From NCBI RefSeq assembly GCF_014201905.1, contig NZ_JACHFM010000001.1, positions 1 through 64,000 on the forward strand: a stretch of 64,000 nt of DNA. The letters are read 5' to 3'. Below, piece after piece: positions 1 through 64,000 of the stretch. The notes beneath the pieces are model-generated. The model was not told where the DNA came from. It ran no database searches and saw only the letters and a program-made list of their open reading frames with translations. How positions within the stretch are numbered: the first letter of the stretch is position 1; every line of letters begins with the position of its first letter. This DNA is from Amaricoccus macauensis (GTDB taxonomy: Bacteria; Pseudomonadota; Alphaproteobacteria; Rhodobacterales; Rhodobacteraceae). The position numbers and the translations under genes are program-made.

Positions 1-1319
1 TCGTGACGATCCGGCCCACCTTCGATCACGACGTGATCGACGAGCCAGCTTTCGAGCCCGCGACCCCAGGCCCAGACATCGACCTCGATCCGGTCTTTCT
101 GCACGTCGACCCCGGCAGTCAGAAACAGCCCGCCCGCTGGCACCGTGCCGGATGTCCAGCGCTCGCGCCGGTCGTAGAGCCGCTGCCAGTCGGGGGCTTC
201 CCCGGTCTCGACCCAGGTCTCGCCGAGGATCGTGTTGCGAAACGCCTTGATCGCCTCGTCCGACCCCTGGGCCGCGTCCCATGCCCGCACGATCCGCTCC
301 CAGCTCAGCCAGCCGATCGGCGAATAGAGTGCGGAGAGGTGATACCCGACCGTGGTCGGATCGGCGGCCGTGGCGGTTGCCCGCCATTCGCCACGCTCAA
401 GCATCGCCGTCTTGTGGTGCTCCGCGATGGGCTGCTCGCAGCCCTCGCAGTGATATTCCGCCGTCTCGGGGCGGCCCTTCTGCCAGCGCAGCCGGTCGAA
501 CTTCAGCCACTGCATCGCGCCGCAATGCGGGCATGGCACGAAGAACCGCCGCTGGTCGGACGCCTCGAACTCCCGCTCGATGCGCGACAGCCCCCGGATC
601 GTGGGCGTCGAGACCAGCAGCACCTTTCGCCGATGGGCGAAGGTCAGCGAGCGCGCCTCGGCCAGCGTGACCGGATCGCCTTCCTCGTCGGCCGATGCCG
701 GATATGCGTCGACCTCGTCGAGGAAGATGTAGCGCGCCGGGGTCGAGCGCAGCCCGACCGCCGAGTTCGCGCCCGTCATGATCAGGATGCCGCCCGCGAA
801 CTCCTTCGACAGCATCGTGTTGCCCGCGTCGCGGGACCGCGCCGGTTTGACCCGCTCCCGCAGCTCTGGGCTTTCATCGATCAGCGGGTCGATCCGCTGG
901 CGCGAGTTGCGCTTGGCCAGTTCCACAGTGGGCTGGACGGCGAGCATCGGCCCCGGCGCCTGGTGGATGGCGAACCCGATCCAGTTGTTGCCGGCCTCGG
1001 TCGCGCCGACCTGCGCGGCCTTCATGAACACGATCCGCTGCGTGGGATCGCCGGGCGACAGCCGGTCCATGATCTCGCGCATGTAGGGCGTGCGCACGGT
1101 GCGATACCGCCCGGGCTCGGCCGAGGCGCGGCCAGAGAGCATCCGGTGCCGGTCCGCCCATTCCGAGACGGTCAGGTCCGGGTCGGGCCGCAGCCCGTTG
1201 CCCCAGGCGCGCAGGATCTCGCCCGCGCCGTCGAAGTCGGTCAGACCGCCAAGATCATCGCCGCTCTCACCGGAAGTCGGGCCGGACCTCGGCGAGTTCG
1301 TCGAGGTGGGCGCGTACAT
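1..1319 (-). CDS. Phage terminase large subunit, GpA family (copy A, cut by window edge)
   Basis: This is the ATPase and nuclease that packages DNA into the prohead. The window holds its first ~440 residues; the rest lies off the left edge. It is the diverged twin of the complete gene at 60364-62367: the start codon, the Walker A-like stretch with AAQVGATEAGNNW near residue 95 and the Walker B-like IFLDEVDAY all align. Copy A has a 12-nt in-frame insertion (four residues near 1240-1270) relative to copy B. The start overlaps the end of the small terminase gene by 53 nt, as in copy B. The reading frame is open across 1-1319 and agrees with copy B, so this part looks functional. Confidence 0.9.
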   Translation of the reverse strand, partial: MYAPTSTNSPRSGPTSGESGDDLGGLTDFDGAGEILRAWGNGLRPDPDLTVSEWADRHRMLSGRASAEPGRYRTVRTPYMREIMDRLSPGDPTQRIVFMKAAQVGATEAGNNWIGFAIHQAPGPMLAVQPTVELAKRNSRQRIDPLIDESPELRERVKPARSRDAGNTMLSKEFAGGILIMTGANSAVGLRSTPARYIFLDEVDAYPASADEEGDPVTLAEARSLTFAHRRKVLLVSTPTIRGLSRIEREFEASDQRRFFVPCPHCGAMQWLKFDRLRWQKGRPETAEYHCEGCEQPIAEHHKTAMLERGEWRATATAADPTTVGYHLSALYSPIGWLSWERIVRAWDAAQGSDEAIKAFRNTILGETWVETGEAPDWQRLYDRRERWTSGTVPAGGLFLTAGVDVQKDRIEVDVWAWGRGLESWLVDHVVIEGGPDRH

Positions 1320-1863
1320 GTTTCTCCAGGACCTTCTGCATCGCGGCTGGCTCCACGGTGATCTGCTGGCCGGTCGCGTCGCTGCACGAGGCCGAGATCT
1401 CGGCCGCCATCAGCGCCGCCGCGCGCGCAGGCCAGTTCACCCACGCGTCCCGCTCCTCCCGCGCCAGCCGGAACACCAGCGCCAGCGCGCGGGCCCGCTC
1501 GATCAACTCCCCCTTCAGCTTCTGGAGCCGGATGCGCCGCTCCTGCGCCTTCAGCACCTCGTTCGCGGTCTTGGCCTGCAGGAAGGTCGTGCCGCCCCCG
1601 ACGGCCGGGACCGCCAGACCCTGTTCGCGGAGCGTGTCTCCGACCGCTGCCACCGCCGCCTCGGGGACAGGCTTCAGCTTCGGCGCGGGCGGTTTCCGCG
1701 TCTTCGACGGGTCGGTCGTCTCTGCGCGCCGAGCGTCGCTGGCGGCCGCGTTGATGCTGCCATCGGGATAGAGGACCAGCCGCTCGGCCGTCTTCGCCTT
1801 CTGGATCGCGCCCCGCGACAGCCCGACATGGGCGGCGTACTGGCGCTCGCTCATGCCCTGCAT
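1267..1863 (-). CDS. Phage terminase small subunit-like protein (copy A)
   Basis: A 198-residue protein directly upstream of, and overlapping, the large terminase gene. Its N-terminus (MQGMSERQYAAHVGLSRGA) reads as a helix-turn-helix of the kind small terminases use to bind the packaging site. The middle is rich in Ala, Arg and Glu and looks helical (around residues 95-140), fitting an oligomerisation region. Position and the DNA-binding N-terminus are the basis of the call; no specific family is claimed. Copy B at 62315-62911 differs at only a few residues. Transcription diverges from the gene at 1975 across an intergenic region with a conserved palindrome. Confidence 0.75.
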   Translation of the reverse strand: MQGMSERQYAAHVGLSRGAIQKAKTAERLVLYPDGSINAAASDARRAETTDPSKTRKPPAPKLKPVPEAAVAAVGDTLREQGLAVPAVGGGTTFLQAKTANEVLKAQERRIRLQKLKGELIERARALALVFRLAREERDAWVNWPARAAALMAAEISASCSDATGQQITVEPAAMQKVLEKHVRAHLDELAEVRPDFR

Positions 1864-1895
1864 CGACGGCTCCGATTATCATTCAGATTCATGTG

Positions 1896-1912
1896 CTTAT
1901 CGAGTTGATAAG
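1896..1912. promoter_or_regulatory. Conserved palindrome in divergent terminase promoter region (copy A)
   Basis: CTTATC-GAGTT-GATAAG is a 6-5-6 inverted repeat between the divergently transcribed small terminase gene and the 90-aa gene. The same 17 bp recur unchanged at 62944-62960 although the flanking bases have diverged. That pattern fits a repressor or activator site controlling both directions. The binding protein is unknown. Confidence 0.5.
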
Positions 1913-1974
1913 CCCCGCGGACAGAGGGAACGTGATCCCACGAAGACGATGCAACTCACCACGGAGCCACCCCG

Positions 1975-2247
1975 ATGACCACGCGCCTGAACCCGATCAC
2001 CACCCCGCGCCACGAACTCCGCGCCGAGAAGGCGCGCAGGAACAAGGAAGCCGCACTAGCCGCCTTCATCGGCAAGAAGGCCGAGATCGACGAGATGCTC
2101 GCCCGCCTGCAGGCGCTCAGCGACGACCATTTCAACTGCGCCCCCGACGAGGCGGGCTGGGCGATGGTCGGCACCCTCGAACACTACGCCAGCCTCCTGA
2201 AGCGCATTACCGACAGCGCCTTCGGCGAGGGCGAACACGCCCGCTGA
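1975..2247 (+). CDS. Conserved phage hypothetical protein, 90 aa (copy A)
   Basis: A small basic and helical protein (MTTRLNPITTPRHELRAEKA at the start) transcribed away from the terminase genes. I do not recognise a family. It is supported as real by the paralogue at 63023-63295, which keeps the same length and nearly the same sequence while the DNA around it has drifted. The only variable patch is near residues 53-63. An upstream GGAGCC may serve as the ribosome binding site. It precedes a DUF3489 gene in both copies, so the two probably form a short regulatory operon. Confidence 0.75.
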   Translation: MTTRLNPITTPRHELRAEKARRNKEAALAAFIGKKAEIDEMLARLQALSDDHFNCAPDEAGWAMVGTLEHYASLLKRITDSAFGEGEHAR

Positions 2248-2249
2248 TC

Positions 2250-2289
2250 TCCGGCAACGCCGGAACTCCCGCCGCGCGCCCTGCGCGGC
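2250..2289 (+). other. Two conserved stem-loops between the 90-aa and DUF3489 genes (copy A)
   Basis: TCCGGC-AAC-GCCGGA (2250-2264) starts three bases after the stop codon. GCCGCGC-GCCCT-GCGCGGC (2271-2289) follows. Both stems are perfect and both recur at 63298-63337, where the first loop is ACT instead of AAC. They may act as an attenuator or a processing signal; there is no T-run, so they are not simple intrinsic terminators. Confidence 0.4.
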
Positions 2290-2341
2290 TCGGGGTCGTA
2301 GAAGGCGCCGCATGTCGCGGGCCGAATACGGAGATGACCCC

Positions 2342-2914
2342 ATGACCAAGATTTCCGATACCCAAGCCATCATCCTCAGCGCCGCCGCACAGCGCGAGGA
2401 CCGCATCGCCCTGCCGCTCCCCCACAGCTTGCGCGGCGGGGCCGCCGCCAAGGTGGTCGGCGCAATGCTCGCCAAGGGCTTCCTGCAGGAGGTCGACGCC
2501 GACCTGCGCAAGGGCGAGCCCGTCTGGCGCGAGACCGGCGATGGCCACGGCGTCACGCTGGTAGCCACCGACGCAGGCCTCGCCGCCATCGGCATCGAGG
2601 CCGTGAACGCGAACACCGCGCCTGCGAGCGCGACGGATGCGCCTTCCGAGGAGCCCGCGCCGGACACCCCCACCGAACCGAAGGCTGCGCCCAAGACGCG
2701 CACGCCGCGCGAGGGAACGAAGCAGGCCACGCTGATCGCCATGCTGCGCGCGCCGGAGGGCGCGACCATCGAGGAGATCATGGCCGCGACGGGCTGGCAG
2801 TCGCACACGGTTCGCGGCGCGATGGCCGGGGCGCTGAAGAAGAAACTCGGGCTCGAGGTGACCTCGGAGAAGGTCGAGGATCGGGGGCGCGTGTACAAAC
2901 TCCCCGCCGCCTGA
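2342..2914 (+). CDS. DUF3489 domain protein (copy A)
   Basis: A 190-residue protein. The C-terminal ~75 residues match the DUF3489 pattern: a basic TREGTKQATLIAMLRA-like helix, a helix-turn-helix-like segment with IEEIMAATGWQSHTVRGAM, then a basic wing-like end (EVTSEKVEDRGRVYKL). This looks like a winged-helix DNA-binding module. The N-terminal half (a helical region containing QAIILSAAAQRED, residues 1-70) is joined by an Ala/Pro/Glu-rich linker. Copy B at 63391-63963 has the same length and layout. The ATG at 2342 was chosen because copy B has no in-frame start further upstream. It is likely a phage regulator; its target is unknown. Confidence 0.8.
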   Translation: MTKISDTQAIILSAAAQREDRIALPLPHSLRGGAAAKVVGAMLAKGFLQEVDADLRKGEPVWRETGDGHGVTLVATDAGLAAIGIEAVNANTAPASATDAPSEEPAPDTPTEPKAAPKTRTPREGTKQATLIAMLRAPEGATIEEIMAATGWQSHTVRGAMAGALKKKLGLEVTSEKVEDRGRVYKLPAA

Positions 2915-2940
2915 CGCACCGGACGCCAACAAGCTGATGG

Positions 2941-2963
2941 CCGCCGTCCCTCCGGGGCGGCGG
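2941..2963. terminator. GC-rich hairpin between convergent genes
   Basis: CCGCCGTCCC-TCC-GGGGCGGCGG forms a near-perfect stem between the stops of the DUF3489 gene (plus) and the DUF7220-like gene (minus). A short T-stretch (ATTTT) follows on the plus side. It probably ends transcription from one or both sides. The left arm is also present at the right window edge in copy B. Confidence 0.4.
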
Positions 2964-2967
2964 TCGA

Positions 2968-3207
2968 TCATTTTGCGCTCCGCATCCGGATGGCCTCGAA
3001 CACCCGGCGAAGGGCGAAGGAACGGGCGATCGACACGACGGTGAAGACGGCGCCCATCTTCAGGTTCTGCGCCAGCGTCGTGTGCAGCCCGAAGATCGGG
3101 AAGATCAGGATCTGCGTGACGACGGCAACGCCGTAGCCGACGATCACATTGGCGACGGACTCGACCAGCGACATGAGGCGGGATTGCTTTGTAACTCCTC
3201 CACTCAT
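2968..3207 (-). CDS. Small phage membrane protein, DUF7220-like
   Basis: A 79-residue protein with two hydrophobic stretches: residues ~18-40 (VIVGYGVAVVTQILIFPIFG) and a weaker one at ~50-65. It ends in a basic tail (RRVFEAIRMRSAK). It resembles the small phage-encoded proteins labelled DUF7220. It is transcribed toward the DUF3489 gene. Its upstream side lies against the IS110 element, so its native promoter may have been displaced. Role unknown; it is not placed like a holin, since the lysis genes of this phage type lie elsewhere. Confidence 0.6.
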   Translation of the reverse strand: MSGGVTKQSRLMSLVESVANVIVGYGVAVVTQILIFPIFGLHTTLAQNLKMGAVFTVVSIARSFALRRVFEAIRMRSAK

Positions 3208-4672
3208 TGGATCGCTGCCCCTGTATGGTGGTGGTTCGATAGCCGGGAGAGGGTCGCCGCGTCTGCTTTGAGGGTCGTTCCTCGTGCATGAGATTGGCGC
3301 CCTCGACCGGCGTTCAGGGCTCGAACGGTATCCTGGGGCCGGGTCGGCTTGATCCGTGTCCTCGCTTGGACAAGGCTGGGCGTGAACGTCGGGATCGAGG
3401 CTCCCTGGCCTGAACGCGGGAGGACGGGATGTTTGCAGGGATCGACGTGGCGGCAGAGCGTCACGTATTGGCGCGGCTCGACGATACGGGGGTGCCGATC
3501 GGCCGCCCGACGCCCTTTGCCGAGGATGCGGGTGGCTATCGGCTGCTGCTCGATGCGCTCGGGCCACCGCCGGCGCTGGTCGTGATCGAGGCGACCGGGC
3601 ACTACTGGAAGAACCTCTACGCGACGCTTGCCGCGGCTGGCCATGACGTCGTCCTGCTCAATCCGATCATCGCACGGCGTTTCCAGGAAGCGCAGCTCGA
3701 ACGCACCAAGACCGACGCGGTCGACGCATCGGCGCTGGCCCGGCTCGGCTTCGAGAAGCGCCCCGTGCCCACGCGGCTGCACGATGCAGCCTCCGAAGCC
3801 TTGCGCGAGCTCGTGCGCCACCGCGACCGGCTGCGGCAGGACTTCGATGACCGGGTGCGCCAGCTGCACCGCCTGATCGACCTCGGCTTTCCCGAGTTCA
3901 CGCGCCACGTCAAAGGCCTGGACACGATGCTCGCCACGGCGCTCATCGCCGAGTGCCCGACCGCCGAGATCTTCGCCCGCACCGATCCGCGGCGGCTGGC
4001 GCGGTTGCGCTACGACGGCCGGCACAAGGTCGGGCTCGATCGCGCCGAGCGCTTCGTCGCTGCGGCCAAACGCTCGGTCGGTCAACATCGCGGGCCGGTC
4101 TACGAGATGCAGGCCCGCCATGTCTGTCAGGACCTCGACCTCTGGCGCCGTCGCCTGAAGGAGATCGAGGCCGATATCGAGGGGCTGCTCGACGCCCATG
4201 AGATCGGCCGACTGCTCACCAGCATAGACGGCATTGGCCCGCATTCCGCGGCGCGCATCATCGCTGCCGTCGGCGATCCGGCCCGCTTCCGAAGCGCCGG
4301 TGCCTTCGCGGCTTACGTCGGTGTCGTGCCCGGGCTTCGGCAATCGGGAAAGCGCACGCCCGCCCGGGCGCCAACGACCTTCGGGAATGCGAAGCTGCGC
4401 CGCGCACTGTGGATGACGGTGCTCGCCGCAGTCCGCATCAACCCCTGGCTCAAGGCATTCCACGACCGTCTGCGCGACGCCGGAAAGCCGCCGAAGCTCG
4501 CTCTCATCGCGGCCATGCGCAAACTGCTCCACGCCGTCTACAGCGTCGCCAAAAGCCGAAACCCCTTCGTCATCAGCACCGAGCAGGCGCAAGCGGCGTA
4601 GACCCAGAATATCGGAGCCGATCGCGCCTGCGGCGTCAGAAACTGCTTGATCCACCAGACGGTATCTCATGC
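3208..4672 (+). mobile_element. IS110-family insertion sequence (ends not resolved)
   Basis: The element contains one transposase gene (3429-4601) with ~220 bp of leader and ~70 bp of trailer. IS110 elements generally lack clear terminal inverted repeats and target duplications, and I could not find convincing ones here. The limits given are simply the neighbouring gene ends. It separates the DUF7220-like gene from the phage methyltransferase genes. Confidence 0.5.
3429..4601 (+). CDS. IS110-family transposase
   Basis: A 390-residue protein, full length for the family. The N-terminal DEDD RuvC-like domain begins FAGIDVAAERHV (Asp5), has VVIEATGHYW (Glu ~56) and the ERTKTDAVDASALARL segment with Asp residues near 97-100. 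The C-terminal Transposase_20-like domain holds LTSIDGIGPHSAARIIA and FAAYVGVVPGLRQSGK, with the serine-containing segment conserved in IS110 and IS1111. The ATG at 3429 follows GGGAGGACGGG, a good ribosome binding site. No frameshift is seen, so the element may still be active. Confidence 0.93.
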   Translation: MFAGIDVAAERHVLARLDDTGVPIGRPTPFAEDAGGYRLLLDALGPPPALVVIEATGHYWKNLYATLAAAGHDVVLLNPIIARRFQEAQLERTKTDAVDASALARLGFEKRPVPTRLHDAASEALRELVRHRDRLRQDFDDRVRQLHRLIDLGFPEFTRHVKGLDTMLATALIAECPTAEIFARTDPRRLARLRYDGRHKVGLDRAERFVAAAKRSVGQHRGPVYEMQARHVCQDLDLWRRRLKEIEADIEGLLDAHEIGRLLTSIDGIGPHSAARIIAAVGDPARFRSAGAFAAYVGVVPGLRQSGKRTPARAPTTFGNAKLRRALWMTVLAAVRINPWLKAFHDRLRDAGKPPKLALIAAMRKLLHAVYSVAKSRNPFVISTEQAQAA

Positions 4673-4679
4673 CGCTGCC

Positions 4680-5808
4680 TCATCCATCAGCCAGCAATTC
4701 AGTCGCCAGAGTTCGCAGCGCATGCGCCGCAACCAGGGGGACCACGCCGTTGCCACAGAGGCGAAGCCGGTCCACCCGGTGGGCCAGCCCATCAGCGCCT
4801 CGACGAACAGCGGGTTCAAGGTCCGGCGCGCATCGGAGGTATCGCTCCCAGCCAACGGCGTCAGCAGGACCTGGCGGCCAAGCAGGCCGTTCACCGGCGT
4901 GTTGGCAAGGCTCGTCGCCCCGTCCTTGTGGTCGCGCGCCGTCGGCGTCATCCACATCCCGGCCGCGTGGGTCAAGTCCGCTGTCCGCCGGTTGCCAGCG
5001 CTCGGCTTGCAGCCGTCGTTCGCCATCGGCGTCGTCCAATCCCGCGCCATGCGGTCCAGACCCTTCTCGTCGCGCCGTTCGCCGCCCCGGCTGCGAAAGC
5101 TGTCGGTCTGCGGCGTCGGCCAGAGTGCGGCCGTGGTCGCCAGGTTCATCCCGTGCTGTCCCGCTGCCTGCGACGGCGTCGGCTTCGTCTGCCGGTTCTC
5201 GTTCGCGCTCGCCCTCGGTGTCGGCCAAAGCCGCAGCAGTTCCGTCCGGTTCCCGCCACTCGACCGGGTGCCAGAGCAGGCGCGCGGGGTCGGCCAGTTC
5301 GTCGCCCTCGCGGATGGCGAGGATGAACAGACGCTCGCGTTTGTGGGGCGCGCCGACTTCCGCCGCCGTGAAGAGGCCTGCCGCAAGGCGGTAGCCCATG
5401 CCGACCAGTCCTGCGGCGACTTCGGGGAAGCCGAGGCAGAGATGATGGGCGACATTCTCGAGGAAGACGAAGGGCGGCTCGATCTCGCCGATGATGCGGG
5501 CGACATGCGGCCAGAGGTGCCGCGGGTCGTCCGCGCCACGGCGCTTGCCCGCGACGGAGAACGGCTGGCACGGATAGCCCGCAGTGACGATGTCCACCGC
5601 GCCGCGCCACGGGCGGCCGTCGAAGGTTCCAACGTCGTCCCAGACAGGCGCGCAATCCAGGGACGCATCTTCCATCCGCGCCACGAGAGCGGCCGCGGCG
5701 TAGGTTTCCCGTTCGACATGGCCCACAGCACGATATCCGGGGAGGGCGATGGCGAGCCCGAGGTCGAGCCCGCCCGCGCCAGAGCAGAGGGAGAGGCCGA
5801 AGAGGCAT
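4680..5808 (-). pseudogene. Phage DNA (cytosine-5) methyltransferase, frameshifted near the start
   Basis: The gene would methylate phage DNA at C5 of cytosine. The main frame (from 5726, GTG) has motif IV TAGYPCQPFSVAGKRRG, motif VI FVFLENVAHH and motif VIII-like ERLFILA. It ends in a motif X-like CGNGVVPLVAAHALRTL. The SAM-binding motif I (LCSGAGGLDLGLAIALPGYR) lies upstream in this frame, but no ATG, GTG or TTG precedes it. A natural ATG (5808, MPLRPL) is one base out of frame, so one extra base near 5790 disconnects start and body. The variable middle reads as a motif-rich protein in two frames (see findings). It lies 53 nt downstream of the ParB-methyltransferase gene, on the same strand. 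Confidence 0.65.
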
Positions 5809-5861
5809 GCTTCTCCGGCTCCGGAAGCGCGTCCGGAGGAAGGTAAGCCAGGTCATGCATG

Positions 5862-7238
5862 TCACGCGGCGGTCTTGCGCTTTCGCGCGGGTTCGGGGGC
5901 GGCGTCCGTTGCCGGGGCATCGGCCGGGGCTTCGGTGTCGTTGCCGAGCCGCTCGGTTCTCACCTGTGCGAAGGTCCGGCCGTCGCCTTCGAGAATTGCG
6001 TCCTTCCCGGTCTCGGCCTGCCAGCGCTCGACGGCGACATCGACATAGGCCGGGCTGATCTCCATCGCGAAGACGCGCCGGCCATTGGACTCGCCCGCCA
6101 TGATCTGCGAGCCGGACCCCGAGAACGGCTCGTAGCAGAGGCCGCCGCGGGCGACGTGCTGGCGCATGGGGATCCCGAAGGCGTCCAGCGGTTTCGGCGT
6201 CGGATGGTCAGGGCGCTCGTCCTTGGCGAAGGACGGCATTTCCCAGGTCGAGGGCAGCGTCTGCTCGGCCACCTTCGGCGGGCGGTTCGGTCTGCGCCAG
6301 CCCATGAAGCAGGGCTCGTGCTTCCAGAGGTAGTGGGAGCGGGTGAGCACCCCGCGGTCCTTCACCCAGATGATCTGCTGGTGAACGAAGGCGCCGGCCT
6401 TTTCCCAGCAGGCCTCGAGCATCGCCTGGCGGCGGGAGGCGTGCCAGCAGTACCAGGCCGCGTCCTCGGTGATCGCCTCGGCCACGGCCGCGGCGATGAA
6501 ACCGTCGTAGAGCTCCGCGCCCTGCGAGCTGTCGTCCCAGGTGGTGCCATAGGATGCGGACCAATCCTTGTTGCGGGTCGGGTGGTTCGAGCCGTCATAG
6601 TCCACCAGATACGGCGGGTCGGTCGCGAACAGCACCGCGCGCTCGCCGTTCATCAGGCGGCGCACGTCGGCTGCGCTGGTGCTGTCGCCGCACAGCAGCC
6701 GGTGTTCGCCGAGGATCCACAGATCGCCCGTTCGCGATGCCGGGTTGCGCGGCGGTTCGGGGATGGTCACCGGCGGCACGGAGCCCCCGGCGCCACCTTT
6801 TTCACCGTCCCCCTCCGGCACGAAAGCCAGCAGTTTGTCCAACTCGCCATCGGAGAAGCCGATCAGCGACAGGTCGAAGTCCTCGGCGAGCAGGTCGTTC
6901 AGTTCCGCTGACAACAGCGCCTCGTCCCAGGTGCCGAGTTCGGTCAGCTTGTTGTCCGCGATCCGGTACGCCCGGCGCTGCGCCTCGGTCAGATGACCCA
7001 GCACGATCACCGGCGCTTCGGTCAGCCCCAGCTGCGTCGCGGCCAGCACGCGCCCGTGGCCTGCGATCAATTCGCCGTCCTCGGCCACGAGGCAAGGCAC
7101 GGTCCACCCGAACTCGGCCATGCTGGCGGCGATCTTCGCAACTTGGTCCGGTTCATGCGCCTTGGCATTGCGGGCATAGGGCTGGAGCTTGGCCAGCGGC
7201 CACATCTCGATCCGCTCTGGGGCGAAGCTCAGCGTCAT
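5862..7238 (-). CDS. ParB-like nuclease domain / site-specific DNA methyltransferase fusion
   Basis: A 458-residue protein. Residues ~10-125 form a ParB/Srx-like domain (LQPYARNAKAHEPDQV, then GELIAGHGRVLAA). Residues ~175-420 form an amino-methyltransferase of the beta order: catalytic motif IV ATDPPYLVDYDG first, SAM-binding motif I YEPFSGSGSQIMAGE late. It probably makes N6-methyladenine or N4-methylcytosine. This fusion is common in temperate phages and is usually an orphan methyltransferase that shields phage DNA. The C-terminus is an Ala/Pro/Lys-rich tail. It is transcribed toward the cytosine methyltransferase gene and follows a 416-bp repeat-rich gap. Confidence 0.88.
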   Translation of the reverse strand: MTLSFAPERIEMWPLAKLQPYARNAKAHEPDQVAKIAASMAEFGWTVPCLVAEDGELIAGHGRVLAATQLGLTEAPVIVLGHLTEAQRRAYRIADNKLTELGTWDEALLSAELNDLLAEDFDLSLIGFSDGELDKLLAFVPEGDGEKGGAGGSVPPVTIPEPPRNPASRTGDLWILGEHRLLCGDSTSAADVRRLMNGERAVLFATDPPYLVDYDGSNHPTRNKDWSASYGTTWDDSSQGAELYDGFIAAAVAEAITEDAAWYCWHASRRQAMLEACWEKAGAFVHQQIIWVKDRGVLTRSHYLWKHEPCFMGWRRPNRPPKVAEQTLPSTWEMPSFAKDERPDHPTPKPLDAFGIPMRQHVARGGLCYEPFSGSGSQIMAGESNGRRVFAMEISPAYVDVAVERWQAETGKDAILEGDGRTFAQVRTERLGNDTEAPADAPATDAAPEPARKRKTAA

Positions 7239-7654
7239 GGGCGGGTCATTCCTCGGATCAGGATGGATACCCTGGCTTCCGGAATCCGGGGTCCAGACTG
7301 GACCCCACGCAGGGTCCAGTGGCCACCAGGGGTGTCCAGCTTCAAGGGTTTGATTTTGCGGTGTTTCAGGCGGGTTCAGGCGGCGGTGGATTCTTGGTGG
7401 CTTCCCAAAAATCCGGCCCTGTCGCTGGCGATGTGCTGCGCTTCGCCCGCCAGCATACGAATATCGCCAGGAAGGAACCGGAAACTGCCGTGGGCTGGAC
7501 CCCGGTCGGACCCTCGCTGGATACCGGGGTCCAGAAGAGCCCCGTCAACGCAAAGGGGAGAGCGAGCTTTCCAGCGCACTCTCCCCATCTTGCCTTCGGA
7601 ATAGCATGGATCTGTTGCAGATGTCGAAGGGAAAAGTGTTGCAACACATTGGAG
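7239..7654. repeat. Non-coding gap with a cluster of GGGGTCCAG boxes
   Basis: No convincing gene lies here. Several direct and inverted copies of (G)GGGTCCAG are present. They include a perfect 9-1-9 palindrome centred at 7298 (7289-7307), GGGTCCAG at 7313-7320, a GGGTGTCCAG variant at 7331-7340, and a perfect 12-bp inverted repeat CTGGACCCCGGT (7495-7506) / ACCGGGGTCCAG (7523-7534). A further perfect stem GGGGAGAG (7555-7562) / CTCTCCCC (7579-7586) could end transcription of the upstream operon, though its T-tract is weak. The boxes could be operators for the methyltransferase genes or part of an origin. Confidence 0.45.
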
Positions 7655-8035
7655 TCACTGCGCATTCAGCCGCGCAGCGATCTTGGTCAGCGCCAGTTGC
7701 CAGCGACGCCAGGCGGTCGTGCGGTCGCAGCCGAGTTCCCCGCTGATCTGCTTCCACGGAACGCGGGCGGCACGCGACCAGACCAGCTTGCGCTCCGCCT
7801 CCTCGATCCAGAGCACCCAGTCGAAGGTCTGCTCGAGCCGGGTGATCGCGGCGGCCGAGGGCCAGACCCGCATCGGCTGCGGCTCCATCGCCGCGATCTC
7901 GCGGCTGGTCCGCACGATGTCGGGCCAGGTGTTGAAGTAACCCTGCGCCTTCACCGGCGGCAGCTTGCGCAGGGTGCGGAACGCCTCCTCGAAATGATCG
8001 GCGACGTAGCCGGCGGTCCATTCGCGATCAGCCAT
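7655..8035 (-). CDS. DUF6362-like phage protein
   Basis: A 126-residue protein. The N-terminal half has MADREWTAGYVADHFEEAFRTLRKLPPVKAQGYFNTWPDI. The C-terminal half ends in a helix-turn-helix-like segment (VPWKQISGELGCDRTTAWRRW) that suggests DNA binding. The ATG at 8035 was preferred to the longer frame from 8128 because conserved sequence begins there and the longer leader overlaps the upstream gene. It overlaps that gene's end by 8 nt, so translation is probably coupled. It belongs to the phage replication cluster; exact role unknown. Confidence 0.7.
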   Translation of the reverse strand: MADREWTAGYVADHFEEAFRTLRKLPPVKAQGYFNTWPDIVRTSREIAAMEPQPMRVWPSAAAITRLEQTFDWVLWIEEAERKLVWSRAARVPWKQISGELGCDRTTAWRRWQLALTKIAARLNAQ

Positions 8036-8237
8036 GGCGCGCTTCCCTGTCGGACGGGCGCGGGCCGTAGAGCTTCTCGCCGAGCTGGCGGACCAGTTCA
8101 CGCTCGGGCCAGGTGAGGCGGTCGTCATCGGCGGAGACCGCGAGGACGCCCTGTTCCCGCCAGCCCTCGCGCTTGACCTCGTCGGGGTTGCGGCGGTGGC
8201 CGCCGTAGCCCTTGGGCGTGAACCGCATGCCGCTCAT
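8028..8237 (-). CDS. Small conserved phage protein, 69 aa
   Basis: A short hydrophilic and basic protein (MSGMRFTPKGYGGHRRNPDE at the start, WPERELVRQLGEKLYG near the end). I do not recognise a named family. Its start overlaps the stop of the RuvC-like gene by 4 nt (ATGA) and its end overlaps the DUF6362-like gene. This tight packing argues that it is translated. Arg, Glu and Trp content suggests a nucleic-acid or protein adaptor, but that is only a guess. Confidence 0.55.
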   Translation of the reverse strand: MSGMRFTPKGYGGHRRNPDEVKREGWREQGVLAVSADDDRLTWPERELVRQLGEKLYGPRPSDREARHG

Positions 8238-8752
8238 TGCACACCTCCCCGGGTCTCAAGCGCCCAGAGCAGGATCGCGATGGCGTCGGCCTCGTTGTCG
8301 TCGGCGGGCGAGAAGCCGCGCGCCCGCGCGGCCGCCATCATGGCATCCTTGTTCGCGTTTCCCTTGCCGGTGGCGTGGCGTTTGATGGTGCCGACCGGCA
8401 CGCCCTGATAGGCGACGCCCGCGGTCTCCGCCCATGACGTCAGCGTGGCCAGCAGCCCGCCATAGACATGCGCCGCATCGGTGCCGACGTGCCTGCGCAC
8501 CTCCTCGAAATGGATGGCGGTGATGGCTCCGGCGTCGTGGGCCAGTTGATCGAGCCAGCTCCGGAACCGCAGGTAGCGTATGCCGCCGCCGTCGTAGCGG
8601 CTCGGTCGGAAGGACACGGTGCCGCTGGTGATCAGACCGTCCGCCGCCTGCAGGGCCCACCCGGTCATGGTGCCGAGATCGAGGGCGAGAACGACCGGCA
8701 CGCCGGGGCACGGGGCGCTCATGGGTGTCGAGGTCAGAGATACGTGGGCCAT
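8234..8752 (-). CDS. RuvC-like Holliday junction resolvase
   Basis: A 172-residue protein with an RNase H-fold resolvase layout. It has a first acidic strand (VVLALDLGTMTGWAL, residues ~20-34), a second acidic residue in AIHFEEVRRH (~80), and a C-terminal DDNEADAIAILLWAL (~155) that supplies the last Asp pair. Family members cut branched DNA that arises during replication and packaging. The ATG at 8752 follows AGGAG with good spacing; an alternative start is MSAPCPG, ten codons later. It is the first gene after the repeat-rich candidate origin and is coupled to the 69-aa gene. Confidence 0.82.
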   Translation of the reverse strand: MAHVSLTSTPMSAPCPGVPVVLALDLGTMTGWALQAADGLITSGTVSFRPSRYDGGGIRYLRFRSWLDQLAHDAGAITAIHFEEVRRHVGTDAAHVYGGLLATLTSWAETAGVAYQGVPVGTIKRHATGKGNANKDAMMAAARARGFSPADDNEADAIAILLWALETRGGVQ

Positions 8753-8824
8753 GATCGGCTCCTTTCTGGGTTGCTGCTCGATGGGGTGACGGGCGGGACA
8801 TCCAGCCTTTGAGATTGCCCAGGT

Positions 8825-9110
8825 GTAGGTGGTGACCCTCCCGCGCTTGGCGGGGAGGTCACCTACCCCTTTAGGGGGGCGTTTTCCGGATTCTGAAATC
8901 TGCTCCAAGGCATTGATCCGAAACAGAACTTCCAGAATCCGGAGCAGAATTCGGGAAGAACCTTCCGGATTCTGGAAAGCACCTTCCAAGCCACTGAATC
9001 GAAATCGGAAATGCCAGAATCCAGAATTCGCGCGGAAAGCAGAAGCTGCGGATTCTGGCCAGAATCCGGGGCTGTGGAGCCAGAATTCGCGGCGGGGAAC
9101 GGCGTGAATT
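8825..9110. repeat. Iteron-like CAGAATYC cluster, candidate phage replication origin
   Basis: A non-coding, less GC-rich stretch between the primase-helicase gene and the RuvC-like gene. At least nine near-copies of CAGAAT(T/C)C or its complement lie in ~215 bp: 8888-8895, 8933-8940, 8945-8952, 8967-8974, 9015-9022, 9022-9029, 9050-9057, 9060-9067 and 9081-9088, with a looser GTGAATTCTC at 9104. On its left edge is an imperfect ~40-bp dyad (GTAGGTGGTGACC at 8825 against GGTCACCTAC ending 8866). Such clustering beside replication genes suits iterons. Operator function for the resolvase operon is the alternative. Confidence 0.5.
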
Positions 9111-9111
9111 C

Positions 9112-11406
9112 TCATGCCTCGTCCTCCTCCTGGTAGACCCAGACGGAGGGGTTCTCGACGGGCAGGACGGCCCCGGTCTGCGGGCATTTGTAGTGGCTGG
9201 GCAGCGCCGGGATCAGCTCCGGCGTGACCTCGCCTGTGTCGGGATCGACGGTCTCGTCGCCAGTGCCGAGCAGCATTCCCTCGACGCAGAGATAGCCGTA
9301 TTTGCTCCGCTCCGCGGCCAGGCCGATCCGCGTGGCGGCGGGCCCCCGGATGAATTTCACGTTGCCCTTGGTGGCGAGAACGCTGAGCCGGTCGTGGACG
9401 ATGGTCCGCCCGCCGAGGCCACCGGTATTCTCGAATGCTTCGGAAAACTGGGCGAACGTGTAGAGCTTGCCGCGCCGCGCCTCCTCGTAAAGCAGGCCGA
9501 GGATGACGTCGTTCTTGCGCATGCGCTCGGCGTCATGCTTTGCGCCCACCTCGGCGCGCACGAGGCGCTCGTTCATCGGGTTGATCTCGACCCATTGGCT
9601 GCGCACCTTGTCGATCAGCTTCGAGGGCAGCGCGGGGCCATTGCGCAGCTCGATCTCCAGCTTGCGCTCGGACGCGTCCTCGTCGGGGCGGTGGAGGATC
9701 AGGCCAGAGGTGTAGAAGCCCCGCAGCGCGCTGGCGCCCGAAAGCGCGAGGAACGGATCCTCCTTCACCTGATGCTTGCTCAGCTTCTTGGTGTGGTGGA
9801 TCAGGATGATCCCGCAGTCGGGGTTCACGTGGTCGCGAAGCACCTCGACCCGGTCCTTGAGAAAGAACATCATCGCGGCGTTGTCGTTCTCGCCGCCGCC
9901 GTCAGGTCCGCCGTCGAACAGGTTGCGGATCGGGTCGATGCACAGGATGTCGACGGGCTCGGCCGGGAACGCCTGCTGGATCGCCTGCGCGACCAGCGCG
10001 CTGCCACCCTCATCGAGCAGCAGTTTCAGCTTCGGCGTGACGACAAGATTTTCGCGGGCGGCGCCCATCACCTCGGGCGGCAGGCCGATCTGCTGCATGC
10101 GCTCGCGCAGATAATGGTACTGGATCTCGGCCTGCAGGTAGAAAATCCGCAGCGGCCGTGGCGGCGTGAAGCCAAGAAACGGCACACCGGCAGCCATGTG
10201 CACCAGCCAGCTGATGACGAGATCGCTCTTGCCGACCTTGGGCGCGCCGCCCAGCACCAGCATGCCGCCCGGGGTCAGGACGCGCGGGCCGATGATGTCG
10301 TCGGGCATCGGCGTGCCGTCGTCCAGCAGCGCGCCCAGGGTGAAGGTGGCAATCTCTCTTGCCGCCGGAGCGCCGTCGTTCCGAATGAGCGGCGGGCCGT
10401 TCCTCGCGATGTGCAGCGCCCAAAGCCGCTCGTATTCGACCCAGAGACGGTCTTCCGGCCAGTTCGGCCGGATCATCGCCGCGTTGTATTCGCCGATCGC
10501 GCGCCAGACTTCCTCCCGGCTCATCCGCCCCTCATGCGCCATGCGGACATAGTGTCCGATTGCCATGCTGACGCCTTCGAACCGCGTCCAGGCGTCCTGG
10601 CCGCCCTCGCGGACCGGTGTGGAAAGGGCTGCGTCCACGCAGGGTTTCTCGCGTGGCTCGGCCGTCGCCATGCCGACACCGGGCATGGGCGGCATTTCGG
10701 CCGCGCGCTCGAGCATGTCGGCCAGATCGAACTCGAGATCGCGGGCTTCACGGATCAGGACGAGCCGTTCCTGGCCGCCCTTGTGATAGACCGTGCCGGG
10801 GATACGGATCGGCTGGTGCGCCGAGCGGAAATGCATGTCGCCGCCGACCTTGAGCGCGATATCGCCCCGCAACTGGCAAAGTCGCGCGAGATCGGCGCCT
10901 TCGGCAGGCTCGGTCAGCTTCCACCAGACATGGAGCTTGGTCACGCCATCGGCTGTGCGTCCGCCGCTCTCGACGATCAGCGTCGGTCGCCCGAGGTGGT
11001 GGACGAGGTGATCGAGCTTGGCAGCGATGTCGCCTGCGTCGAGATCGACGACGACGCTCTGCATCTGCAGGACATCGGCGGCACGCGCCTGTCCGGTTTC
11101 CGCCACCGTGCCGGGAATGACATAGACCGCCGCTCCCTCGCGCGCGCCCCAGGCGGCGAAGGTGGCGAGCTTGTCGGGCGCCGCGCCGTTCGCGTCGATC
11201 CAGATGTTGTGGGGCCGGCCGTCCTTGCCCTGACCCTTGTCCACGAAGCCGCGGACCGGGATCAGTCCCTCGGAATAGCCGAAGACCACGTCGACGAAGC
11301 GCGCGATCTGCGCGGGATCCGGTTCCACGGCGAAGGGATCGGGCAGCGGTGCCGCGTCGTTGAAATCCCGCCATGGATTGAAGTGGATGATCTTGTCGTC
11401 GCTCAT
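9112..11406 (-). CDS. Phage primase / RepA-like AAA helicase protein
   Basis: A 764-residue replication protein. The N-terminal ~300 residues resemble a primase-polymerase domain: SVVVDLDAGD (~137), then HFRSAHQPIRIPGTVYHKGG (~205). The central domain (~375-600) is a RecA-fold RepA/DnaB-like ATPase with Walker A LVLGGAPKVGKSDLVIS and Walker B-like DILCIDPIRNLF, followed by IILIHHTKK. The C-terminus may hold a winged helix. The ATG at 11406 (MSDDKIIHFNPW) is coupled by ATGA to the upstream nuclease gene; the longer frame to 11451 lies inside that gene. It would prime and unwind phage DNA, perhaps at the neighbouring repeat cluster. Confidence 0.82.
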   Translation of the reverse strand: MSDDKIIHFNPWRDFNDAAPLPDPFAVEPDPAQIARFVDVVFGYSEGLIPVRGFVDKGQGKDGRPHNIWIDANGAAPDKLATFAAWGAREGAAVYVIPGTVAETGQARAADVLQMQSVVVDLDAGDIAAKLDHLVHHLGRPTLIVESGGRTADGVTKLHVWWKLTEPAEGADLARLCQLRGDIALKVGGDMHFRSAHQPIRIPGTVYHKGGQERLVLIREARDLEFDLADMLERAAEMPPMPGVGMATAEPREKPCVDAALSTPVREGGQDAWTRFEGVSMAIGHYVRMAHEGRMSREEVWRAIGEYNAAMIRPNWPEDRLWVEYERLWALHIARNGPPLIRNDGAPAAREIATFTLGALLDDGTPMPDDIIGPRVLTPGGMLVLGGAPKVGKSDLVISWLVHMAAGVPFLGFTPPRPLRIFYLQAEIQYHYLRERMQQIGLPPEVMGAARENLVVTPKLKLLLDEGGSALVAQAIQQAFPAEPVDILCIDPIRNLFDGGPDGGGENDNAAMMFFLKDRVEVLRDHVNPDCGIILIHHTKKLSKHQVKEDPFLALSGASALRGFYTSGLILHRPDEDASERKLEIELRNGPALPSKLIDKVRSQWVEINPMNERLVRAEVGAKHDAERMRKNDVILGLLYEEARRGKLYTFAQFSEAFENTGGLGGRTIVHDRLSVLATKGNVKFIRGPAATRIGLAAERSKYGYLCVEGMLLGTGDETVDPDTGEVTPELIPALPSHYKCPQTGAVLPVENPSVWVYQEEDEA

Positions 11407-12170
11407 GCCGCCAACCCCCAGCACCGTTCGGCATGGGCGCAGAACCGGCATTCGAAGAAGTCGCGGCTGGCGGCGATGCGGGGCAGCAGCTCGCCCGCGT
11501 CGGTGGCCTGCAGGATCCGCACCGCGCGGTCGGACATGCGTTGCGCCAGATCGGCATCAAAGGGCACCTGCTCGTGATGCAGTTCGGCCGTGTCCTTGTT
11601 GATCGCGGTGAAGAGTGCCGGGGCTGAGGAAATGCCCGGCACCGAGGGCTCCATGTAGGCCTGGTAGATCGCGATCTGGGCGGCATAGACGGGCTTGGAG
11701 ACGGCGACCCCGTCCTTGACGCAGGCCCGCCAGTTCTTCGCGTTCATCGTCTTGCATTCCCAGAGCGCCGGAGCGCGAAGACCGAGCGCGGCCGGGGCGC
11801 CGGCGATGATCCCGTCGACATGGCCACGGATGCGACCGCCCGCGACGGAGAAGCCGAACTGTTCCCCATCGGGCCGATTGCCCTTGCGGGTGTAGAGGTC
11901 GAGCCCCGCCGCCCGTAGCCAGCGGATCGCCAGATCCTCGAGCTGATGACCGATCTCGAAGATCCGCAGCGTCTGGCCGCCGAAATCCGTGCCCTCATCC
12001 TTGGGCGCGCCCGCGAACTCGAACTGCAGCGCGCGTTCGCAGGCGTGCCCCAGACGGGACGCGCCGAGATAGGTCCGGGGCGGCGTGGCCTTCCGCTCGG
12101 CGATCAGCGCGGCGTCGACCAGCGCATTGATCCGCTCGGCCATGGAGGGGCGCGAGTTGAAATCCAGCAT
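11403..12170 (-). CDS. PD-(D/E)XK exonuclease, Cas4/RecB-like phage nuclease
   Basis: A 255-residue protein with the layout of phage Cas4/RecB-type nucleases: a helical N-terminus with LGASRLGHACERALQFEFAG, a histidine in FEIGHQLED, the catalytic motif with IRGHVDGIIAG then ALWECKTMNAK (D-ExK), and a C-terminal cysteine-rich end (CRFCAHAERCW). With the Cys near residue 50 this would form an iron-sulphur cluster site. Such proteins resect or trim DNA ends in phage recombination. It sits between the DUF6511-like gene (1-nt overlap) and the primase-helicase gene (4-nt overlap) in one operon. Confidence 0.8.
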   Translation of the reverse strand: MLDFNSRPSMAERINALVDAALIAERKATPPRTYLGASRLGHACERALQFEFAGAPKDEGTDFGGQTLRIFEIGHQLEDLAIRWLRAAGLDLYTRKGNRPDGEQFGFSVAGGRIRGHVDGIIAGAPAALGLRAPALWECKTMNAKNWRACVKDGVAVSKPVYAAQIAIYQAYMEPSVPGISSAPALFTAINKDTAELHHEQVPFDADLAQRMSDRAVRILQATDAGELLPRIAASRDFFECRFCAHAERCWGLAA

Positions 12171-12595
12171 CAGAACGGCACCTCGCTCCCGGCGGCGATG
12201 CGCGACATCTCGGCGCCATAGCCCTCCAGAACCTCCTCGATCAGCGCGGTGACCTCTGTCGCATCGAGATCCCGCAGCCGCTTGTCCCAGCCGATTTGGT
12301 CCATGGTCGTGCCGAGCCGCTTCATCACCATCGCTATGGCGAGGCGTTCTTCATCGGTCGTTCCCTGCATGGTCAGTCCTTTCCGGTGGCGAGCCGCGAA
12401 GAACGCCTGGCAGTGCATCGAGCAGAACCAGCGGTATTCGCGGGGGCGGGGTTTGTTGGGGTTGAAGAAACCGAAGCCGCGCGCGAGGCGCAGACAGACG
12501 GCGCAAGGCTCGAGGCGCGGGTGCCAGAGCCGAATACGCTCCGGGCAATCCGCAGGCGCTGCGGACGGGGATGGGACTTGCGCGACATGGCTCAC
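12170..12595 (-). CDS. DUF6511-like zinc-finger phage protein
   Basis: A 141-residue protein. The first half carries cysteine pairs (PCAVCLRLARGFGFFNP, then WFCSMHCQAFF) that look like a treble-clef zinc site. The second half is helical and acidic. A GTG start at 12595 is chosen because it overlaps the helicase stop codon (GTGA) and precedes the conserved part; the open frame continues upstream to 12706 only inside the helicase gene. Role in replication unknown. Confidence 0.65.
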   Translation of the reverse strand: MSHVAQVPSPSAAPADCPERIRLWHPRLEPCAVCLRLARGFGFFNPNKPRPREYRWFCSMHCQAFFAARHRKGLTMQGTTDEERLAIAMVMKRLGTTMDQIGWDKRLRDLDATEVTALIEEVLEGYGAEMSRIAAGSEVPF

Positions 12596-14256
12596 GCCGC
12601 CCTCCGCTCGGATTCGGCCGCCGTGACGAGGCGCCGGATGTCGCGCTTGTTGAACTGGAACGAGATCAGCGCGGAGGCGCGATAGCGTGTCAGGCCGTAG
12701 TCGCACCGGAACTCGGGCGGCAGGCAGTTCAGCTGCTTTTCCGTCGCGTCCTGCTTCAGCCAGCCCCTCGACTTGAAGGCGCTCTCGTCGGTCTCATGGG
12801 TGTTCAGCCAGTCGTCGGCCTGCGCGAGACAGACGATGCGCTCGCCCACGCTCAGGAGCCGCGTCGCCTTGCCCTTGGCGCCCCCGACCGCGTACCAACG
12901 GCCCTCGAGGAAGAACACGCCGCCCCAGGCGTGAAAGCCGTTGGCCATCAGCGCGGCGTCGTCGCCGAACAGATCCACCCACGCGAAACTCGATCGCTCG
13001 AGAAGATCGAGCTCGGTCATGACGAAGCTGTCGATGGGCTCCGCGCCTTCGCGTGGCAACTCGCACCCGCAGATCGGGCATTCGGTGACCGCGATCGGGA
13101 TCTCGGCCTTGCATTCGGGGCAGAGTTTCGTGGGGGCTTCCCCCGGCGTCGGAACGCGGCCGTCGAGATCGACATCCTGTTCCAGCGTGCCGTGCGTGAG
13201 GCTCGACGTCCCGAAATCCAGCACGACGCAGTCGGTCTTCACGATGCCGGGGTGTTCCTCGGGATCGACGGTGCGCAGCCCGCGCCCGACCATCTGGATC
13301 ATGGTGGACTTGTAGGAGCTGGGGCGCAGCAGCACGACGCAGGAGGTGGGTGGATGGTCCCAGCCCTCGGTCAGCACCGCCACGTTGACGACGACGCGGA
13401 TGTCGCCCGCCGCGTAGTCGGCGAGGATCGCCTTGCGGGTCTCGGCCGCCAGATCGCCATGGATCAGTGCTGCGGAAACGCCCGCTGCCCTGAAGGCCTC
13501 GGTGACGTGTTCGGCATGCGCGACTGTGGAGCAGAACACCACGGTCTGCCGGTCGCCCGCCTTTTCTTTCCAGTGCCGGATCACCTCGTCGGTGACGGGG
13601 GCGCGGTCCATGATGCCCGCCACCTCCGCCATGTCGAAGTCCGACATGGTCTTGCGGACCGCGCGCAACTCGTCCTGCACGCCCACGTCGATGACGAAGG
13701 TGCGGGGCGGCACCAGGTGGCCCGAGGCGATCAGTTCGCCCAATCGCACCTGGTCGGCCACGTTGTCGAAGACCTCGCGCAGGCCCTTCCTGTCGCCACG
13801 GTTCGGCGTCGCTGTGACCCCGAAGATCCGAGCGTCGGGATTGGCCTCGCGCACCCGGTCAATGATGCGGCGATAGCTGTCGGCGACGGCATGGTGCGCC
13901 TCGTCGACGACCAGCAGGTCGAGGCGCGGCATGTCGGCGAGGTTCGATGCGCGCGCCAGCGTCGGCACCATTGCGAAGGCGACCTGGCCGCCCCAGGACT
14001 TCTCTGTGGCGTCGATGACCGATGTGGCGACGCCCGGCACCACGCGCTGGAATTTGGCGCGGTTCTGGGCGGTCAGCTCGTCGCGATGCGCCAGCACGCA
14101 GGCCTTGGCGCCGTCGCCGATCATCTCGCCGGTGACCGCCGAGAGCATGATGGTCTTGCCCGCGCCGGTGGGCGCCACGCCCAGCGTGTTGCTGCGGGAA
14201 GCGAGCGCAGCGACGCTGCGCTCGACGAAGGTCTTCTGGCGGGGGCGCAGGCGCAT
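12592..14256 (-). CDS. DEAD/DEAH-box (SF2) helicase
   Basis: A 554-residue superfamily 2 helicase. It has motif I APTGAGKTIML (~30), motif II VVDEAHHA (~115), motif III GVTATPNRGD (~150) and motif VI QMVGRGLRT (~315). A Cys4 zinc ribbon follows (CPECKAEIPIAVTECPICGC, ~378-397). This is the UvrB/Hef-type helicase found in many temperate phages, where it remodels DNA in replication or recombination. The start lies 14 nt downstream of the SSB-like gene. The operon order (SSB-like, helicase, zinc protein, nuclease, primase-helicase) supports a replication and recombination module. Confidence 0.9.
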   Translation of the reverse strand: MRLRPRQKTFVERSVAALASRSNTLGVAPTGAGKTIMLSAVTGEMIGDGAKACVLAHRDELTAQNRAKFQRVVPGVATSVIDATEKSWGGQVAFAMVPTLARASNLADMPRLDLLVVDEAHHAVADSYRRIIDRVREANPDARIFGVTATPNRGDRKGLREVFDNVADQVRLGELIASGHLVPPRTFVIDVGVQDELRAVRKTMSDFDMAEVAGIMDRAPVTDEVIRHWKEKAGDRQTVVFCSTVAHAEHVTEAFRAAGVSAALIHGDLAAETRKAILADYAAGDIRVVVNVAVLTEGWDHPPTSCVVLLRPSSYKSTMIQMVGRGLRTVDPEEHPGIVKTDCVVLDFGTSSLTHGTLEQDVDLDGRVPTPGEAPTKLCPECKAEIPIAVTECPICGCELPREGAEPIDSFVMTELDLLERSSFAWVDLFGDDAALMANGFHAWGGVFFLEGRWYAVGGAKGKATRLLSVGERIVCLAQADDWLNTHETDESAFKSRGWLKQDATEKQLNCLPPEFRCDYGLTRYRASALISFQFNKRDIRRLVTAAESERRAA

Positions 14257-14270
14257 GGCCGATCTCCCCC

Positions 14271-14891
14271 TTACTGCGCCCAGCTCGGCCGACCGGCGGC
14301 GCCGGGGGCGGACGCGGGCTGGCTGGGCTGGGTGGCCGTGGCGGGCTGCTGCGGGGCATGTCCGGCTGCACCCTGTCCGCCGAACTGCAGCGCCGCAGTC
14401 CCCATGACCTGCGCGTAATCGCGATGATCCGGCGTGACCGCGCTGCGGATCTCGTTCTTGTCGTCGCCGCTGGCGTCGGTGCCGATGTCGATGCGGGCGA
14501 TGAACTCGATCCCGTCGAGATCGGCAAAGCCGTTGATCCGCCGCGCCGCCTGCGCCTCGGCCGACATGTCCTTGTCGGAAATCCCGCGGGCCGAGTTCAG
14601 CATGCCGCGCACGAGGCTGCGGCCCATGTTGGCCCAGTCGGGCCCCTTCGGGCTGTAGAGCCCGATCAGGGTGAAGATCTTGCGCCGGGCGTACTGCCCC
14701 TCGGTCACCGTGAACTCGCCGTTCAGATAGACCGCGCCGGTCGAGCCGCGCGTGGCATAGCCGCCGTTCCAGCCCTGCGAGGCGTCGTCGAAGCCGCCCG
14801 GGCGGATGGTCAGGCGCACCTTGGCTAGCGTGCCCTTGGGGATCAGGTTGCTGTTGCTCTGCGCGTCGTTGAAATCGTTCCAGGGACCCAT
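14271..14891 (-). CDS. Phage protein, possible single-strand DNA-binding protein
   Basis: A 206-residue protein with a beta-rich middle (KVRLTIRPGGFDD, AVYLNGEFTVTEGQYARRKIFTLIG, IEFIARIDIG) and a long disordered C-terminal tail rich in Gln, Pro and Ala that ends acidic-poor (GRPSWAQ). An OB-like core with a low-complexity tail, together with its place between a RecA-like ATPase and a helicase, suggests an SSB or annealing cofactor. The classical acidic SSB tip is missing. I do not claim a named family. Confidence 0.55.
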   Translation of the reverse strand: MGPWNDFNDAQSNSNLIPKGTLAKVRLTIRPGGFDDASQGWNGGYATRGSTGAVYLNGEFTVTEGQYARRKIFTLIGLYSPKGPDWANMGRSLVRGMLNSARGISDKDMSAEAQAARRINGFADLDGIEFIARIDIGTDASGDDKNEIRSAVTPDHRDYAQVMGTAALQFGGQGAAGHAPQQPATATQPSQPASAPGAAGRPSWAQ

Positions 14892-14910
14892 GGGGAACCT
14901 CCTTTTCTGA

Positions 14911-15783
14911 TCAGGATTGCGGTTGGGATTGGGCGTCAGCCGCCGGATCGGCGGGTGGCGGGGTATAGGTCAGGCGCTTGGGCGCTGGCGCGACGGGGGC
15001 GCGGATCTTCGTCATCAGGCGGCCTAGGTGAGGCTCCTCGACCTGATCCAGACGGCCCGAGCGGTCTTTGGCCGGAAAGCCCCAGTAGTTGATCGTTTGG
15101 CAGACGAAGGCGCGATAGGGATCGCCGTCGGCCTTCAGCTCGGCCATGGTGATCACCTCGTCGACGATCCCCGGCAGCTCCAACCCGGTCTTCGAGCCGT
15201 CGATCTGCGGCTGGAAAACCTTGCGGTTGAAGTCGTCGAGCTTCTCGTCGAGGATTCCGACGAACCAGACGTTCTTGGCCCGTGTGTGCTGGAGATGGGT
15301 GAGCCAGCCGATCATCTCGCGGCCGTGCAGCCCGTAGGCCCCGCGCACGTCCGGCTTGCCGGTCTTCTCAGACAGCGCCTCGGGCTGACCCTTGCACCAG
15401 CCGAAGCACAGCCGCCCCGCCACGGTGATCGAGTCCACGAAGATCGTGTCGTAATGGTCGAGAGCTGCCGGATCGCCGAAGCGGTCGCAGACTGCCTTGT
15501 AATGCGCCGGGCTGTAGGGCTGCTCGTCGCGCAGCGCCGGGTTCGGCCCGCCGATGAACACCGCGAAATCCCGGCATTCCGTCCAGGTTCGCGGCCGGAT
15601 GCTGTCCCCCGCCCAGCCCTCGATGGCGAGATCGCCCGCCTCGAGGTCCATGAACAGGGTGGTCGACGCGTTCAGCGTCCAGAGGAGCGAGGTCTTCCCG
15701 ATGCCGGATTTGCCGAAGATGCAGCCCTTGATACCCCGCGGCTCGGCCAGCCGCTGGTCGGCGCTGATGATCGGGAGGCTCAT
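14911..15783 (-). CDS. RecA-fold ATPase, Sak4-like recombination protein
   Basis: A 290-residue P-loop protein. Walker A is FGKSGIGKTSLLW (~22-34), an early acidic strand is TLFMDLEAGD, and Walker B is DTIFVDSITVAGR (~125). The C-terminal 40 residues are a disordered Pro/Ala/Gln tail. Phage AAA_24 or Sak4-type proteins of this size anneal or load single strands in phage recombination. Its stop lies 19 nt before the SSB-like gene, a common partner. The start overlaps the upstream gene's stop by 4 nt. Confidence 0.72.
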   Translation of the reverse strand: MSLPIISADQRLAEPRGIKGCIFGKSGIGKTSLLWTLNASTTLFMDLEAGDLAIEGWAGDSIRPRTWTECRDFAVFIGGPNPALRDEQPYSPAHYKAVCDRFGDPAALDHYDTIFVDSITVAGRLCFGWCKGQPEALSEKTGKPDVRGAYGLHGREMIGWLTHLQHTRAKNVWFVGILDEKLDDFNRKVFQPQIDGSKTGLELPGIVDEVITMAELKADGDPYRAFVCQTINYWGFPAKDRSGRLDQVEEPHLGRLMTKIRAPVAPAPKRLTYTPPPADPAADAQSQPQS

Positions 15784-16313
15784 TGATCGTCCCCTTGCGG
15801 GACGATCTCAATCTTCAGCGTGCCGGGCCGGACGGTGCGCGCGGGCTCGAACCCGGCACGGATCGCATCGGGCCAGGCGGCGTATTTGCGCTCGGGCACC
15901 TTGAACGCGATGTCGACATACTGGGCGGGATCGTCCCCGGCGGCGCGGATGCGCTCGACCATGGCGGCGAGGCGATCCTGGTCCCAATCCACCCGCTTCG
16001 GCAGATCGGCAACCACGGTGAAATCGCCGTCGTCGAAGCGGATCGTGCCGGTATTCTTACCCGCCGCCTGCCGTTCCGCGGCGGCGCGGGTAGCGTAGCG
16101 GACGCTCAGCGCCCCATCGAGGCGGGCCTTCGCGGCCTTGGTCCCCGCCATGCGCTCGTCGACCTCTCGCTGCAGGATGGCGAGCAGTTCGACGGGCAAT
16201 TGGGCGATGTCCTGCAGGCTGAGACCCGGCAGGTTGTCGCAGGTGGGGGTGTTCTCGGGGAACGGCATGAATGGGTCTCCGTGATGGGCAAAAGGGGACT
16301 GGAAGGCGGTCAT
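15780..16313 (-). CDS. Conserved phage hypothetical protein, 177 aa
   Basis: I do not recognise a family. The middle (LAILQREVDERMAGTKAAKARLDGAL) is predicted helical and may be a coiled coil. The second half has a strand-rich segment (TGTIRFDDGDFTVVADLPKRVDWDQ) followed by helices. It overlaps both neighbours by a few bases, so it belongs to the early operon. A start at the internal Met of MPFPENTP (residue ~16) is also possible. No catalytic motif is seen. Confidence 0.6.
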   Translation of the reverse strand: MTAFQSPFAHHGDPFMPFPENTPTCDNLPGLSLQDIAQLPVELLAILQREVDERMAGTKAAKARLDGALSVRYATRAAAERQAAGKNTGTIRFDDGDFTVVADLPKRVDWDQDRLAAMVERIRAAGDDPAQYVDIAFKVPERKYAAWPDAIRAGFEPARTVRPGTLKIEIVPQGDDQ

Positions 16314-16666
16314 CAGGCGGCCTCGGGTTCGGCGAGCAGCAGCGCGGACAACGAGACGGCGGCGGCCTTGGGCTTGGGGCGGGCGACCGCGATGTAGGCG
16401 AACTGGTCCGATCCCGTGCGCTGCTGCACCAGATGCACGAGGCCCTGTTCGGCAGCCCAGAAGGCCCGCGAGCCCAACCTGGACAGTTCCGCCCGCTGCT
16501 GGTCGGACAGGCCGCCGAGCATCGGGAAGATGTCGAGGACCAGAAAGCCGCGATGGTATTCCAGCCGGTCGCCCGGAACCGCCTGCGCCACCCAGGCGCA
16601 GAACTCGATCTCGGTGAGCGGCCGGCTGGCGCGGACCGTGACGAAGGGGGTGGTGCCCATGAACAT
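16313..16666 (-). CDS. Conserved phage hypothetical protein, 117 aa
   Basis: Unrecognised. It begins MFMGTTPFVTVRASRPLTEIEFCAWV and has a mid-section (YHRGFLVLDIFPMLGGLSDQQRAELSRLGSRAFWAAEQG) that reads as strand plus helices. Its hydrophobicity is ordinary and it has no membrane segment. The stop overlaps the start of the 177-aa gene, so the two are translationally coupled. A good AGGAGGAGA ribosome site precedes the ATG. Confidence 0.55.
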   Translation of the reverse strand: MFMGTTPFVTVRASRPLTEIEFCAWVAQAVPGDRLEYHRGFLVLDIFPMLGGLSDQQRAELSRLGSRAFWAAEQGLVHLVQQRTGSDQFAYIAVARPKPKAAAVSLSALLLAEPEAA

Positions 16667-16688
16667 GATCTCCTCCTTTCGCCTCTAC

Positions 16689-17282
16689 TCAGGCCGCCAC
16701 GAGATCGTCCCAGGCGGGACCGAGACCGTGGGCGGTGAGAACGTGACGGAGATCGGCCAGGCGGCGGTAAAGCGCGGAACGGCTGCCGAACCCTGCGGCC
16801 GCCAGCGCGGAAACAGGGCGATCTGCCAGCGCCGCGCAGAGGCGGCGGTCCGTCTCCGGGAGCCTCGCCAGCGCGGCCTCCAGCGCGTGGTGATCGTCGC
16901 TGACCGAAACGGCGCAGCAGTTCTGGCCATGCCAGGCGGCCAGCCCGTCATCCTCGGTCAGCGTGTCGCCGACCGGCTCCTTGCTCCCGGCGAGCGGGAC
17001 TTCGAGGGAGAGCAGCGATCCACCCTGCGCGCGACGCTGGCGATGGTGTCTGATCGCGATGCGCGATGACTGGTTGCTCAGGACGATGTTGGCGAAGGCG
17101 CCGATGCTGCCGCGCGAGGGATCGTAGGCGGGCAAGCGGCGCAGCAGATCGACCAGGAGATCCTGACCCAGATCCTCGCGCTCGCAGATCGGCATGCACA
17201 GCTTGCGCCGGAGCCGTTGTCCCGCCGCATCGGCCTCACGGATGATGGCTTCAATGTCGTTGGGGGAGAGTTCGATCTGCAT
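16689..17282 (-). CDS. Sigma-70-like phage regulatory protein
   Basis: A 197-residue protein with sigma factor-like parts. The region 2-like segment is LGQDLLVDLLRRLPAYDPSR followed by GSIGAFANIVLSNQSSRIAIRHHRQRR (~40-85). The region 4-like segment is ALARLPETDRRLCAALADR, VSALAAAGFGSRSALYRRLADLR (~140-185), which ends in a helix-turn-helix. It is the first gene of the early operon, with a perfect dyad just before its start. It may redirect host RNA polymerase to phage promoters. Related sigma-like proteins switch on phage and GTA genes in Rhodobacterales, but that parallel is inference. Confidence 0.65.
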   Translation of the reverse strand: MQIELSPNDIEAIIREADAAGQRLRRKLCMPICEREDLGQDLLVDLLRRLPAYDPSRGSIGAFANIVLSNQSSRIAIRHHRQRRAQGGSLLSLEVPLAGSKEPVGDTLTEDDGLAAWHGQNCCAVSVSDDHHALEAALARLPETDRRLCAALADRPVSALAAAGFGSRSALYRRLADLRHVLTAHGLGPAWDDLVAA

Positions 17283-17623
17283 CGCTGCGCGCCTCAGTCA
17301 TCGTTTCTGATGACACAAAGGTGCCGGATGCAGTCGGCGCGTAGGTGGGAATAAGGTGGGGGTTTGGTGGGTCCGGCCGCGTTAGAGAGCCAGTCGGGCA
17401 GAAGACCAGCTACGCCTGTTCATGCCTTGGTCGGCTCCAAGGCTGTTGCCGTGGTTGCTGGTCACTCGGATACTGCGGGCGCATTCGACCCGTCTCATCC
17501 CTTTGTTACTGTTCGATTTCGCGGCTATGGTGGAACCCGGCGATGGAATCGCTCGTCACGAAATAAGCATCTATCGTACCTGAAGATGTGTATCCCAAGC
17601 TGGGACAGAAGTTCTATTGAGCG
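17283..17623. other. Non-coding divergent region between the early operon and the HNH gene
   Basis: A 341-bp gap. The only structured element I see is the dyad GTCATC-N6-GATGAC at 17297-17314. GC content falls from left to right toward the HNH gene. A frame from 17364 to 17627 is open on the plus strand and ends overlapping the HNH start, but its composition is not protein-like. I do not call it. Confidence 0.5.
17297..17314. promoter_or_regulatory. Palindrome upstream of the sigma-like gene
   Basis: GTCATC-GTTTCT-GATGAC, a perfect 6-6-6 dyad, lies 15 bp before the start codon of the sigma-like gene at the head of the early operon. An operator for a phage repressor or for autoregulation is likely. 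No matching site was found at the other operon heads. Confidence 0.4.
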
Positions 17624-18430
17624 GTGAAAACGACATACTTGCTGGCGCGCGTAGAAAACTTTTCCCGCTTTGACGGGGAGAACTTATCCGCAGATCCAGT
17701 CATGGGCTACGGGCGAAGCGGCAAGGTCCCCCATGAAATCCATAACTTCTCGGTCGCATCAGATGGGTTCATTTATGGCTACCTTCCGAAAGAAGGTGGA
17801 GGGGACTTAAGCAGGCTGGGTGGCAATAGAGGCGACGCGGAAGTCTCCAACGTCACAGTAATATTCATCAGTAGCGGTGTGTTGTGCGGATATTACAGGA
17901 ATGCGACCGTCTTTTCGCACCCGATTAGGCACCCTGATAACCTGGAAGCCGGTAGTTCGCCGATCTATTGCAGAGTGAAGGTGCAGCCTGAAAATGCATT
18001 TTTGATCCCAGCGGGCGACAGACACGACGAGCTACAGCCTAGACCATCCGGCCAGTTTCCAGTTCTCTACGGGAACGAAGATTCTGCGTGGGTCGGTTGG
18101 TTTGAAGGTTTGGTCGCAGGAATTCAGAAAACATTCCGCAGTGAGAAAAAACGCAGGAAATGGACGAATAGTGTTGAGCGCAGCTCCAAGGCTCGAGCAA
18201 TGGCGCTTCATAAATACGGCCTTAGATGTGAATGCTGCAAGATAACGCACACCGACAACGTTCGCGCGTCGATTTTTGAAGTTCATCACAAGGTACCATA
18301 CGCGGAAAACTTCGAGACGCGGCAATTGAAGATATCCGATCTGGCAGTCCTTTGCGCAAATTGCCATCGAATGATCCACAGAATGCCGGATGTTTCCGAT
18401 GTCAATGCTCTCAAAGCATATCTGAAGTAG
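17624..18430 (+). CDS. HNH endonuclease with unrecognised N-terminal domain
   Basis: A 268-residue protein. Its C-terminal ~80 residues are an HNH nuclease of the McrA type: CECCKITH (zinc pair), FEVHHKVPYAE (HH catalytic core), LCANCHRMIHRM (second zinc pair and final His). The N-terminal ~180 residues are beta-rich and unrecognised, perhaps a DNA or modified-base reader. The GTG at 17624 is the only reasonable start. The gene is clearly less GC-rich than its neighbours and sits alone on the plus strand between two minus-strand operons, typical of a recently gained cargo or defence gene. Confidence 0.8.
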   Translation: MKTTYLLARVENFSRFDGENLSADPVMGYGRSGKVPHEIHNFSVASDGFIYGYLPKEGGGDLSRLGGNRGDAEVSNVTVIFISSGVLCGYYRNATVFSHPIRHPDNLEAGSSPIYCRVKVQPENAFLIPAGDRHDELQPRPSGQFPVLYGNEDSAWVGWFEGLVAGIQKTFRSEKKRRKWTNSVERSSKARAMALHKYGLRCECCKITHTDNVRASIFEVHHKVPYAENFETRQLKISDLAVLCANCHRMIHRMPDVSDVNALKAYLK

Positions 18431-18445
18431 GTGAACGGTACCGGT

Positions 18446-19390
18446 TCAGTCTTCAACAACGATGTCCGCAGCGACAACGCCTGGACGGTAGCCCCTTCCT
18501 CGGACAGTCATGATCAGGGCCTTGCTCTCGGCATCGGTGAACCCCGCAGCCTTAAACGCGTCGCGCAGCTCGCGGATTAGATCCTTGGCCTCGCGCGCCG
18601 TCGTGCCTTCGACATGGGATCCGGAGGCGACCTGATCGCGCGACAGCGCCTTTCCCAGGAGGCGCTCGAACACGGGGAAGATTTGACGCGACAGTGTGAC
18701 GGAGCGACCGTCCCACTGAACCTCGGCCGTCGCTCTCCGCACGCGAAGTACAGGCGCCAGCGGGACCGGCGCCAGAGCCGCGACGTTGATCGCGATGCCA
18801 TCCGAGGCGGGCATCAGCACTGCGAGGGTTTCGACCAGATGAAATCCCGCATCATGATGTCGCCGCGCGGCCTCCGCTGGCAACTCCGGTGCGAGGATCG
18901 TGATGTCCGAGCCCTGCGCGGCCTGGCGCAAAGTCGCGATGATGCCGTCGCCGGTCAGGGCTGCAGGCTCGAGCGCAAGAAACACTGCACGCCCCGATCG
19001 CGTATCGCCGAGCCGCCAGACCTTCTCCGCCGCCAGCTTCGGGGCCGCTGGGAATCCCGCCGCTGTGCCGATCATGGATACCAGCGCTTCACAACCAATG
19101 CGGAACACGCGCAAATCGTCCTCGCTGAGATCGACGTCGTTTCGGCGGTCGAGCGGACAATCAGCACGGTATCCATCACCCGCTTTCCGGATCGGCCGAC
19201 AGGAAAGGCCGCACTCGCAGGCGTCGCAGACATCCCAATCGCCGAGCGGCGCCTGTTCGACGAGGACGCGCTTCGCCAGCAGCCGGTCGAAGGTGGTGCC
19301 GAAGAACGGCGTGGCAAGCTCGCCGGGCAGGATTGCGTCGTCGCCGGCCTCACTCAGCCGCGTCAACAACCTCAAAATCGTCTCGGTCAT
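18446..19390 (-). CDS. Unrecognised cysteine-rich / winged-helix protein (gene C of SOS-boxed trio)
   Basis: A 314-residue protein and the last gene of a three-gene operon. The N-terminus is helical (LRLLTRLSEAGDD). A Cys-rich segment follows (CDACECGLSCRPIRKAGDGYRADCPLDRRND, split here as CDACECGLSC then CPLDRR, ~55-82). The middle reads as an alpha/beta domain. The C-terminus (FPVFERLLGKALSRDQ to IMTVRGRGYRPGV, ~235-300) looks like an OmpR-type winged helix, down to its closing RGRGYR hairpin. It may be a DNA-binding sensor. No named family is known to me. The start overlaps the upstream gene by 41 nt. Confidence 0.55.
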   Translation of the reverse strand: MTETILRLLTRLSEAGDDAILPGELATPFFGTTFDRLLAKRVLVEQAPLGDWDVCDACECGLSCRPIRKAGDGYRADCPLDRRNDVDLSEDDLRVFRIGCEALVSMIGTAAGFPAAPKLAAEKVWRLGDTRSGRAVFLALEPAALTGDGIIATLRQAAQGSDITILAPELPAEAARRHHDAGFHLVETLAVLMPASDGIAINVAALAPVPLAPVLRVRRATAEVQWDGRSVTLSRQIFPVFERLLGKALSRDQVASGSHVEGTTAREAKDLIRELRDAFKAAGFTDAESKALIMTVRGRGYRPGVVAADIVVED

Positions 19391-19694
19391 TCATCAGCCC
19401 GTTCCGTTCGATCAATGTCATCACGCGCGCCTCGTGCTGGGTGCGCCGGAACTGAACGACGCCGGGTGGCCGCAGCTTCACCGTCACCTGCGGCTGACGC
19501 TTGCCGTCGCCCTTGAACAGGATCCGGAACACGATCTCGCCGAGCCGCCAGGCGCCGCTGAAGGAAACCGGCGTGCTGCCGAAATGCCGGAGCGCATCGC
19601 CGCCGAGATCCCGCGACCGCAACGTGCGCACCACGCGCGGATATCCCTTCTTGCCCGGCGCCATCAGGTCAGCCGCCGCCTCGATGATCAGCAC
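19350..19694 (-). CDS. Unrecognised 114-aa basic protein (gene B of SOS-boxed trio)
   Basis: A small basic protein with strands such as RLGEIVFRILFKGDGKRQPQVTVKLRPPGVVQF. No family is recognised. The GTG start at 19694 lies 8 nt downstream of gene A. The open frame reads protein-like further upstream (EFRLRRGYDPLIDKV), overlapping the end of gene A, but has no standard start there, so the N-terminus is uncertain. It lies between genes A and C in an operon and is probably their partner. Confidence 0.5.
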   Translation of the reverse strand: MLIIEAAADLMAPGKKGYPRVVRTLRSRDLGGDALRHFGSTPVSFSGAWRLGEIVFRILFKGDGKRQPQVTVKLRPPGVVQFRRTQHEARVMTLIERNGLMNDRDDFEVVDAAE

Positions 19695-19702
19695 CTTGTC
19701 GA

Positions 19703-20590
19703 TCAGCGGATCGTAGCCGCGTCGAAGGCGAAACTCGGTCCCGCGAGTTCGATCGGACGCAGGGTGTAAAGGTCCTGCGCGTCGTCCCCGTCGAAAAAGC
19801 CGGGCTTCTCCAGAACGATCGACGCGAAGAGTTCAGCGATCTCGGGCTGATGCGCCTTCCGGACGCGTGCCAGCCTCAGCATGCCGGTATTTTCGGAATA
19901 GCGCAGAACCGCCTGCGAGATTTGCCGCACGCTGATGACACGCTCCTGCTGGCCTTCGACAACGGGCATGGTCGAAACCATGGAGCCATGGCTGACCACA
20001 AGATTGATCTCGTCATCGTCTATGTAGTCGCCGACCCGGCAATAATCGCCAAGGAAGGCATCGCGGAAAAGCTCCGCTACTGCCGACCGAAATGCCTCTA
20101 CCTTCTCCGCGGTCAGATCGATGGCGATACCACGCTCCCGACCGGCGTATTCGTGAAGGCGATCCGCGGTCAGCATCGCCTTGTGATCGGCGGCCGCGTC
20201 GAACAGATCAGGGTGCTCGAGGAAGACCCGGACCGCGATATGCTTCGGGTCATGCGCCTTGTTCGGGGCGTCCTTGTCGCCGGTCTTCATTTCGGGGAAG
20301 AGGTTGATGCCTTGCCGATCGGCCTGCGTCTGGATGATCTCGAGACCGCGAGCGTCGCCCAGTTCGGCGATCCGGTGCAGGTCGGCGCGAAGGCCCTCAG
20401 GGTAGCTGTCCTCACTGCCGGTCAGAAGCGACTCCAGCGCGGTACGGGCCGAGTCCTCCTCCTGATCCAAGAGATCGACGGAAAAGCCTTTGCACTCGCC
20501 CTCGTGTCGCGCGAGCAGGGCCTTCATTAGGATCAGGTCCACGGTCTTGATGAACCGGGGATTCACGAACTTCTTCAAATTGCCGGCCAC
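19703..20590 (-). CDS. Unrecognised 295-aa protein (gene A of SOS-boxed trio)
   Basis: First gene of the trio. It is hydrophilic, acidic and helical (VDLLDQEEDSARTALESLL, ADLHRIAELGDARGLEIIQ), with no membrane segment or clear catalytic motif. A possible functional patch is DYCRVGDYIDDDEINLVVSHGSMVSTMP (~190-215). The C-terminal half (RQISQAVLRYSENTG) may bind partners. An alphaproteobacterial LexA-type box lies 30 bp before its start. No family is recognised. Its place between the recombinase operon and an HNH gene suggests accessory cargo of prophage A. Confidence 0.6.
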   Translation of the reverse strand: MAGNLKKFVNPRFIKTVDLILMKALLARHEGECKGFSVDLLDQEEDSARTALESLLTGSEDSYPEGLRADLHRIAELGDARGLEIIQTQADRQGINLFPEMKTGDKDAPNKAHDPKHIAVRVFLEHPDLFDAAADHKAMLTADRLHEYAGRERGIAIDLTAEKVEAFRSAVAELFRDAFLGDYCRVGDYIDDDEINLVVSHGSMVSTMPVVEGQQERVISVRQISQAVLRYSENTGMLRLARVRKAHQPEIAELFASIVLEKPGFFDGDDAQDLYTLRPIELAGPSFAFDAATIR

Positions 20591-20619
20591 GGCGAATCCC
20601 CTTTCATGTCTGGATGGAC

Positions 20620-20634
20620 GTTCCTTTTATGTTC
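20620..20634. promoter_or_regulatory. Putative LexA (SOS) box, GTTC-N7-GTTC
   Basis: GTTC-CTTTTAT-GTTC exactly fits the GTTC-N7-GTTC direct repeat that LexA binds in Alphaproteobacteria. It stands in the 138-bp divergent region, 30 bp from gene A of the unknown trio and 95 bp from the small gene before DUF2924 and the recombinase. The AT-rich core is also typical. One or two random matches are expected in 64 kb, so placement is what makes it interesting. Confidence 0.5.
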
Positions 20635-20728
20635 TTTTCTGAGGTCGTTCAACCTCCGCGTGATTAGCTGGGACGGATTCTGACCGAGGTGAGTAGAGGC
20701 TGAAGGAGACGACCGCTCCGAGGCCCGC

Positions 20729-20928
20729 ATGAAACGCCCCAATCCACTGCCACCCGATCAGATGACGCCCGCCGAGCGACGCGCCGAATTGTGCAGGTTG
20801 CTCGCCCTCGGGCTGGTCCGGCTGATGCAGCGCGATCAGCGCTAACCTTCTGACGAGACTGGAGAAATTCGCCTGCACTATCCGGCCGACCAATGCCGTC
20901 ATGCAACCCGGAAGCCAACGGAGACCGC

Positions 20929-20932
<4 letters not shown>
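20729..20932 (+). pseudogene. Small gene upstream of DUF2924, interrupted by a stop codon
   Basis: The frame begins at ATG 20729 (MKRPNPLPPDQMTPAERRAE) after GAAGGAGA and hits TAA at 20843-20845, giving 38 residues. The same frame then runs on (PSDETGEIRLHYPADQCRHA) to a TGA at 20930-20932 that overlaps the DUF2924 start as ATGA. The coupling and the protein-like tail suggest an original ~67-residue gene broken by a nonsense mutation. Such small genes often precede DUF2924 and recombinase pairs. A functional short form cannot be excluded. Confidence 0.5.
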
Positions 20933-21380
<448 letters not shown>

Positions 21381-21384
<4 letters not shown>

Positions 21385-22466
21385 CGAAGCCTGTCGTCCG
21401 CAAACTGCGTTGCGCAGTCTACACCCGGAAATCTTCCGAGGAAGGGCTGGAGCAGGAATTCAACAGCCTCCACGCCCAGCGTGAGGCCTGCGAGGCCTAC
21501 ATCGCCAGCCAGCGATCTGAGGGCTGGGTGCTGGTCCGCGATCAATATGACGACGGCGGCATCTCGGGCGGCACGCTGGAGCGGCCCGGCCTCAAGCGCA
21601 TGATGGCCGACATCGAGGACGGGCTCGTCGACGTGGTGGTGGTCTACAAGATCGACCGCCTCAGCCGCTCGCTGGCGGATTTCGCCAAGCTGGTCGAGGT
21701 GTTCGACCGGAACGGCGTGACCTTCGTCTCGGTAACCCAATCCTTCAACACCACCACGTCGATGGGGCGGCTGACGCTGAACATCCTGCTCTCCTTCGCC
21801 CAGTTCGAGCGCGAGGTGACGGCCGAGCGCATCCGCGACAAGGTCGCCGCCAGCCGCAAGAAAGGCATGTGGATGGGTGGGGTGCCGCCCTTCGGCTACC
21901 GGGTGGAAAACCGCAAGCTGCTCGTCGACGAGGACACCGCCGCGTATGTGCGCTGGATCTTCGCCCGGTTTCTCGAGATCGGGTCCTGCACCGAACTGGC
22001 GCGGGAGGTCGGTGCGCGCGGCATCCGGACGCCGCGCGGCAACCGGATCGACAAGAAGTATCTGTACCGCATGATGAACAACCGCGCCTACATCGGCGAG
22101 GCGGTCCACAAGGGCGACAGCTACCCCGGCGAGCACGACGCGATCATCGACCGCGGGACTTGGGACAAGGTTCACGCCATCCTGCAGGAGAGCCCCCGCA
22201 AGCGCGCCGCACTCACCCGCGCCGAGACTCCCGCGCTACTGAAGGGTCTCTCAAGAACCTTTTCGCCGAACCCAGCGGACTGGCGTCAATTGACATGGCT
22301 ATGGGATACGCGATCCCAGAAGCAATTATGCGTCAAGCGCGTAGCGAAATATCTCTTGATGCAGGGCGATCTACGTCCTCGCTTTTGGCCTCTACGCTCG
22401 ATCTATATGTTGCTCCGCAGTTTCAAGGGCGCGCAGACAAGCATGAAAGCCTACTTTCTCTTGTGA
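21381..22466 (+). pseudogene. Large serine recombinase (integrase), 3' end replaced
   Basis: The catalytic resolvase domain is intact: YTRKSSEEGLEQEFNSL (Ser nucleophile in the RKSS), QYDDGGISGGTLERPGL, YKIDRLSRSLADFAKL. The recombinase domain follows (AASRKKGMWMGGVPPFGY to NNRAYIGEAVHKG). Homology stops after the segment ending ETPALLKGL at about 22250. The last ~72 residues to the stop at 22466 are unrelated sequence from the neighbouring island read out of frame. The zinc ribbon and coiled-coil C-terminus needed for att-site binding is missing. Prophage A probably cannot excise with this protein alone. Confidence 0.8.
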
Positions 22467-22540
22467 GCCGTTATCTTACCGAAGCGGAACAGAAGACGTT
22501 TGCCTCCCGTCTCGCGGTTTGGACAGGTTTTGTTGAGTGA
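22295..22540 (+). CDS. Small unrecognised protein preceding the nuclease gene
   Basis: An 81-residue frame starting MAMGYAIPEAIMRQARSEIS and ending KTFASRLAVWTGFVE. Its composition is protein-like and its TGA overlaps the GTG start of the nuclease gene (GTGA), suggesting coupling. It lies at the very edge of the island, just after the breakpoint in the recombinase gene, so its own 5' part may be lost; the frame is open upstream across the junction. No family is recognised. It could be an antitoxin-like or accessory subunit of the following restriction enzyme. Confidence 0.45.
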   Translation: MAMGYAIPEAIMRQARSEISLDAGRSTSSLLASTLDLYVAPQFQGRADKHESLLSLVSRYLTEAEQKTFASRLAVWTGFVE

Positions 22541-23817
22541 TTGCCCGAGACCAATGGCACGCCTTTGTAACGGATCCCGCTCGTGCGGGTCGCCATCTAT
22601 CAAACTTGGGAACCTCTGTCGGCCATTCGACTACCGCGCCAGTTGATCCGTCAGTCCTCGAAGAGTTTCTTCGACGCTTGGCGAACAGTGAGGCTAGTGT
22701 TGAACTGATAGCCAGCATCGTAGATTTGACATCACGAGAGTACGTCGAGTTCTGCACGCGACACCTTCCGCCACTACTAGACTCACTAGCGAATGAAAAG
22801 GTAGGTGAGTTGGCCGTCGTTGGGCCGATGCTTCGCGGAAATACGCGTTGGGACCTAACAGCAGTCGGCAGAACGTCCGGACGAATTCTGCCAACGCAGT
22901 TCATCACCAGATTGCCGCAACGGAGCTTTGTGCTACCAGAAAACGCGCTTGTCCGGTGGTTAGTTGATGACCTGTCGCGAACGGTCAAATTTGTTGAGAA
23001 CTCGATTGGATCCAAAGCTTTGTTGCCGCAGCTTTCGATTATTCGTGAGGGCTGCGAAGAGGCTATGCGGCATCAGTGGTTTCGCGAGGTACCACCGCCG
23101 CGCTCCCTTGATGCTTCGATGCGGCTGGCTGCGCAGCGCCAGCGATTGCCGGCGTATCGGCTGGCATCCGGACTTGCGACACGCCGACTGCGATACTCAT
23201 CCAAAGACCGCACGAGCCGTTGGCGTCACATCCTTGAGCTCTTAGCGGTCAGCTGGCTCGCACCTGTCAGTGACGATGACCTTTTTGAATTGTTCGCCCT
23301 CGTCATGGTCCTTGATCTCCTAGAGAACGAACTCGGGCTTGGATCTCCGACTCAATACGGCCTCGCTGCTCCAGGCCGCAACCATATTGCGCTTTTCGAT
23401 ACGGCCTCCGGTAGTGTCCGAGTCTATTTCGACCAATCGCCGGTATCTGTGCTCGGCTGCAGATCATATCAGCTTGAGATAATAGACGCGCACGATGGCG
23501 TTCGCGGTGTCGGGCGGCGACCAGACCTTATGCTAGTTCATGAGGGTCCTTCATCTCGTCACGTGATGTTTGTCGAAGTCAAGAAGACTGCAGACGGTTC
23601 CTACATTAGTGACAGTGTTTACAAAGCATTGGGTTACATTTCAGATTTCCGCGACCTTTGGGCGGTTGGCTCGAAGAACCCCAAAATAGCTGTCTTGTTT
23701 CCAGAAGGGATCGCGCCGAGGGACCCATCAGCTATCGACAGTCAAGAGGTTGTCTTGTCCTCGGCTTTCGATCGAACAAGCCTTGCATCTGCGCTCAGAT
23801 CGGGACTGTCTCTCTAG
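22537..23817 (+). CDS. Putative restriction endonuclease, PD-(D/E)XK fold
   Basis: A 426-residue protein. The C-terminus carries a PD-(D/E)XK core: RRPDLMLVHEG (Asp, ~333), then VMFVEVKKTADGSYIS (ExK, ~350) and the downstream helix VYKALGYISDF. The first ~300 residues are helical and unrecognised, probably target recognition or dimerisation. It lies 35 bp before a DNA methyltransferase gene, so a restriction-modification pair is the simplest reading. Codon use and GC are lower than in the phage genes. The GTG start at 22537 is set by the overlap with the upstream frame. Confidence 0.65.
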   Translation: MIARDQWHAFVTDPARAGRHLSNLGTSVGHSTTAPVDPSVLEEFLRRLANSEASVELIASIVDLTSREYVEFCTRHLPPLLDSLANEKVGELAVVGPMLRGNTRWDLTAVGRTSGRILPTQFITRLPQRSFVLPENALVRWLVDDLSRTVKFVENSIGSKALLPQLSIIREGCEEAMRHQWFREVPPPRSLDASMRLAAQRQRLPAYRLASGLATRRLRYSSKDRTSRWRHILELLAVSWLAPVSDDDLFELFALVMVLDLLENELGLGSPTQYGLAAPGRNHIALFDTASGSVRVYFDQSPVSVLGCRSYQLEIIDAHDGVRGVGRRPDLMLVHEGPSSRHVMFVEVKKTADGSYISDSVYKALGYISDFRDLWAVGSKNPKIAVLFPEGIAPRDPSAIDSQEVVLSSAFDRTSLASALRSGLSL

Positions 23818-23839
23818 GCAACGTCGGCAAAATCGATGA

Positions 23840-23856
23840 CCATTGACTATCAATGG
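23840..23856. promoter_or_regulatory. Palindrome at the methyltransferase start, candidate autoregulatory operator
   Basis: CCATTGA-CTA-TCAATGG is a perfect 7-3-7 dyad covering the ATG at 23853. The methyltransferase has an N-terminal helix-turn-helix, so it may bind here and repress itself, as several HTH-bearing C5 methyltransferases do. If translation starts at ATG 23907, the dyad would be an upstream operator. Confidence 0.45.
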
Positions 23857-25013
23857 GTATCTATGACAAGACGGTGACGGGAAGACTTGCCGACTTGGAG
23901 TGCCGTATGCTTGAGCGATTTTTCACCCTGCAAGAGCTTGAAGAGACATTGAAACTCTCTCTATCGACTTTGCGCCGCGCGGTCAAAACTGGCGAGTTGC
24001 AGCATGTAAGGGTCGGGAAGAAGGGGCAAATAAGGGTTTCCGAGGCTTCCGTTCAAGCATATCTCGCCAAGTCGAAAACAACGCCTGATGCCCAGAGCAT
24101 TGCTCTTTCGCCGGCTGATCGCGAGTGCAAGAACGCTTCCGACTCATCTGTACGCACCCTTGCCGGGCGCGTCGGCGAGAAGCAGAGCTACAAGATCTTG
24201 AATGCCGACGTCTCCGTCGGCCTCAGATCCCTTCCATCGAACTTCGTACACACCGCTGTGACGTCTCCGGCGTACTTTTGGCAGCGCGACTATGAGTGCG
24301 AAGGTCAGATCGGGCATGAAGCGACAATCGAAGAGTATGTTCAGGCCTTGGTAGAGCCATTCAAGGAGTTGAAACGCGTTCTTAGACCGGACGGAGTCTT
24401 TTTCCTGAACATCGGCGATGCCTACTACAATGCGAAAGGCAGGCCCCACGGTCGGGATCGAAAAAACTCTGGTCGGCAGCTTGCGCGCGAGAAACTACGC
24501 GCGGTGGATGGCCCCGGCTTGGGGCTGCCAAGGAAGTCCTTAATTGGGCTTCCTTGGCGAGTTGCCACCGCCATGCAGTCCACTGGCTGGACATTACGAA
24601 GTGCCGTGATTTGGGAGCGCCCCGGAAGTCTTGGAGAGCCAACGGCCCATGATAGACCTCACCGGACGTACGAGAATGTTTTCATTTTCTCCAAGGGACC
24701 AAAGTACTACTTCAATAGGGCAGTGCTTGGAGGAGAGGAGGACATTTGGCGAATTGCCGCCCGCCCAGAGAATCCACATAGCCATTGCGCTCCCTTTCCA
24801 ACTGAGTTGGTTGATCGTTGCCTCGCCTGTGGCTGCCCAGAAGAGGGTACAGTGCTTGATCCCTTCTTGGGGTCAGGCACGACGGCAATATCCGCGCTTC
24901 GCTCAGGCAGGAGCGTAGTCGGTATCGAACTGAATTCGAAGTATTGCTCAGAGGCCGAACAACGTATTGGCGCGGAATTCGTGACGTCTGAGAGGGCGAG
25001 TTCAGCCGCGTGA
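23853..25013 (+). CDS. DNA amino-methyltransferase with N-terminal HTH
   Basis: A 386-residue protein. Residues ~20-75 form an excisionase-like helix-turn-helix (FTLQELEETLKLSLSTLRRAVKTGELQHVRVG). The methyltransferase follows in beta order: motif IV VTSPAYFWQRDYE (~145), FFLNIGDAYYN (~195), and motif I ending VLDPFLGSGTTAISALRSGR (~335). The catalytic tetrapeptide is SPAY instead of the usual SPPY, which may weaken activity. It pairs with the upstream nuclease. A start at ATG 23907 (MLERFF) would also keep the whole HTH. Its stop lies 6 bp from the convergent TcmP gene. Confidence 0.82.
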   Translation: MGIYDKTVTGRLADLECRMLERFFTLQELEETLKLSLSTLRRAVKTGELQHVRVGKKGQIRVSEASVQAYLAKSKTTPDAQSIALSPADRECKNASDSSVRTLAGRVGEKQSYKILNADVSVGLRSLPSNFVHTAVTSPAYFWQRDYECEGQIGHEATIEEYVQALVEPFKELKRVLRPDGVFFLNIGDAYYNAKGRPHGRDRKNSGRQLAREKLRAVDGPGLGLPRKSLIGLPWRVATAMQSTGWTLRSAVIWERPGSLGEPTAHDRPHRTYENVFIFSKGPKYYFNRAVLGGEEDIWRIAARPENPHSHCAPFPTELVDRCLACGCPEEGTVLDPFLGSGTTAISALRSGRSVVGIELNSKYCSEAEQRIGAEFVTSERASSAA

Positions 25014-25019
25014 TTGCTG

Positions 25020-26177
25020 TCAGTCCCTCTCAGAAGCGATAGTCGGGGCCCAGAGCTTCGTCTCAGGGCTCGGCGTTCGTTTGCCATTTGGAAGGTCGAA
25101 ACGAAGCAAGCCGGTCTTTCGGCTGGTCGCCGCAATTTTGTTGAGATGGGTGGTGCGTACAGGCACTTGCTCCATCACCGCGCTGGCAAGTGTCCCGAAC
25201 GCGATCCCCGGTCTCTGCGACACGGTGTGCAGCAGGAGTTCGGTCGCCCAGCCTACGTGGGCAGAGCATCCGACTCCGTCGCGGTCGGTCTCGAACGCAA
25301 TGATCTGGTCCTCGGGAAACAACTGGGATTGCCCGCTTTCCTCCGTCTTTATGGCGTGGCGCGTGCGGACGGCTTCCTTCTCCACCTTTTCTTGGACGGT
25401 CCGGAAGACCTCGACCCCAAACCCGCTGTGGGTGCCAAGGATCAGCCGCATCTTAATCCGATCCTCGCGCGGCTTTCGGATCGCCATATCGGTCAGGTAG
25501 GTGGCGACCCGCGCCTCTTTCATCTTGGCCTTCAGTAGCTGCAGGATCTTGGCCTCGTTGGAGCCCTCCGGCATTGCCTCGAAGGTGTCCTTCCACGCAG
25601 GGTCGGCTAAGAAACGGCCAACAGATGCTGCAACGCCTTCCCAGCCAGCGTGCCGGTTCACCTCTTCGGCCATGAAGTTGAACAGGAATTCGCCGCTCAG
25701 GCTCCGCAGGAAATCAAAAACCTTGGCGGATTCAACGTTCCAGCCGGTGGGGTCGATGAACGTAAAGGTGAAACCGTCGCGGCAGGCAGCGCGTATGCCG
25801 TCGAGGTTGTCTTCGAACGGACCCGAGAACACCTGAATGTCGAACTCCGGCTTCGCGGCCGCGAATTCCCGCAACTTCGCGACAGAGGCAGGATTCCGTT
25901 CGCAAAACCGGAAACGGACCTTGAGACCGGGACGACCCATCTCGAGCAGCGAGCGACGCACCGTCTCCAGCGTTTCGATGGCCTGTGAGAACGAGGCGTC
26001 AGAGTATCTGTTGGTGTCCGAGACGCGCCAGGGGCCCGCGAACGCGTCCACAAAGTTGAAGATCGGCGATCTGCCTTGGAACAGCTTGTAGGCCGCGGAT
26101 TCCAGATACTTATTTAGAAACAGATGCTTGATGAAGGACTGCTCGCGCCCGTGGTAGTCTTCTATCTTTGGCGCCAT
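25020..26177 (-). CDS. tcmP: Three-Cys-motif partner protein TcmP
   Basis: A 385-residue protein matching the TcmP family: KIEDYHGREQSFIKHLFLNKYLE at the start, FNFVDAFAGPWRVSD (~45) and FTFIDPTGWNVESAK (~150), a methyltransferase-like Rossmann pattern. The C-terminal part looks like a winged helix (QRPGIAFGTLASAVMEQVPVRTTHLNKI). The ATG at 26177 overlaps the DUF5131 stop by one base. The family is named for co-occurrence with three-Cys-motif DUF5131 proteins; its activity is not established. The extra leader to 26297 lies inside the DUF5131 gene and is not used. Confidence 0.85.
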   Translation of the reverse strand: MAPKIEDYHGREQSFIKHLFLNKYLESAAYKLFQGRSPIFNFVDAFAGPWRVSDTNRYSDASFSQAIETLETVRRSLLEMGRPGLKVRFRFCERNPASVAKLREFAAAKPEFDIQVFSGPFEDNLDGIRAACRDGFTFTFIDPTGWNVESAKVFDFLRSLSGEFLFNFMAEEVNRHAGWEGVAASVGRFLADPAWKDTFEAMPEGSNEAKILQLLKAKMKEARVATYLTDMAIRKPREDRIKMRLILGTHSGFGVEVFRTVQEKVEKEAVRTRHAIKTEESGQSQLFPEDQIIAFETDRDGVGCSAHVGWATELLLHTVSQRPGIAFGTLASAVMEQVPVRTTHLNKIAATSRKTGLLRFDLPNGKRTPSPETKLWAPTIASERD

Positions 26178-26992
26178 CACGCATCCTTGGGCTGTAGGGC
26201 GCGAAGGATCGGTTCGGGAACGATCTTCCAGGGAAACCCATTCCACTCTTCGCCGTCGAGAAGGCGGCCACCGGATTTCGGTCTTGCACCACCCCATTGC
26301 TTGAAAAAGAACGCTACGCCGTCACGGTCGCAAATGTCCCGGAGTTGACGGGCCCAGCCCTCCTCCATCGGTCGAGCGCGAGGCCCGCTCTCTCCTCCAA
26401 CGATAGCCCATGCCATACCTTCCAGGTCCACGTTCCCGATTGGGCCAAGCAGTGGTTCGAACGAGATGAAGCGTGCATCGGAATTGATCTGCTTCAAGTG
26501 CTCGATCCTGCTGGTATGTGCGGCATCCTCGACCGAGACACCGAGCCAAATATGGCGCGGGACCGGCCCGCCCTGATAGCGACCGCGGACATAGTTGCGC
26601 ATGAGGGAGCTGCGCTTGGTCAGGACTTGGTAGACATGCCAGTCGGCCTGCTCCATGGCGTCGAAGACCTTGTCGACAAAGGATCGGTCGATGTCCTTGT
26701 GGAACAGGTCGCTCATTGAATTCACGAAGATCATCCGCGGCTTCTTCCAGAGCGAGGGCTGTTTCAGCCTCGTCGGCCAGAGCGTCAGGTCAAATCCTTG
26801 CTCATAAGGGTGGCTCGGAATACCCCGCCAGCGCTCTGCAAAGCGCTCAGCGTAGCAGTTGTCACATCCCGGGCCGACCTTGGTGCAGCCGGTCACTGGG
26901 TTCCATGTCGCGTCCGTCCATTCGATCTCTGATTTCTGGGCCAACTGCTCGCCTCGCTTTTTGCTGATGGTAGCACGCACTTGACTCGGCAC
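26177..26992 (-). CDS. DUF5131 / phage Gp37-Gp68 family three-Cys-motif protein
   Basis: A 271-residue protein, or ~255 if it starts at the TTG at 26944. The diagnostic N-terminus is IEWTDATWNPVTGCTKVGPGCDNCYAE, whose three cysteines recall a radical-SAM-like cluster motif. Further conserved parts are MIFVNSMSDLFHKD (~90), YQVLTKRS (~120), IWLGVSVED (~148) and WAIVGGESGPRARPM (~195). The family is usually encoded beside TcmP, as here, in prophages and mobile islands. Its substrate is unknown. The ATG at 26992 adds a basic leader outside the conserved domain, so the TTG preceded by GAGGCGAG is a real alternative. Confidence 0.83.
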   Translation of the reverse strand: MPSQVRATISKKRGEQLAQKSEIEWTDATWNPVTGCTKVGPGCDNCYAERFAERWRGIPSHPYEQGFDLTLWPTRLKQPSLWKKPRMIFVNSMSDLFHKDIDRSFVDKVFDAMEQADWHVYQVLTKRSSLMRNYVRGRYQGGPVPRHIWLGVSVEDAAHTSRIEHLKQINSDARFISFEPLLGPIGNVDLEGMAWAIVGGESGPRARPMEEGWARQLRDICDRDGVAFFFKQWGGARPKSGGRLLDGEEWNGFPWKIVPEPILRALQPKDA

Positions 26993-27500
26993 AAAGCAGG
27001 AACGCGCGCCTGACTTCGATCGCTAGTGGGATGCGGCGCGCTTGTGCCGACGACTAATCCGTTCGATCTCCGTTCCCTCCGCCAGTCGGATGGACTTTCC
27101 AACATGAACGCTTTCCTGGATGCAAAAATCCACATGAAAGCAGAGACTTGAGGCTATTTACCGGATCGGGCGCGGTTAACAGGTCCGGAGAATATCGGCC
27201 CGGAGAGAACGCGTGTGCGCCGTTCGGGACGTGGGCCGGTTAACAGCCCCTCTCGCATAACCCTCGAATACAACGGAAAAATCCGGCCGCAGCCGGATCG
27301 GGAGAACGCTTTCGCGAGGGTAAGTGGCGGAGGGGATGGGTCTGACGTCCAACCTTCTCCAGTATAAGTCATTGATTTTATTTGATGCGCACAGCTGCTA
27401 CGCTGGAAGAGCGGGAGTCCGTCCGCAAAGGTTGGCTCTATCGTGATGTCGGCAACGATGAGCGGCAGTCGGCTGCCTTGATCTTGGAGAGCACCCCCGA
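26993..27500. other. Non-coding junction between methyltransferase island and metal cluster
   Basis: A 508-bp gap. It holds an intrinsic terminator for the minus-strand YnfA and MerR operon at 27276-27298. I see no att-like direct repeat, tRNA or gene remnant. The recombinase 3' end missing at 22250 is not here. Short frames on both strands (for example 27382-27636) lack protein character. Confidence 0.5.
27276..27298 (-). terminator. Intrinsic terminator downstream of ynfA
   Basis: On the minus strand ATCCGGC-TGCG-GCCGGAT is followed directly by TTTTTCCGTTG. The 7-bp GC-rich stem, 4-base loop and T-tract are textbook. It lies ~200 bp after the end of the YnfA-type gene and insulates the metal cluster from the island to its left. 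Confidence 0.75.
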
Positions 27501-27842
27501 TCATCCACCAGCCGCCCTCGGCGCCAACAGGATGACGGCCGCACCGGCGAGGCAGATTGCGGCACCTGTCAGGTCCCAAGTGTCCGGGCGCTGCTTCTCG
27601 ATGAGCCACAGCCAGAGGAGCGAGGCTGCGATATAGACCCCGCCATAAGCTGCGTAGGCCCGCCCCGCAAAATCGGAGGGGGCAAGGGTCAGGAGCCAAG
27701 CGAAGACGGCCAGGCTCAGGAGGCCGGGGACCAGCCAGAGCGCGCTCGCGCCTTGCCGCATCCATGCCCAGACCGCAAAGCAGCCCGCAATCTCGGCCAG
27801 AGCGGCACCGATGTAGATGGCGAGGGTGCCGGGTGCTTTCAC
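27501..27842 (-). CDS. YnfA/UPF0060 family small membrane protein
   Basis: A 113-residue protein with four hydrophobic segments: [59 protein letters not shown] and [18 protein letters not shown]. That is the compact SMR-like YnfA fold. Members are proposed small-molecule exporters, without firm substrate. The GTG at 27842 is chosen because it overlaps the regulator's TGA (GTGA) and gives the usual family length of ~108; the ATG upstream lies in the regulator gene. Co-transcription with a metal regulator suggests an accessory role in metal tolerance. Confidence 0.82.
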
Positions 27843-28279
27843 GATGCCGCCTCGCTCTCCGGATGCTGGTGATCGGTTGCGCATAGCGAATGGTCGCCCA
27901 GAACTTCAATGACCCGGCAATCGGCAATCCGACCGCCTGCACATTGCACGACCATGCGCTCAAGTTCGCCTTTCAGCGCAGTCAGGCGCGCAAGGCGGCT
28001 TTCAACCTCGGCCAGCTGCGCCCTGGCGATGACATCGGCGGCTGCGCAGGATTGATCGGGTCTGTCAGAGAGACTCAGAAGGTCTCGGATAGCGTCCAGC
28101 GGAAAACCGAGCTCCCGCGCATGGCGGATGAAGGCTAGCCGATCCAGTGCCGACTGCCCATAGAGCCGCTGGTTCCCGGCACTGCGATCTGGCTCCGGCA
28201 GGAGCCCGATCTGCTCGTAGTAGCGGATCGTCGGAACCTTCACGCCGGCCGCTTCGCCCAATTTTCCGATGGTGAGCAT
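27839..28279 (-). CDS. MerR-family heavy-metal regulator (ZntR/CadR/PbrR type)
   Basis: A 146-residue regulator. The N-terminal winged HTH is typical ([30 protein letters not shown]). The dimer helix carries Cys ~79 (DQSCAAADV) and the C-terminal metal loop is [15 protein letters not shown], a C-x7-C pair, with a His-containing tail. These cysteines suit a divalent soft metal (Zn, Cd or Pb). The gene diverges from the Zn/Cd-type ATPase gene over a MerR-type promoter, the standard layout in which the activator controls the pump. It is coupled to the ynfA-like gene. Confidence 0.85.
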
Positions 28280-28290
28280 CAGATTTCCTC

Positions 28291-28321
28291 TTGAAGCTAT
28301 AGCTACTAGAGACCTTAGGTT
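28291..28321 (+). promoter_or_regulatory. MerR-type promoter of the Zn/Cd/Pb ATPase
   Basis: The -35 element TTGAAG (28291-28296) and -10 TAGGTT (28316-28321) are 19 bp apart, the overlong spacer that MerR activators correct by DNA distortion. Inside the spacer is an imperfect dyad, CTATAG-CTA-CTAGAG. The same region holds the regulator's own divergent start. Confidence 0.75.
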
Positions 28322-28371
28322 CCCGACTCAGCAAATACAATGTTGCCCGCTGGGCGGGTTGGAAGGGCGTG

Positions 28372-30603
28372 ATGACGGCGAACGACAGTGCAACCTACGA
28401 ATGGACGGTTTCCGGGATGGACTGTGCGTCGTGCGCCGGCAAGGTCCGGGGTGCGGTCGAACGCCTGCCTGGCGTGAGCGACGTCGATGTGGCGCTAATG
28501 ACCGAGCGGCTTCGGCTGACTCTGGATGAAGGGCAGACCCCTCGCAACCAGATCGAAGCAATCGTCAAGCGGCTCGGCTACGGGATCGCGGCGAAAGGAT
28601 CGAGCCCCGATCGGAAAGGCTTCGTGCTGCCGGACGATGAGCAAGCGTCCCGTGCGGACGGCTCGCGAGATGCCGCAGGACTCGAGCCCAACGCTGGATC
28701 GACAGGGCCCGAGAGCGGTCCCGGGCCCGGTTCGCGTTGGTATCAGACCGCGAAGGGCAGACTGGTGATCGGCACCGGTCTCCTCCTCGCGGCGGCATGG
28801 GCCGTGAAACTGCTCGCCTCCCAGGATGTGGCAACGTGGGCATTCATCCTCGCGACGCTCATTGGTGTCGCCCCTATCGCACGCCGCGCCGTCGCGTCCG
28901 CCAGAGCGGGGATGCCGTTCACGATCGAGATGCTGATGACAATCGCCGCCAGCGGCGCGCTCGTCATCGACGCCGCCGAGGAAGCGGCGCTCGTCGTCTT
29001 CCTCTTCGCCGTCGGGGAGGTTCTCGAAGGTGTTGCGGCGAACAAGGCCCGCGACGGGATCCGGGCGCTCGCTCGTCTGGTACCGAAGACCGCGATCCTG
29101 GAGATCGGCGGCCGGACTCGGGTGATACCAGCCGACCAGCTGCAGGTGGACCAGATCGTTCTGGTGCGCCCGGGAGACCGGGTCCCGGCAGATGGCGAAG
29201 TTATCGAGGGCACCTCGGGCGTCGATGAGAGCGCCGTCACGGGCGAGAGTGTGCCGAAGCTGAAGGAACCCGGTGCCTCCGTCTTTGCCGGCTCCATCAA
29301 TTCCGAGGCGGCGCTGCGTGTTCGGGTCACCAAGTCGGCCGAGGACAACACCATTGCCCGTATCATCCGGCTGGTCGAGGAAGCGGAAAGCGCCCGGGCC
29401 CCGACCGAGCGCTTCATCGACCGTTTCAGCCGCATCTACATGCCGGCCGTCGTCGGAGTTGCGGTGCTGGTGGCCATCGTCCCGCCCCTCGCGTTCGGGC
29501 AAGGCTGGGATACGTGGATCTACCGGGCGCTCGCGCTTCTCCTGATCGGATGCCCCTGCGCGCTGGTGATCTCGGTACCGGCTTCCATCGCCTCTGCGCT
29601 TTCTTCAGGCGCGCGTCGCGGGCTGCTGATGAAAGGAGGCGCCGTGATCGAGGCCGCGGCGGCCACCACGCATGTCGCATTCGACAAGACCGGAACCCTG
29701 ACCCACGGACGGCCGCGCGTCACGGACGTGGTGCCGATCTCGGGATCGGAGACAGAGGTGCTGGCGCTGGCTGCCGCCGTCGAAGCGGGGTCGAGCCATC
29801 CTCTGGCGGAGGCGATCCTGTCCCGCGCGGAAGCTGCGGGAGCGCCGTTCCTGGCCGCGACCGCCGCCAAAGCGCTTCCGGGCAAAGGGGCCGAAGCAGT
29901 CGTTGAGGGTGAAACCGCCTGGGTGGGCTCTCCACGGTTCGCCGGGGAGCGCGGTGTGTTGGACGACCACGCGCTCCGGGCGGTGGTCGGCATGGAAGAT
30001 GAAGGCAAGACAGTCGTCGCGGTCTTCCGCCGGAGCCAGTTGGTCGGACTCGTAGCGCTCCGGGACGAACCCCGAGAGGATGCCGCCCGCGCGGTGCAGC
30101 AACTCAAGGCGCTTGGCATCGCGTCTGTGATGCTGACCGGCGACAACCGGCGCACGGCAGCAGCCATTTCCGCTGGGCTGGGCATTGACCATCGCGCCGA
30201 ATTGATGCCCGAAGGCAAGGTCGCCGCGATCCGTGAGATGACCGCCAGAGACCGCGTGATGATGGTGGGCGACGGCATCAACGATGCCCCTGCGCTCGCC
30301 ACCGCCCACATCGGAGTTGCCATGGGCTCCGGAACGGACGTCGCGCTTGAAACCGCCGACGCCGCGATCCTGCGCAATCGCGTGACCGATGTGGCCGGCA
30401 AGATTCGCCTTGCTCGCGCAGCCATGGCGAACATCAGGCAAAATGTGGCGATCGCGCTCGGCCTTAAGGCGGTGTTTCTGGTGACGACGATCCTCGGCAT
30501 TACCGGGCTGTGGATCGCGATCCTTGCAGATACCGGCGCGACGGTGCTCGTCACACTGAACGCGCTGCGGCTTCTTGCGTTTGATCCGGAACGTGAGGCC
30601 TGA
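28372..30603 (+). CDS. zntA: Zn/Cd/Pb-translocating P1B-type ATPase
   Basis: A 743-residue pump that exports soft divalent cations from the cytoplasm. In order: an HMA domain with GMDCASC (~13-20), an acidic and glycine-rich linker, membrane helices, the TGES actuator motif (VTGESVPK), the ion motif CPCALVISVP in TM6 (the Zn/Cd type), the phosphorylation site DKTGTLTHG, the SSHPLAEA motif, GDGINDAPALA, and a C-terminal ADTGATVLVTLNALRL with the Asp typical of ZntA/CadA. ATG 28372 fits the GGAAGG ribosome site better than GTG 28369. It is controlled by the divergent MerR-type regulator. Confidence 0.92.
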   Translation: MTANDSATYEWTVSGMDCASCAGKVRGAVERLPGVSDVDVALMTERLRLTLDEGQTPRNQIEAIVKRLGYGIAAKGSSPDRKGFVLPDDEQASRADGSRDAAGLEPNAGSTGPESGPGPGSRWYQTAKGRLVIGTGLLLAAAWAVKLLASQDVATWAFILATLIGVAPIARRAVASARAGMPFTIEMLMTIAASGALVIDAAEEAALVVFLFAVGEVLEGVAANKARDGIRALARLVPKTAILEIGGRTRVIPADQLQVDQIVLVRPGDRVPADGEVIEGTSGVDESAVTGESVPKLKEPGASVFAGSINSEAALRVRVTKSAEDNTIARIIRLVEEAESARAPTERFIDRFSRIYMPAVVGVAVLVAIVPPLAFGQGWDTWIYRALALLLIGCPCALVISVPASIASALSSGARRGLLMKGGAVIEAAAATTHVAFDKTGTLTHGRPRVTDVVPISGSETEVLALAAAVEAGSSHPLAEAILSRAEAAGAPFLAATAAKALPGKGAEAVVEGETAWVGSPRFAGERGVLDDHALRAVVGMEDEGKTVVAVFRRSQLVGLVALRDEPREDAARAVQQLKALGIASVMLTGDNRRTAAAISAGLGIDHRAELMPEGKVAAIREMTARDRVMMVGDGINDAPALATAHIGVAMGSGTDVALETADAAILRNRVTDVAGKIRLARAAMANIRQNVAIALGLKAVFLVTTILGITGLWIAILADTGATVLVTLNALRLLAFDPEREA

Positions 30604-30702
30604 GATCAGATCATCGGCAGGGCGATGGTTCCGCTGCCATGCCGCAGGGCCGAGCGCTGAGAACATAAACCTCGGGGTACTGTTCCGCCGCGAGTGCTCA
30701 AC

Positions 30703-31131
30703 ATGCTGCAACTGGAATCGGGCTTCTGCTCGGTTTCGCGCTGGTGGCCGCCATCTGGTCGCGCACCACTACGGGGCTATTGGCCGTCCGGGGCGTGAAG
30801 CCGAACTCGAAAGAGAGACCGCAGGCGGCGATCATGGTGGCGTTCGTCGGGCTGCTCGCGCTCCACACGATTGAAATCCTGGCTTTCGCCGCAGTCTACA
30901 GGGCGCTGCAGGGCTGGGGCGTGGGAGGCTTCGACGGCAGCTACGACCCATGCTGGAGCGGCCTGATCTACTTCTCCGGCGTCAACTTCGCCACGCTCGG
31001 GTACACGCAGATCGAGGCAACCGGGCCGATACGGATGGTCAACATGATGCAGTCGCTCGGCGGCTTCATGGTGCTGACCTGGTCGGCGACGTTCCTCTAA
31101 CTCGGTCTGCGAACTGGCCTGGCGCGAGTAG
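30703..31131 (+). pseudogene. Two-pore potassium-channel-like membrane protein with two indels
   Basis: The body frame (open ~30669-31100) encodes hydrophobic segments (IGLLLGFALVAAIWS, AAIMVAFVGLLALHTIEILAFAAVY) and a pore-like LIYFSGVNFATLGYTQIE with a TLGYT filter-like motif. It has no normal start except an internal GTG (30744). An ATG at 30703 fits if one base is missing near 30712. At the other end the frame stops at TAA 31098, while removing one A there gives FLYSVCELAWRE and a TAG at 31129. Both ends share one frame, so the two indels compensate. It looks like a recently broken gene. Confidence 0.55.
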
Positions 31132-31153
31132 CAGCCGACGACCATGGGGAATG

Positions 31154-31615
31154 TCAGTTTGCCTCCGACACCCTCTCTTGGTATCGGCGCTCGCGCTCTG
31201 GCCATGTGCTCTTGATGTAGTCGAGAACGGCGCGGATGTCCGCGTCGCTCAGCACGTCTGCGAAGCCGGGCATGTCGCTCTCGTATCCGCCGCCGACCAC
31301 GGCGGCGGTGCCTTCCCTAACGATGCGGAACAGGACATCGTCAGGATGGTGCCAGGTGTGGCCGCTGGCGTCGTGGGGTGGCGCCGGCAACCGGCCGGAC
31401 GGAAGCGGCGAGCGCCAGCCCGGCTGGCCCTCCAGTTCCGCGCCGTGGCAGGCGGCGCACTGATCCGCATAGATCTGGCGTCCTTGCGCGATGATGTCCG
31501 CCGACGCCACGGCGGTGGATGCGGTACCGGCATAACGCCAGCCAGCAAAGACCGCGAGGATCACACCTCCGACGACCAGACCGATCACGACAGTATTTCG
31601 GAGAGCTTTTTTCAA
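31154..31615 (-). CDS. Membrane-anchored cytochrome c
   Basis: A 153-residue class I cytochrome c. An N-terminal membrane anchor (NTVVIGLVVGGVILAVFAGW) is followed by the haem site ADQCAACHGAE (CxxCH, ~52-57) and the distal methionine in YESDMPGFADVLSD (~115). It would sit on the periplasmic face of the inner membrane and carry electrons. In copper clusters such proteins often accompany the multicopper oxidase and may be its electron partner; that link is inference. It is transcribed divergently from the small periplasmic protein gene. Confidence 0.87.
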   Translation of the reverse strand: MKKALRNTVVIGLVVGGVILAVFAGWRYAGTASTAVASADIIAQGRQIYADQCAACHGAELEGQPGWRSPLPSGRLPAPPHDASGHTWHHPDDVLFRIVREGTAAVVGGGYESDMPGFADVLSDADIRAVLDYIKSTWPERERRYQERVSEAN

Positions 31616-31696
31616 GACGTCTATCGCCGATCACTGCGGAATAACATTCGCGTTTGGTCGAGACCACGTTGTGCCAGCGGCGAGGCGCCTGCGACA

Positions 31697-32095
31697 ATGG
31701 ACATTCTCGTGAGCAATGCCTATCTTTGCAGCATGCTCGAACGTGTCGTCACCATGCTTGCCATACTCGCGATCACCGTGGTGACGACGGTGACCTCCGC
31801 GCATGCGACACGCATGAGCATGAATTCCGGTGTGGATCACGCGATGCATGTCGCCGACATGATGCACTCTCCGGTCATTTCGGGCTTCGACTGTGACGCT
31901 GGAGAGCACTGTGGATCGGCCGATGCCGAGATGTGCGAGTTCGTATGCGCAGGCCTCTCTGCCTTCCTGACGTCGGCAGGCGAGGAAGCCGGGCACGCCT
32001 ACGGCGCCGCCAGTCATGACGTCCCGTCCGCGGCAATCCACGTCAGCCGTGCGCCGGGACTGAACGAACGACCTCCCAAGCTCCGTCTCCTCTGA
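31697..32095 (+). CDS. Small exported Cys/His/Met-rich protein of the copper cluster
   Basis: A 132-residue protein with a signal-like hydrophobic stretch (VVTMLAILAITVVTTVTSAHA). The mature part is rich in His, Met and Cys (HAMHVADMMHS, then FDCDAGEHCGSADAEMCEFVCAGLSAF), well suited to bind copper in the periplasm. No named family is recognised with certainty. It directly precedes the multicopper oxidase gene (72-bp gap) and probably shares its transcript. The start could instead be MLERVVTM at 31733. Confidence 0.6.
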   Translation: MDILVSNAYLCSMLERVVTMLAILAITVVTTVTSAHATRMSMNSGVDHAMHVADMMHSPVISGFDCDAGEHCGSADAEMCEFVCAGLSAFLTSAGEEAGHAYGAASHDVPSAAIHVSRAPGLNERPPKLRLL

Positions 32096-32167
32096 GCGCG
32101 CCCGGGCAGACGCCCGAGGCGCCCCATCGGTATTGATGAACGGGACGGAAGTCCCGAGGAGACGACC

Positions 32168-33721
32168 ATGAACATGCTTTCTCGACGCGGCTTTCTTGCC
32201 GCAAGTGCGGCCGCCATTGGCGCTGCACACTTGCCCCGCATCGCCTTCGCGCAAGGGGTGGCGCCGATCAGCCTCTCCGCTGCGACGCGCACGCTCGACA
32301 TCGACGGTCGCGCTGCCACGGTCTTCGGGCTTGCCGGCCCCGGCGGTCAGGGACTGATCCTCGACCCCGGCCAGAGGTTCCGGGTCGATCTGACCAACGA
32401 CCTGGACGTCGGTACCATCATCCACTGGCACGGACAGATCCCGCCCAACGCGCAGGACGGTGTGCCGGACATGCCGATGCCCCTCCTCGCACCGGGTGAA
32501 ACCCGATCCTACGACTTCGAGGCACGGCCCGGCACGCACTGGATGCACAGCCATGTGCCCACCCAGGAGATGCAGCTGCTCGCCGCGCCGCTGATCGTGC
32601 GCTCGGCCGAGGACGTTGCTGCCGACCGGCAAGACGTCGTGATGTTCCTTCATGACTTCTCCTTCAAGGCCCCCGAGGAGGTTCTGGCCGAGATCGGCGC
32701 AGGTCATGGCGGCGGGCACGGCGCGGGCCATGGTGCCGGTGCATTGCCCGATCAGGGCGCTCCCATGGGAGGCATGGGGGCGATGCAGGGCATGGATCAC
32801 GGGGCCATGGGCCATGGCGCCACGGGCGGCATGCCGATGGGCAACATGCCCCGAATGGGCGGGATGATGGGTATGGGCGGCCAGATGGGCGGCATGGCCA
32901 TGGACCTGAACGACTATGACTGGGACGCCTATCTCGCCAATGACCGGACCCTGTCGGACCCGGAGGTGGTCCAGGTCGAGCGCGGTGGCCGTATCCGGCT
33001 TCGGGTCATCAACGCCGCTGCGGCGACGGTATTCTGGATCGAGACCGGCGGTGCCGAGGCGCGGCTGGTCGCGGTAGATGGGCACGCGGTCGAACCTCTC
33101 GCCGGCACGCGGTTCGGTCTGGCAATGGGCCAGCGTCTGGACATCGAGATCGACCTGCCGCACGAAGGCGGCGCCTGGCCGATCCTCGCCCTGCGCGAAG
33201 GCGCGCGCGAGCGCACCGGCCTGATCCTCGCCACGCAGGGTGCCGAAGTGCGGCGTCTCGATGCAATGGCGGATGCCGAAGCGCCCGCGTTCGACACCGA
33301 TCTGGCGCAGGAGGCGCGCCTCATCGCGCTGGACGCTCTGCCGGATCGACCCGTGGACCGCAGCCAGATGCTGATGCTGGGCGGTTCGATGCAGCCGTAC
33401 GTCTGGACGATAAACGGGGCAGTCTGGGGCCAGCACCAGCCGATCACCGCACGCAGCGGTGAGCGGGTCGTGCTGTCGTTCCACAACATGTCGATGATGG
33501 CGCACCCGATGCATCTGCACGGCCATGTGTTCCAGGTCGTCGGGCTGAACGGGCGTCGGGTCGCCGGTGCACTACGCGACACGGTTCACGTGCCACCGAT
33601 GTCGATGGTCGATGTCGCCCTCGATGTCGGTGAGGCCGCCCGATGGATGCTGCATTGCCACCACATGCCGCACCTTACGACGGGGATGATGACCGAATTC
33701 GCGGTCACGGCGTCCGTCTGA
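32168..33721 (+). CDS. Multicopper oxidase, CopA/CueO-like
   Basis: A 517-residue periplasmic enzyme that would oxidise Cu(I) to the less toxic Cu(II). A Tat signal (LSRRGFLAASAAAIGAAH) leads. Copper ligands occur in IIHWHGQIPP (~80), THWMHSHVPT (~123), HPMHLHGHVFQV (~444) and LHCHHMPHLTTGM (~498), which supply the type 1, 2 and 3 sites. A Met/His/Gly-rich insert (~175-240, with many MGGM and MGHG units) probably collects Cu(I). GAGGAGACG precedes the start. It follows the small exported metal-binding protein in the same direction. Confidence 0.9.
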   Translation: MNMLSRRGFLAASAAAIGAAHLPRIAFAQGVAPISLSAATRTLDIDGRAATVFGLAGPGGQGLILDPGQRFRVDLTNDLDVGTIIHWHGQIPPNAQDGVPDMPMPLLAPGETRSYDFEARPGTHWMHSHVPTQEMQLLAAPLIVRSAEDVAADRQDVVMFLHDFSFKAPEEVLAEIGAGHGGGHGAGHGAGALPDQGAPMGGMGAMQGMDHGAMGHGATGGMPMGNMPRMGGMMGMGGQMGGMAMDLNDYDWDAYLANDRTLSDPEVVQVERGGRIRLRVINAAAATVFWIETGGAEARLVAVDGHAVEPLAGTRFGLAMGQRLDIEIDLPHEGGAWPILALREGARERTGLILATQGAEVRRLDAMADAEAPAFDTDLAQEARLIALDALPDRPVDRSQMLMLGGSMQPYVWTINGAVWGQHQPITARSGERVVLSFHNMSMMAHPMHLHGHVFQVVGLNGRRVAGALRDTVHVPPMSMVDVALDVGEAARWMLHCHHMPHLTTGMMTEFAVTASV

Positions 33722-33841
33722 TCCCAGCGGGTCGTCCGGACATGGCGCCCCGCCCGGCACCGATCCTGGTCTGTCCTGCCCCATGTTGTCGTGAGGGCCG
33801 GCCAAAAGACGCACCCTGCGGGTAAAAATCAGGAGGATGAG

Positions 33842-33970
33842 ATGATGAACTGGAACGACATGGGCCCCGGAATGGGTTTCGGAATGGGGTTTGGCTGGCT
33901 CTTCGGCCTGCTGATCCTCGTGCTGCTGGTTTTGGCCATAGCAGCGCTGATCAAGTATCTTCGGAAATAG
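33842..33970 (+). CDS. 42-aa single-span membrane peptide
   Basis: A short gene with a strong AGGAGG at 33831. The product starts MMNWNDMGPGMGFGMGFGW and continues into one membrane helix (LFGLLILVLLVLAIAALI) ending in KYLRK. The Met/Gly-rich front resembles small SHOCT-less copper-associated membrane peptides. It sits 16 bp before the DUF302 gene with matching spacing. Function unknown; a copper-binding or chaperone role is possible. Confidence 0.6.
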   Translation: MMNWNDMGPGMGFGMGFGWLFGLLILVLLVLAIAALIKYLRK

Positions 33971-33986
33971 AAAAAAGGAGTTGGCA

Positions 33987-34373
33987 ATGACCTACACGAT
34001 CAATCGAATGTTCCCCGACGCCGGTATCGACGACGTCGACGCTCGCGCGCGGAAGGCCCTCACCGACCACGGCTTCGGCATCCTGACCGAGATCGACGTC
34101 AAGGCGACGATGAAGAAGAAGCTAGATGTCGAGATGCCCGCCTACCGCATCCTCGGCGCCTGCAACCCCAAGATGGCGCATCAGGCCATCGGGATCGAAC
34201 CGCGCGTCGGTGCGATGCTGCCATGCAACGTCATCCTGCGCGAGGTCGACGGTGGCGTGGAAGTCAGCGCCATCGATCCTGTGGCGTCGATGCAGGCGAT
34301 TGAGAACGCCGAACTGACGGCCGTGGCGGGCGAGGTGCGCGACCTCCTGGCGAAGGCCGTCGCGGCGGTCTGA
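33987..34373 (+). CDS. DUF302 family protein
   Basis: A 128-residue protein with the DUF302 pattern: TYTINRMFPDAGIDDVDARARKALTDHGFGILTEIDVKATMKKKL, then YRILGACNPKMAHQAI and GAMLPCNVILREVDGGVEVSAIDP. The fold is a small alpha/beta domain. It is cytoplasmic here, as no signal is seen. The family is common in copper and stress clusters, without a proven reaction. ATG 33987 after AAAAGGAG is preferred to the TTG two codons earlier. The gene is followed within 1 bp by the VTT membrane protein gene. Confidence 0.85.
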   Translation: MTYTINRMFPDAGIDDVDARARKALTDHGFGILTEIDVKATMKKKLDVEMPAYRILGACNPKMAHQAIGIEPRVGAMLPCNVILREVDGGVEVSAIDPVASMQAIENAELTAVAGEVRDLLAKAVAAV

Positions 34374-34374
34374 G

Positions 34375-35049
34375 ATGAGCCTGCGCGTCACCATTCTCGC
34401 GGGCCTTGCGATCCTCGGCATCGGACTGCTCGCTGTCTGGCAGTTCGCGCCTTCGGTGTTCGCCGAGGCGCGCAGCCTCCTGGAGCCCGAGCGTCTGGAA
34501 ACGCTGGTGGCGCGTGCGGGTCTCTGGGGGCCGGTCCTGATCGTCACGCTTATGACCATCGCGGTCGTGGCCAGCCCAATCCCGAGTGCACCCATCGCAC
34601 TGGCGGCCGGAGCGGCCTACGGACATCTCTGGGGGACCGTGCAGGTCGTCATCGGCGCCGAGCTCGGGGCGCTGATCGCCTTCGGTCTCGCACGGGTTCT
34701 GGGGCATGACGTCCTGCGGCGGGTGTTCGGGGACCGCGTCGATGCCGGGCTGCTCGGCTCGCAGAACGCGTTGACGGCGACGGTTCTTGCCAGCCGCCTG
34801 ATGCCCTTCGTGTCCTTCGACATGATCAGCTACGCGGCCGGACTGAGCCGATTGCACGCCTGGCGTTTCGCCTTGGCAACACTGGCGGGGATCATTCCGG
34901 CAAGCTTCCTGCTGGCCCATTTCGGCGGCGAGGCGGTGAGCGGAGATCTGGGCCGGGCGACATGGGCAGTACTTGGCCTCGGCCTCTTGACGGGCCTGCC
35001 ACTGCTTTGGGTAGCCATGCGGCAAAAGCCTGAAAAGGGAAATCCATGA
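34375..35049 (+). CDS. TVP38/TMEM64 (VTT) family membrane protein
   Basis: A 224-residue inner-membrane protein with about five hydrophobic segments: an N-terminal TILAGLAILGIGLLAVW, VLIVTLMTIAVVASPIPSAPIALAAGAAYG (the family signature region), IGAELGALIAFGLARVLG, a SRLMPFVSFDMISYAAGLS loop, and WAVLGLGLLTGLPLLW. VTT proteins are DedA-like and implicated in lipid or metal transport. Its stop overlaps the APC permease start (ATGA), so it is part of the same operon. Confidence 0.82.
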   Translation: MSLRVTILAGLAILGIGLLAVWQFAPSVFAEARSLLEPERLETLVARAGLWGPVLIVTLMTIAVVASPIPSAPIALAAGAAYGHLWGTVQVVIGAELGALIAFGLARVLGHDVLRRVFGDRVDAGLLGSQNALTATVLASRLMPFVSFDMISYAAGLSRLHAWRFALATLAGIIPASFLLAHFGGEAVSGDLGRATWAVLGLGLLTGLPLLWVAMRQKPEKGNP

Positions 35050-36356
35050 CCGGAAGCGAGTACCAGAAGAACAGCATCACCCTTTCCGGTGCGGTAGCCA
35101 TGGGCACCGGCGTGATGATCGGCGCGGGCATCTTCGCGCTGACCGGCCAGATCGCCGAACTCGCCGGGCCTCTCTTCCCGCTCTCGTTCGTGGTCGGCGC
35201 CATCGTGACCGCCTTCAGCGCCTACACCTATATCAAGATGTCGAACGCATACCCGTCTGCGGGCGGCATCGGGATGATCCTGAAGAAAGCCTACGGACCG
35301 ACGACGGTCGCGGCGGGCGCAGCTCTCCTGATGGCGCTGTCGATGGTCATCAACGAAAGCCTCGTCGCTCGCACCTTCGGAACCTACACCCTGCGAGCCT
35401 TCGGCGGCGATCCGGACAGCATTCTCGTGCCGGTCCTCGGCGTGGGGCTGATCGTCTTCGCCTATCTCGTGAACGTCTCTGGCAACCGGTCGGTCGGGCT
35501 GCTGTCCATTATCATGGCCATTCTCAAGGTGGGCGGCATTGCGCTGTTCGGGGCGGCCGGTCTGTGGGCCAGCGGCATTTCGTTCGAAGCGTCGGGCGGA
35601 GATTTTCGTGCGGGTGGGTTCGTGGCGTCGGTCGCGCTGTCCATTCTCGCCTTCAAGGGGTTCACGACCATCACCAACAGCGGCGCCGAGGTGACCAATC
35701 CGCATCGGAACGTGGGCCGGGCCATAGTCCTGTCCATCGCCATCTGCGTCGTCGTCTACCTGCTGGTCGCATTCGCGGTCGGCTCCAGCCTGCCGCTCGA
35801 TCGCATCGTGGCGGCGAAGGACTACGCGCTGGCTGAAGCGGCCCAACCAGCCCTCGGGCAAACCGGCTTCTACCTGACGGTGGCGCTTGCGCTGGTGGCA
35901 ACTGCCTCGGGCCTGATCGCCAGCGTGTTTGCCGTCTCGCGGATGCTGGCGATGCTGACGGACATGAAGATGATCCCGCACAGCCATTTCGGGATGCCAG
36001 GCACGATCAAGGACCACACACTCGTCTACACCGTCGTGATCGCAGGCTTCCTGACGGTCTTCTTCGACCTCAGCCGCATCGCCTCGCTCGGGGCCTTCTT
36101 CTATCTGGTGATGGACATGATCATCCATTTCGGCGTGTTCCGGCATCTGCGCGAAGAAATCGGCGCTCGGGGCTGGGTGTTGCTGACGGCAATCGCACTT
36201 GATGCCGTGGTGCTGGCCGCCTTCGCCGCGATGAAATGGCAGTCCGACCCCTTGATCGTCGTCCTGGGTGCGATCGGCATGGCGCTGGTGTTCCTGTTCG
36301 TCGGAATCTTCCTCGCACGGAATCCCGCCCTGGAAGGCGCTCACGACCACCATTGA
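35046..36356 (+). CDS. APC-family amino acid permease-like transporter
   Basis: A 436-residue protein with ~12 membrane segments. The APC signature is at the start (SGAVAMGTGVMIGAGIFALTGQIAELAGPLFPLSFVVG), followed by FSAYTYIKMSNAYPSAGGIGMIL and the TM6-TM8 region (ALSILAFKGFTTITNSGAEVTNPHRNVGRAI). Substrate cannot be read from sequence. Inclusion in a copper operon is uncommon but recurs in marine and soil Alphaproteobacteria; a role in thiol or metal-complex uptake would be speculation. It is coupled to the VTT gene and ends 67 bp before the copper ATPase. Confidence 0.83.
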   Translation: MTGSEYQKNSITLSGAVAMGTGVMIGAGIFALTGQIAELAGPLFPLSFVVGAIVTAFSAYTYIKMSNAYPSAGGIGMILKKAYGPTTVAAGAALLMALSMVINESLVARTFGTYTLRAFGGDPDSILVPVLGVGLIVFAYLVNVSGNRSVGLLSIIMAILKVGGIALFGAAGLWASGISFEASGGDFRAGGFVASVALSILAFKGFTTITNSGAEVTNPHRNVGRAIVLSIAICVVVYLLVAFAVGSSLPLDRIVAAKDYALAEAAQPALGQTGFYLTVALALVATASGLIASVFAVSRMLAMLTDMKMIPHSHFGMPGTIKDHTLVYTVVIAGFLTVFFDLSRIASLGAFFYLVMDMIIHFGVFRHLREEIGARGWVLLTAIALDAVVLAAFAAMKWQSDPLIVVLGAIGMALVFLFVGIFLARNPALEGAHDHH

Positions 36357-36363
36357 AAAGAGC

Positions 36364-36394
36364 TTGAGCTTCCAACGGCTGGAAGCGGCAAGCT
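36364..36394 (+). promoter_or_regulatory. CueR-type promoter of the copper ATPase
   Basis: TTGAGC (36364-36369) and CAAGCT (36389-36394) are 19 bp apart. A perfect dyad GCTTCCA-ACGGC-TGGAAGC (36368-36386) sits between them, close to the classic CueR box CTTCC-N-GGAAG. This predicts copper-induced transcription of the ATPase gene. No CueR gene is next to it, so the regulator is elsewhere. Confidence 0.72.
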
Positions 36395-36423
36395 GAAACA
36401 AGAGATCGAAAGGCTGGCAGACT

Positions 36424-38757
<2,334 letters not shown>

Positions 38758-38796
38758 TCTGCCAGCCCACACATCCAACCTCGAAAGGAACATCAG

Positions 38797-39276
38797 ATGA
38801 CCCAAGACATGTTTTCCCGCCGCAAGCTCCTGATCGGTACAGCTGCGCTGGCGGCTGCGTCGCCCTTGAGGGCTCTGGCGCAAGGCGCCGGTCCGGCGAT
38901 CCACGTGATGAAGGACCCCAACTGCGGCTGCTGCTCGGCCTGGATCGAGATCCTCGAGAACGACGGCTTCGCCGTCACGACCGAGGCGAGCGCCGGGACG
39001 CTTCTGATGCGCTACAAGCTGGACAACGGCATCCCGCAGGAGATGGTCTCCTGCCATACGGGTCGTGTGGATGGTTACATTATCGAGGGTCACGTCCCTG
39101 TTGCCGACATTCGCCGTCTCCTGCTGGAACGCCCCGACGCGGTCGGCCTCGCAGTGCCAGGCATGCCCTACGGCTCGCCCGGGATGGGACCGGAAAGCCA
39201 GCGCGAGGCCTACGACGTGTTTCTGATCCGGCGCGACGGATCGAACGAGGTCTTTACCAGCTACGCTGCTGCCTGA
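38797..39276 (+). CDS. DUF411 periplasmic copper-binding protein
   Basis: A 159-residue protein with a Tat-like signal (FSRRKLLIGTAALAAASPLRALA) and the DUF411 core: IHVMKDPNCGCCSAWIEIL (CGCC motif), then MVSCHTGRVDGYIIEGHVPVADI and GLAVPGMPYGSPGM. The family has a thioredoxin-like fold and binds Cu(I). It would work in the periplasm beside the copper ATPase, with which it is co-directional. Its stop is only 26 bp from the convergent phage Rz1 gene, marking the exact edge between the metal cluster and prophage B. Confidence 0.87.
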   Translation: MTQDMFSRRKLLIGTAALAAASPLRALAQGAGPAIHVMKDPNCGCCSAWIEILENDGFAVTTEASAGTLLMRYKLDNGIPQEMVSCHTGRVDGYIIEGHVPVADIRRLLLERPDAVGLAVPGMPYGSPGMGPESQREAYDVFLIRRDGSNEVFTSYAAA

Positions 39277-39302
39277 CCTTGAGGCTCCAATTCGGCTCTT
39301 GA

Positions 39303-39560
39303 TCAGGGGCGAGAACACATACGGACCTGATCCCGGATCACGGCGTAGTCGCTCAGCATCTCGGCGATGGCCGACCCGTGCGGCAGCCGCGCGAGCTCCT
39401 CGGCTGCGCGCGCCTGGAACTCGCGGCTGTACTCTACCACGGGCGGGCAGACGGTCGCGATGCCGGGCTCAGAACCGACCGTTGCGCAGCCGCTCAGCAA
39501 GCTCGTCGCGAGACCTAGGACGACGAGCCGTCGCCTCGAGCATCTGGCGTTGGACATCAT
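39303..39560 (-). CDS. Rz1-like outer-membrane spanin lipoprotein
   Basis: An 85-residue lipoprotein. A basic start and hydrophobic stretch lead to the lipobox LLSGCATVG (~Cys25). It starts inside the Rz-like gene in another frame, overlapping it by 92 nt, the hallmark layout of spanin pairs. It would sit in the outer membrane and, with the inner spanin, fuse the two membranes at lysis. The mature part is helical (YSREFQARAAEELARL). Confidence 0.82.
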   Translation of the reverse strand: MMSNARCSRRRLVVLGLATSLLSGCATVGSEPGIATVCPPVVEYSREFQARAAEELARLPHGSAIAEMLSDYAVIRDQVRMCSRP

Positions 39561-39726
39561 TGGCTTTCTCCGTGGTCTGAAGGCGTTCAGCGAGGCGTCC
39601 CGCTCGCTCGCCGGACCGCCGAAGCGAAAGCAGGAACAGGAGCAGGGCGAGGATGATGGCGCCGTAGCGCAAAGCGGCCCGCATCCATGGGCTGGCGGCG
39701 AACCCGATCAGGAGCGGGGCCATCAC
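39469..39726 (-). CDS. Rz-like inner-membrane spanin
   Basis: An 85-residue protein with one N-terminal membrane segment (YGAIILALLLFLLSL) and a charged coiled-coil-like C-terminus (RRSGERAGRLAERLQTTEKANDVQRQMLEATARR). This is the i-spanin architecture. Its gene overlaps both the endolysin stop (ATGA) and the Rz1-like gene, completing a standard lysis cassette. Confidence 0.8.
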   Translation of the reverse strand: MMAPLLIGFAASPWMRAALRYGAIILALLLFLLSLRRSGERAGRLAERLQTTEKANDVQRQMLEATARRPRSRDELAERLRNGRF

Positions 39727-40397
39727 CGCTGCCCTCGGCGCCAGTCATCGAGACGCGCGTAGATCGTGACCGCGATGCCGCCAAGCGCCACGGCGATGAA
39801 TACCCAACGCAACGTGTCGAGATACGGCACAAGCGGCAAGATCGCGGTCTGGGTCTCGGCCAGCACCTGCTGCGCCACCTCGACGCCCGCCGCGCCCAGC
39901 GTCGCCACACCGGCTGCCCCGCCGCCCTTCATGGTGCGGCTGTCAGCCAGCACCTCGCGCGCGGGCGGCGTCTCGGCTGCAAATGCCGTCGCCCGGACCG
40001 GGAACCGCTCGCCCCACTGCCGCGCGGGCCCGAGATCGACATGGATGAACCCCGATCGCGGGTAGAAGCCGAAGCCGAGGAATCCGACCTCGCGCGCCGC
40101 AGCCTCGAAGGCCACCGGATCGTGGTTCGCCATGGCGATGTCGAAGGCGGCGCCGTCGAGATGCTTCGACCGGCCCGCGCCCCCCACGGCACGGTTGTGC
40201 TCTGGGCTGCGGTAGGCGGAGCGGACGATCAGCGGCTTGCCCAGCCGGTCGCGCAGCGCCTGCAGCTTGTCGAGCGCGGTTTCGTTCACGAGCAGCTTGC
40301 CGGTGCCCCGGCATGCAATCTCGGCGGGCGAGAAATTCGGCCAGCGCCAGGCGCTCTCCGGCACATCACGCCAATGGCGGTGGAAGGTCGTGGTCAT
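39723..40397 (-). CDS. Peptidase M15 endolysin with C-terminal membrane segment
   Basis: A 224-residue protein. The N-terminal ~120 residues are an M15 peptidase: the zinc ligand region VRSAYRSPEHNRAVGG and SKHLDGAAFDIA (His and Asp), then GFIHVDLGPARQWG (HxD). It would cut the peptide cross-links of murein. The C-terminus has one hydrophobic span (LRWVFIAVALGGIAVTIYARL), so the enzyme may be membrane-tethered or carry a holin-like tail. An intrinsic terminator lies just upstream of its start, between it and the DUF6127-like gene. Confidence 0.85.
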   Translation of the reverse strand: MTTTFHRHWRDVPESAWRWPNFSPAEIACRGTGKLLVNETALDKLQALRDRLGKPLIVRSAYRSPEHNRAVGGAGRSKHLDGAAFDIAMANHDPVAFEAAAREVGFLGFGFYPRSGFIHVDLGPARQWGERFPVRATAFAAETPPAREVLADSRTMKGGGAAGVATLGAAGVEVAQQVLAETQTAILPLVPYLDTLRWVFIAVALGGIAVTIYARLDDWRRGQR

Positions 40398-40413
40398 GAG
40401 GGTCCTCCGAAAC

Positions 40414-40436
40414 GAAAAAAACCGCCTCGAGGGCGG
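40414..40436 (-). terminator. Intrinsic terminator within the lysis cassette
   Basis: On the minus strand CCGCC-CTCGA-GGCGG is followed by eight T residues. It would stop most late transcripts after the DUF6127-like gene, just before the endolysin, which may lower or delay lysis-gene expression. Its position 17 bp upstream of the endolysin start is unusual. Confidence 0.75.
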
Positions 40437-40471
40437 GTGCGGTTGGGCTGGTGAACGGGGGTGTTGAGCGG

Positions 40472-40759
40472 CTACGGGCCGCCGCCGAAGATCTTCAGCT
40501 TGATCGCTATACCCGCGAGCAGCGCCAGCATGACGCCGGTGGTGATCATGCGGACGGCGGTCTGCATCGCGGTGCGGCGGACCAGCCGGATGCAGTCGAC
40601 CAGGGAGCGCAGATCGCGGATGTCGAGCGCGGCCTCGTCGCCGTCGAGGCCGACATCGGCCAGCGCACGCTTGGCGCCTTCCTCCGCCGCCCGGGTCAAG
40701 ATCGCCTCGAACTCGGCGTCGGGCATGCGCACGAAGCCCTCGGATCGGGGTGGGTTCAT
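40472..40759 (-). CDS. DUF6127-like small membrane protein, possible holin
   Basis: A 95-residue protein with a hydrophilic N-terminus (SEGFVRMPDAEFEAILTRAAEEGAKRALADVGLDG) and one C-terminal membrane span (MITTGVMLALLAGIAIKLKIF). Such proteins are encoded just before endolysins in Rhodobacteraceae prophages and GTA-like clusters. A holin function fits position and topology, but is not proven. Confidence 0.68.
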   Translation of the reverse strand: MNPPRSEGFVRMPDAEFEAILTRAAEEGAKRALADVGLDGDEAALDIRDLRSLVDCIRLVRRTAMQTAVRMITTGVMLALLAGIAIKLKIFGGGP

Positions 40760-40778
40760 CGGATCCTCCTTCCGCCGC

Positions 40779-41855
40779 TCAGCCGACCTTGCAGCCCCAG
40801 AAGGACGTGTGGTCGGCGGCGAAGTAGCCGTCCGCGACCCGGAAATACCCCTGCAGCTCGACGGTATCGCCTGCCGTCAGCGGCACCATGGTCTGAAGCC
40901 AGATCGCGGTAGCGAGCGAGACATGAGTGGCGGAGATTTCGCCGAGGGAGCCGCGGATTTCGGTCGTGCCGTTCAGGACGAGCCGCCCGCGCATGCGGGC
41001 GGTGGCGCTGGCGTTGATCTTGTACAGCAGAGTCGCGCCGAAGAGGTAGGTGCCGTCCACGGGGGCGACGAAGTGGTTGTTCACGGCGTCGAACGCGCCC
41101 TGATCGTTGTAGTCGGTGTTGTTAAGGCCGATCTTGGTCCAGGTGCCGACGCCGACGTAGTTGTCGTAGTTCGTGTAAGCCTTGAACCGCGGCAGCCGGG
41201 GCTGATCGACAATGCCGGTGGCGTTGTCGACGCTCAGCCCGTCGAAGAAGGTGCTGCCGTCGGCGGAGACCGCGAGCCGGAAGCGGTCCGACCCGAACAG
41301 CCCCACCAGCGCCTTGGTCACGAAGCCGGTCTGGAGGGTCAAACCGAGATCGTCGCCGGCCGCCTCCTTGTTCATGGTGTAGAACAGGTCGCCGGTGCCG
41401 CCCTCGGCCACGGTCCTCGCCGTCCAGAGCGCGGCGTTGAGCTTGGCCGAGAACGGGTTCGATGCATCCGCCGTGGTGCCAACCCCGAGGAGCGCCATGT
41501 TCTGCAGCGCCGCCGGTGTGGTCCCGAGCCAGCCCGCGCCATCGTAGACCAGCAGCAGGCCCTCGTCCTCGACCCATGCGCGCCAGCCGATCCGCGGGGG
41601 AAGTCGCAGCCAGGCGCCATCGGTCCAGAGCGCGACGTTCAGGTCCCATCCGGACCATTCGCCCGTCGCGCCCGAGGCGACGATGTAGCGATCGCCATCG
41701 GCGGGACTGCCGGGCGGCGCTGTCAGATCGCGGTCGAGCACGGAGAGCTGCACGAGCCCGTCGAGCAGCCGCAGCGCCTCGTTGTGGGTGACGTGCTTCT
41801 GGGCCTGCGCCGCCAGGATGTAGGGCAGCAGGAGATGGGTCGTGGCGTCGGACAT
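40779..41855 (-). CDS. DUF2793 tail fibre protein with C1q-like C-terminus
   Basis: A 358-residue protein. The N-terminal ~90 residues are the DUF2793 unit (PYILAAQAQKHVTHNEALRLLDGLVQLSV, then GDRYIVASGATGEWSGWDLNVALWTDGAW). The C-terminal ~135 residues (FKAYTNYDNYVGVGTWTKIGLN to TSFWGCKVG) read as a C1q/TNF-like jelly roll, with the GAFDAVNNHFVAPVDGTYLFGATLLYK motif. It probably forms the tip fibre that binds the host surface. The gene lies immediately after the RcGTA-like tail module, where DUF2793 proteins are usually found. Confidence 0.82.
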   Translation of the reverse strand: MSDATTHLLLPYILAAQAQKHVTHNEALRLLDGLVQLSVLDRDLTAPPGSPADGDRYIVASGATGEWSGWDLNVALWTDGAWLRLPPRIGWRAWVEDEGLLLVYDGAGWLGTTPAALQNMALLGVGTTADASNPFSAKLNAALWTARTVAEGGTGDLFYTMNKEAAGDDLGLTLQTGFVTKALVGLFGSDRFRLAVSADGSTFFDGLSVDNATGIVDQPRLPRFKAYTNYDNYVGVGTWTKIGLNNTDYNDQGAFDAVNNHFVAPVDGTYLFGATLLYKINASATARMRGRLVLNGTTEIRGSLGEISATHVSLATAIWLQTMVPLTAGDTVELQGYFRVADGYFAADHTSFWGCKVG

Positions 41856-41865
41856 GGGATGGCCT

Positions 41866-44800
41866 TCAGAGTATCAGCGTGAGGGTCTTGGGCGCGCCCC
41901 GCCCGACGAGGGCGGAGAGCTGGTAGATGCGGCTGTCGAGCGTGTCACCGGGGCCGAGCGGCGCGCCCCAATCGGCGGTCTGGTCTGCGGCGGTGTAGAC
42001 CGCGCTGGTGGTGGCGGTGCTCAGCACCCGCTTAACGGTCGCGCCATCAAGGATCTCGACCTCGTAGGCTTCGAGCTCTTCTCCGAGCGGCACTTCTAGC
42101 CCGCCCCAGCTGTCGGCCGCGAGAGCTCGGGACCGGCGCGTCCAGCGGATCGTCAGATCGCCGGGCGTGCGCGGCCTGCGCCACGGCTGCTCGACATGGG
42201 CGCCGGAGAACGGCCGCAGCCCGACGCCCGCGGGCGTGAAGGATTGCGCCACATAGGTCTCGTCGCTGACGGGGCGGCTCGCCGGACCGATGCGCCAGTT
42301 CCACGGCAATCCGAGATCGGCCTCGGCAATCGGCAGGGACGCCAGCGACGCGTCCAGCACCACGACAAGAGCGCCAGCGGGCGCCGGATTGCCCATCGCG
42401 CCCTCGGTGCCGCGCTGGCCGCGCAGGAGCCGGGTCAGCCGGTATCGACCCGGCGCCAGCAGCTCGGCCGCGCCCGCCTGCACGATCTCCCAGGTGCCGG
42501 GCGCGCTCTCGATAGCCAGCGCATTGGCGCCGCCCAACAGCGTCAGGTCGGTGACGCTCTCCAGCGTGCCGGTGAGCAGATCGACCACAAGCGCATTGCC
42601 GTGGTCGAAGCGTGAGGTGGGGCCCGGATAGAAGTCCGAGACCAGCGCTCCGATCCGGGCGCGGCTGCCGAACGTGGTCAGCAACTCGAACCCGTCCGTC
42701 GAGGGGCTGCGGAACACCGCCATCTCGCCCGGCCAGGGAAGAGCGTGCGCCGCGACAAACGGTCGATGCGCGGGCTGGTCCTCGGTCAGCTGCGGCAGGT
42801 CCATCAGCACCGCGTCCGGCGCGCCGAACACCACGGCCCGCGTCAGCGACGCCGCGCGGGGATCGCCGGGCGGCAGATCGTAAGTCGCACGGTCCTGCCG
42901 CACCGCCTCGATGCCGCGCGCTGCCGCGTCGGCGATGGAGACGAGCCGCAGATCGACCAGACGCCCGTCATGCGCGAGCCGGATCGCATCGGCCGGATCG
43001 AACGCGAGGCGCGAGGGTGGCAAACGGAACGCCGCCGTCTCGCGGCCCACCCACGCCTCCATCAGCGCGCGGCGGCAGCGCCTCTCGGCCTCCTCGGGCG
43101 GCACCGCCATTGGAAAGGACTCGGACGCGATCCGGGTCGTGTCCACGGTGATGCGCCGGGCCTCGACGAGGGCCGCGTCGTAATCCTCGTCGGCGCGGGC
43201 GACCTGCCATTTCAGGGCCTGCGGCAGTTCGGTCTCCTGGCCGCGCGTCAGTTCCAGCACATCGCCCTCGCGGGTGGCCACCAGATCGTCGGGCGCGAGG
43301 GTGGCGACGGAGGCCCGGCCGCGCATGACAAAGCGGATCCCCCCCTCTGTCTCGACGGCGTCGAAGCCGAAATGCCGCGACAGCGTTGTGATCGAGGCGC
43401 GTGGGCTTTCCAGCGCCGTGATGGCGTAGCCTTCGACCGCGCCCCAGAGGCCGGTGACGTCGATCCGGGACTCGGGCAGCCCGGCGCGCAGGCAGAGGTG
43501 CCGCACGAGCGCCGCCAGCGACACCGCGCCAAGCCGTCCGGTCAGCCAGTGCCCCAGCCGCCAGTTCGCCCCGTCCGTCCAGACATCGGTCAGCGCCGGA
43601 AAGAACGGGTACGGCCGCGCGTCCCAGGTCCAGGCGGCGCATTCCGGCACATGCACCATCCGGCCGCCGTAGACCGATGACACCGGGTTGTTCGCCGGGA
43701 CGCCCCACCAGAGGTACGTCGCCTCGAGATAGGCGCGCTGGATCGCGTCGTCGCGCCAGCCCCGCGAGAAATGCGGCGTGAAGCTCTCGGACGACTTCGG
43801 GTCGAAGAAGACGTTCGGCTGGTTCGTGCCCCGGTCGATGGCGGGACAGCCGAGCTCGGTGAACCAGATCGGCTTCGACTCCGGCGCCCACGCCGTCAGC
43901 GTGCCGCTCTCCACCCCGCCCGGGCGGTCGTAATGCGCGTTCGACCACCAGGCGCGAAGATCCTTGTAGCGGAAAACCCATGGCTTGCCCGCCGCGCCAT
44001 CGCTGATCGGGGTGCGCACCTGTGCCACCCGATCAGCCGCACTGGCATAGAACCAGTCGAAGCCTTCCCCGCCCGCAATGTTCCCCTGCAGATAGGCCCG
44101 GTCGTAGATCGCAGGCCAGCCCGCCTGCGCATCCGCGTGCTCGAACCCGTCGCGCCAGTCCGACAGCGGCATGTAATTGTCGATGCCGACGAAATCGATC
44201 TCCGGGTCCGCCCAGAGCGGATCGAGGTGGAAGAACACGTCGCCCGAGCCGTCGCCCGGCTGGTGCCCGAAGTATTCCGACCAGTCGGCGGCGTAGCCGA
44301 TCTTCGTCCCGGCCCCGAGAATGGACCGCACATCGGCAAGGAGGTCCCGATAGCCCTGCACCGCCGGATAGGTGGCCGCGCCCGAGCGGACCGTCGTCAG
44401 CCCCGGCATCTCGGTGCCGATCAGGAAGGCATCGACCCCGCCCGCCGCCGCGCAGAGATGGGCATAGTGCAGCACCATGCGGCGCAGGCCCCAGTCGCCG
44501 GGCGTGCCTGTCCACGAAACCGATTGACCCGCCACGCTGAAGCTCGCAGGTGTCGCCGCGCCAAACAGCGCCGCGACCTGGCTTGCGGCCGTGGCAGTCT
44601 TGTCGACCGATCCCGCGTAGCCTGCCGCTGGAGAACAGGTGATCCGGCCCCGCCAGGGGAAAGCGGGCTGGCCGGTCTCGGCGGCGTTGTCGGAATAGGG
44701 GTTCGGCAGGGTGTTGCCGGGCGGCACGTCCATCAGGATGAATGGGTAGAATGTCACGCGCAGCCCGCGCGCCTTCATCTCCTGGATCGCCTGCACCACG

Positions 44801-45831
44801 GCGAAGTCGGACGGCGTGCCGCCATAGACCGGGCGGTCCTGGTCGTCGCGGCTGACCAGGAAGGCGTTGGCACGGCTCACGCCGTTCACCGACCAACTGG
44901 CGGGCGTGGTCGACTTGGCCGAGACCTCGACGCCCGGCCGCACCTTGCAGGAGCCCGCGCGCAGGTCGTCGCCGAACCAGGCCACGACGAGGCTGACGCT
45001 CTCGACCGCAGGCGCCATCGCTTGCAGCCGGTCGAGCGCCTCCACCATGTCGGTGGAGTCGGCCAGCGCGTTCAGGTTCTCGGGCATCGTCGCGCCGCCA
45101 TCGGTCTTGCGGATGGCCTGCGTGGCATATGTGAACTCGCCCGAGGCCGGGATCATGGTGACGGCGCGGGTCAGCCCCTCGGCGGTGTCGGGATCGGCGA
45201 GCGGCCGGAAGACTTCGAAGGACAGCTGCGGCAGGCGGTTGCCGTAGGTCGAAAGCGCCAGTTCCTCGAAGACGACATAGGCGGTGCCGCGATAGGCGGG
45301 CGTGTTGGCTGCGCCCATCTTCCCCGCAATGAACGGGTCCGCCGTCTGCGCCTCGTCGCCGGGATACCAGCGCCAGGTGACGCCGGAGAGGTCCATCGGC
45401 TTGCCGTCGGCCCAGATCCGGCCAATGCCGGTGATCGGGCCTTCACACAAGGCCACCGCGAAGCTGGCGTAGTACAGATACTCGGTGGTCTTGACCTTGC
45501 CGCCCCCGCCGCCCTTGCCGCCGCCCTGCGTCGTGGTCTTCGTCTCCTCGCGGAAATCGGTCGCCCAGATGATGTTGCCGCCCATCCGCATCCGGCCATA
45601 GAGCCGCGGGATCACCGCGCCCTCGGTGGCCGAGGTGATGCGCAGCGTGTCGAGCCGCGCGCCCTCGATGCGCTGGGTCGGCGCCAGCGACGAGATGATC
45701 CAGCTGTCGACGACCGAGCCGATGCTCGAGCCGATGAAGCCGCCGATGGTCGCGGCGCTCACGCCGAGGATCGCCCCGCCGATCGAACCGCCGATGGCGG
45801 CGCCGGCTGCACCGAGAACAAGCGTTGCCAT
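41866..45831 (-). CDS. RcGTA-like tail/host-specificity protein with TIM-barrel domain
   Basis: A 1321-residue tail protein, the usual length for the GTA gp15 type. It starts with a Gly/Ala-rich hydrophobic region (LGAAGAAIGGSIGGAILG). The central ~430-720 region matches the GTA TIM-barrel-like domain (IDFVGIDNYMPLSDWRDG, PIWFTELGCPAIDRGTNQPN with a glycosidase-like Glu). The Phage_tail_3-type part follows (~780-950). It probably forms the tail-tip hub and may cut surface glycans. It lies 9 bp downstream of the NlpC/P60 gene, the same order as in RcGTA. Confidence 0.9.
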   Translation of the reverse strand: MATLVLGAAGAAIGGSIGGAILGVSAATIGGFIGSSIGSVVDSWIISSLAPTQRIEGARLDTLRITSATEGAVIPRLYGRMRMGGNIIWATDFREETKTTTQGGGKGGGGGKVKTTEYLYYASFAVALCEGPITGIGRIWADGKPMDLSGVTWRWYPGDEAQTADPFIAGKMGAANTPAYRGTAYVVFEELALSTYGNRLPQLSFEVFRPLADPDTAEGLTRAVTMIPASGEFTYATQAIRKTDGGATMPENLNALADSTDMVEALDRLQAMAPAVESVSLVVAWFGDDLRAGSCKVRPGVEVSAKSTTPASWSVNGVSRANAFLVSRDDQDRPVYGGTPSDFAVVQAIQEMKARGLRVTFYPFILMDVPPGNTLPNPYSDNAAETGQPAFPWRGRITCSPAAGYAGSVDKTATAASQVAALFGAATPASFSVAGQSVSWTGTPGDWGLRRMVLHYAHLCAAAGGVDAFLIGTEMPGLTTVRSGAATYPAVQGYRDLLADVRSILGAGTKIGYAADWSEYFGHQPGDGSGDVFFHLDPLWADPEIDFVGIDNYMPLSDWRDGFEHADAQAGWPAIYDRAYLQGNIAGGEGFDWFYASAADRVAQVRTPISDGAAGKPWVFRYKDLRAWWSNAHYDRPGGVESGTLTAWAPESKPIWFTELGCPAIDRGTNQPNVFFDPKSSESFTPHFSRGWRDDAIQRAYLEATYLWWGVPANNPVSSVYGGRMVHVPECAAWTWDARPYPFFPALTDVWTDGANWRLGHWLTGRLGAVSLAALVRHLCLRAGLPESRIDVTGLWGAVEGYAITALESPRASITTLSRHFGFDAVETEGGIRFVMRGRASVATLAPDDLVATREGDVLELTRGQETELPQALKWQVARADEDYDAALVEARRITVDTTRIASESFPMAVPPEEAERRCRRALMEAWVGRETAAFRLPPSRLAFDPADAIRLAHDGRLVDLRLVSIADAAARGIEAVRQDRATYDLPPGDPRAASLTRAVVFGAPDAVLMDLPQLTEDQPAHRPFVAAHALPWPGEMAVFRSPSTDGFELLTTFGSRARIGALVSDFYPGPTSRFDHGNALVVDLLTGTLESVTDLTLLGGANALAIESAPGTWEIVQAGAAELLAPGRYRLTRLLRGQRGTEGAMGNPAPAGALVVVLDASLASLPIAEADLGLPWNWRIGPASRPVSDETYVAQSFTPAGVGLRPFSGAHVEQPWRRPRTPGDLTIRWTRRSRALAADSWGGLEVPLGEELEAYEVEILDGATVKRVLSTATTSAVYTAADQTADWGAPLGPGDTLDSRIYQLSALVGRGAPKTLTLIL

Positions 45832-45840
45832 GTCGGGGTC

Positions 45841-46287
45841 TCAGCGTTGCGGGAAGAGGAAGGCGAAGGCGATGCGCCGCCGCCAGGCATTGGTGAGCGG
45901 TTCCTCGATCACGCCGAGCCGCTCATAGGCGTGGAGGAAGGTGGCAGGACCGGTGAGGATCCCGACATGCTTGGCGATCGCGTGTGGCTTCATGCAGAAG
46001 AGGACCAGCGCGCCGGGACCGGCCTCGGCAGGCGACACCTCGATCATCATGCGCCGCGCGCCTTCGGCCAGAACCTCGCGCGGGCCGGTCTCGCCCCAGT
46101 CGCGGCTGTAAGGCAGAATCGGGAACGGCTCCGGCCCCACCACGTCGCGCCAGACCCCCCGCGCGAGCCCGAGGCAATCGCAACCGACGCCGCGCAGGCT
46201 GGCCTGGTCGTGGTACGGCGTGCCGAGCCAGGAGCGTGCGACGGCGACGACACGCGCGGGGTCGGCCGATGCGAGAGGTTGCGTCAC
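45841..46287 (-). CDS. NlpC/P60 family tail-tip peptidase
   Basis: A 148-residue protein of the GTA gp14 type. The catalytic Cys is in GVGCDCLGLARG (~38) and the His in AIAKHVGIL (~104), as in NlpC/P60 cell-wall peptidases. It begins ASADPARVVAVARSWLGTPY. It would open the peptidoglycan during DNA entry. Start and stop overlap or nearly touch the neighbouring tail genes. Confidence 0.88.
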   Translation of the reverse strand: MTQPLASADPARVVAVARSWLGTPYHDQASLRGVGCDCLGLARGVWRDVVGPEPFPILPYSRDWGETGPREVLAEGARRMMIEVSPAEAGPGALVLFCMKPHAIAKHVGILTGPATFLHAYERLGVIEEPLTNAWRRRIAFAFLFPQR

Positions 46288-47168
46288 AGCACGCCTCCCT
46301 CGTGGCCGCCATCCTTGGTGGCGTAGCGCAGCACGGCATCCTGGCCGGGGATGTGCGGGAACCCCCGGAAGTTGGCCGTGTTGGCGAACCTGGCGCCGCA
46401 GGTCTCGATCCGCTTATCGCAGCCCGCACGGATGGTGAAGGCATTGCCCTCGGAGATCTCGCGCACCGGCGCCTCGAGAAGGGTCAGCACGGCGATGCCG
46501 TCCGTCACATCATGGCCGAGAACCTCGGCCCGACGCCCCGCGTTGGAGCCACTGGTCCATTCGATGGTCCCGAAGGTGAACCAGCCGGAGGCGAAGCCGC
46601 CGAGGCCCGAAGCGGTGAAGGCGCGGTCGCGTAGAAGGTCGATCACGACGCTCGTGCCCTTGAACGCCGGGTTCTCCAGATCGACGCCGCAGCGCGCATC
46701 GCCGAGCGCGGCATCGCAGGTCGCCTGGAACGTCCGCCCGATCGTCTGGCCAAGCACATGCGCGAGCGAGCGGACTTCGGCGACGAAGGCCAGCCGCCCG
46801 CGCCGGATCTGGCCGATGGCCCCGCGCCGCATCAGCACGCGCTGGTTCGTGTCGGCCCAGTTCACCCGCCAGACTTCGACCTCGGCGTTATCCCAGCGGC
46901 CGTCGAGGATGTCGGTCTCGGTAATCCGGTCCGAGGTCAGCACGCCCTCGGCGTCCTGCGCATCGACCGAGAGGTCCGAGCCGGAACGGACCTCGGAGGC
47001 CGTCAGCCCGCTCTCGGGCTCGAAATCCGTCCCCTCGAAGCTGAGCGTCCGATCGTGGTCGGTGAAGCCGAAACTCGTGCCGTCGGCGCGCACGATCCGC
47101 CAGCACCAGGCGAGCGTCGTCGTTCCCTCGTCGAGATGGGCCTGCAGGTCGGGGTCGAGGGACTTCAT
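46284..47168 (-). CDS. DUF2163 phage tail protein (GTA gp13-like)
   Basis: A 294-residue baseplate-type protein. Family features include TTLAWCWRIVRADGTSFGFTDHDRTLSFEGTDFEPESG near the start and a C-terminal cysteine region (FTIRAGCDKRIETCGARFANTANFRGFPHIPGQDAVL). In RcGTA the homologue is a tail-hub iron-sulphur protein, and the cysteines here (CDAALGDARCG, GCDKRIETCG) would fit such a cluster. The gene is coupled to both neighbours by 4-nt overlaps. Confidence 0.88.
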   Translation of the reverse strand: MKSLDPDLQAHLDEGTTTLAWCWRIVRADGTSFGFTDHDRTLSFEGTDFEPESGLTASEVRSGSDLSVDAQDAEGVLTSDRITETDILDGRWDNAEVEVWRVNWADTNQRVLMRRGAIGQIRRGRLAFVAEVRSLAHVLGQTIGRTFQATCDAALGDARCGVDLENPAFKGTSVVIDLLRDRAFTASGLGGFASGWFTFGTIEWTSGSNAGRRAEVLGHDVTDGIAVLTLLEAPVREISEGNAFTIRAGCDKRIETCGARFANTANFRGFPHIPGQDAVLRYATKDGGHEGGVL

Positions 47169-47791
47169 CGGCGCAGTTCCAGAAGCGGGATGGAGGTGAT
47201 CGAGCCGAGCCGCTCGAGGTCGAGCGTCACGTCGAGCGCGTCGGTGTCGAAACGGACCGGCACGTCGAACTCGAAGCCCGCGGTGATGGCGGCGCCAGCG
47301 CCCGGCGCGGTGCTGAAGGTGACGACGCCGGTGGCGGTGTCGACCGACCAGCCGGAAGGCTGCTCGACCCCGCCGAGCGCGATGCGCGCGGTTCCGGTCA
47401 CCGGCTTCGCGACGGCGCGCGTCCAGGATTGCGCACCCGAGGCGTAGCGCTTGACCAGCTGGAAGGCGGTCGTCGCGCCGTCGCCCGTGCCGATAGACTG
47501 ATCGGTGGGCGACGGCGTGCCCGAAGGCAGGCAGGACTTGTGGTCACCCCAGTCCTTGAACCGGAAGCCATGCAGGCGGCCATTGCGCGCCTCGAAGAAG
47601 GCGACGACGGCGGCCAGATCGTCGGCGCGGCGGATGCCATAGGCGACATCGTAGCGGCGGCGCGAATTGGCCCAGCTGGCGTTGCGCTCCTCGTCGCCCG
47701 AGGCGAGCTCGACGATCTGCGTGCGCCGCTCCGGTCCGCCCCGCGCACCTCGGCTGATGTTGTCGGGAAACCGGACCTCGTGAAACGCCAT
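47165..47791 (-). CDS. DUF2460 distal tail protein (GTA gp12-like)
   Basis: A 208-residue protein matching DUF2460: MAFHEVRFPDNISRGARGGPERRTQI, then DDLAAVVAFFEARNGRLHGFRFKDWGDHKS and GFEFDVPVRFDTDALDVTLD. It is the distal tail ring. ATG 47791 shares one base with the tape-measure stop (TGATG). The open frame extends much further upstream, but only inside the tape-measure gene. Confidence 0.9.
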   Translation of the reverse strand: MAFHEVRFPDNISRGARGGPERRTQIVELASGDEERNASWANSRRRYDVAYGIRRADDLAAVVAFFEARNGRLHGFRFKDWGDHKSCLPSGTPSPTDQSIGTGDGATTAFQLVKRYASGAQSWTRAVAKPVTGTARIALGGVEQPSGWSVDTATGVVTFSTAPGAGAAITAGFEFDVPVRFDTDALDVTLDLERLGSITSIPLLELRR

Positions 47792-50208
47792 CACATGCCC
47801 CTCCGACCGAGCGACACGGCGCGGGCGATATCCGCGGCGACCTGCGTTCGCGATTGCCGGAAGCTCTCGGCGTCGCGGGCCATGATGGTCACGTTGACCC
47901 CGCCGCCCGCGCCGTAGCTCTGTGCCTCCCGCCGCGACAGCACGCGTTCCCCGCGCTGCAGGATCGCGGGCACCTCGTCGTGACGAAGCCCGGCCATGCC
48001 GCCACCATGCATCCGCGGCGCGGCGGCGAAGGCCATGGCCGGGACCATCCGCGAGGGTCCAGCCGATCCGACCATCCCGCCCGCATGCAGGACGTTGGCG
48101 AAGATGCCGCCCGCCCCGGAGAAGACGCCGGAGAGCGCATTGGCGATCGGCCCGAGGATGAACCGCCGCGCCGCCAGTTGGGCGAGATCGGCCAGCAGCG
48201 ACGTCACCAGATCGCGGAAGTCGAGCTTGCCGGTCTTCACGAACTGGCCCACCGCGTTCTCGGCCGACTGGAAGGCGCCGACGAGGCTCTGGCCGATGTC
48301 GCCACCGATCTCGCGGGCCTTGCTGGCGTAGTCGGAGAGCGCGGCGGTGACCGCCCGCCAGCCGGTGACGGCCGCGTCGGTCGCGGGCTCCGCTACCGCA
48401 GCAGCAGCTCCGGCCGCCACACCTGCATCTGTTGCGGCGCGCCCGGCGTCGCCGAGGGACGTCTCCAGGCGCTCCGCCGCAGCGGTGGTCTCGGCCAGTG
48501 CGTCGGCGCCGTCCTCGTCGGTGCCGCGTACGGCATCGCGCAGCGCCTGCCAGCTTTCGAGGGGCGCACGGGCCCCCTCCGCCAGGTCGCGCGCCGCGCC
48601 GCGGTAAAGGTTGGCGGACTCGAGCGCCCTGTTCGCCGCCTCGGTCAGACCGAGATCGGGCGCGGAGAGCGGATTGTCCTCGAAGGCCCGATCGAAGGCC
48701 GCCTGAGCTGCCGTGGTTGCGGCAGTCGCCGCTCCCTCGAAGCGGTTCTCGATCTCGCCGAGGTCGAGGTCCGGAACCAGCGATATGCGCCGCTCCGACC
48801 CGAGCGCTTCGAGCCCCTGGTTGATGCCGCCGATAAAGCCGTTGATCCGCGAGACCACCCCGTTCAGCATCGCCTCGACGCCATCGACCAGGCTGTTGGC
48901 CGCCTGGAACGCGAGATCGCCGATGGCGGCGGGCAGCAGGCCCCAGATCGCCTTGATCGCCTCGTAGGCGCCTTCGAAGGTGTTCGCGGCCGTGTTGCCG
49001 AAGCCCACCACGCTCTCGATGGCGCTCTGCATGCCCGATGCGGCATCCGCCTTCAGGTCGAAGAACATCGCCGTGGCGGCCGCGCCCGCCGCCGCCGCGC
49101 CCATACTGATGCGTTCCCAGACCTCGACCGCGAGGTCCTTCAGGAGCGACATCGCTTCTCCGAAACCGCCGGCGCCGGAGACGAGCCGGGTGAACTGGTA
49201 GACGAGCTCGCCCGCGCCGACGATCAGCGCGCCGATGCCGGTGCGGATCAGCGCCCCGCGCAGGACAACGAGCGCCGTGGCGAGGCCCCGGACCGAGAGC
49301 GCCGCAGCCGCCATGCCGGCGACCCAACGTCCCGCGAGGAACGCCGCGAAGGTGGCGGCATAGGTGGTCAGGCGGCCGATGTTGTCCAAGAGACCGCGGA
49401 TCGCGATGCCGAGCGGCCCGGTGCGGCTGGCCACCGCCGCCATGGCATCGGCGACGGCTTCCAGCGCAGGTGCCGCTGCGACCGCCAACTGGTTCGAGAG
49501 CCCGCGCCAGACCAACCCGAGCCGCGAGATGGCGTCGTTCGTCCGCTCGATCTGGTCGGCGTCCTGCTCGGAGACGACAACCCCGAAGGCGAGGACGTCC
49601 TCTGTCGCCTGGCGCAGCGTCGCGGTGTCGATCCGGCTCATCGCGATGGAGCCTTCCTCGCCGAAGAGCTGGCCCGCGACCGCCGCGCGCTCGGCGGCAG
49701 GCACGAAGCTCTCGATCGCCGCGTTGATCGCGCCCACGCGCTGGTCCAGCGGCAAGGCGATCAGCTCATTTGCTGAAAGCCCCAGCCGGTCGAGCGCGTC
49801 GGCAGCAGGGCCGGTCCCGGCGGCCGCCTGACTGAGACGGCGCGTCAGATCCTTGGTGGCCTGCTCGATGCCGGACATGGAGACGCCCGCCAGATCGCCC
49901 GCGCGCTCCAGCGTCTGGATCGAGGCGACGGTGGTGCCGAGCGACTGCGCCAGCTTCGCCTGCGCATCGACCGTCTGCAGGCTGGACCGGATCATCGCCA
50001 CGCCAGCAGCGGCTGCGGCGGCCACGGCAGCGGCAGCCGCGACCCGCACCCGCCGCGAGAAGGCCGCGAGCCGGGCGTTCGCGGCTTCCATCTCCCGGCT
50101 CAGCCGTCCGAAGCCGCGCGACCCGGCCTCGCCCACGCCTTCGAGTTCGGCGCGCACCTGCCGTCCGCCCACGGCCGCGAGGCGGACGCTGACCCTCTTC
50201 TCAGCCAT
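47791..50208 (-). CDS. Tail tape-measure protein
   Basis: An 805-residue protein that sets tail length. It begins with a helical Arg/Ala-rich domain (MAEKRVSVRLAAVGGRQVRAELEGVG) and then a TMP repeat-like domain. Long Ala-rich helices dominate, with hydrophobic spans such as AAATAAVAAAAAAGVAMIR (~55) and VLRGALIRTGIGALIVGAGEL (~315). The C-terminus is Gly/Met/His-rich (GGMVGSAGPSRMVPAMAFAAAP), typical for this family in Rhodobacterales. The start overlaps the end of the frameshifted chaperone product. Confidence 0.87.
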   Translation of the reverse strand: MAEKRVSVRLAAVGGRQVRAELEGVGEAGSRGFGRLSREMEAANARLAAFSRRVRVAAAAAVAAAAAAGVAMIRSSLQTVDAQAKLAQSLGTTVASIQTLERAGDLAGVSMSGIEQATKDLTRRLSQAAAGTGPAADALDRLGLSANELIALPLDQRVGAINAAIESFVPAAERAAVAGQLFGEEGSIAMSRIDTATLRQATEDVLAFGVVVSEQDADQIERTNDAISRLGLVWRGLSNQLAVAAAPALEAVADAMAAVASRTGPLGIAIRGLLDNIGRLTTYAATFAAFLAGRWVAGMAAAALSVRGLATALVVLRGALIRTGIGALIVGAGELVYQFTRLVSGAGGFGEAMSLLKDLAVEVWERISMGAAAAGAAATAMFFDLKADAASGMQSAIESVVGFGNTAANTFEGAYEAIKAIWGLLPAAIGDLAFQAANSLVDGVEAMLNGVVSRINGFIGGINQGLEALGSERRISLVPDLDLGEIENRFEGAATAATTAAQAAFDRAFEDNPLSAPDLGLTEAANRALESANLYRGAARDLAEGARAPLESWQALRDAVRGTDEDGADALAETTAAAERLETSLGDAGRAATDAGVAAGAAAAVAEPATDAAVTGWRAVTAALSDYASKAREIGGDIGQSLVGAFQSAENAVGQFVKTGKLDFRDLVTSLLADLAQLAARRFILGPIANALSGVFSGAGGIFANVLHAGGMVGSAGPSRMVPAMAFAAAPRMHGGGMAGLRHDEVPAILQRGERVLSRREAQSYGAGGGVNVTIMARDAESFRQSRTQVAADIARAVSLGRRGM

Positions 50209-50521
50209 GGGAATGATCCATCTTTTCGTTGAGCTTGGCCACCATCACCGCTTCGATGACGGGCAAGAGTTCACCCGCAGCAGCGGGCGGGACGCCGAGC
50301 GCATTTCCCAGAGCGAGGGCCGCGGACAGGTCCCAGCCGACCACCGCGCCGGGCAGCACGCGCAACTGACCGCCGAGGCGGCCGACGAGATCCCAGACCT
50401 GCCAGCCCTCATGGGTAAGCGGCCGGTTCAGGCGCGTCGGGCAGTCTTCGCACGCTTGCGCGCAGGCTTCGCAGTAGCGCTCGCCCCCGCCGAAGGACCA
50501 CTCGGCGAGAGCGCGGAGGCG
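50201..50521 (-). CDS. -1 frameshift extension of the tail assembly chaperone (GT-like part)
   Basis: This frame has no ATG, GTG or TTG usable for its conserved part and is reached from the upstream gene by slipping back one base at 50521-50527. The extension is 106 residues: RLRALAEWSFGGGERYCEA, then CxxC-x3-CxxC (YCEACAQACEDCP), then RPLTHEGWQVWDLVGRLGG and AALALGNALGVP, ending HSHG. The stop overlaps the tape-measure start region. By analogy with lambda G and GT, the long form (~222 residues) would bridge tail tube and tape measure. The cysteine set suggests a zinc site. Confidence 0.7.
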   Translation of the reverse strand, partial: RLRALAEWSFGGGERYCEACAQACEDCPTRLNRPLTHEGWQVWDLVGRLGGQLRVLPGAVVGWDLSAALALGNALGVPPAAAGELLPVIEAVMVAKLNEKMDHSHG

Positions 50522-50868
50522 TTTTTTTCCTGTTCCAGCAGCAGGCCTTTGGACACGTAGGTCAATTGGAAGGCCTCGAAGATCGGCCAGACGTCGAGCA
50601 GCGCGTCGATGGCCTCGGGGGTGGGATCGATCGGGTTGCCGTCGGCATCGCCGATGCCCTCCCAGCCGAGCACAGCCCGTCGCGCCAGCGCCTTGGCGAA
50701 GGCGACGGCGCGCTCCTCGTCGGAAGCCTCCTCGGGCACCGCCTCGACGGCGGGGTCGCTGCGCGTCGCGACCATCAGGGCGGTCGTCAGCGGGCGCAGT
50801 TGCACCCGGACGCCGGGGGCGAGGTCATGCCAGCGCGGCGCGTTGGTCAGGTCGAGCGTCAGCATCAA
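50428..50868 (-). CDS. Tail assembly chaperone (G-like, short form)
   Basis: A 146-residue protein just before the tape measure, where chaperones are encoded. The folded part is LTLDLTNAPRWHDLAPGVRVQLRPLTTALMVATRSDP through YVSKGLLLEQEK (~116). After the A-rich slippery site the zero frame runs into a low-complexity Ala/Ser/Lys/Arg tail, unlike the folded part. The -1 frame instead continues as a conserved domain. It overlaps the tail tube gene by 4 nt. Confidence 0.8.
   Translation of the reverse strand: MMLTLDLTNAPRWHDLAPGVRVQLRPLTTALMVATRSDPAVEAVPEEASDEERAVAFAKALARRAVLGWEGIGDADGNPIDPTPEAIDALLDVWPIFEAFQLTYVSKGLLLEQEKNASALSPSGPSAGASATAKPARKRAKTARRA
50521..50527 (-). promoter_or_regulatory. 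Slippery heptamer A-AAA-AAC with downstream stem-loop
   Basis: On the minus strand the zero-frame codons GAA-AAA-AAC contain A AAA AAC, a classical -1 slip site. Six bases further on, GCGCTC-(TC)-GCC pairs with GGCGAGCGC across a ~15-base loop, a stimulatory stem at the expected distance. Slippage joins the chaperone to the frame ending at 50201. Confidence 0.75.
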
Positions 50869-51806
50869 TACGTCTCCACGTCATTCACGAGGGTGGCGGT
50901 GCACATCCGGCCGACGACGCTGTCGCGCGCGGCCTGCCAGTCGAATGTCGCCTGGACGCCCTGCGGCCCGGAAATCTCGATCCGTGGACGCGGCAGGTAG
51001 ACGGCGTGCACGGTGAAGGAGAAGCTTTCGCCTGAAGGCAGGACGTAGGCGAATTCCATCTCGCAGGCCTCGCCGTTGATCGCCTGCGTCACCAGCGTCT
51101 GGTCGGCGAAGCGCACCTCGATCCGGCCCGTCAGCGCGGCAATGGATGGATCCGCGCCATCGATGCGGCCGTCCGAGCGGATGGTCTCGATCCGGTCGAG
51201 GTTGTTGGCGTAGGTGATCTCGGCCGAGACCACATTGCCGAGGGCGGTGCCGTTCCGGGTGATCGCCCCGTTGAAATGGCCGAAGCGCTTCAACTCCAGT
51301 GCGGCGGGCGTTCCGGCACTGGTCGTGGTGCCGACCGTCTCGCCCTGCGCCACCAGCCGCGCGGTCGCGGTGAGCAGGCCCGAGCGCTGCATCTGCCAGG
51401 TGATCTGGTCGAGCACGCAGCCCGAGTACATCGCATAGCGGGGCACCTCGGGCATGCCGGTCTCGATCGACATCGAGGGCAACGTCCAGGACCCCGACTG
51501 AAATTCGTGGCTGTACGGGGCCTCCGCGCCCGTGGTCGTGGGCGCGCCGAAGGCTGCCTTCAGCCAGAAGCCGAACGCCTCGGCGTCCAGCGGCACGACG
51601 ACGTCGCCGTCGGCCGTCACGGCGTCCTTGATCGGCGCTAGCGGATCGCGGCCGTAGCCGAGAAGCTCCGAATTCAGCAGCGGCTGCTCCGCGCCGAGCG
51701 ACGTGCTGGCGAAGGGCATGCGGGTGAAGCCGCTGACGGGCGGCGTTCCATAGGTCGTCTCGAACGCAAGCGCCATCAGCGCTCGCGCCCCTTGGGCTCG
51801 TGCCAT
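50865..51806 (-). CDS. Phage tail tube protein
   Basis: A 313-residue protein with the tail-tube pattern: ALMALAFETTYGTPPVSGFTRMPF at the start, GDVVVPLDAEAFGFWLKAAFGAP (~70) and a beta-rich remainder with ITYANNLDRIETIRSDGRIDG and FSFTVHAVYLPRPRIEISGPQG. It polymerises into the tail shaft. It lies 24 bp downstream of the DUF3168 gene and overlaps the chaperone gene. Confidence 0.87.
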   Translation of the reverse strand: MARAQGARALMALAFETTYGTPPVSGFTRMPFASTSLGAEQPLLNSELLGYGRDPLAPIKDAVTADGDVVVPLDAEAFGFWLKAAFGAPTTTGAEAPYSHEFQSGSWTLPSMSIETGMPEVPRYAMYSGCVLDQITWQMQRSGLLTATARLVAQGETVGTTTSAGTPAALELKRFGHFNGAITRNGTALGNVVSAEITYANNLDRIETIRSDGRIDGADPSIAALTGRIEVRFADQTLVTQAINGEACEMEFAYVLPSGESFSFTVHAVYLPRPRIEISGPQGVQATFDWQAARDSVVGRMCTATLVNDVETY

Positions 51807-51830
51807 GTTCGTCTCCTGTGGTCGGTTGGG

Positions 51831-52247
51831 TCAGGCCAGCGGGTCGGCCGTGGAATAGTGCAGCACGACCGGGATAACGGCGGCCTTCAGACTCGCCGCG
51901 CCCTCGACCGGCAGATCGACCGGGCGCGGGGCTTCGGCCTCGACCCAGTCGCAGAACCCGCCCAGCGTCCGGTCGGCGGCGAGCGCTGCGCCGATGCTGG
52001 CGGTCAGCGTGTCAAAGGCGGCGTCGCGATCGGCACCCTGAACGACCGCCTCGATCTCGGCTCGGTGCTGGTAGTGATAGCGCAGCGGCGACAGCGTGAC
52101 TTCGGGCGCACCTGGTTCGCCATCGCGCAGGATCATCAGGCCCTCGACCGGCATGCGCTCGGGCAGCACGTCCCCGCGCAGAGCGGTGGCGGGCAGCGCC
52201 GAGAGCCGCGCGTGCAGCGCGACGAGGATGGTTTCGCGAGGTGTCAT
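51831..52247 (-). CDS. DUF3168 tail completion/terminator protein
   Basis: A 138-residue protein: TPRETILVALHARLSALPATALRGDVLPERMP, then SPLRYHYQHRAEIEAVVQGAD and a C-terminal VIPVVLHYSTADPLA. DUF3168 proteins cap the tail or join it to the head (GTA gp8 type). The ATG at 52247 overlaps the merR stop codon (ATGA). Translation may therefore be coupled to merR, which is not a phage gene. In an uninterrupted phage this gene would follow the DUF6441-like gene directly. Confidence 0.85.
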   Translation of the reverse strand: MTPRETILVALHARLSALPATALRGDVLPERMPVEGLMILRDGEPGAPEVTLSPLRYHYQHRAEIEAVVQGADRDAAFDTLTASIGAALAADRTLGGFCDWVEAEAPRPVDLPVEGAASLKAAVIPVVLHYSTADPLA

Positions 52248-52669
52248 GGGTCGGCCGAGTTGGAAATCGCGTCGAGCACCGGACAATCGGGGACTTCGGC
52301 GCCCGAACACCTGGATGCAGTTGTAGCGAGGACGGATTCGATACGCCGAAGATCCGCGATCCTCGCGCGGACATCGGCAAGGTGCCGCTCCGTCCGTTCC
52401 TTGACCTCGGCGCAGGTCGGCGCGGCGCCGTCGCCGAGCCCCATCAGCCCGCGGATGTCCTCCATCGAGAACCCGAGTTCGCGGGCGCGCAGGATGAAGC
52501 GGAGGCGTGTGGCGTGTGCGGCGGAATAGACCCGGTAGCCGGCGTCCGTGCGGGGCGGGTCGGGCAGCAGGCCGGTCTTCTCGTAATAGCGGATCGTCTC
52601 GATGTTGCAGCCGGTCGCCCGGGCCAGGTCGCCGCGTGTGAAGCCGCTCTCGCGCTCGTGATCGGTCAT
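52244..52669 (-). CDS. merR: MerR mercury-responsive regulator
   Basis: A 141-residue regulator. It has the MerR winged HTH (FTRGDLARATGCNIETIRYYEKTGLLPDP) and metal cysteines at TCAEVKERTERHL (~81) and CSGAEVPDCPVLDAI (~119 and ~127). This three-Cys set across the dimer binds Hg(II). It diverges from merT over a typical mer operator. Its stop overlaps the start of the phage DUF3168 gene, on the same strand. A longer frame to 52723 would run through the operator and is rejected. Confidence 0.88.
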   Translation of the reverse strand: MTDHERESGFTRGDLARATGCNIETIRYYEKTGLLPDPPRTDAGYRVYSAAHATRLRFILRARELGFSMEDIRGLMGLGDGAAPTCAEVKERTERHLADVRARIADLRRIESVLATTASRCSGAEVPDCPVLDAISNSADP

Positions 52670-52683
52670 GGGCAAGTTTCCTC

Positions 52684-52714
52684 TTGAGCCTGTAGTTGCT
52701 ACAGACCCTACACC
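52684..52714 (+). promoter_or_regulatory. mer operator-promoter
   Basis: TTGAGC (-35, 52684-52689) and TACACC (-10, 52709-52714) are separated by 19 bp. The perfect dyad CTGTAG-TTG-CTACAG (52690-52704) lies between them. This is the standard MerR architecture: repression without Hg(II), activation by untwisting with it. Confidence 0.85.
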
Positions 52715-52745
52715 CATCGTCAATCACAGACGAGAGGTGCGCGAC

Positions 52746-53135
52746 ATGGCGCTGACAGACGACAGAACGGACAGCACGGGCGCGGATCGCCCCGCCCGAA
52801 AGGGCTGGCTCGCGGCGGGCGGTGTGGTGGGCGCCTTTCTCGCCTCGGCCTGCTGCATCGGGCCGCTGGTGCTTCTGACTCTCGGCATCTCGGGCGCCTG
52901 GATCGGCAACCTGACGGCTCTGGAGCCTTACAAGCCGATCTTCGCCGTGATCGCGCTCGGCTTCATCGCGGCGGGTTTCTGGCAGGTCTATTTCCGCAAG
53001 CCAACCGTCTGCGAACCCGGTTCCTACTGCGCAAGGCCAGCATCGGCGCGCATCACCAAGTCGGCTCTCTGGGCCTCCCTGATCCTCGTTCTCGCAGCCC
53101 TCACCATCGACTGGTGGGCCCCGCTTCTCTACTGA
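52746..53135 (+). CDS. merT: MerT mercuric ion transporter
   Basis: A 129-residue inner-membrane protein with three spans. TM1 carries the Hg-binding pair (VGAFLASACCIGPLVLLTLG). A second Cys pair lies in the cytoplasmic loop (VCEPGSYCARP). TM3 is ALWASLILVLAALTI. It brings Hg(II) to the cytosolic reductase. ATG 52746 is chosen; an upstream frame to 52668 crosses the operator. Confidence 0.9.
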   Translation: MALTDDRTDSTGADRPARKGWLAAGGVVGAFLASACCIGPLVLLTLGISGAWIGNLTALEPYKPIFAVIALGFIAAGFWQVYFRKPTVCEPGSYCARPASARITKSALWASLILVLAALTIDWWAPLLY

Positions 53136-53153
53136 CCCCGAAAGGACATCCAC

Positions 53154-53459
53154 ATGAAGAAGATCCTTGCACTCGCCTTGTTCGGCCTGACCGCCGTTGT
53201 GCCGATCACCGCCATCCCTGTTGCCGCGCAGACCGTCGCCGCCGAGCAGACCGTCACCTTCGCGGTGGACAACATGACCTGCGCGCTCTGCCCAGTCACC
53301 GTGAAGCGTGCGATGGAGGGCGTCGCGGGCGTGCGCGCCGTCGAGATCGACTTCGATGCCCGCACCGCCACGGTGATCTTCGACACCGCCGCGACGAGCG
53401 CCGACGCCATCGCGACCGCGTCGGCCAATGCAGGCTACCCGGCGCGTGTCGCGGGCTGA
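53154..53459 (+). CDS. merP: MerP periplasmic mercury-binding protein
   Basis: A 101-residue protein with a signal peptide (KKILALALFGLTAVVPITAIPVAAQ) and one HMA domain whose DNMTCALCPVTVKRAM holds the CxxC Hg site. It hands periplasmic Hg(II) to MerT. The gene lies 18 bp after merT. Confidence 0.92.
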   Translation: MKKILALALFGLTAVVPITAIPVAAQTVAAEQTVTFAVDNMTCALCPVTVKRAMEGVAGVRAVEIDFDARTATVIFDTAATSADAIATASANAGYPARVAG

Positions 53460-53463
53460 CGAG

Positions 53464-53697
53464 ATGACCGAGCAGTCCGACCGCAAGCTGATCGCGACAG
53501 GGATCGTCGGCACCGTCATCGCGGCGCTCTGCTGCTTCACTCCGGTGCTGGTGGTGCTTCTGGGTGCCGTGGGCCTGTCGGCCTGGCTGGGTTGGCTCGA
53601 CTACGTTCTGCTGCCCGCGCTCGCCTTTTTCGTCGCGCTGACCGTGTACGCGGTCTGGAGACGGCAGCGGCGCCAGACCACTCGAACGGATGGATGA
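53464..53697 (+). CDS. merF: MerF mercury transporter
   Basis: A 77-residue two-span membrane protein. TM1 holds the paired cysteines IAALCCFTPVLVVLLGAVG and TM2 is YVLLPALAFFVALTVYAV. MerF is a small alternative or addition to MerT. It starts 4 bp after merP and overlaps the merA start. Confidence 0.87.
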   Translation: MTEQSDRKLIATGIVGTVIAALCCFTPVLVVLLGAVGLSAWLGWLDYVLLPALAFFVALTVYAVWRRQRRQTTRTDG

Positions 53698-55126
53698 CTT
53701 GATGAAAGACGATTGCTGCGCGCCCAAGGGCGATTTCGACCTTGCCGTGATCGGCGCCGGATCGGCCGGGTTCTCGGCCGCGATCACCGCCGCCGAGGGA
53801 GGCAAGCGCGTCGCGCTGATCGGCCATGGCACCATCGGCGGGACCTGCGTGAACGTGGGCTGTGTGCCCTCCAAGACGATGATCCGGGCCGCGGAAGCCC
53901 TGCACGGTGCGCAGACAGCACATCGGTTCCCGGGCCTGAACAGCGAGGCGCAGGTCGCCGACTGGTCGGCGCTGATTGCGGCCAAGGACGATCTTGTCGC
54001 GACACTGCGCCAGAAGAAGTACGCCGATCTGCTGCCGGGCTACGGCGGTGTGACCTATCTCGACGAGGGTCCGGCGCGTCTCGTCCTCGGCGGGGTCGAG
54101 GTCGGCGGGCGCAGGATCACGGCTCCCAAGGTGATCGTCGCGACCGGTGGCCGACCCGCCGTGCCCGACATCCCTGGGATCCAGGACGCACCAACGCTCG
54201 ACAGCACGTCGCTGCTGGAGCTGGACCGGTTGCCCGAAAGCCTGATCTTCCTCGGCGGCGGCTACATCGGCGTGGAGCTGGCGCAGATGATGGCGCGGAT
54301 GGGCACCCGCGTCACCATTGTCTGCCGCTCGCGCCTGCTGCCGCGCACAGAGCCGGAGGTGTCCCGGGCGCTGACGGAGACGCTGCGCGCCGAGGGCGTC
54401 GCGGTTGTCGATGGCGCGACCTACGACGCCGCACGGCGCGACGGGGCCCGTGCGGTCCTGACGGTGACGGTGGACGGCGCAGACCGCGATCTGACGGCCG
54501 ACCGCCTCGTCCTGACGACGGGACGCGCAGCCAACACCGAGGGGCTGGGCCTCGCGGAGATGGGCGTCGAGACCGACGCGCGTGGCGCGATCCGGGTGGG
54601 CGACGACATGCAGACCACGAAGGCCGGCATCTTCGCGGCGGGCGATGTGACCGACCGCGACCAGTTCGTCTACATGGCCGCCTATGGCGCCAAGCTCGCG
54701 TCCCGCAACGCCGTTCTGGGCGGGGCGGAGCGCTACGACAACGCCGCGATGCCGTGGGTGGTGTTCACCGATCCGCAGGTCGCCGGCGTCGGGCTGACCG
54801 AGGCGCAGGCGCGCGCCGCGGGTCATGACGTCAAGACCAGTGTGCTGACGCTCGACAACGTGCCCCGCGCGCTCGCCGCCCGCGACACGCGCGGCCTGAT
54901 CAAGCTCGTCGCGGACCGGGCGACCGACCGCCTCCTGGGCGGCGTGATCATGGCGCCGGAGGGAGCCGACAGTGTCCAGACGCTCGCCATGGCGCTCAAG
55001 TTCGGCATGACGACAAAGGCGCTCGGCGAGACGATCTTCCCCTATCTGACCACGGTAGAGGGGCTGAAGCTCGCCGCGCAGACCTTCGACAAGGATGTCG
55101 CGAAGCTGTCGTGCTGCGCGGGGTAA
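53690..55126 (+). CDS. merA: Mercuric reductase MerA, short form without NmerA domain
   Basis: A 478-residue flavoenzyme that reduces Hg(II) to volatile Hg(0) with NADPH. It has the FAD site FDLAVIGAGSAGFSAA, the redox pair GTCVNVGCVPSK, the NAD(P)H site SLIFLGGGYIGVELAQ, FAAGDVTDRDQFVYMAA, and the C-terminal cysteine pair LSCCAG that takes mercury from the surface. The N-terminal HMA domain of many MerA proteins is missing, so MerP/MerT/MerF must deliver the ion. ATG 53702 (MKDDCCAP) is an alternative start. The gene ends 50 bp from the convergent phage gene, without a strong terminator between. Confidence 0.93.
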   Translation: MDDLMKDDCCAPKGDFDLAVIGAGSAGFSAAITAAEGGKRVALIGHGTIGGTCVNVGCVPSKTMIRAAEALHGAQTAHRFPGLNSEAQVADWSALIAAKDDLVATLRQKKYADLLPGYGGVTYLDEGPARLVLGGVEVGGRRITAPKVIVATGGRPAVPDIPGIQDAPTLDSTSLLELDRLPESLIFLGGGYIGVELAQMMARMGTRVTIVCRSRLLPRTEPEVSRALTETLRAEGVAVVDGATYDAARRDGARAVLTVTVDGADRDLTADRLVLTTGRAANTEGLGLAEMGVETDARGAIRVGDDMQTTKAGIFAAGDVTDRDQFVYMAAYGAKLASRNAVLGGAERYDNAAMPWVVFTDPQVAGVGLTEAQARAAGHDVKTSVLTLDNVPRALAARDTRGLIKLVADRATDRLLGGVIMAPEGADSVQTLAMALKFGMTTKALGETIFPYLTTVEGLKLAAQTFDKDVAKLSCCAG

Positions 55127-55176
55127 CCCGAGCCGTCGGTTTCGTGGCTGCCGAGCAAGATTGCGCATCGATGCGA

Positions 55177-55806
55177 TCACAACCTACCCCCCACCCAGTT
55201 CGCCACGATCAGCCCCGGCACGCTGTCCAACGCCCGGTCTGCATCCCGCGCCAGATCCAGCCGCTTCGGCAGCTTGACCTGCGGCACCAGCAGGAAGATC
55301 GGCGCAGTGACCTTTCCGCGCCCGGTCTTCGACCGCGACACCACCGCCTGGCCTTTCGTGTTCAGCCGCCCCTCGGCGACCAGCAGGCTGGGGCCCGTCC
55401 GGCGATAGACGAAACGCAGGCGGAGGCCGCGTCGCCGCTCCCATTCACCGGGGGTGATCCGGCCGCCGCGCAGGGATTTGCCCGCCGCGGGCAGCGGGAT
55501 CGCCAGCCAGAACCCGTTCTTCGATCGGATCAGCGGCCCGGTGTCATGCGCACCGACGATTACCGGCGCCTTCGACCAGACCAGCGCCGCAGCCTCAAGG
55601 CTCTCGCCCGACCTCGGGAAGTTCTGGCTCCGGATCGAGTTGGCGAGCCGTGTACCAAGCCCCGCGCCGGTGATCTGCAACCGCCACGCCGTCTTCAGCC
55701 CAGTCCCGGCCTCGCGAATGGCGGCGGTGACGGCCCGTTCACCCGCCGCGACCTCGGCCGCCATCATCGCGACGATGTCGGGATCGATGTCGAGCTTCAG
55801 TTTCAC
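55177..55806 (-). CDS. DUF6441-like phage neck/head-tail protein
   Basis: A 209-residue protein with a helical N-terminus (DIVAMMAAEVAAGERAVTAAIREAG) and a long basic, beta-rich rest (KNGFWLAIPLP, RFVYRRTGPSLLVAEG). Such proteins lie between connector and tail-completion genes and act like HK97 gp10. It overlaps the downstream end of the upstream connector gene by 4 nt. On its own downstream side the mer operon intervenes before the next phage gene. Confidence 0.75.
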   Translation of the reverse strand: MKLKLDIDPDIVAMMAAEVAAGERAVTAAIREAGTGLKTAWRLQITGAGLGTRLANSIRSQNFPRSGESLEAAALVWSKAPVIVGAHDTGPLIRSKNGFWLAIPLPAAGKSLRGGRITPGEWERRRGLRLRFVYRRTGPSLLVAEGRLNTKGQAVVSRSKTGRGKVTAPIFLLVPQVKLPKRLDLARDADRALDSVPGLIVANWVGGRL

Positions 55807-56114
55807 GCGGGCCTCAGGTCGACGGTCCAGACCAGCCGCTCGCGGTCGCGGACCGGCTCGCCCTGTATGAGGAAGGCGTCGCCGTCGATCTCGATGCGGT
55901 CGCCGGGACGCGGGTTCGCCACCTCGGCCACGCGCAGGTCGATCCGGGTGGTTTCGGACCAGAGCCGCGCGTCGCCGAAGTCGGTGACCGCGTCGGCGCG
56001 ACGGGCGACGGCACGCACCAGCACGGGTGTACCGCCGTCGGCGATGTAGACCGCGTCCCGGCCGATGTTCGGATCGGCGAAGAGCGCGCCGATGGCGGCG
56101 GCGAAGGCCGACAT
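55803..56114 (-). CDS. Small head-tail connector protein
   Basis: A 103-residue beta-rich protein: AIGALFADPNIGRDAVYIADG, TTRIDLRVAEVANPRPGDRIEIDGDAFLIQGEPV and RLVWTVDLRPA. The layout recalls FII-like or stopper proteins between decoration and neck genes. ATG 56114 is used because it overlaps the upstream stop; the longer frame lies inside the DUF2190 gene. Family assignment is tentative. Confidence 0.65.
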   Translation of the reverse strand: MSAFAAAIGALFADPNIGRDAVYIADGGTPVLVRAVARRADAVTDFGDARLWSETTRIDLRVAEVANPRPGDRIEIDGDAFLIQGEPVRDRERLVWTVDLRPA

Positions 56115-56449
56115 CAGAACGTCGCGTTCAGGCGCACCCGGCCGATGGTGTCGCCGGCGCCGCTCGCCACCGCCTCGACGGCCGCGCCGATGAGGGTGTT
56201 GTCGGTCGCGACGGTCGTGGTGCGCTTGTTGGTGTCGTCCCAATAGACCTTGGCGCCGACGGTCCAGGCCTGCGAGCCGACCTTGGTGATGTCGAACACG
56301 CCGACGAGCGCGGTCTCGACGGGCTCGCCAATGGCGGCGGCACCCGCGGCGATGCCGAAGATGGAGCCGACGAGCAGGCCATCGCCGGAGGCGACGGCAT
56401 AGGGCGCGGTCAGGGTGATGGTGTTGCCGGGCTGGACGTAGGTTTTCAT
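56114..56449 (-). CDS. DUF2190 capsid decoration protein
   Basis: A 111-residue protein matching DUF2190: MKTYVQPGNTITLTAPYAVASGDGLLVGSIFGIAAG, WTVGAKVYWDDTNKRTTT and NTLIGAAVEAVASG. It is a trimeric cement protein for the capsid shell. It lies 74 bp downstream of the protease-capsid fusion, behind a GC-rich hairpin. Confidence 0.85.
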   Translation of the reverse strand: MKTYVQPGNTITLTAPYAVASGDGLLVGSIFGIAAGAAAIGEPVETALVGVFDITKVGSQAWTVGAKVYWDDTNKRTTTVATDNTLIGAAVEAVASGAGDTIGRVRLNATF

Positions 56450-56475
56450 GATGGGGATCCTCGTGGAAAGACGAA

Positions 56476-56497
56476 GGGCGGCCCGTCAGGACCGCCC
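56476..56497 (-). terminator. GC-rich hairpin after the capsid gene
   Basis: On the minus strand GGGCGGTCC-TGAC-GGGCCGCCC forms a strong stem followed by CTTCGTCTTTCC. The T-tract is interrupted, so termination would be partial. It may tune capsid against downstream expression. Confidence 0.35.
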
Positions 56498-56523
56498 GTG
56501 TGTCAGGGTTCAGGAAGCGCGCC

Positions 56524-58578
56524 TTACGCGCCCGGGTTCTTGTAGAGGCCGCGCCAGTCGATGGCCTTGGCTCCGAAGTCGAGGCGGCACTTGATCTCGA
56601 CCCCGTCGACGTCGAAGCCGTTGCGCGTCTCGATATAGGCGCCCTGCTGGCCCTCGAGATAGGCGTACTCGATGGTGTCGATCTGGTTCGGGCTGGCCGC
56701 CAGATACCAGGCGGTCTCGCTGGCGGCGTCGAGCCGGGGCTCGCTGATCGGCGCCAGCGTCCTGATCGACTGCGGCACCACGCTGGACGTCGCGGCGGGC
56801 ACGAGGTTCTGGGCCACCAGCTGTTCGGCTTTCAGTTCCAGTGAGGCCGGCACGATCAGGAAGGCAGGCCGGACGTTCAGCACCGTCTTCTTGTCGAGGC
56901 CGGTCTGCTTGGCCATCGCCGCGCGCGCCGCTCCGACGCTGCTGACATCGAGCGCCGCGCCGGTGCCTGCCAGGTTCTTGTGGGTGGTGTGGAAGAGCGC
57001 ATTGCCGTCGGCCATCGCCGGGTTGGCGGTGATGATGCCCCAGACCACGTCCGACTCCAGCTGGGCGATGGAGTTGCCGTACATCGCCGGGATGCGGGTG
57101 AAGGCGTCGAGATCGTCGTTGATCAGCGTCTGACGGGTGATGGCGACCACCCGGCCATAGGTCTTGACCTTGTAGCTCTCCTTGCTCTCGCCCAGCGTGC
57201 CGCGCTTGAACTCGCCGCTTTCGCCGACCTCGAGCAGCTGCGGGGCTTCGCCGAGCTGGACGCGATGCATCGCCTTGAAGTCGGTCGCCAGCACCTGGCG
57301 ACAGAACAGCATGAAGGTGCGGGGATAGGCCTCGTAGGCCTGCCGCAGCGTCTTGTTGGTGACGGCCGACAGGATCTCGGGGAAGTCCGAGGTCGAGTGC
57401 AGCGCGCGCGTCGCCACCTCGTCACGCGACAGGCCGCGCGTGTTGACCCCGGCATTGCCGAGGCTTTCGCGGGCGAGCTCCAGCAGCGTCATGCCGCGAT
57501 ACTGGCGCGCGGCGTCCTCGAGCTGGAACAGCGTTGGGCTGTAGCGGTGCAGCAGTGCGTTCGCCACCGCGTCACGGCGGGTGATGCACTCGTCTCGGCC
57601 GCCGAGCGGGACGGAGACATGGGGGAAGTTCCGGGTCTCGTCGGATTTCGCGGCGACCTGGTCGAGGATCAGTCGGCGGGACTCGTCGATGCTGACGCCG
57701 CGCTTGACCAGATCCTCGGCGAAGCCGCGCTCGAGGTTCAGCCGCCCGGCCAGATCGTAAATGGTGGAGACGCGGTCGCGCTCGGCCTCGCGGGCGCGGG
57801 TGGCGACCACTTCGGTATCGGGCGCGGGAGTTACCTGCGTCTTCTGGCTGCGCGTCTCGCTGGCCGCGACCTTCGGGTCGGGCGCAGCCGGTTTCGGCTC
57901 GGTCATGGGGGTGTCCTCGGTTTCGACCGGCGCGGTCGGCTGGGTGTTGGCGGGGGTTGCGGCGTCGCTCGCCGGGGTCTGGGTCGTGTCCGTCATCGGG
58001 ATCGGTCCTTTCGTGGTGGAAGGGGCGTCCCGGCGGTGGAGGACGCAGTCGTGAAGGGGGTGCTGGGCGCGGAAGCCCGCTGCTGGGTCGGCTCCGACCG
58101 CGACGGCGGAGACCTCGAAGGGCGTCCAGTCCACCGCGCGCCAGAGCTCGCGGGCGCCATCAGGCTTCGAGATATCAAACCGGTGGACCTGGTAGCCGAT
58201 GGAGACGGCGCGGATGTGCCCCGCCTGGATGTCGCGCCAGATCGGCTCGACATCGGCACGCTCGCTGATCCGGACCAAGGCGATGCCGCGACCGTTCTCG
58301 ATCCGGGCCGAGCCCGGCACGACCGAGCCGATCACCGCGTCGAGCGTGTCGAGCTCGTGCACCTTCAGGAACGGCGCGCCCGCGTTCAGCCGGTCGAGCC
58401 GGACATGGGCCGGGTCGAGGCTGAGTTCCTCGTCATAAGGCTCGCCGAAGAAGGTGGCACGGCGGACGCGAGCCCCGGCCGACCAGACCACCTCGACGGT
58501 GCGGTTGTCGGCATCGGCCGTGTTCGGCGCAAGCTCCGCCGACCGGCGCATGGCCGGCAGTTCGATCATCGTGTCCAT
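56524..58578 (-). CDS. Prohead protease / major capsid protein fusion
   Basis: A 684-residue polyprotein. Residues ~1-165 resemble a U35/U9-type prohead protease (VWSAGARVRRATFFGEPYDEEL, a His in FLKVHELDT, IRAVSIGYQVHRFD with the Ser, WTPFEVSAVAVGAD). A disordered Pro/Thr/Ala linker follows (~180-260). Then come a scaffold-like helical part and an HK97-type capsid fold (~400-684; KVKTYGRVVAITRQTLINDDL, NALFHTTHKN). The protease would cut itself off during maturation. ATG 58578 is used because coding sequence further up belongs to the portal gene. Confidence 0.85.
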   Translation of the reverse strand: MDTMIELPAMRRSAELAPNTADADNRTVEVVWSAGARVRRATFFGEPYDEELSLDPAHVRLDRLNAGAPFLKVHELDTLDAVIGSVVPGSARIENGRGIALVRISERADVEPIWRDIQAGHIRAVSIGYQVHRFDISKPDGARELWRAVDWTPFEVSAVAVGADPAAGFRAQHPLHDCVLHRRDAPSTTKGPIPMTDTTQTPASDAATPANTQPTAPVETEDTPMTEPKPAAPDPKVAASETRSQKTQVTPAPDTEVVATRAREAERDRVSTIYDLAGRLNLERGFAEDLVKRGVSIDESRRLILDQVAAKSDETRNFPHVSVPLGGRDECITRRDAVANALLHRYSPTLFQLEDAARQYRGMTLLELARESLGNAGVNTRGLSRDEVATRALHSTSDFPEILSAVTNKTLRQAYEAYPRTFMLFCRQVLATDFKAMHRVQLGEAPQLLEVGESGEFKRGTLGESKESYKVKTYGRVVAITRQTLINDDLDAFTRIPAMYGNSIAQLESDVVWGIITANPAMADGNALFHTTHKNLAGTGAALDVSSVGAARAAMAKQTGLDKKTVLNVRPAFLIVPASLELKAEQLVAQNLVPAATSSVVPQSIRTLAPISEPRLDAASETAWYLAASPNQIDTIEYAYLEGQQGAYIETRNGFDVDGVEIKCRLDFGAKAIDWRGLYKNPGA

Positions 58579-58583
58579 GAAGG

Positions 58584-60152
58584 TCAGTCCTGTTGGTCGG
58601 CCTGCGCCGGGTCTGTATCCGCGTCGGCGGTCGGGTCGTCGGCGTCTGGTTCGTCGGCGGCCGGATCGTTCGCCGGATCGCTGGCCCCGTCTTTGGATTG
58701 TGCGCTGCCGGTCTTGGTGACGCGGCGAGGGTCGCTGTCGAGGACCAACCCCAGCGCGTCGAGCTTGGCGTTGGTCGCCGCGATCTCGGCCAGCACGGCG
58801 TCGGGGTTGCGGCCCTGCCGGGCGATCACCTCGGCCAGCGTCATGGTGCCCGAGCGGATGGACAGCAGGTTCGCCATCGCGTCCTTCTGCGGATCGACCG
58901 CCTCGAACTTCGGCGGCGACCATTCCACAGGCACGATCGGCGACGGGATCTGCCCCGCCGCCCATGCGGCTTCCGTGAACCACCGCCACACCGGGGCGCA
59001 GAACATCGGGATGAACAGCTGCCATTGGACGGCGTCGATCTGGCGGCGGAACTCCACGAGACCCGCCCGGATCGAGGAGTAGTTCACTTGGGACAGGTCC
59101 CCCGTCAGCAGCTCGTAGGGCACGCGGAAGCCTGCCGAGATCGTGTGCAGGCTCGCGCGCTTGTATTCGCCGTAGCCGCCCGTCGCCGAGGGCTGGTTGA
59201 AGCGGATGTCCTTGCCGCCGCGGGCATAGGCGATCAGCCCCGGCTCGAACTGTTCCACCCGGTTGCCGTCGGCATCGACCACGGAGGGCGCGATGCCCTG
59301 TTGCGCCTCGTCGTCGCCGAAGACGATGGCGGTGACGCAGGCCTCGGTCTTCTTGCGAACCAGTTCGGCCACTTCATAGTCGTCGAGATCACGCAACGAC
59401 CGGATCACCGGCGCGCCCCAGGGGACGCCGCGCGCTTGCGTGCGCTGCTTCTCGTAGACATGGGCGATCTCGGTCGCGGGGACCGGGCGGCTCTGCAACC
59501 CGTTCTGCAAGGCCCCGTAGGCGTCGCCCGGATGCTCGGCATGCAGCCAGTAAGCCCGGCGCTTCCCGACCGGGTCGAACTCGATCCCCTGCACGAGGCG
59601 CCCTGCGCCGAGGGCTCCGGACTTGGTGGCGTCGAGGAAGTCGGCTTCCAGCACCTGCAATTGCAGCGGCACCGGCAGGCCGTCGCTCGCGCGCCGCAGG
59701 CGGCGGCGCACCAGAACCTCGCCCGCCTCGACCATCTCCCGGCAGATCAGCGTCTGCAGGCCATAGAAGTCAAGCTGGCCATCGGCGTCGCAGTCCGCCG
59801 TCCAGCGTTCGAAGAGCGCATCGACCTTCCGGTCCAGCTTGTCGTCGCCGCTAGCGGCGCGGGGCATGATGCCCGCGCCGATGATGTTGTTGACCAGCAC
59901 CGCCACGGCCTTGGCCGCATGCGGGTTGTTGCGCACCAGATCGCGCATGCGGTCGCGCAGCAGCGCCCCGGCGACGCCGATTTCGGTGTCGGCCGAGGAT
60001 CCCGGCGCGCGCCAGCCGTCCGTCCGTCGCCCGCGCGCCGCGCCGTCATAGCCACGCGTCAGCGTCTCGAATGCCTGACGCGCCATCACGCGCCGAGCCG
60101 CCATGCGCGGCGCCACCGTGGCGATGGCGTGGTCGAACCAGGTCGCCGACAT
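58584..60152 (-). CDS. Phage portal protein, lambda family
   Basis: A 522-residue protein: MRDLVRNNPHAAKAVAVLVNNIIGAGIMPR (~70-98), QTLICREMVEAGEVLVRRR and EVAELVRKKTEACVTAIVFG. It forms the dodecameric DNA gate at the capsid vertex. The C-terminal ~50 residues are a disordered Asp/Ala-rich tail. Its start shares one base with the connector stop, and the capsid fusion begins 5 bp after its end. Confidence 0.9.
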   Translation of the reverse strand: MSATWFDHAIATVAPRMAARRVMARQAFETLTRGYDGAARGRRTDGWRAPGSSADTEIGVAGALLRDRMRDLVRNNPHAAKAVAVLVNNIIGAGIMPRAASGDDKLDRKVDALFERWTADCDADGQLDFYGLQTLICREMVEAGEVLVRRRLRRASDGLPVPLQLQVLEADFLDATKSGALGAGRLVQGIEFDPVGKRRAYWLHAEHPGDAYGALQNGLQSRPVPATEIAHVYEKQRTQARGVPWGAPVIRSLRDLDDYEVAELVRKKTEACVTAIVFGDDEAQQGIAPSVVDADGNRVEQFEPGLIAYARGGKDIRFNQPSATGGYGEYKRASLHTISAGFRVPYELLTGDLSQVNYSSIRAGLVEFRRQIDAVQWQLFIPMFCAPVWRWFTEAAWAAGQIPSPIVPVEWSPPKFEAVDPQKDAMANLLSIRSGTMTLAEVIARQGRNPDAVLAEIAATNAKLDALGLVLDSDPRRVTKTGSAQSKDGASDPANDPAADEPDADDPTADADTDPAQADQQD

Positions 60153-60361
60153 CAGCGATCCCCGCGCGAGAAGCCAGCGAGCCCCGCCACGGGCAGCGGG
60201 CGGCTGAAGCCCGCGATGGCGCGCTCGATGGTCCGGATGCGGGCGAGCAGATCCTCGGCCGAGCCGTAATCCACCGACTTGCCGTCATAGCTGACGCGCG
60301 TCGTGCCGCTGGCATAGGCCCGGCGCAGCGCCGAAAGCTCGGTTTCCGTCCAGTCGATCAT
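60152..60361 (-). CDS. gpW-like head-tail joining protein
   Basis: A 69-residue protein, typical gpW length: MIDWTETELSALRRAYASGTTRVSYDGKSVDYGSAEDLLARIRTIE, here seen as two helices around a short hairpin (RVSYDGKSVDYG). It lies between terminase (2 bp gap) and portal (1 nt overlap), the usual place. Confidence 0.82.
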   Translation of the reverse strand: MIDWTETELSALRRAYASGTTRVSYDGKSVDYGSAEDLLARIRTIERAIAGFSRPLPVAGLAGFSRGDR

Positions 60362-60363
60362 GT

Positions 60364-62367
60364 TCAGAACCATCCCTCCCGCCGCCCGAGCCAGTCGGAG
60401 CGGCGCTTGCCCTGCGGGGCCTGTCCCGGCCGGTTGATCTGCCCGGCGGGATCGGTGTCGGTGGGGGCGGCCCCGAGCTGATCCTCGAGGTCGCGCCATT
60501 TCTCGTCGGGCCAGCGGTCCGCGCCCGCGATCCAGGCGGCTGCGCGGGCGTAGACCCGGCAATCCAGCGCCTCGTTGCGCTCGCGCAGCTTCTGCCATTC
60601 CAGCCGGGCGAAGCCGCGCTTGGTGCGCACCGTCACCAGCTGCTCGGCCACGAACTGCTTCAGCCATTCGTTCTCGACCCAGTGCGGCAGGTGCACCGAG
60701 CCGGGCGGGAACGCCGCCCCGTCGGCCATCTCCTCCTCGGTCGGGCGTGCCAGCCGCAGGAAGCGGTAGGTTTCGGCCTTGAAGGTCGAGACCGCCACGG
60801 TCCAGAGCCGCGCCCCGCGCCGCAGGCGTTTGCCGCCCTCGGTCGCGTCGACAAAGGTCGGCCCCGACACCGGGCTCGAGCGGTTGAACCCCTCGACGCC
60901 CTTGACCGGCGACACCTGCGCGAAGCCTTGCGCCCGCGACCAGGAATAGACCGCCGGGGCCTCGTAGCCGGTGTCGATGGCGAGCCGCGCGATCCTGAGA
61001 TGCGCGCGGCGTTCATGCGGCCAGGACCTGTCCAGCAGCGCGGTCAGCTCCGACCAGGCGTCGTGCCGGTCGGGCCCGCCCTCGATGACGACGTGATCGA
61101 CGAGCCAGCTTTCCAAGCCGCGACCCCAGGCCCAGACATCGACCTCGATCCGGTCCTTCTGCACGTCGGCTCCGGCTGTCAGGAACAACCCGCCTGCTGG
61201 CACCGTGCCGGATTTCCAGCGTTCGCGCCGGTCGTAGAGCCGCTGCCAGTCGGGCGCTTCCCCGGTCTCGACCCATGTCTCGCCGAGGATCGTGTTGCGG
61301 AACGCCTTGATCGCCTCGTCCGACCCTTGGGCTGCTTCCCATGACCGCACGATCCGCTCCCAGCTCAGCCAGCCGATCGGCGAATAGAGCGCCGAAAGGT
61401 GATACCCGACCGTGGTCGGATCGGCGGCCGTGGCGGTCGCCCGCCATTCGCCGCCCTCCAGCATCGCCGTCTTGTGGTGTTCCGCGATTGCCGCGTCGCA
61501 GCCCTCGCAGTGATACTCGGCCGTCTCCGGGCGGCCCTTTTGCCAGCGCAGCCGGTCGAACTTCAGCCATTGTGCGTGGCCGCATTGTGGGCACGGCACG
61601 AAGAACCGACGCTGGTCGCTGGCCTCGTACTCGCGCTCGATGCGCGACAGCCCCCGGATCGTGGGCGTCGAGACCAGCAGCACCTTGCGCCGGTGGGCGA
61701 AGGTCAGGGAGCGCGCCTCGGCGAGCGTGACCGGATCGCCTTCCTCGTCGGCCGAGGCGGGATAGGCGTCGACCTCGTCGAGGAAGATGTAGCGCGCCGG
61801 GGTGGACCGAAGCCCGACCGCCGAGTTCGCGCCCGTCATGATCAGGATGCCGCCCGCGAACTCCTTCGAGAGCATCGTGTTGCCCGCATCGCGGGATCGC
61901 GCGGGCTTCACCCGCTCCCGCAGCTCTGGGCTTTCATCGATCAGCGGGTCGATGCGCTGGCGCGAGTTGCGCTTGGCCAGTTCCACGGTCGGCTGGACCG
62001 CCAGCATCGGACCCGGCGCCTGGTGGATCGCGAACCCGATCCAGTTGTTGCCCGCCTCGGTCGCGCCGACCTGCGCCGCCTTCATGAACACGATCCGCTG
62101 CGTGGGATCCCCCGGCGACAGCCGGTCCATGATCTCGCGCATGTAGGGCGTGCGCACGGTGCGATACCGCCCCGGTTCGGCTGAAGCCCGCCCCGAGAGC
62201 AGCCGGTGCCGGTCCGCCCATTCCGAAACGGTCAGGTCCGGGTCGGGCCGCAACCCGTTGCCCCAGGCGCGGAGGATCTCGCCCGCGCCGTCGAAGTCGA
62301 TCAGGCCATCATCGTCACCGGAAGTCGGGCCGGACCTCGGCGAGTTCGTCGAGGTGGGCGCGTACAT
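60364..62367 (-). CDS. Phage terminase large subunit, GpA family (copy B, complete)
   Basis: A 667-residue packaging motor. The ATPase domain has a Walker A-like MKAAQVGATEAGNNW (~95), Walker B-like YIFLDEVDAYPASADEE (~190), and motif III-like LVSTPTIRGLSRIE. A zinc knuckle (CPQCGHAQW, then CEGCDAAIAEH) lies at ~255-290. The nuclease part includes TAGADVQKDRIEVDVWAWG and RLAIDTGYEAPAVY. Length and layout are those of lambda GpA. It overlaps the small terminase by 53 nt. Copy A at the left edge is ~90% similar by eye at DNA level. Confidence 0.93.
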   Translation of the reverse strand: MYAPTSTNSPRSGPTSGDDDGLIDFDGAGEILRAWGNGLRPDPDLTVSEWADRHRLLSGRASAEPGRYRTVRTPYMREIMDRLSPGDPTQRIVFMKAAQVGATEAGNNWIGFAIHQAPGPMLAVQPTVELAKRNSRQRIDPLIDESPELRERVKPARSRDAGNTMLSKEFAGGILIMTGANSAVGLRSTPARYIFLDEVDAYPASADEEGDPVTLAEARSLTFAHRRKVLLVSTPTIRGLSRIEREYEASDQRRFFVPCPQCGHAQWLKFDRLRWQKGRPETAEYHCEGCDAAIAEHHKTAMLEGGEWRATATAADPTTVGYHLSALYSPIGWLSWERIVRSWEAAQGSDEAIKAFRNTILGETWVETGEAPDWQRLYDRRERWKSGTVPAGGLFLTAGADVQKDRIEVDVWAWGRGLESWLVDHVVIEGGPDRHDAWSELTALLDRSWPHERRAHLRIARLAIDTGYEAPAVYSWSRAQGFAQVSPVKGVEGFNRSSPVSGPTFVDATEGGKRLRRGARLWTVAVSTFKAETYRFLRLARPTEEEMADGAAFPPGSVHLPHWVENEWLKQFVAEQLVTVRTKRGFARLEWQKLRERNEALDCRVYARAAAWIAGADRWPDEKWRDLEDQLGAAPTDTDPAGQINRPGQAPQGKRRSDWLGRREGWF

Positions 62368-62911
62368 GTTTCTCCAGGACCTTCTGCATCGCGGCTGGCT
62401 CCACGGTGATCTGCTGGCCGGTCACGTCGGCGCACGAGGCTGACAGTTCGGCCGCCATCAGCGCCGCCGCGCGTGCAGGCCAGTTCACCCACGCGTCCCG
62501 TTCCTCCCGCGCCAGCCGGAACACCAGCGCCAGCGCGCGGGCCCGCTCGATCAACTCCCCCTTCAGCTTCTGGAGCCGGATGCGCCGCTCCTGCGCTTTC
62601 AGCACCTCGTTCGCGGTCTTCGCCTGCAGGAAGGTCGTGCCGCCGCCGACGGCCGGGACTGCCAGCCCCTGTTCACGCAGCGTGTCGCCAACAGCGGCCA
62701 CGGCCGCCTCGGGGACGGGCTTCAGCTTCGGCGTGGGCGGCTTGCGGGTCTTGGACGGGTCGGTCGTCTCGGCACGTCTGGCGTCGCTGGCGGCCGCGTT
62801 GATGCTGCCGTCGGGATAGAGGACCAGCCGCTCGGCGGCCTTGGCCTTCTGGATCGCGCCCCGCGACAGCCCGACATGCGCGGCGTACTGGCGCTCGCTC
62901 ATGCCCTGCAT
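62315..62911 (-). CDS. Phage terminase small subunit-like protein (copy B)
   Basis: A 198-residue paralogue of the gene at 1267-1863. It has the same helix-turn-helix N-terminus and the Ala/Arg/Glu-rich helical middle. Differences are conservative and few (for example KAAERL against KAAERL with Thr, and ELSASCADVTG against EISASCSDATG). The 53-nt overlap with the large terminase gene is preserved. Confidence 0.75.
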   Translation of the reverse strand: MQGMSERQYAAHVGLSRGAIQKAKAAERLVLYPDGSINAAASDARRAETTDPSKTRKPPTPKLKPVPEAAVAAVGDTLREQGLAVPAVGGGTTFLQAKTANEVLKAQERRIRLQKLKGELIERARALALVFRLAREERDAWVNWPARAAALMAAELSASCADVTGQQITVEPAAMQKVLEKHVRAHLDELAEVRPDFR

Positions 62912-62943
62912 CGACGGCTCCGATTATCTATCGAAATCATGTT

Positions 62944-62960
62944 CTTATCGAGTTGATAAG
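62944..62960. promoter_or_regulatory. Conserved palindrome in divergent terminase promoter region (copy B)
   Basis: Identical 17 bp to the dyad at 1896-1912, in the same position between the divergent genes, while bases on both sides differ between copies. Conservation against drift supports a protein-binding site. Confidence 0.5.
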
Positions 62961-63022
62961 CAGCGCGACCGGAGCGAACGTCCGTTCAGAAGGACGATGC
63001 AACTCACCAAGGAGCCATCACG

Positions 63023-63295
63023 ATGACCACGCGCCTGAACCCGATCACCACCCCGCGCCACGAACTCCGCGCCGAGAAGGCGCGCCGGAATAAGGAAGCC
63101 GCGCTCGCGGCCTTCATCGGCAAGAAGGCCGAGATCGACGAGATGCTCGCCCGGCTGCAGACGCTGAGCGACGACCACTTCAACGCCCACCCCGACGAGA
63201 TCAACTGGGGCCATGTCGGCACCCTCGAACACTACGCCAGCCTCCTGAAGCGCATCACCGACAGCGCCTTCGGCGAGGGCGAGCACGCCCGCTGA
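63023..63295 (+). CDS. Conserved phage hypothetical protein, 90 aa (copy B)
   Basis: Paralogue of 1975-2247 with equal length. The segment after DDHFN reads AHPDEINWGHVGTLEHY here against CAPDEAGWAMVGTLEHY in copy A; all else is almost unchanged. No family is recognised. The drift pattern (most DNA changes silent) supports coding. Confidence 0.75.
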   Translation: MTTRLNPITTPRHELRAEKARRNKEAALAAFIGKKAEIDEMLARLQTLSDDHFNAHPDEINWGHVGTLEHYASLLKRITDSAFGEGEHAR

Positions 63296-63297
63296 TC

Positions 63298-63337
63298 TCC
63301 GGCACTGCCGGAACTCCCGCCGCGCGCCCTGCGCGGC
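63298..63337 (+). other. Two conserved stem-loops between the 90-aa and DUF3489 genes (copy B)
   Basis: TCCGGC-ACT-GCCGGA (63298-63312) and GCCGCGC-GCCCT-GCGCGGC (63319-63337). Stems are as in copy A; only the first loop changes. This pattern fits selection on RNA structure. Confidence 0.4.
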
Positions 63338-63390
63338 TCGGGGTCGTAGGAGGCGCCGCATGACGCGGGCCCGAATACGGAGACGATCCC

Positions 63391-63963
63391 ATGACCAAGC
63401 TTTCTGACACCCAAGCCATCATCCTCAGCGCCGCCGCACAGCGCGAGGACCGCATCGCACTGCCGCTGCCCGAGAGCCTGCGCGGCGGCGCCGCTGCCAA
63501 GGTGGTCGGCGCGATGCTCGCGAAGAACTTCCTGCAGGAGGTCGACGCCGACACGCGCAAGGGCGAGCTTATGTGGCGCGAGACCGGAGACGGCCACGGC
63601 GTCACGCTGGTTGCCACCGACGCGGGCCTTGCCGCCATCGGGATCGAGACCGAGGACGCGAACCCCGCGCCTGCGGGCGCGACGGACGCGCCTACCGAGG
63701 AGGCCGCGCCGGACACCCCCACCGTAGCCGAAACCGCGCCCAAGACGCGCACACCGCGCGAGGGCACCAAGCAGGCCACGCTGATCGCCATGCTGCGCGC
63801 ACCGGACGGCGCGACCATCGAGGAGATCATGGCCGCGACGGGCTGGCAGTCGCACACGGTGCGCGGCGCGATGGCGGGGGCGCTGAAGAAGAAGCTCGGG
63901 CTCGAGGTGACCTCGGAGAAGGTCGAGGATCGGGGGCGCGTGTACAAACTCCCCGCCGCCTGA
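63391..63963 (+). CDS. DUF3489 domain protein (copy B)
   Basis: A 190-residue paralogue of 2342-2914. The helical N-terminal region and the C-terminal winged-helix-like DUF3489 part are nearly identical to copy A. The linker (~95-125, Ala/Thr/Glu/Pro) has drifted most, as expected for a disordered joint. Its downstream neighbours are outside the window. Confidence 0.8.
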   Translation: MTKLSDTQAIILSAAAQREDRIALPLPESLRGGAAAKVVGAMLAKNFLQEVDADTRKGELMWRETGDGHGVTLVATDAGLAAIGIETEDANPAPAGATDAPTEEAAPDTPTVAETAPKTRTPREGTKQATLIAMLRAPDGATIEEIMAATGWQSHTVRGAMAGALKKKLGLEVTSEKVEDRGRVYKLPAA

Positions 63964-64000
63964 CGCGCCGGACCCCGACAAGCTGATGACCGCCGTCCCT

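Follow-up and report, generated by a model that had tools for sequence, protein, structure and literature searches.

A mercury resistance operon as probable current occupant of a cargo slot between virion assembly genes in a family of alphaproteobacterial temperate siphophages

The mer operon in the Amaricoccus macauensis window (the whole 64,000-nucleotide stretch that was analysed) is very probably the current occupant of a cargo slot at the junction of the DUF6441 and tail terminator genes in a family of alphaproteobacterial temperate siphophages, its content being exchanged by homologous recombination. The operon is cargo amid virion assembly genes: positions 52244-55176 are filled exactly by merR on the minus strand and merTPFA on the plus strand, and rechecking of coordinates, gene order and strands bore out the earlier note, which had described a merR-merT-merP-merF-merA set between two phage genes, with merR running with the late operon and merTPFA opposing it. 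Of the names given there to the flanking genes, DUF6441 stands for the left wall (55177-55806, minus strand; PF20039, 158 bits; PHROG 6367, function unknown), but the right wall (51831-52247, minus strand), then called DUF3168, gave no Pfam match at E 0.001 or 0.1 and is a tail terminator gene according to PHROG 4204 (E 1e-41).

Both walls belong to the late structural operon of the host prophage, a siphophage (41866-62911, minus strand), in which the small and large terminase, portal, decoration, head-tail attachment and DUF6441 genes precede mer, and the tail terminator, tube, chaperone, tape measure, baseplate hub, a gene which we take to be NlpC-like (minor tail in PHROG) and megatron follow it. 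The merR stop and the tail terminator start overlap as ATGA on the minus strand (TCAT at 52244-52247), which was confirmed, and this is indeed a common style in the late operon, as had been claimed, since the same four-base overlap occurs at other late-gene joints (45841-46287/46284-47168, the end at 47165/the start at 47168, 50428-50868/50865-51806, and 55177-55806/the end of the next gene at 55803). The left end of the prophage is placed at a putative attachment core, TGGCGGAGGGGATGGG (27326-27341, with the start approximate), and the A. macauensis genome contains two further prophages of the same kind with other cargo in the slot. The genome is a draft of 18 contigs, and the window's contig begins inside a second related prophage. 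A candidate second slot at window position 47165, with 1.8 kb there on contig 6, was excluded from the counts given below; its ORFs, named by eye, resemble a lysis cassette.

With regard to the individual mer genes, merA (53702-55126, plus strand; mercuric reductase) and merF (53464-53697, plus strand; transporter) exceed their NCBIfam cut-offs (TIGR02053, 524 against 454 bits; NF033565, 112.5 against 50 bits), and MerF also passes in Pfam. The mercuric ion transporter gene merT (52746-53135, plus strand; PF02411, 105.5 bits) and the gene for the periplasmic Hg-binding protein, merP (53154-53459, plus strand; MTCALC; Pfam HMA, 49.7 bits), pass in Pfam and fall below the NCBIfam cut-offs (NF010314, 106.8 against 150 bits; TIGR02052, 77.1 against 92.6 bits). 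For merR (52244-52669, minus strand; MerR-family metal regulator; Pfam MerR-DNA-bind, 74 bits) the best of the 16 NCBIfam models listed was TIGR02051, at 125.5 bits below its equivalog cut-off of 150.85, and the translation contains the cysteines in PTCAEV and CSGAEVPDC. The redox cysteines of MerA are present in its translation (GGTCVNVGC motif and C-terminal CC), and the Pfam scan gave no match for an N-terminal HMA domain. Between merR and merT lies a predicted promoter/operator (52684-52714, plus strand), presumably MerR-type, consisting of TTGAGC-N19-TACACC with the dyad CTGTAG-TTG-CTACAG inside the 19-base spacer, and this divergent-promoter layout was identical in 6/6 other mer loci inspected. 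The G+C content of the insert is 0.68 and thus not low, and the mer genes are under purifying selection, with dN/dS values of 0.06-0.28 and 0.43 in one short comparison.

The earlier note had considered this an unusual place, where an insertion would be expected to break the operon, an emphasis which does not survive comparison with related phages: among the matches listed, 200 non-redundant records with both walls comprise 11 empty and 189 filled slots, frequencies which are biased to close relatives and in which the weight of mer is inflated, as sampling was seeded with the window's own proteins and the best 80 of 600 candidates were kept. These 200 remained from 303 records after dropping 50 (missing wall, ended before a wall, or other mer loci) and then removing, from the 253 left, duplicates in which both the insert and the first 300 bases of DUF6441 were identical; in a few records (L215, L173) the terminator start is possibly misassigned. 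The distribution of slot lengths is two-peaked, with filled slots of 359-3344 bp and no record between -1 and 359 bp. Comparison with mer-free relatives, as proposed earlier, revealed cargo-free phages with a clean junction (L232, L288, L294, L297, the phage RcKemmy and others), and in the empty slots, read letter by letter, the DUF6441 and terminator genes share one or four bases; the site is therefore point-like, and an insert which spares both proteins must sit exactly there. In the four empty sites nearest to the window DUF6441 is 70-77% identical, with no empty site above 77% among the matches listed, whereas filled sites go down to 63%, and empty and filled sites thus overlap in divergence. 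A search for mer at the same junction elsewhere was also productive, as the mer cluster contains at least 22 records (slot of 2929 bp in 18, 2928 bp in one and 2125 bp in three), at least 15 of which are non-redundant (L001 and the window, and likewise L012 and L149, being copies of a single place), and the presence of mer in the slot is thus not due to chance.

The slot offers a constant position at which uncharacterised phage cargo can be collected, with the 242 filled records forming at least 119 nucleotide sequence clusters of unrelated cassettes, 88 of which have one non-redundant record. Cargo kinds include mer, chromate, cation efflux, HEPN, NYN, DarT/NADAR, RelA/SpoT, kinase and others, with cluster names based on one scanned member each. 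The inserts are mostly foreign in make-up, with a median G+C content over clusters of 0.55, compared to 0.69 in the DUF6441 gene, and their median coding density is 0.89. Pfam was searched with 30 cargo ORFs singly and seven more (one cluster being in both), and as a tally for 81 of alignment A2; 11/30 of the proteins scanned singly had no match. Some cargo proteins match defence models in PADLOC tallies of cargo protein alignments, which show 25 families each with members unnamed.

The cargo probably comes with its own regulation and would be expressed from the lysogen: with MerR and the divergent MerR-type promoter, merTPFA would be transcribed in opposition to the late operon, and the lysogen would be able to take up Hg(II) and reduce it to Hg(0). 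When the phage is active, as we suppose it can be, late mRNA presumably crosses the slot and sustains the tail genes, with merR in the sense direction and its ribosomes possibly continuing across the ATGA into the tail terminator gene. A sigma-70-type promoter scan and a terminator-like scan of the slot found nothing, and there was no terminator-like site between merR and the tail terminator gene, nor, by scan and fold test, in the 50-base spacer from the merA stop to the DUF6441 stop (55127-55176; fold z -0.32); a terminator or RNA element within the slot was rejected on these searches. One could go further and picture a phage family with its point-like neck-gene junction as a standing exchange platform, one member, in closely similar copies, being a cross-order mercury-resistance vehicle of Alphaproteobacteria in which metal sensing is physically tied to tail synthesis and mercury would both protect the lysogen and alter its virion output, which as a whole we consider unlikely. 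Distinctly unlikely is also that the position itself is regulatory, wiring Hg(II) and virion assembly together through merR reading into the tail genes and merTPFA running against the head genes. This would fit the ATGA overlap without a terminator-like site in between, and also the orientation of the cargo, as in 79/119 clusters the longest cargo ORF is read against the late transcripts (p 0.0004; counts are mechanical, on ORFs called by a mixed rule because the codon score is unsuited to low-G+C cargo), which raises the question of tail-gene expression behind such cargo. However, other cargo kinds occupy the slot without a metal regulator, and in only two of the 42 clusters where the last called ORF has the late-gene direction does it overlap the terminator start, one of these being mer. 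Furthermore, in 34/119 clusters a Shine-Dalgarno-like word stands ahead of the terminator start, compared to 19 in shuffles, which suggests that many clusters have their own weak signal.

The exact borders of the at least 119 unrelated cassettes could also point to a dedicated site-specific mechanism recognising the junction, as opposed to rare events of illegitimate gain with subsequent homologous exchange, and the terminator gene does begin with ATGCCC in 84/119 clusters and with ATGCCCACCCC in 43/119. The point-like empty site already accounts for exact borders, however, and no six-base start or end inside the inserts is shared by more than 2/119 clusters. No recombinase recurred across the insert proteins scanned, and the border words together with these proteins gave no sign of the shared recombination site and nearby integrase of integron-like cassettes; a transposase is present in one cluster (L225). 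Together with identity blocks that span the flanks and fit ordinary recombination, this makes a dedicated mechanism quite improbable.

Exchange by homologous recombination is supported by a sliding-identity scan of eight loci (50.2-57 kb), in which the mer block moves between phage backgrounds together with parts of the flanking genes: L127 is fully identical to the window only at approximately 50.65-55.8 kb, and L128 and L122 have breakpoints near 52.1 and 50.5 kb, respectively. Related phages, a number of which may reside together in a single cell, would thus swap cargo through homologous recombination in the conserved structural genes on either side of it. A 20-kb stretch including mer gave single matches at 96-100% in 7/10 genomes, all chosen for carrying it, with shorter or fragmented matches in the other three, and hosts of the matching phage include Histidinibacterium (Rhodobacterales) as well as Jiella, Roseibium and Hoeflea (Hyphomicrobiales). 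This suggests that mercury and chromate resistance and cation efflux can travel across orders on temperate phages besides plasmids. Contamination as the source of the matching phages in distant hosts was rejected, because in three hosts, those covered by the flank check, an identical core marks the prophage end and the host DNA beyond it differs, and because a 7.6-kb block of a Roseibium contig, some 5.4 kb beyond the end of the prophage, is collinear with 3/10 congeners. The MAG records L124, L127, L129 and L131 are possibly mis-binned, and a 16S gene was found in 2/4 host genomes checked.

A one-off mer insertion that crippled the late operon and left the prophage a relic would be in line with mer being antisense to the late operon with no visible terminator, and with the related prophage at the start of the contig, but is very improbable given the number of non-redundant mer-cluster records, the long single matches in other genomes, and dN/dS values of the flanking structural genes of 0.04-0.16 in 10/11 comparisons giving a ratio (0.28 in the remaining one). 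That the locus is an assembly artefact, or that mer marks the joint of two different broken prophages, might be feared in a draft genome with repeated prophages, but has a negligible probability, as the same joint occurs in independent assemblies and the single 20-kb matches across the locus rule out a chimera and place both flanks, as the earlier note had assumed, in one phage.

The preferred reading, a mer operon occupying an exchangeable cargo slot, belongs to the known kind of the moron or hotspot, while the new element is that complete metal-resistance operons sit at a point-like junction amid virion assembly genes, on a phage that spans orders. As far as the account in PMC4378225 goes, the morons of lambdoid and Mu-like phages resemble the contents of the slot in being foreign cargo between two adjacent phage genes, of differing base composition (in the slot true of the median insert, though not of mer), with no shared recombinase target recognised, but most of them are ORFs of 34-100 codons, spread over nine regions, unlike the single fixed DUF6441/tail terminator slot of up to 3.3 kb with complete metal-resistance operons. 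The anti-phage hotspots of P2 and P4, as presented in PMC9122126, are, like the slot, small (about 1-5 kb), flanked by two conserved genes and subject to high turnover, with defence content; they lie between gpA and the portal gene gpQ in P2, between psu and int in P4, or beside repressor and integrase, whereas the slot described here is inside head-tail assembly genes, and metal resistance is among its leading cargoes in our biased sample. Paracoccus prophages, from the same host group, also carry metal-resistance genes (ArsB, ZntA, TerB/TerC, ZitB and a lead/cadmium/zinc/mercury transporter), with no mer operon, fixed slot or cassette exchange named in the parts of PMC6536676 consulted. No prior description of the slot was found in the literature searched (mostly open-access, without preprints), which is weak evidence of novelty. 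Phages of the RcC cluster such as RcKemmy (PMC8601537) share the order of portal, protease-capsid fusion, attachment, DUF6441, terminator and tube, although in RcKemmy the slot is empty and the DUF6441 and terminator genes overlap as ATGA. Finally, the mer operons on Rhodobacterales plasmids (Ruegeria, L205; Celeribacter pP73C, L204) have the merR/merT-P-F-A order and operator layout of the window, with 88-92% DNA identity over approximately 70% of the query, but differ in being plasmid-borne, the Celeribacter copy beside transposition genes, and in their MerR, which has 138 residues and its own stop, compared to 141 residues in the window.

The siphophage late operon of the window lies on the minus strand and contains the genes for small and large terminase, portal, decoration protein, head-tail attachment protein, DUF6441, tail terminator and tube, followed by chaperone, tape measure, baseplate hub, minor tail gene and megatron. 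Its mer operon is confined to a slot between two walls, the DUF6441 gene (55177-55806, minus strand) and the tail terminator gene (51831-52247, minus strand), with merR on the late-operon strand and the divergent genes merT, merP, merF and merA on the plus strand, and the coordinates which the earlier note gave for this locus (52244-55176) are correct to the base. The same note described merR as coupled to the wall, and the merR stop TGA is indeed located within the ATGA that starts the tail terminator gene, but its name DUF3168 for that gene has no Pfam support; PHROG 4204 identifies a tail terminator. MerA and MerF passed curated models, while MerR, MerT and MerP match mercury models below the NCBIfam cut-offs and passed broader Pfam models. 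Positions 52684-52714 contain a promoter of MerR type (TTGAGC-N19-TACACC, whose spacer includes a dyad), and this layout recurs with small changes in all six other mer loci examined, i.e. two on plasmids (L204, L205), one without phage walls (L013) and three in other prophages (L136, L139, L149). The mer insert has a G+C content of 0.68, and a search for a terminator between merA and the DUF6441 gene found none.

Within the genome that contains the window, a nucleotide search identified two further places with the same two walls (contigs 5 and 6), containing different inserts of ~0.8-0.9 kb. We expanded the comparison to at least 303 records from viral contigs and named genomes scanned at the protein level, a search of relatives, and three isolated phages; 253 have both walls, and 200 of these are non-redundant, a sample biased toward relatives of the window. 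The slot is empty in 11 of the 200, with the wall genes overlapping by four bases in nine records and by one base in two, and filled in the other 189 with an insert of 359-3344 bp, without a single intermediate size between empty and 359 bp. The empty records include the isolated phages RcKemmy, RcKvothe and Sc-Yong805-1, and in the nearest empty relative (L232) the walls share a TTGA overlap and the translated terminator is close to that of the window. Identity of DUF6441 to that of the window is at most 77% in empty-slot records and goes down to 63% in filled ones. Since not one base is spare at the empty site, only an insert placed exactly there preserves both proteins, and hence the sharp insert borders do not require a special mechanism. 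The N-terminus of the tail terminator seems to track the state of the slot: it reads MPTPRET in 57/119 filled clusters (groups of inserts alike in nucleotide sequence), the mer form has MTPRET, and the empty sites closest to the window have MSARET, MTRET or MSLRET.

The 242 filled records form 119 such clusters, 88 of them with a single non-redundant record, each cluster being named from one scanned member. Metal-related and transport cargo consists of mer (22 records, 15 non-redundant), chromate resistance chrB/chrA (9 records, 6 non-redundant), cation efflux with an HMA domain (clusters of 5 and 3 records), SulP sulfate permease (4 records), and MFS and LysE transporters. A further Cation_efflux member in the Pfam tally is taken to be locus L059, judged from its translation. 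The chromate transporter, together with a ChrB C-terminal domain with rhodanese, was seen in the same slot in L063 (5628-8009) and eight other records. Further cargo resembles proteins with a role in toxicity, signalling or defence, namely HEPN, NYN, Gp49, PLD, RelA/SpoT, NERD, HTH plus M78, protein kinase, RES, DUF3800, QueC with nucleoside deoxyribosyltransferase, and DarT and NADAR; L225 contains a transposase. PADLOC tallies gave 58 families for 70 proteins and 56 for 81, with one member each among the 25 families listed per tally, and as one protein can match several families these are not a count of defence genes. A Pfam match was absent in 11/30 cargo proteins scanned singly. The two sister prophages in the window's own genome (L003 and L002) contain cargo proteins of 274 and 243 aa, also without Pfam match. 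The median G+C content is 0.55 for inserts versus 0.69 for the DUF6441 gene, and the longest ORF runs against late transcription in 79/119 clusters (p 0.0004). Of the 42 clusters in which the final ORF has the late-gene orientation, only two (one of them mer) overlap the terminator start, and merR may thus be coupled to this gene just incidentally.

Phages are classically known to carry morons and regions of plasticity, as outlined in the accessible part of PMC4378225, and the available text on P2/P4 phages (PMC9122126) describes defence hotspots that lie between a pair of conserved genes, similar to the slot. Metal genes have been reported in Paracoccus prophages; the accessible part of that report mentions neither a fixed site nor a mer operon (PMC6536676), and no paper mentioning the name DUF6441 was found in the literature searched.

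A 20-kb query (41001-61000) was searched in ten genomes, and matched at 100% in Histidinibacterium lentulum, 99% in Jiella pacifica, Tropicimonas isoalkanivorans, Roseibium aestuarii and Rhodovulum visakhapatnamense, 97% in Paracoccus marcusii and 96% in Hoeflea sp., with shorter or fragmented matches in the remaining three (MAG records). Jiella, Roseibium and Hoeflea belong to the Hyphomicrobiales, and Histidinibacterium to the Rhodobacterales. In the six hosts compared, the left arm of the prophage is not common to all: it continues down to ~27.3 kb in Roseibium (99.96%), Histidinibacterium (99.97%) and Hoeflea (99.7%), is 97% identical as far as 34.5 kb and then 79% in Jiella, and starts matching only at ~39.4 kb in Tropicimonas (95%) and Rhodovulum (88%). 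In Roseibium, Histidinibacterium and Hoeflea a common core, TGGCGGAGGGGATGGG, marks this end of the prophage, and the host DNA beyond it differs, except for ~50 adjoining bases common to the window and Histidinibacterium. Read on the other strand, the core looks like the 3' end of a tRNA; a search for a tRNA at the left end found none. A 7.6-kb block ~5.4 kb outside the prophage on the Roseibium contig is collinear with three of ten other genomes of the genus, which places this copy in a Roseibium replicon.

Filled-record pairs had cargo in common in 2/12 cases at 94-98% DUF6441 identity and in 49/49 cases in the 99% bin, which is taken to be mostly mer phage. When identity to the window was scanned in sliding steps over 50.2-57 kb, the mer block stood out as an exchanged piece: locus L127 has full identity only at ~50.65-55.8 kb and lower identity outside, identity breaks near 52.1 kb in L128 and near 50.5 kb in L122, and L149 is near-identical only around merR. 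The cassette thus moves together with parts of its walls, in the manner of homologous recombination, and several slot-bearing prophages in one cell would provide the opportunity for exchange. Among the matches listed, non-phage mer operons on Rhodobacterales plasmids have 88-92% identity over ~70% of the query, and two records outside that list fall in a 95-99% band; one plasmid operon adjoins transposition genes, and these plasmids are a plausible source of the phage cassette. The two plasmid operons compared encode a MerR that lacks three residues and has a stop of its own, and the phage merR frame extends to the TGA at the tail terminator start.

The dN/dS of the mer genes is 0.06-0.28 wherever a ratio was obtainable, except for merT of L136 (0.43, only 29 codons aligned because ~0.8 kb of the cassette is absent, window 52839-53661), and purifying selection of this kind fits with use of the genes. 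This short form lacks most of merT, merP and most of merF and retains merR and merA, and is carried by Rhodobacter kunshanensis (L136), its IMG/VR copy (L041) and a metagenome contig (L043), the latter indicating that it is probably real.

Positions 1-22092 of the window match the part of this phage family that carries the early genes (~76-92%, in pieces), and this region repeats 61061-64000 at a spacing of ~61.05 kb; a second related prophage thus begins at the contig start, beside the mer prophage. Within the tape-measure gene, ARAGORN placed a plus-strand tRNA-Gly (anticodon acc) at 48318-48408, a prediction that is probably spurious. In the contig 6 prophage, the ORFs that separate the baseplate hub gene from the tail gene after it (L010, 2331-4140) read like a lysis cassette when named by eye, and the window prophage has just an ATGA overlap at this junction.
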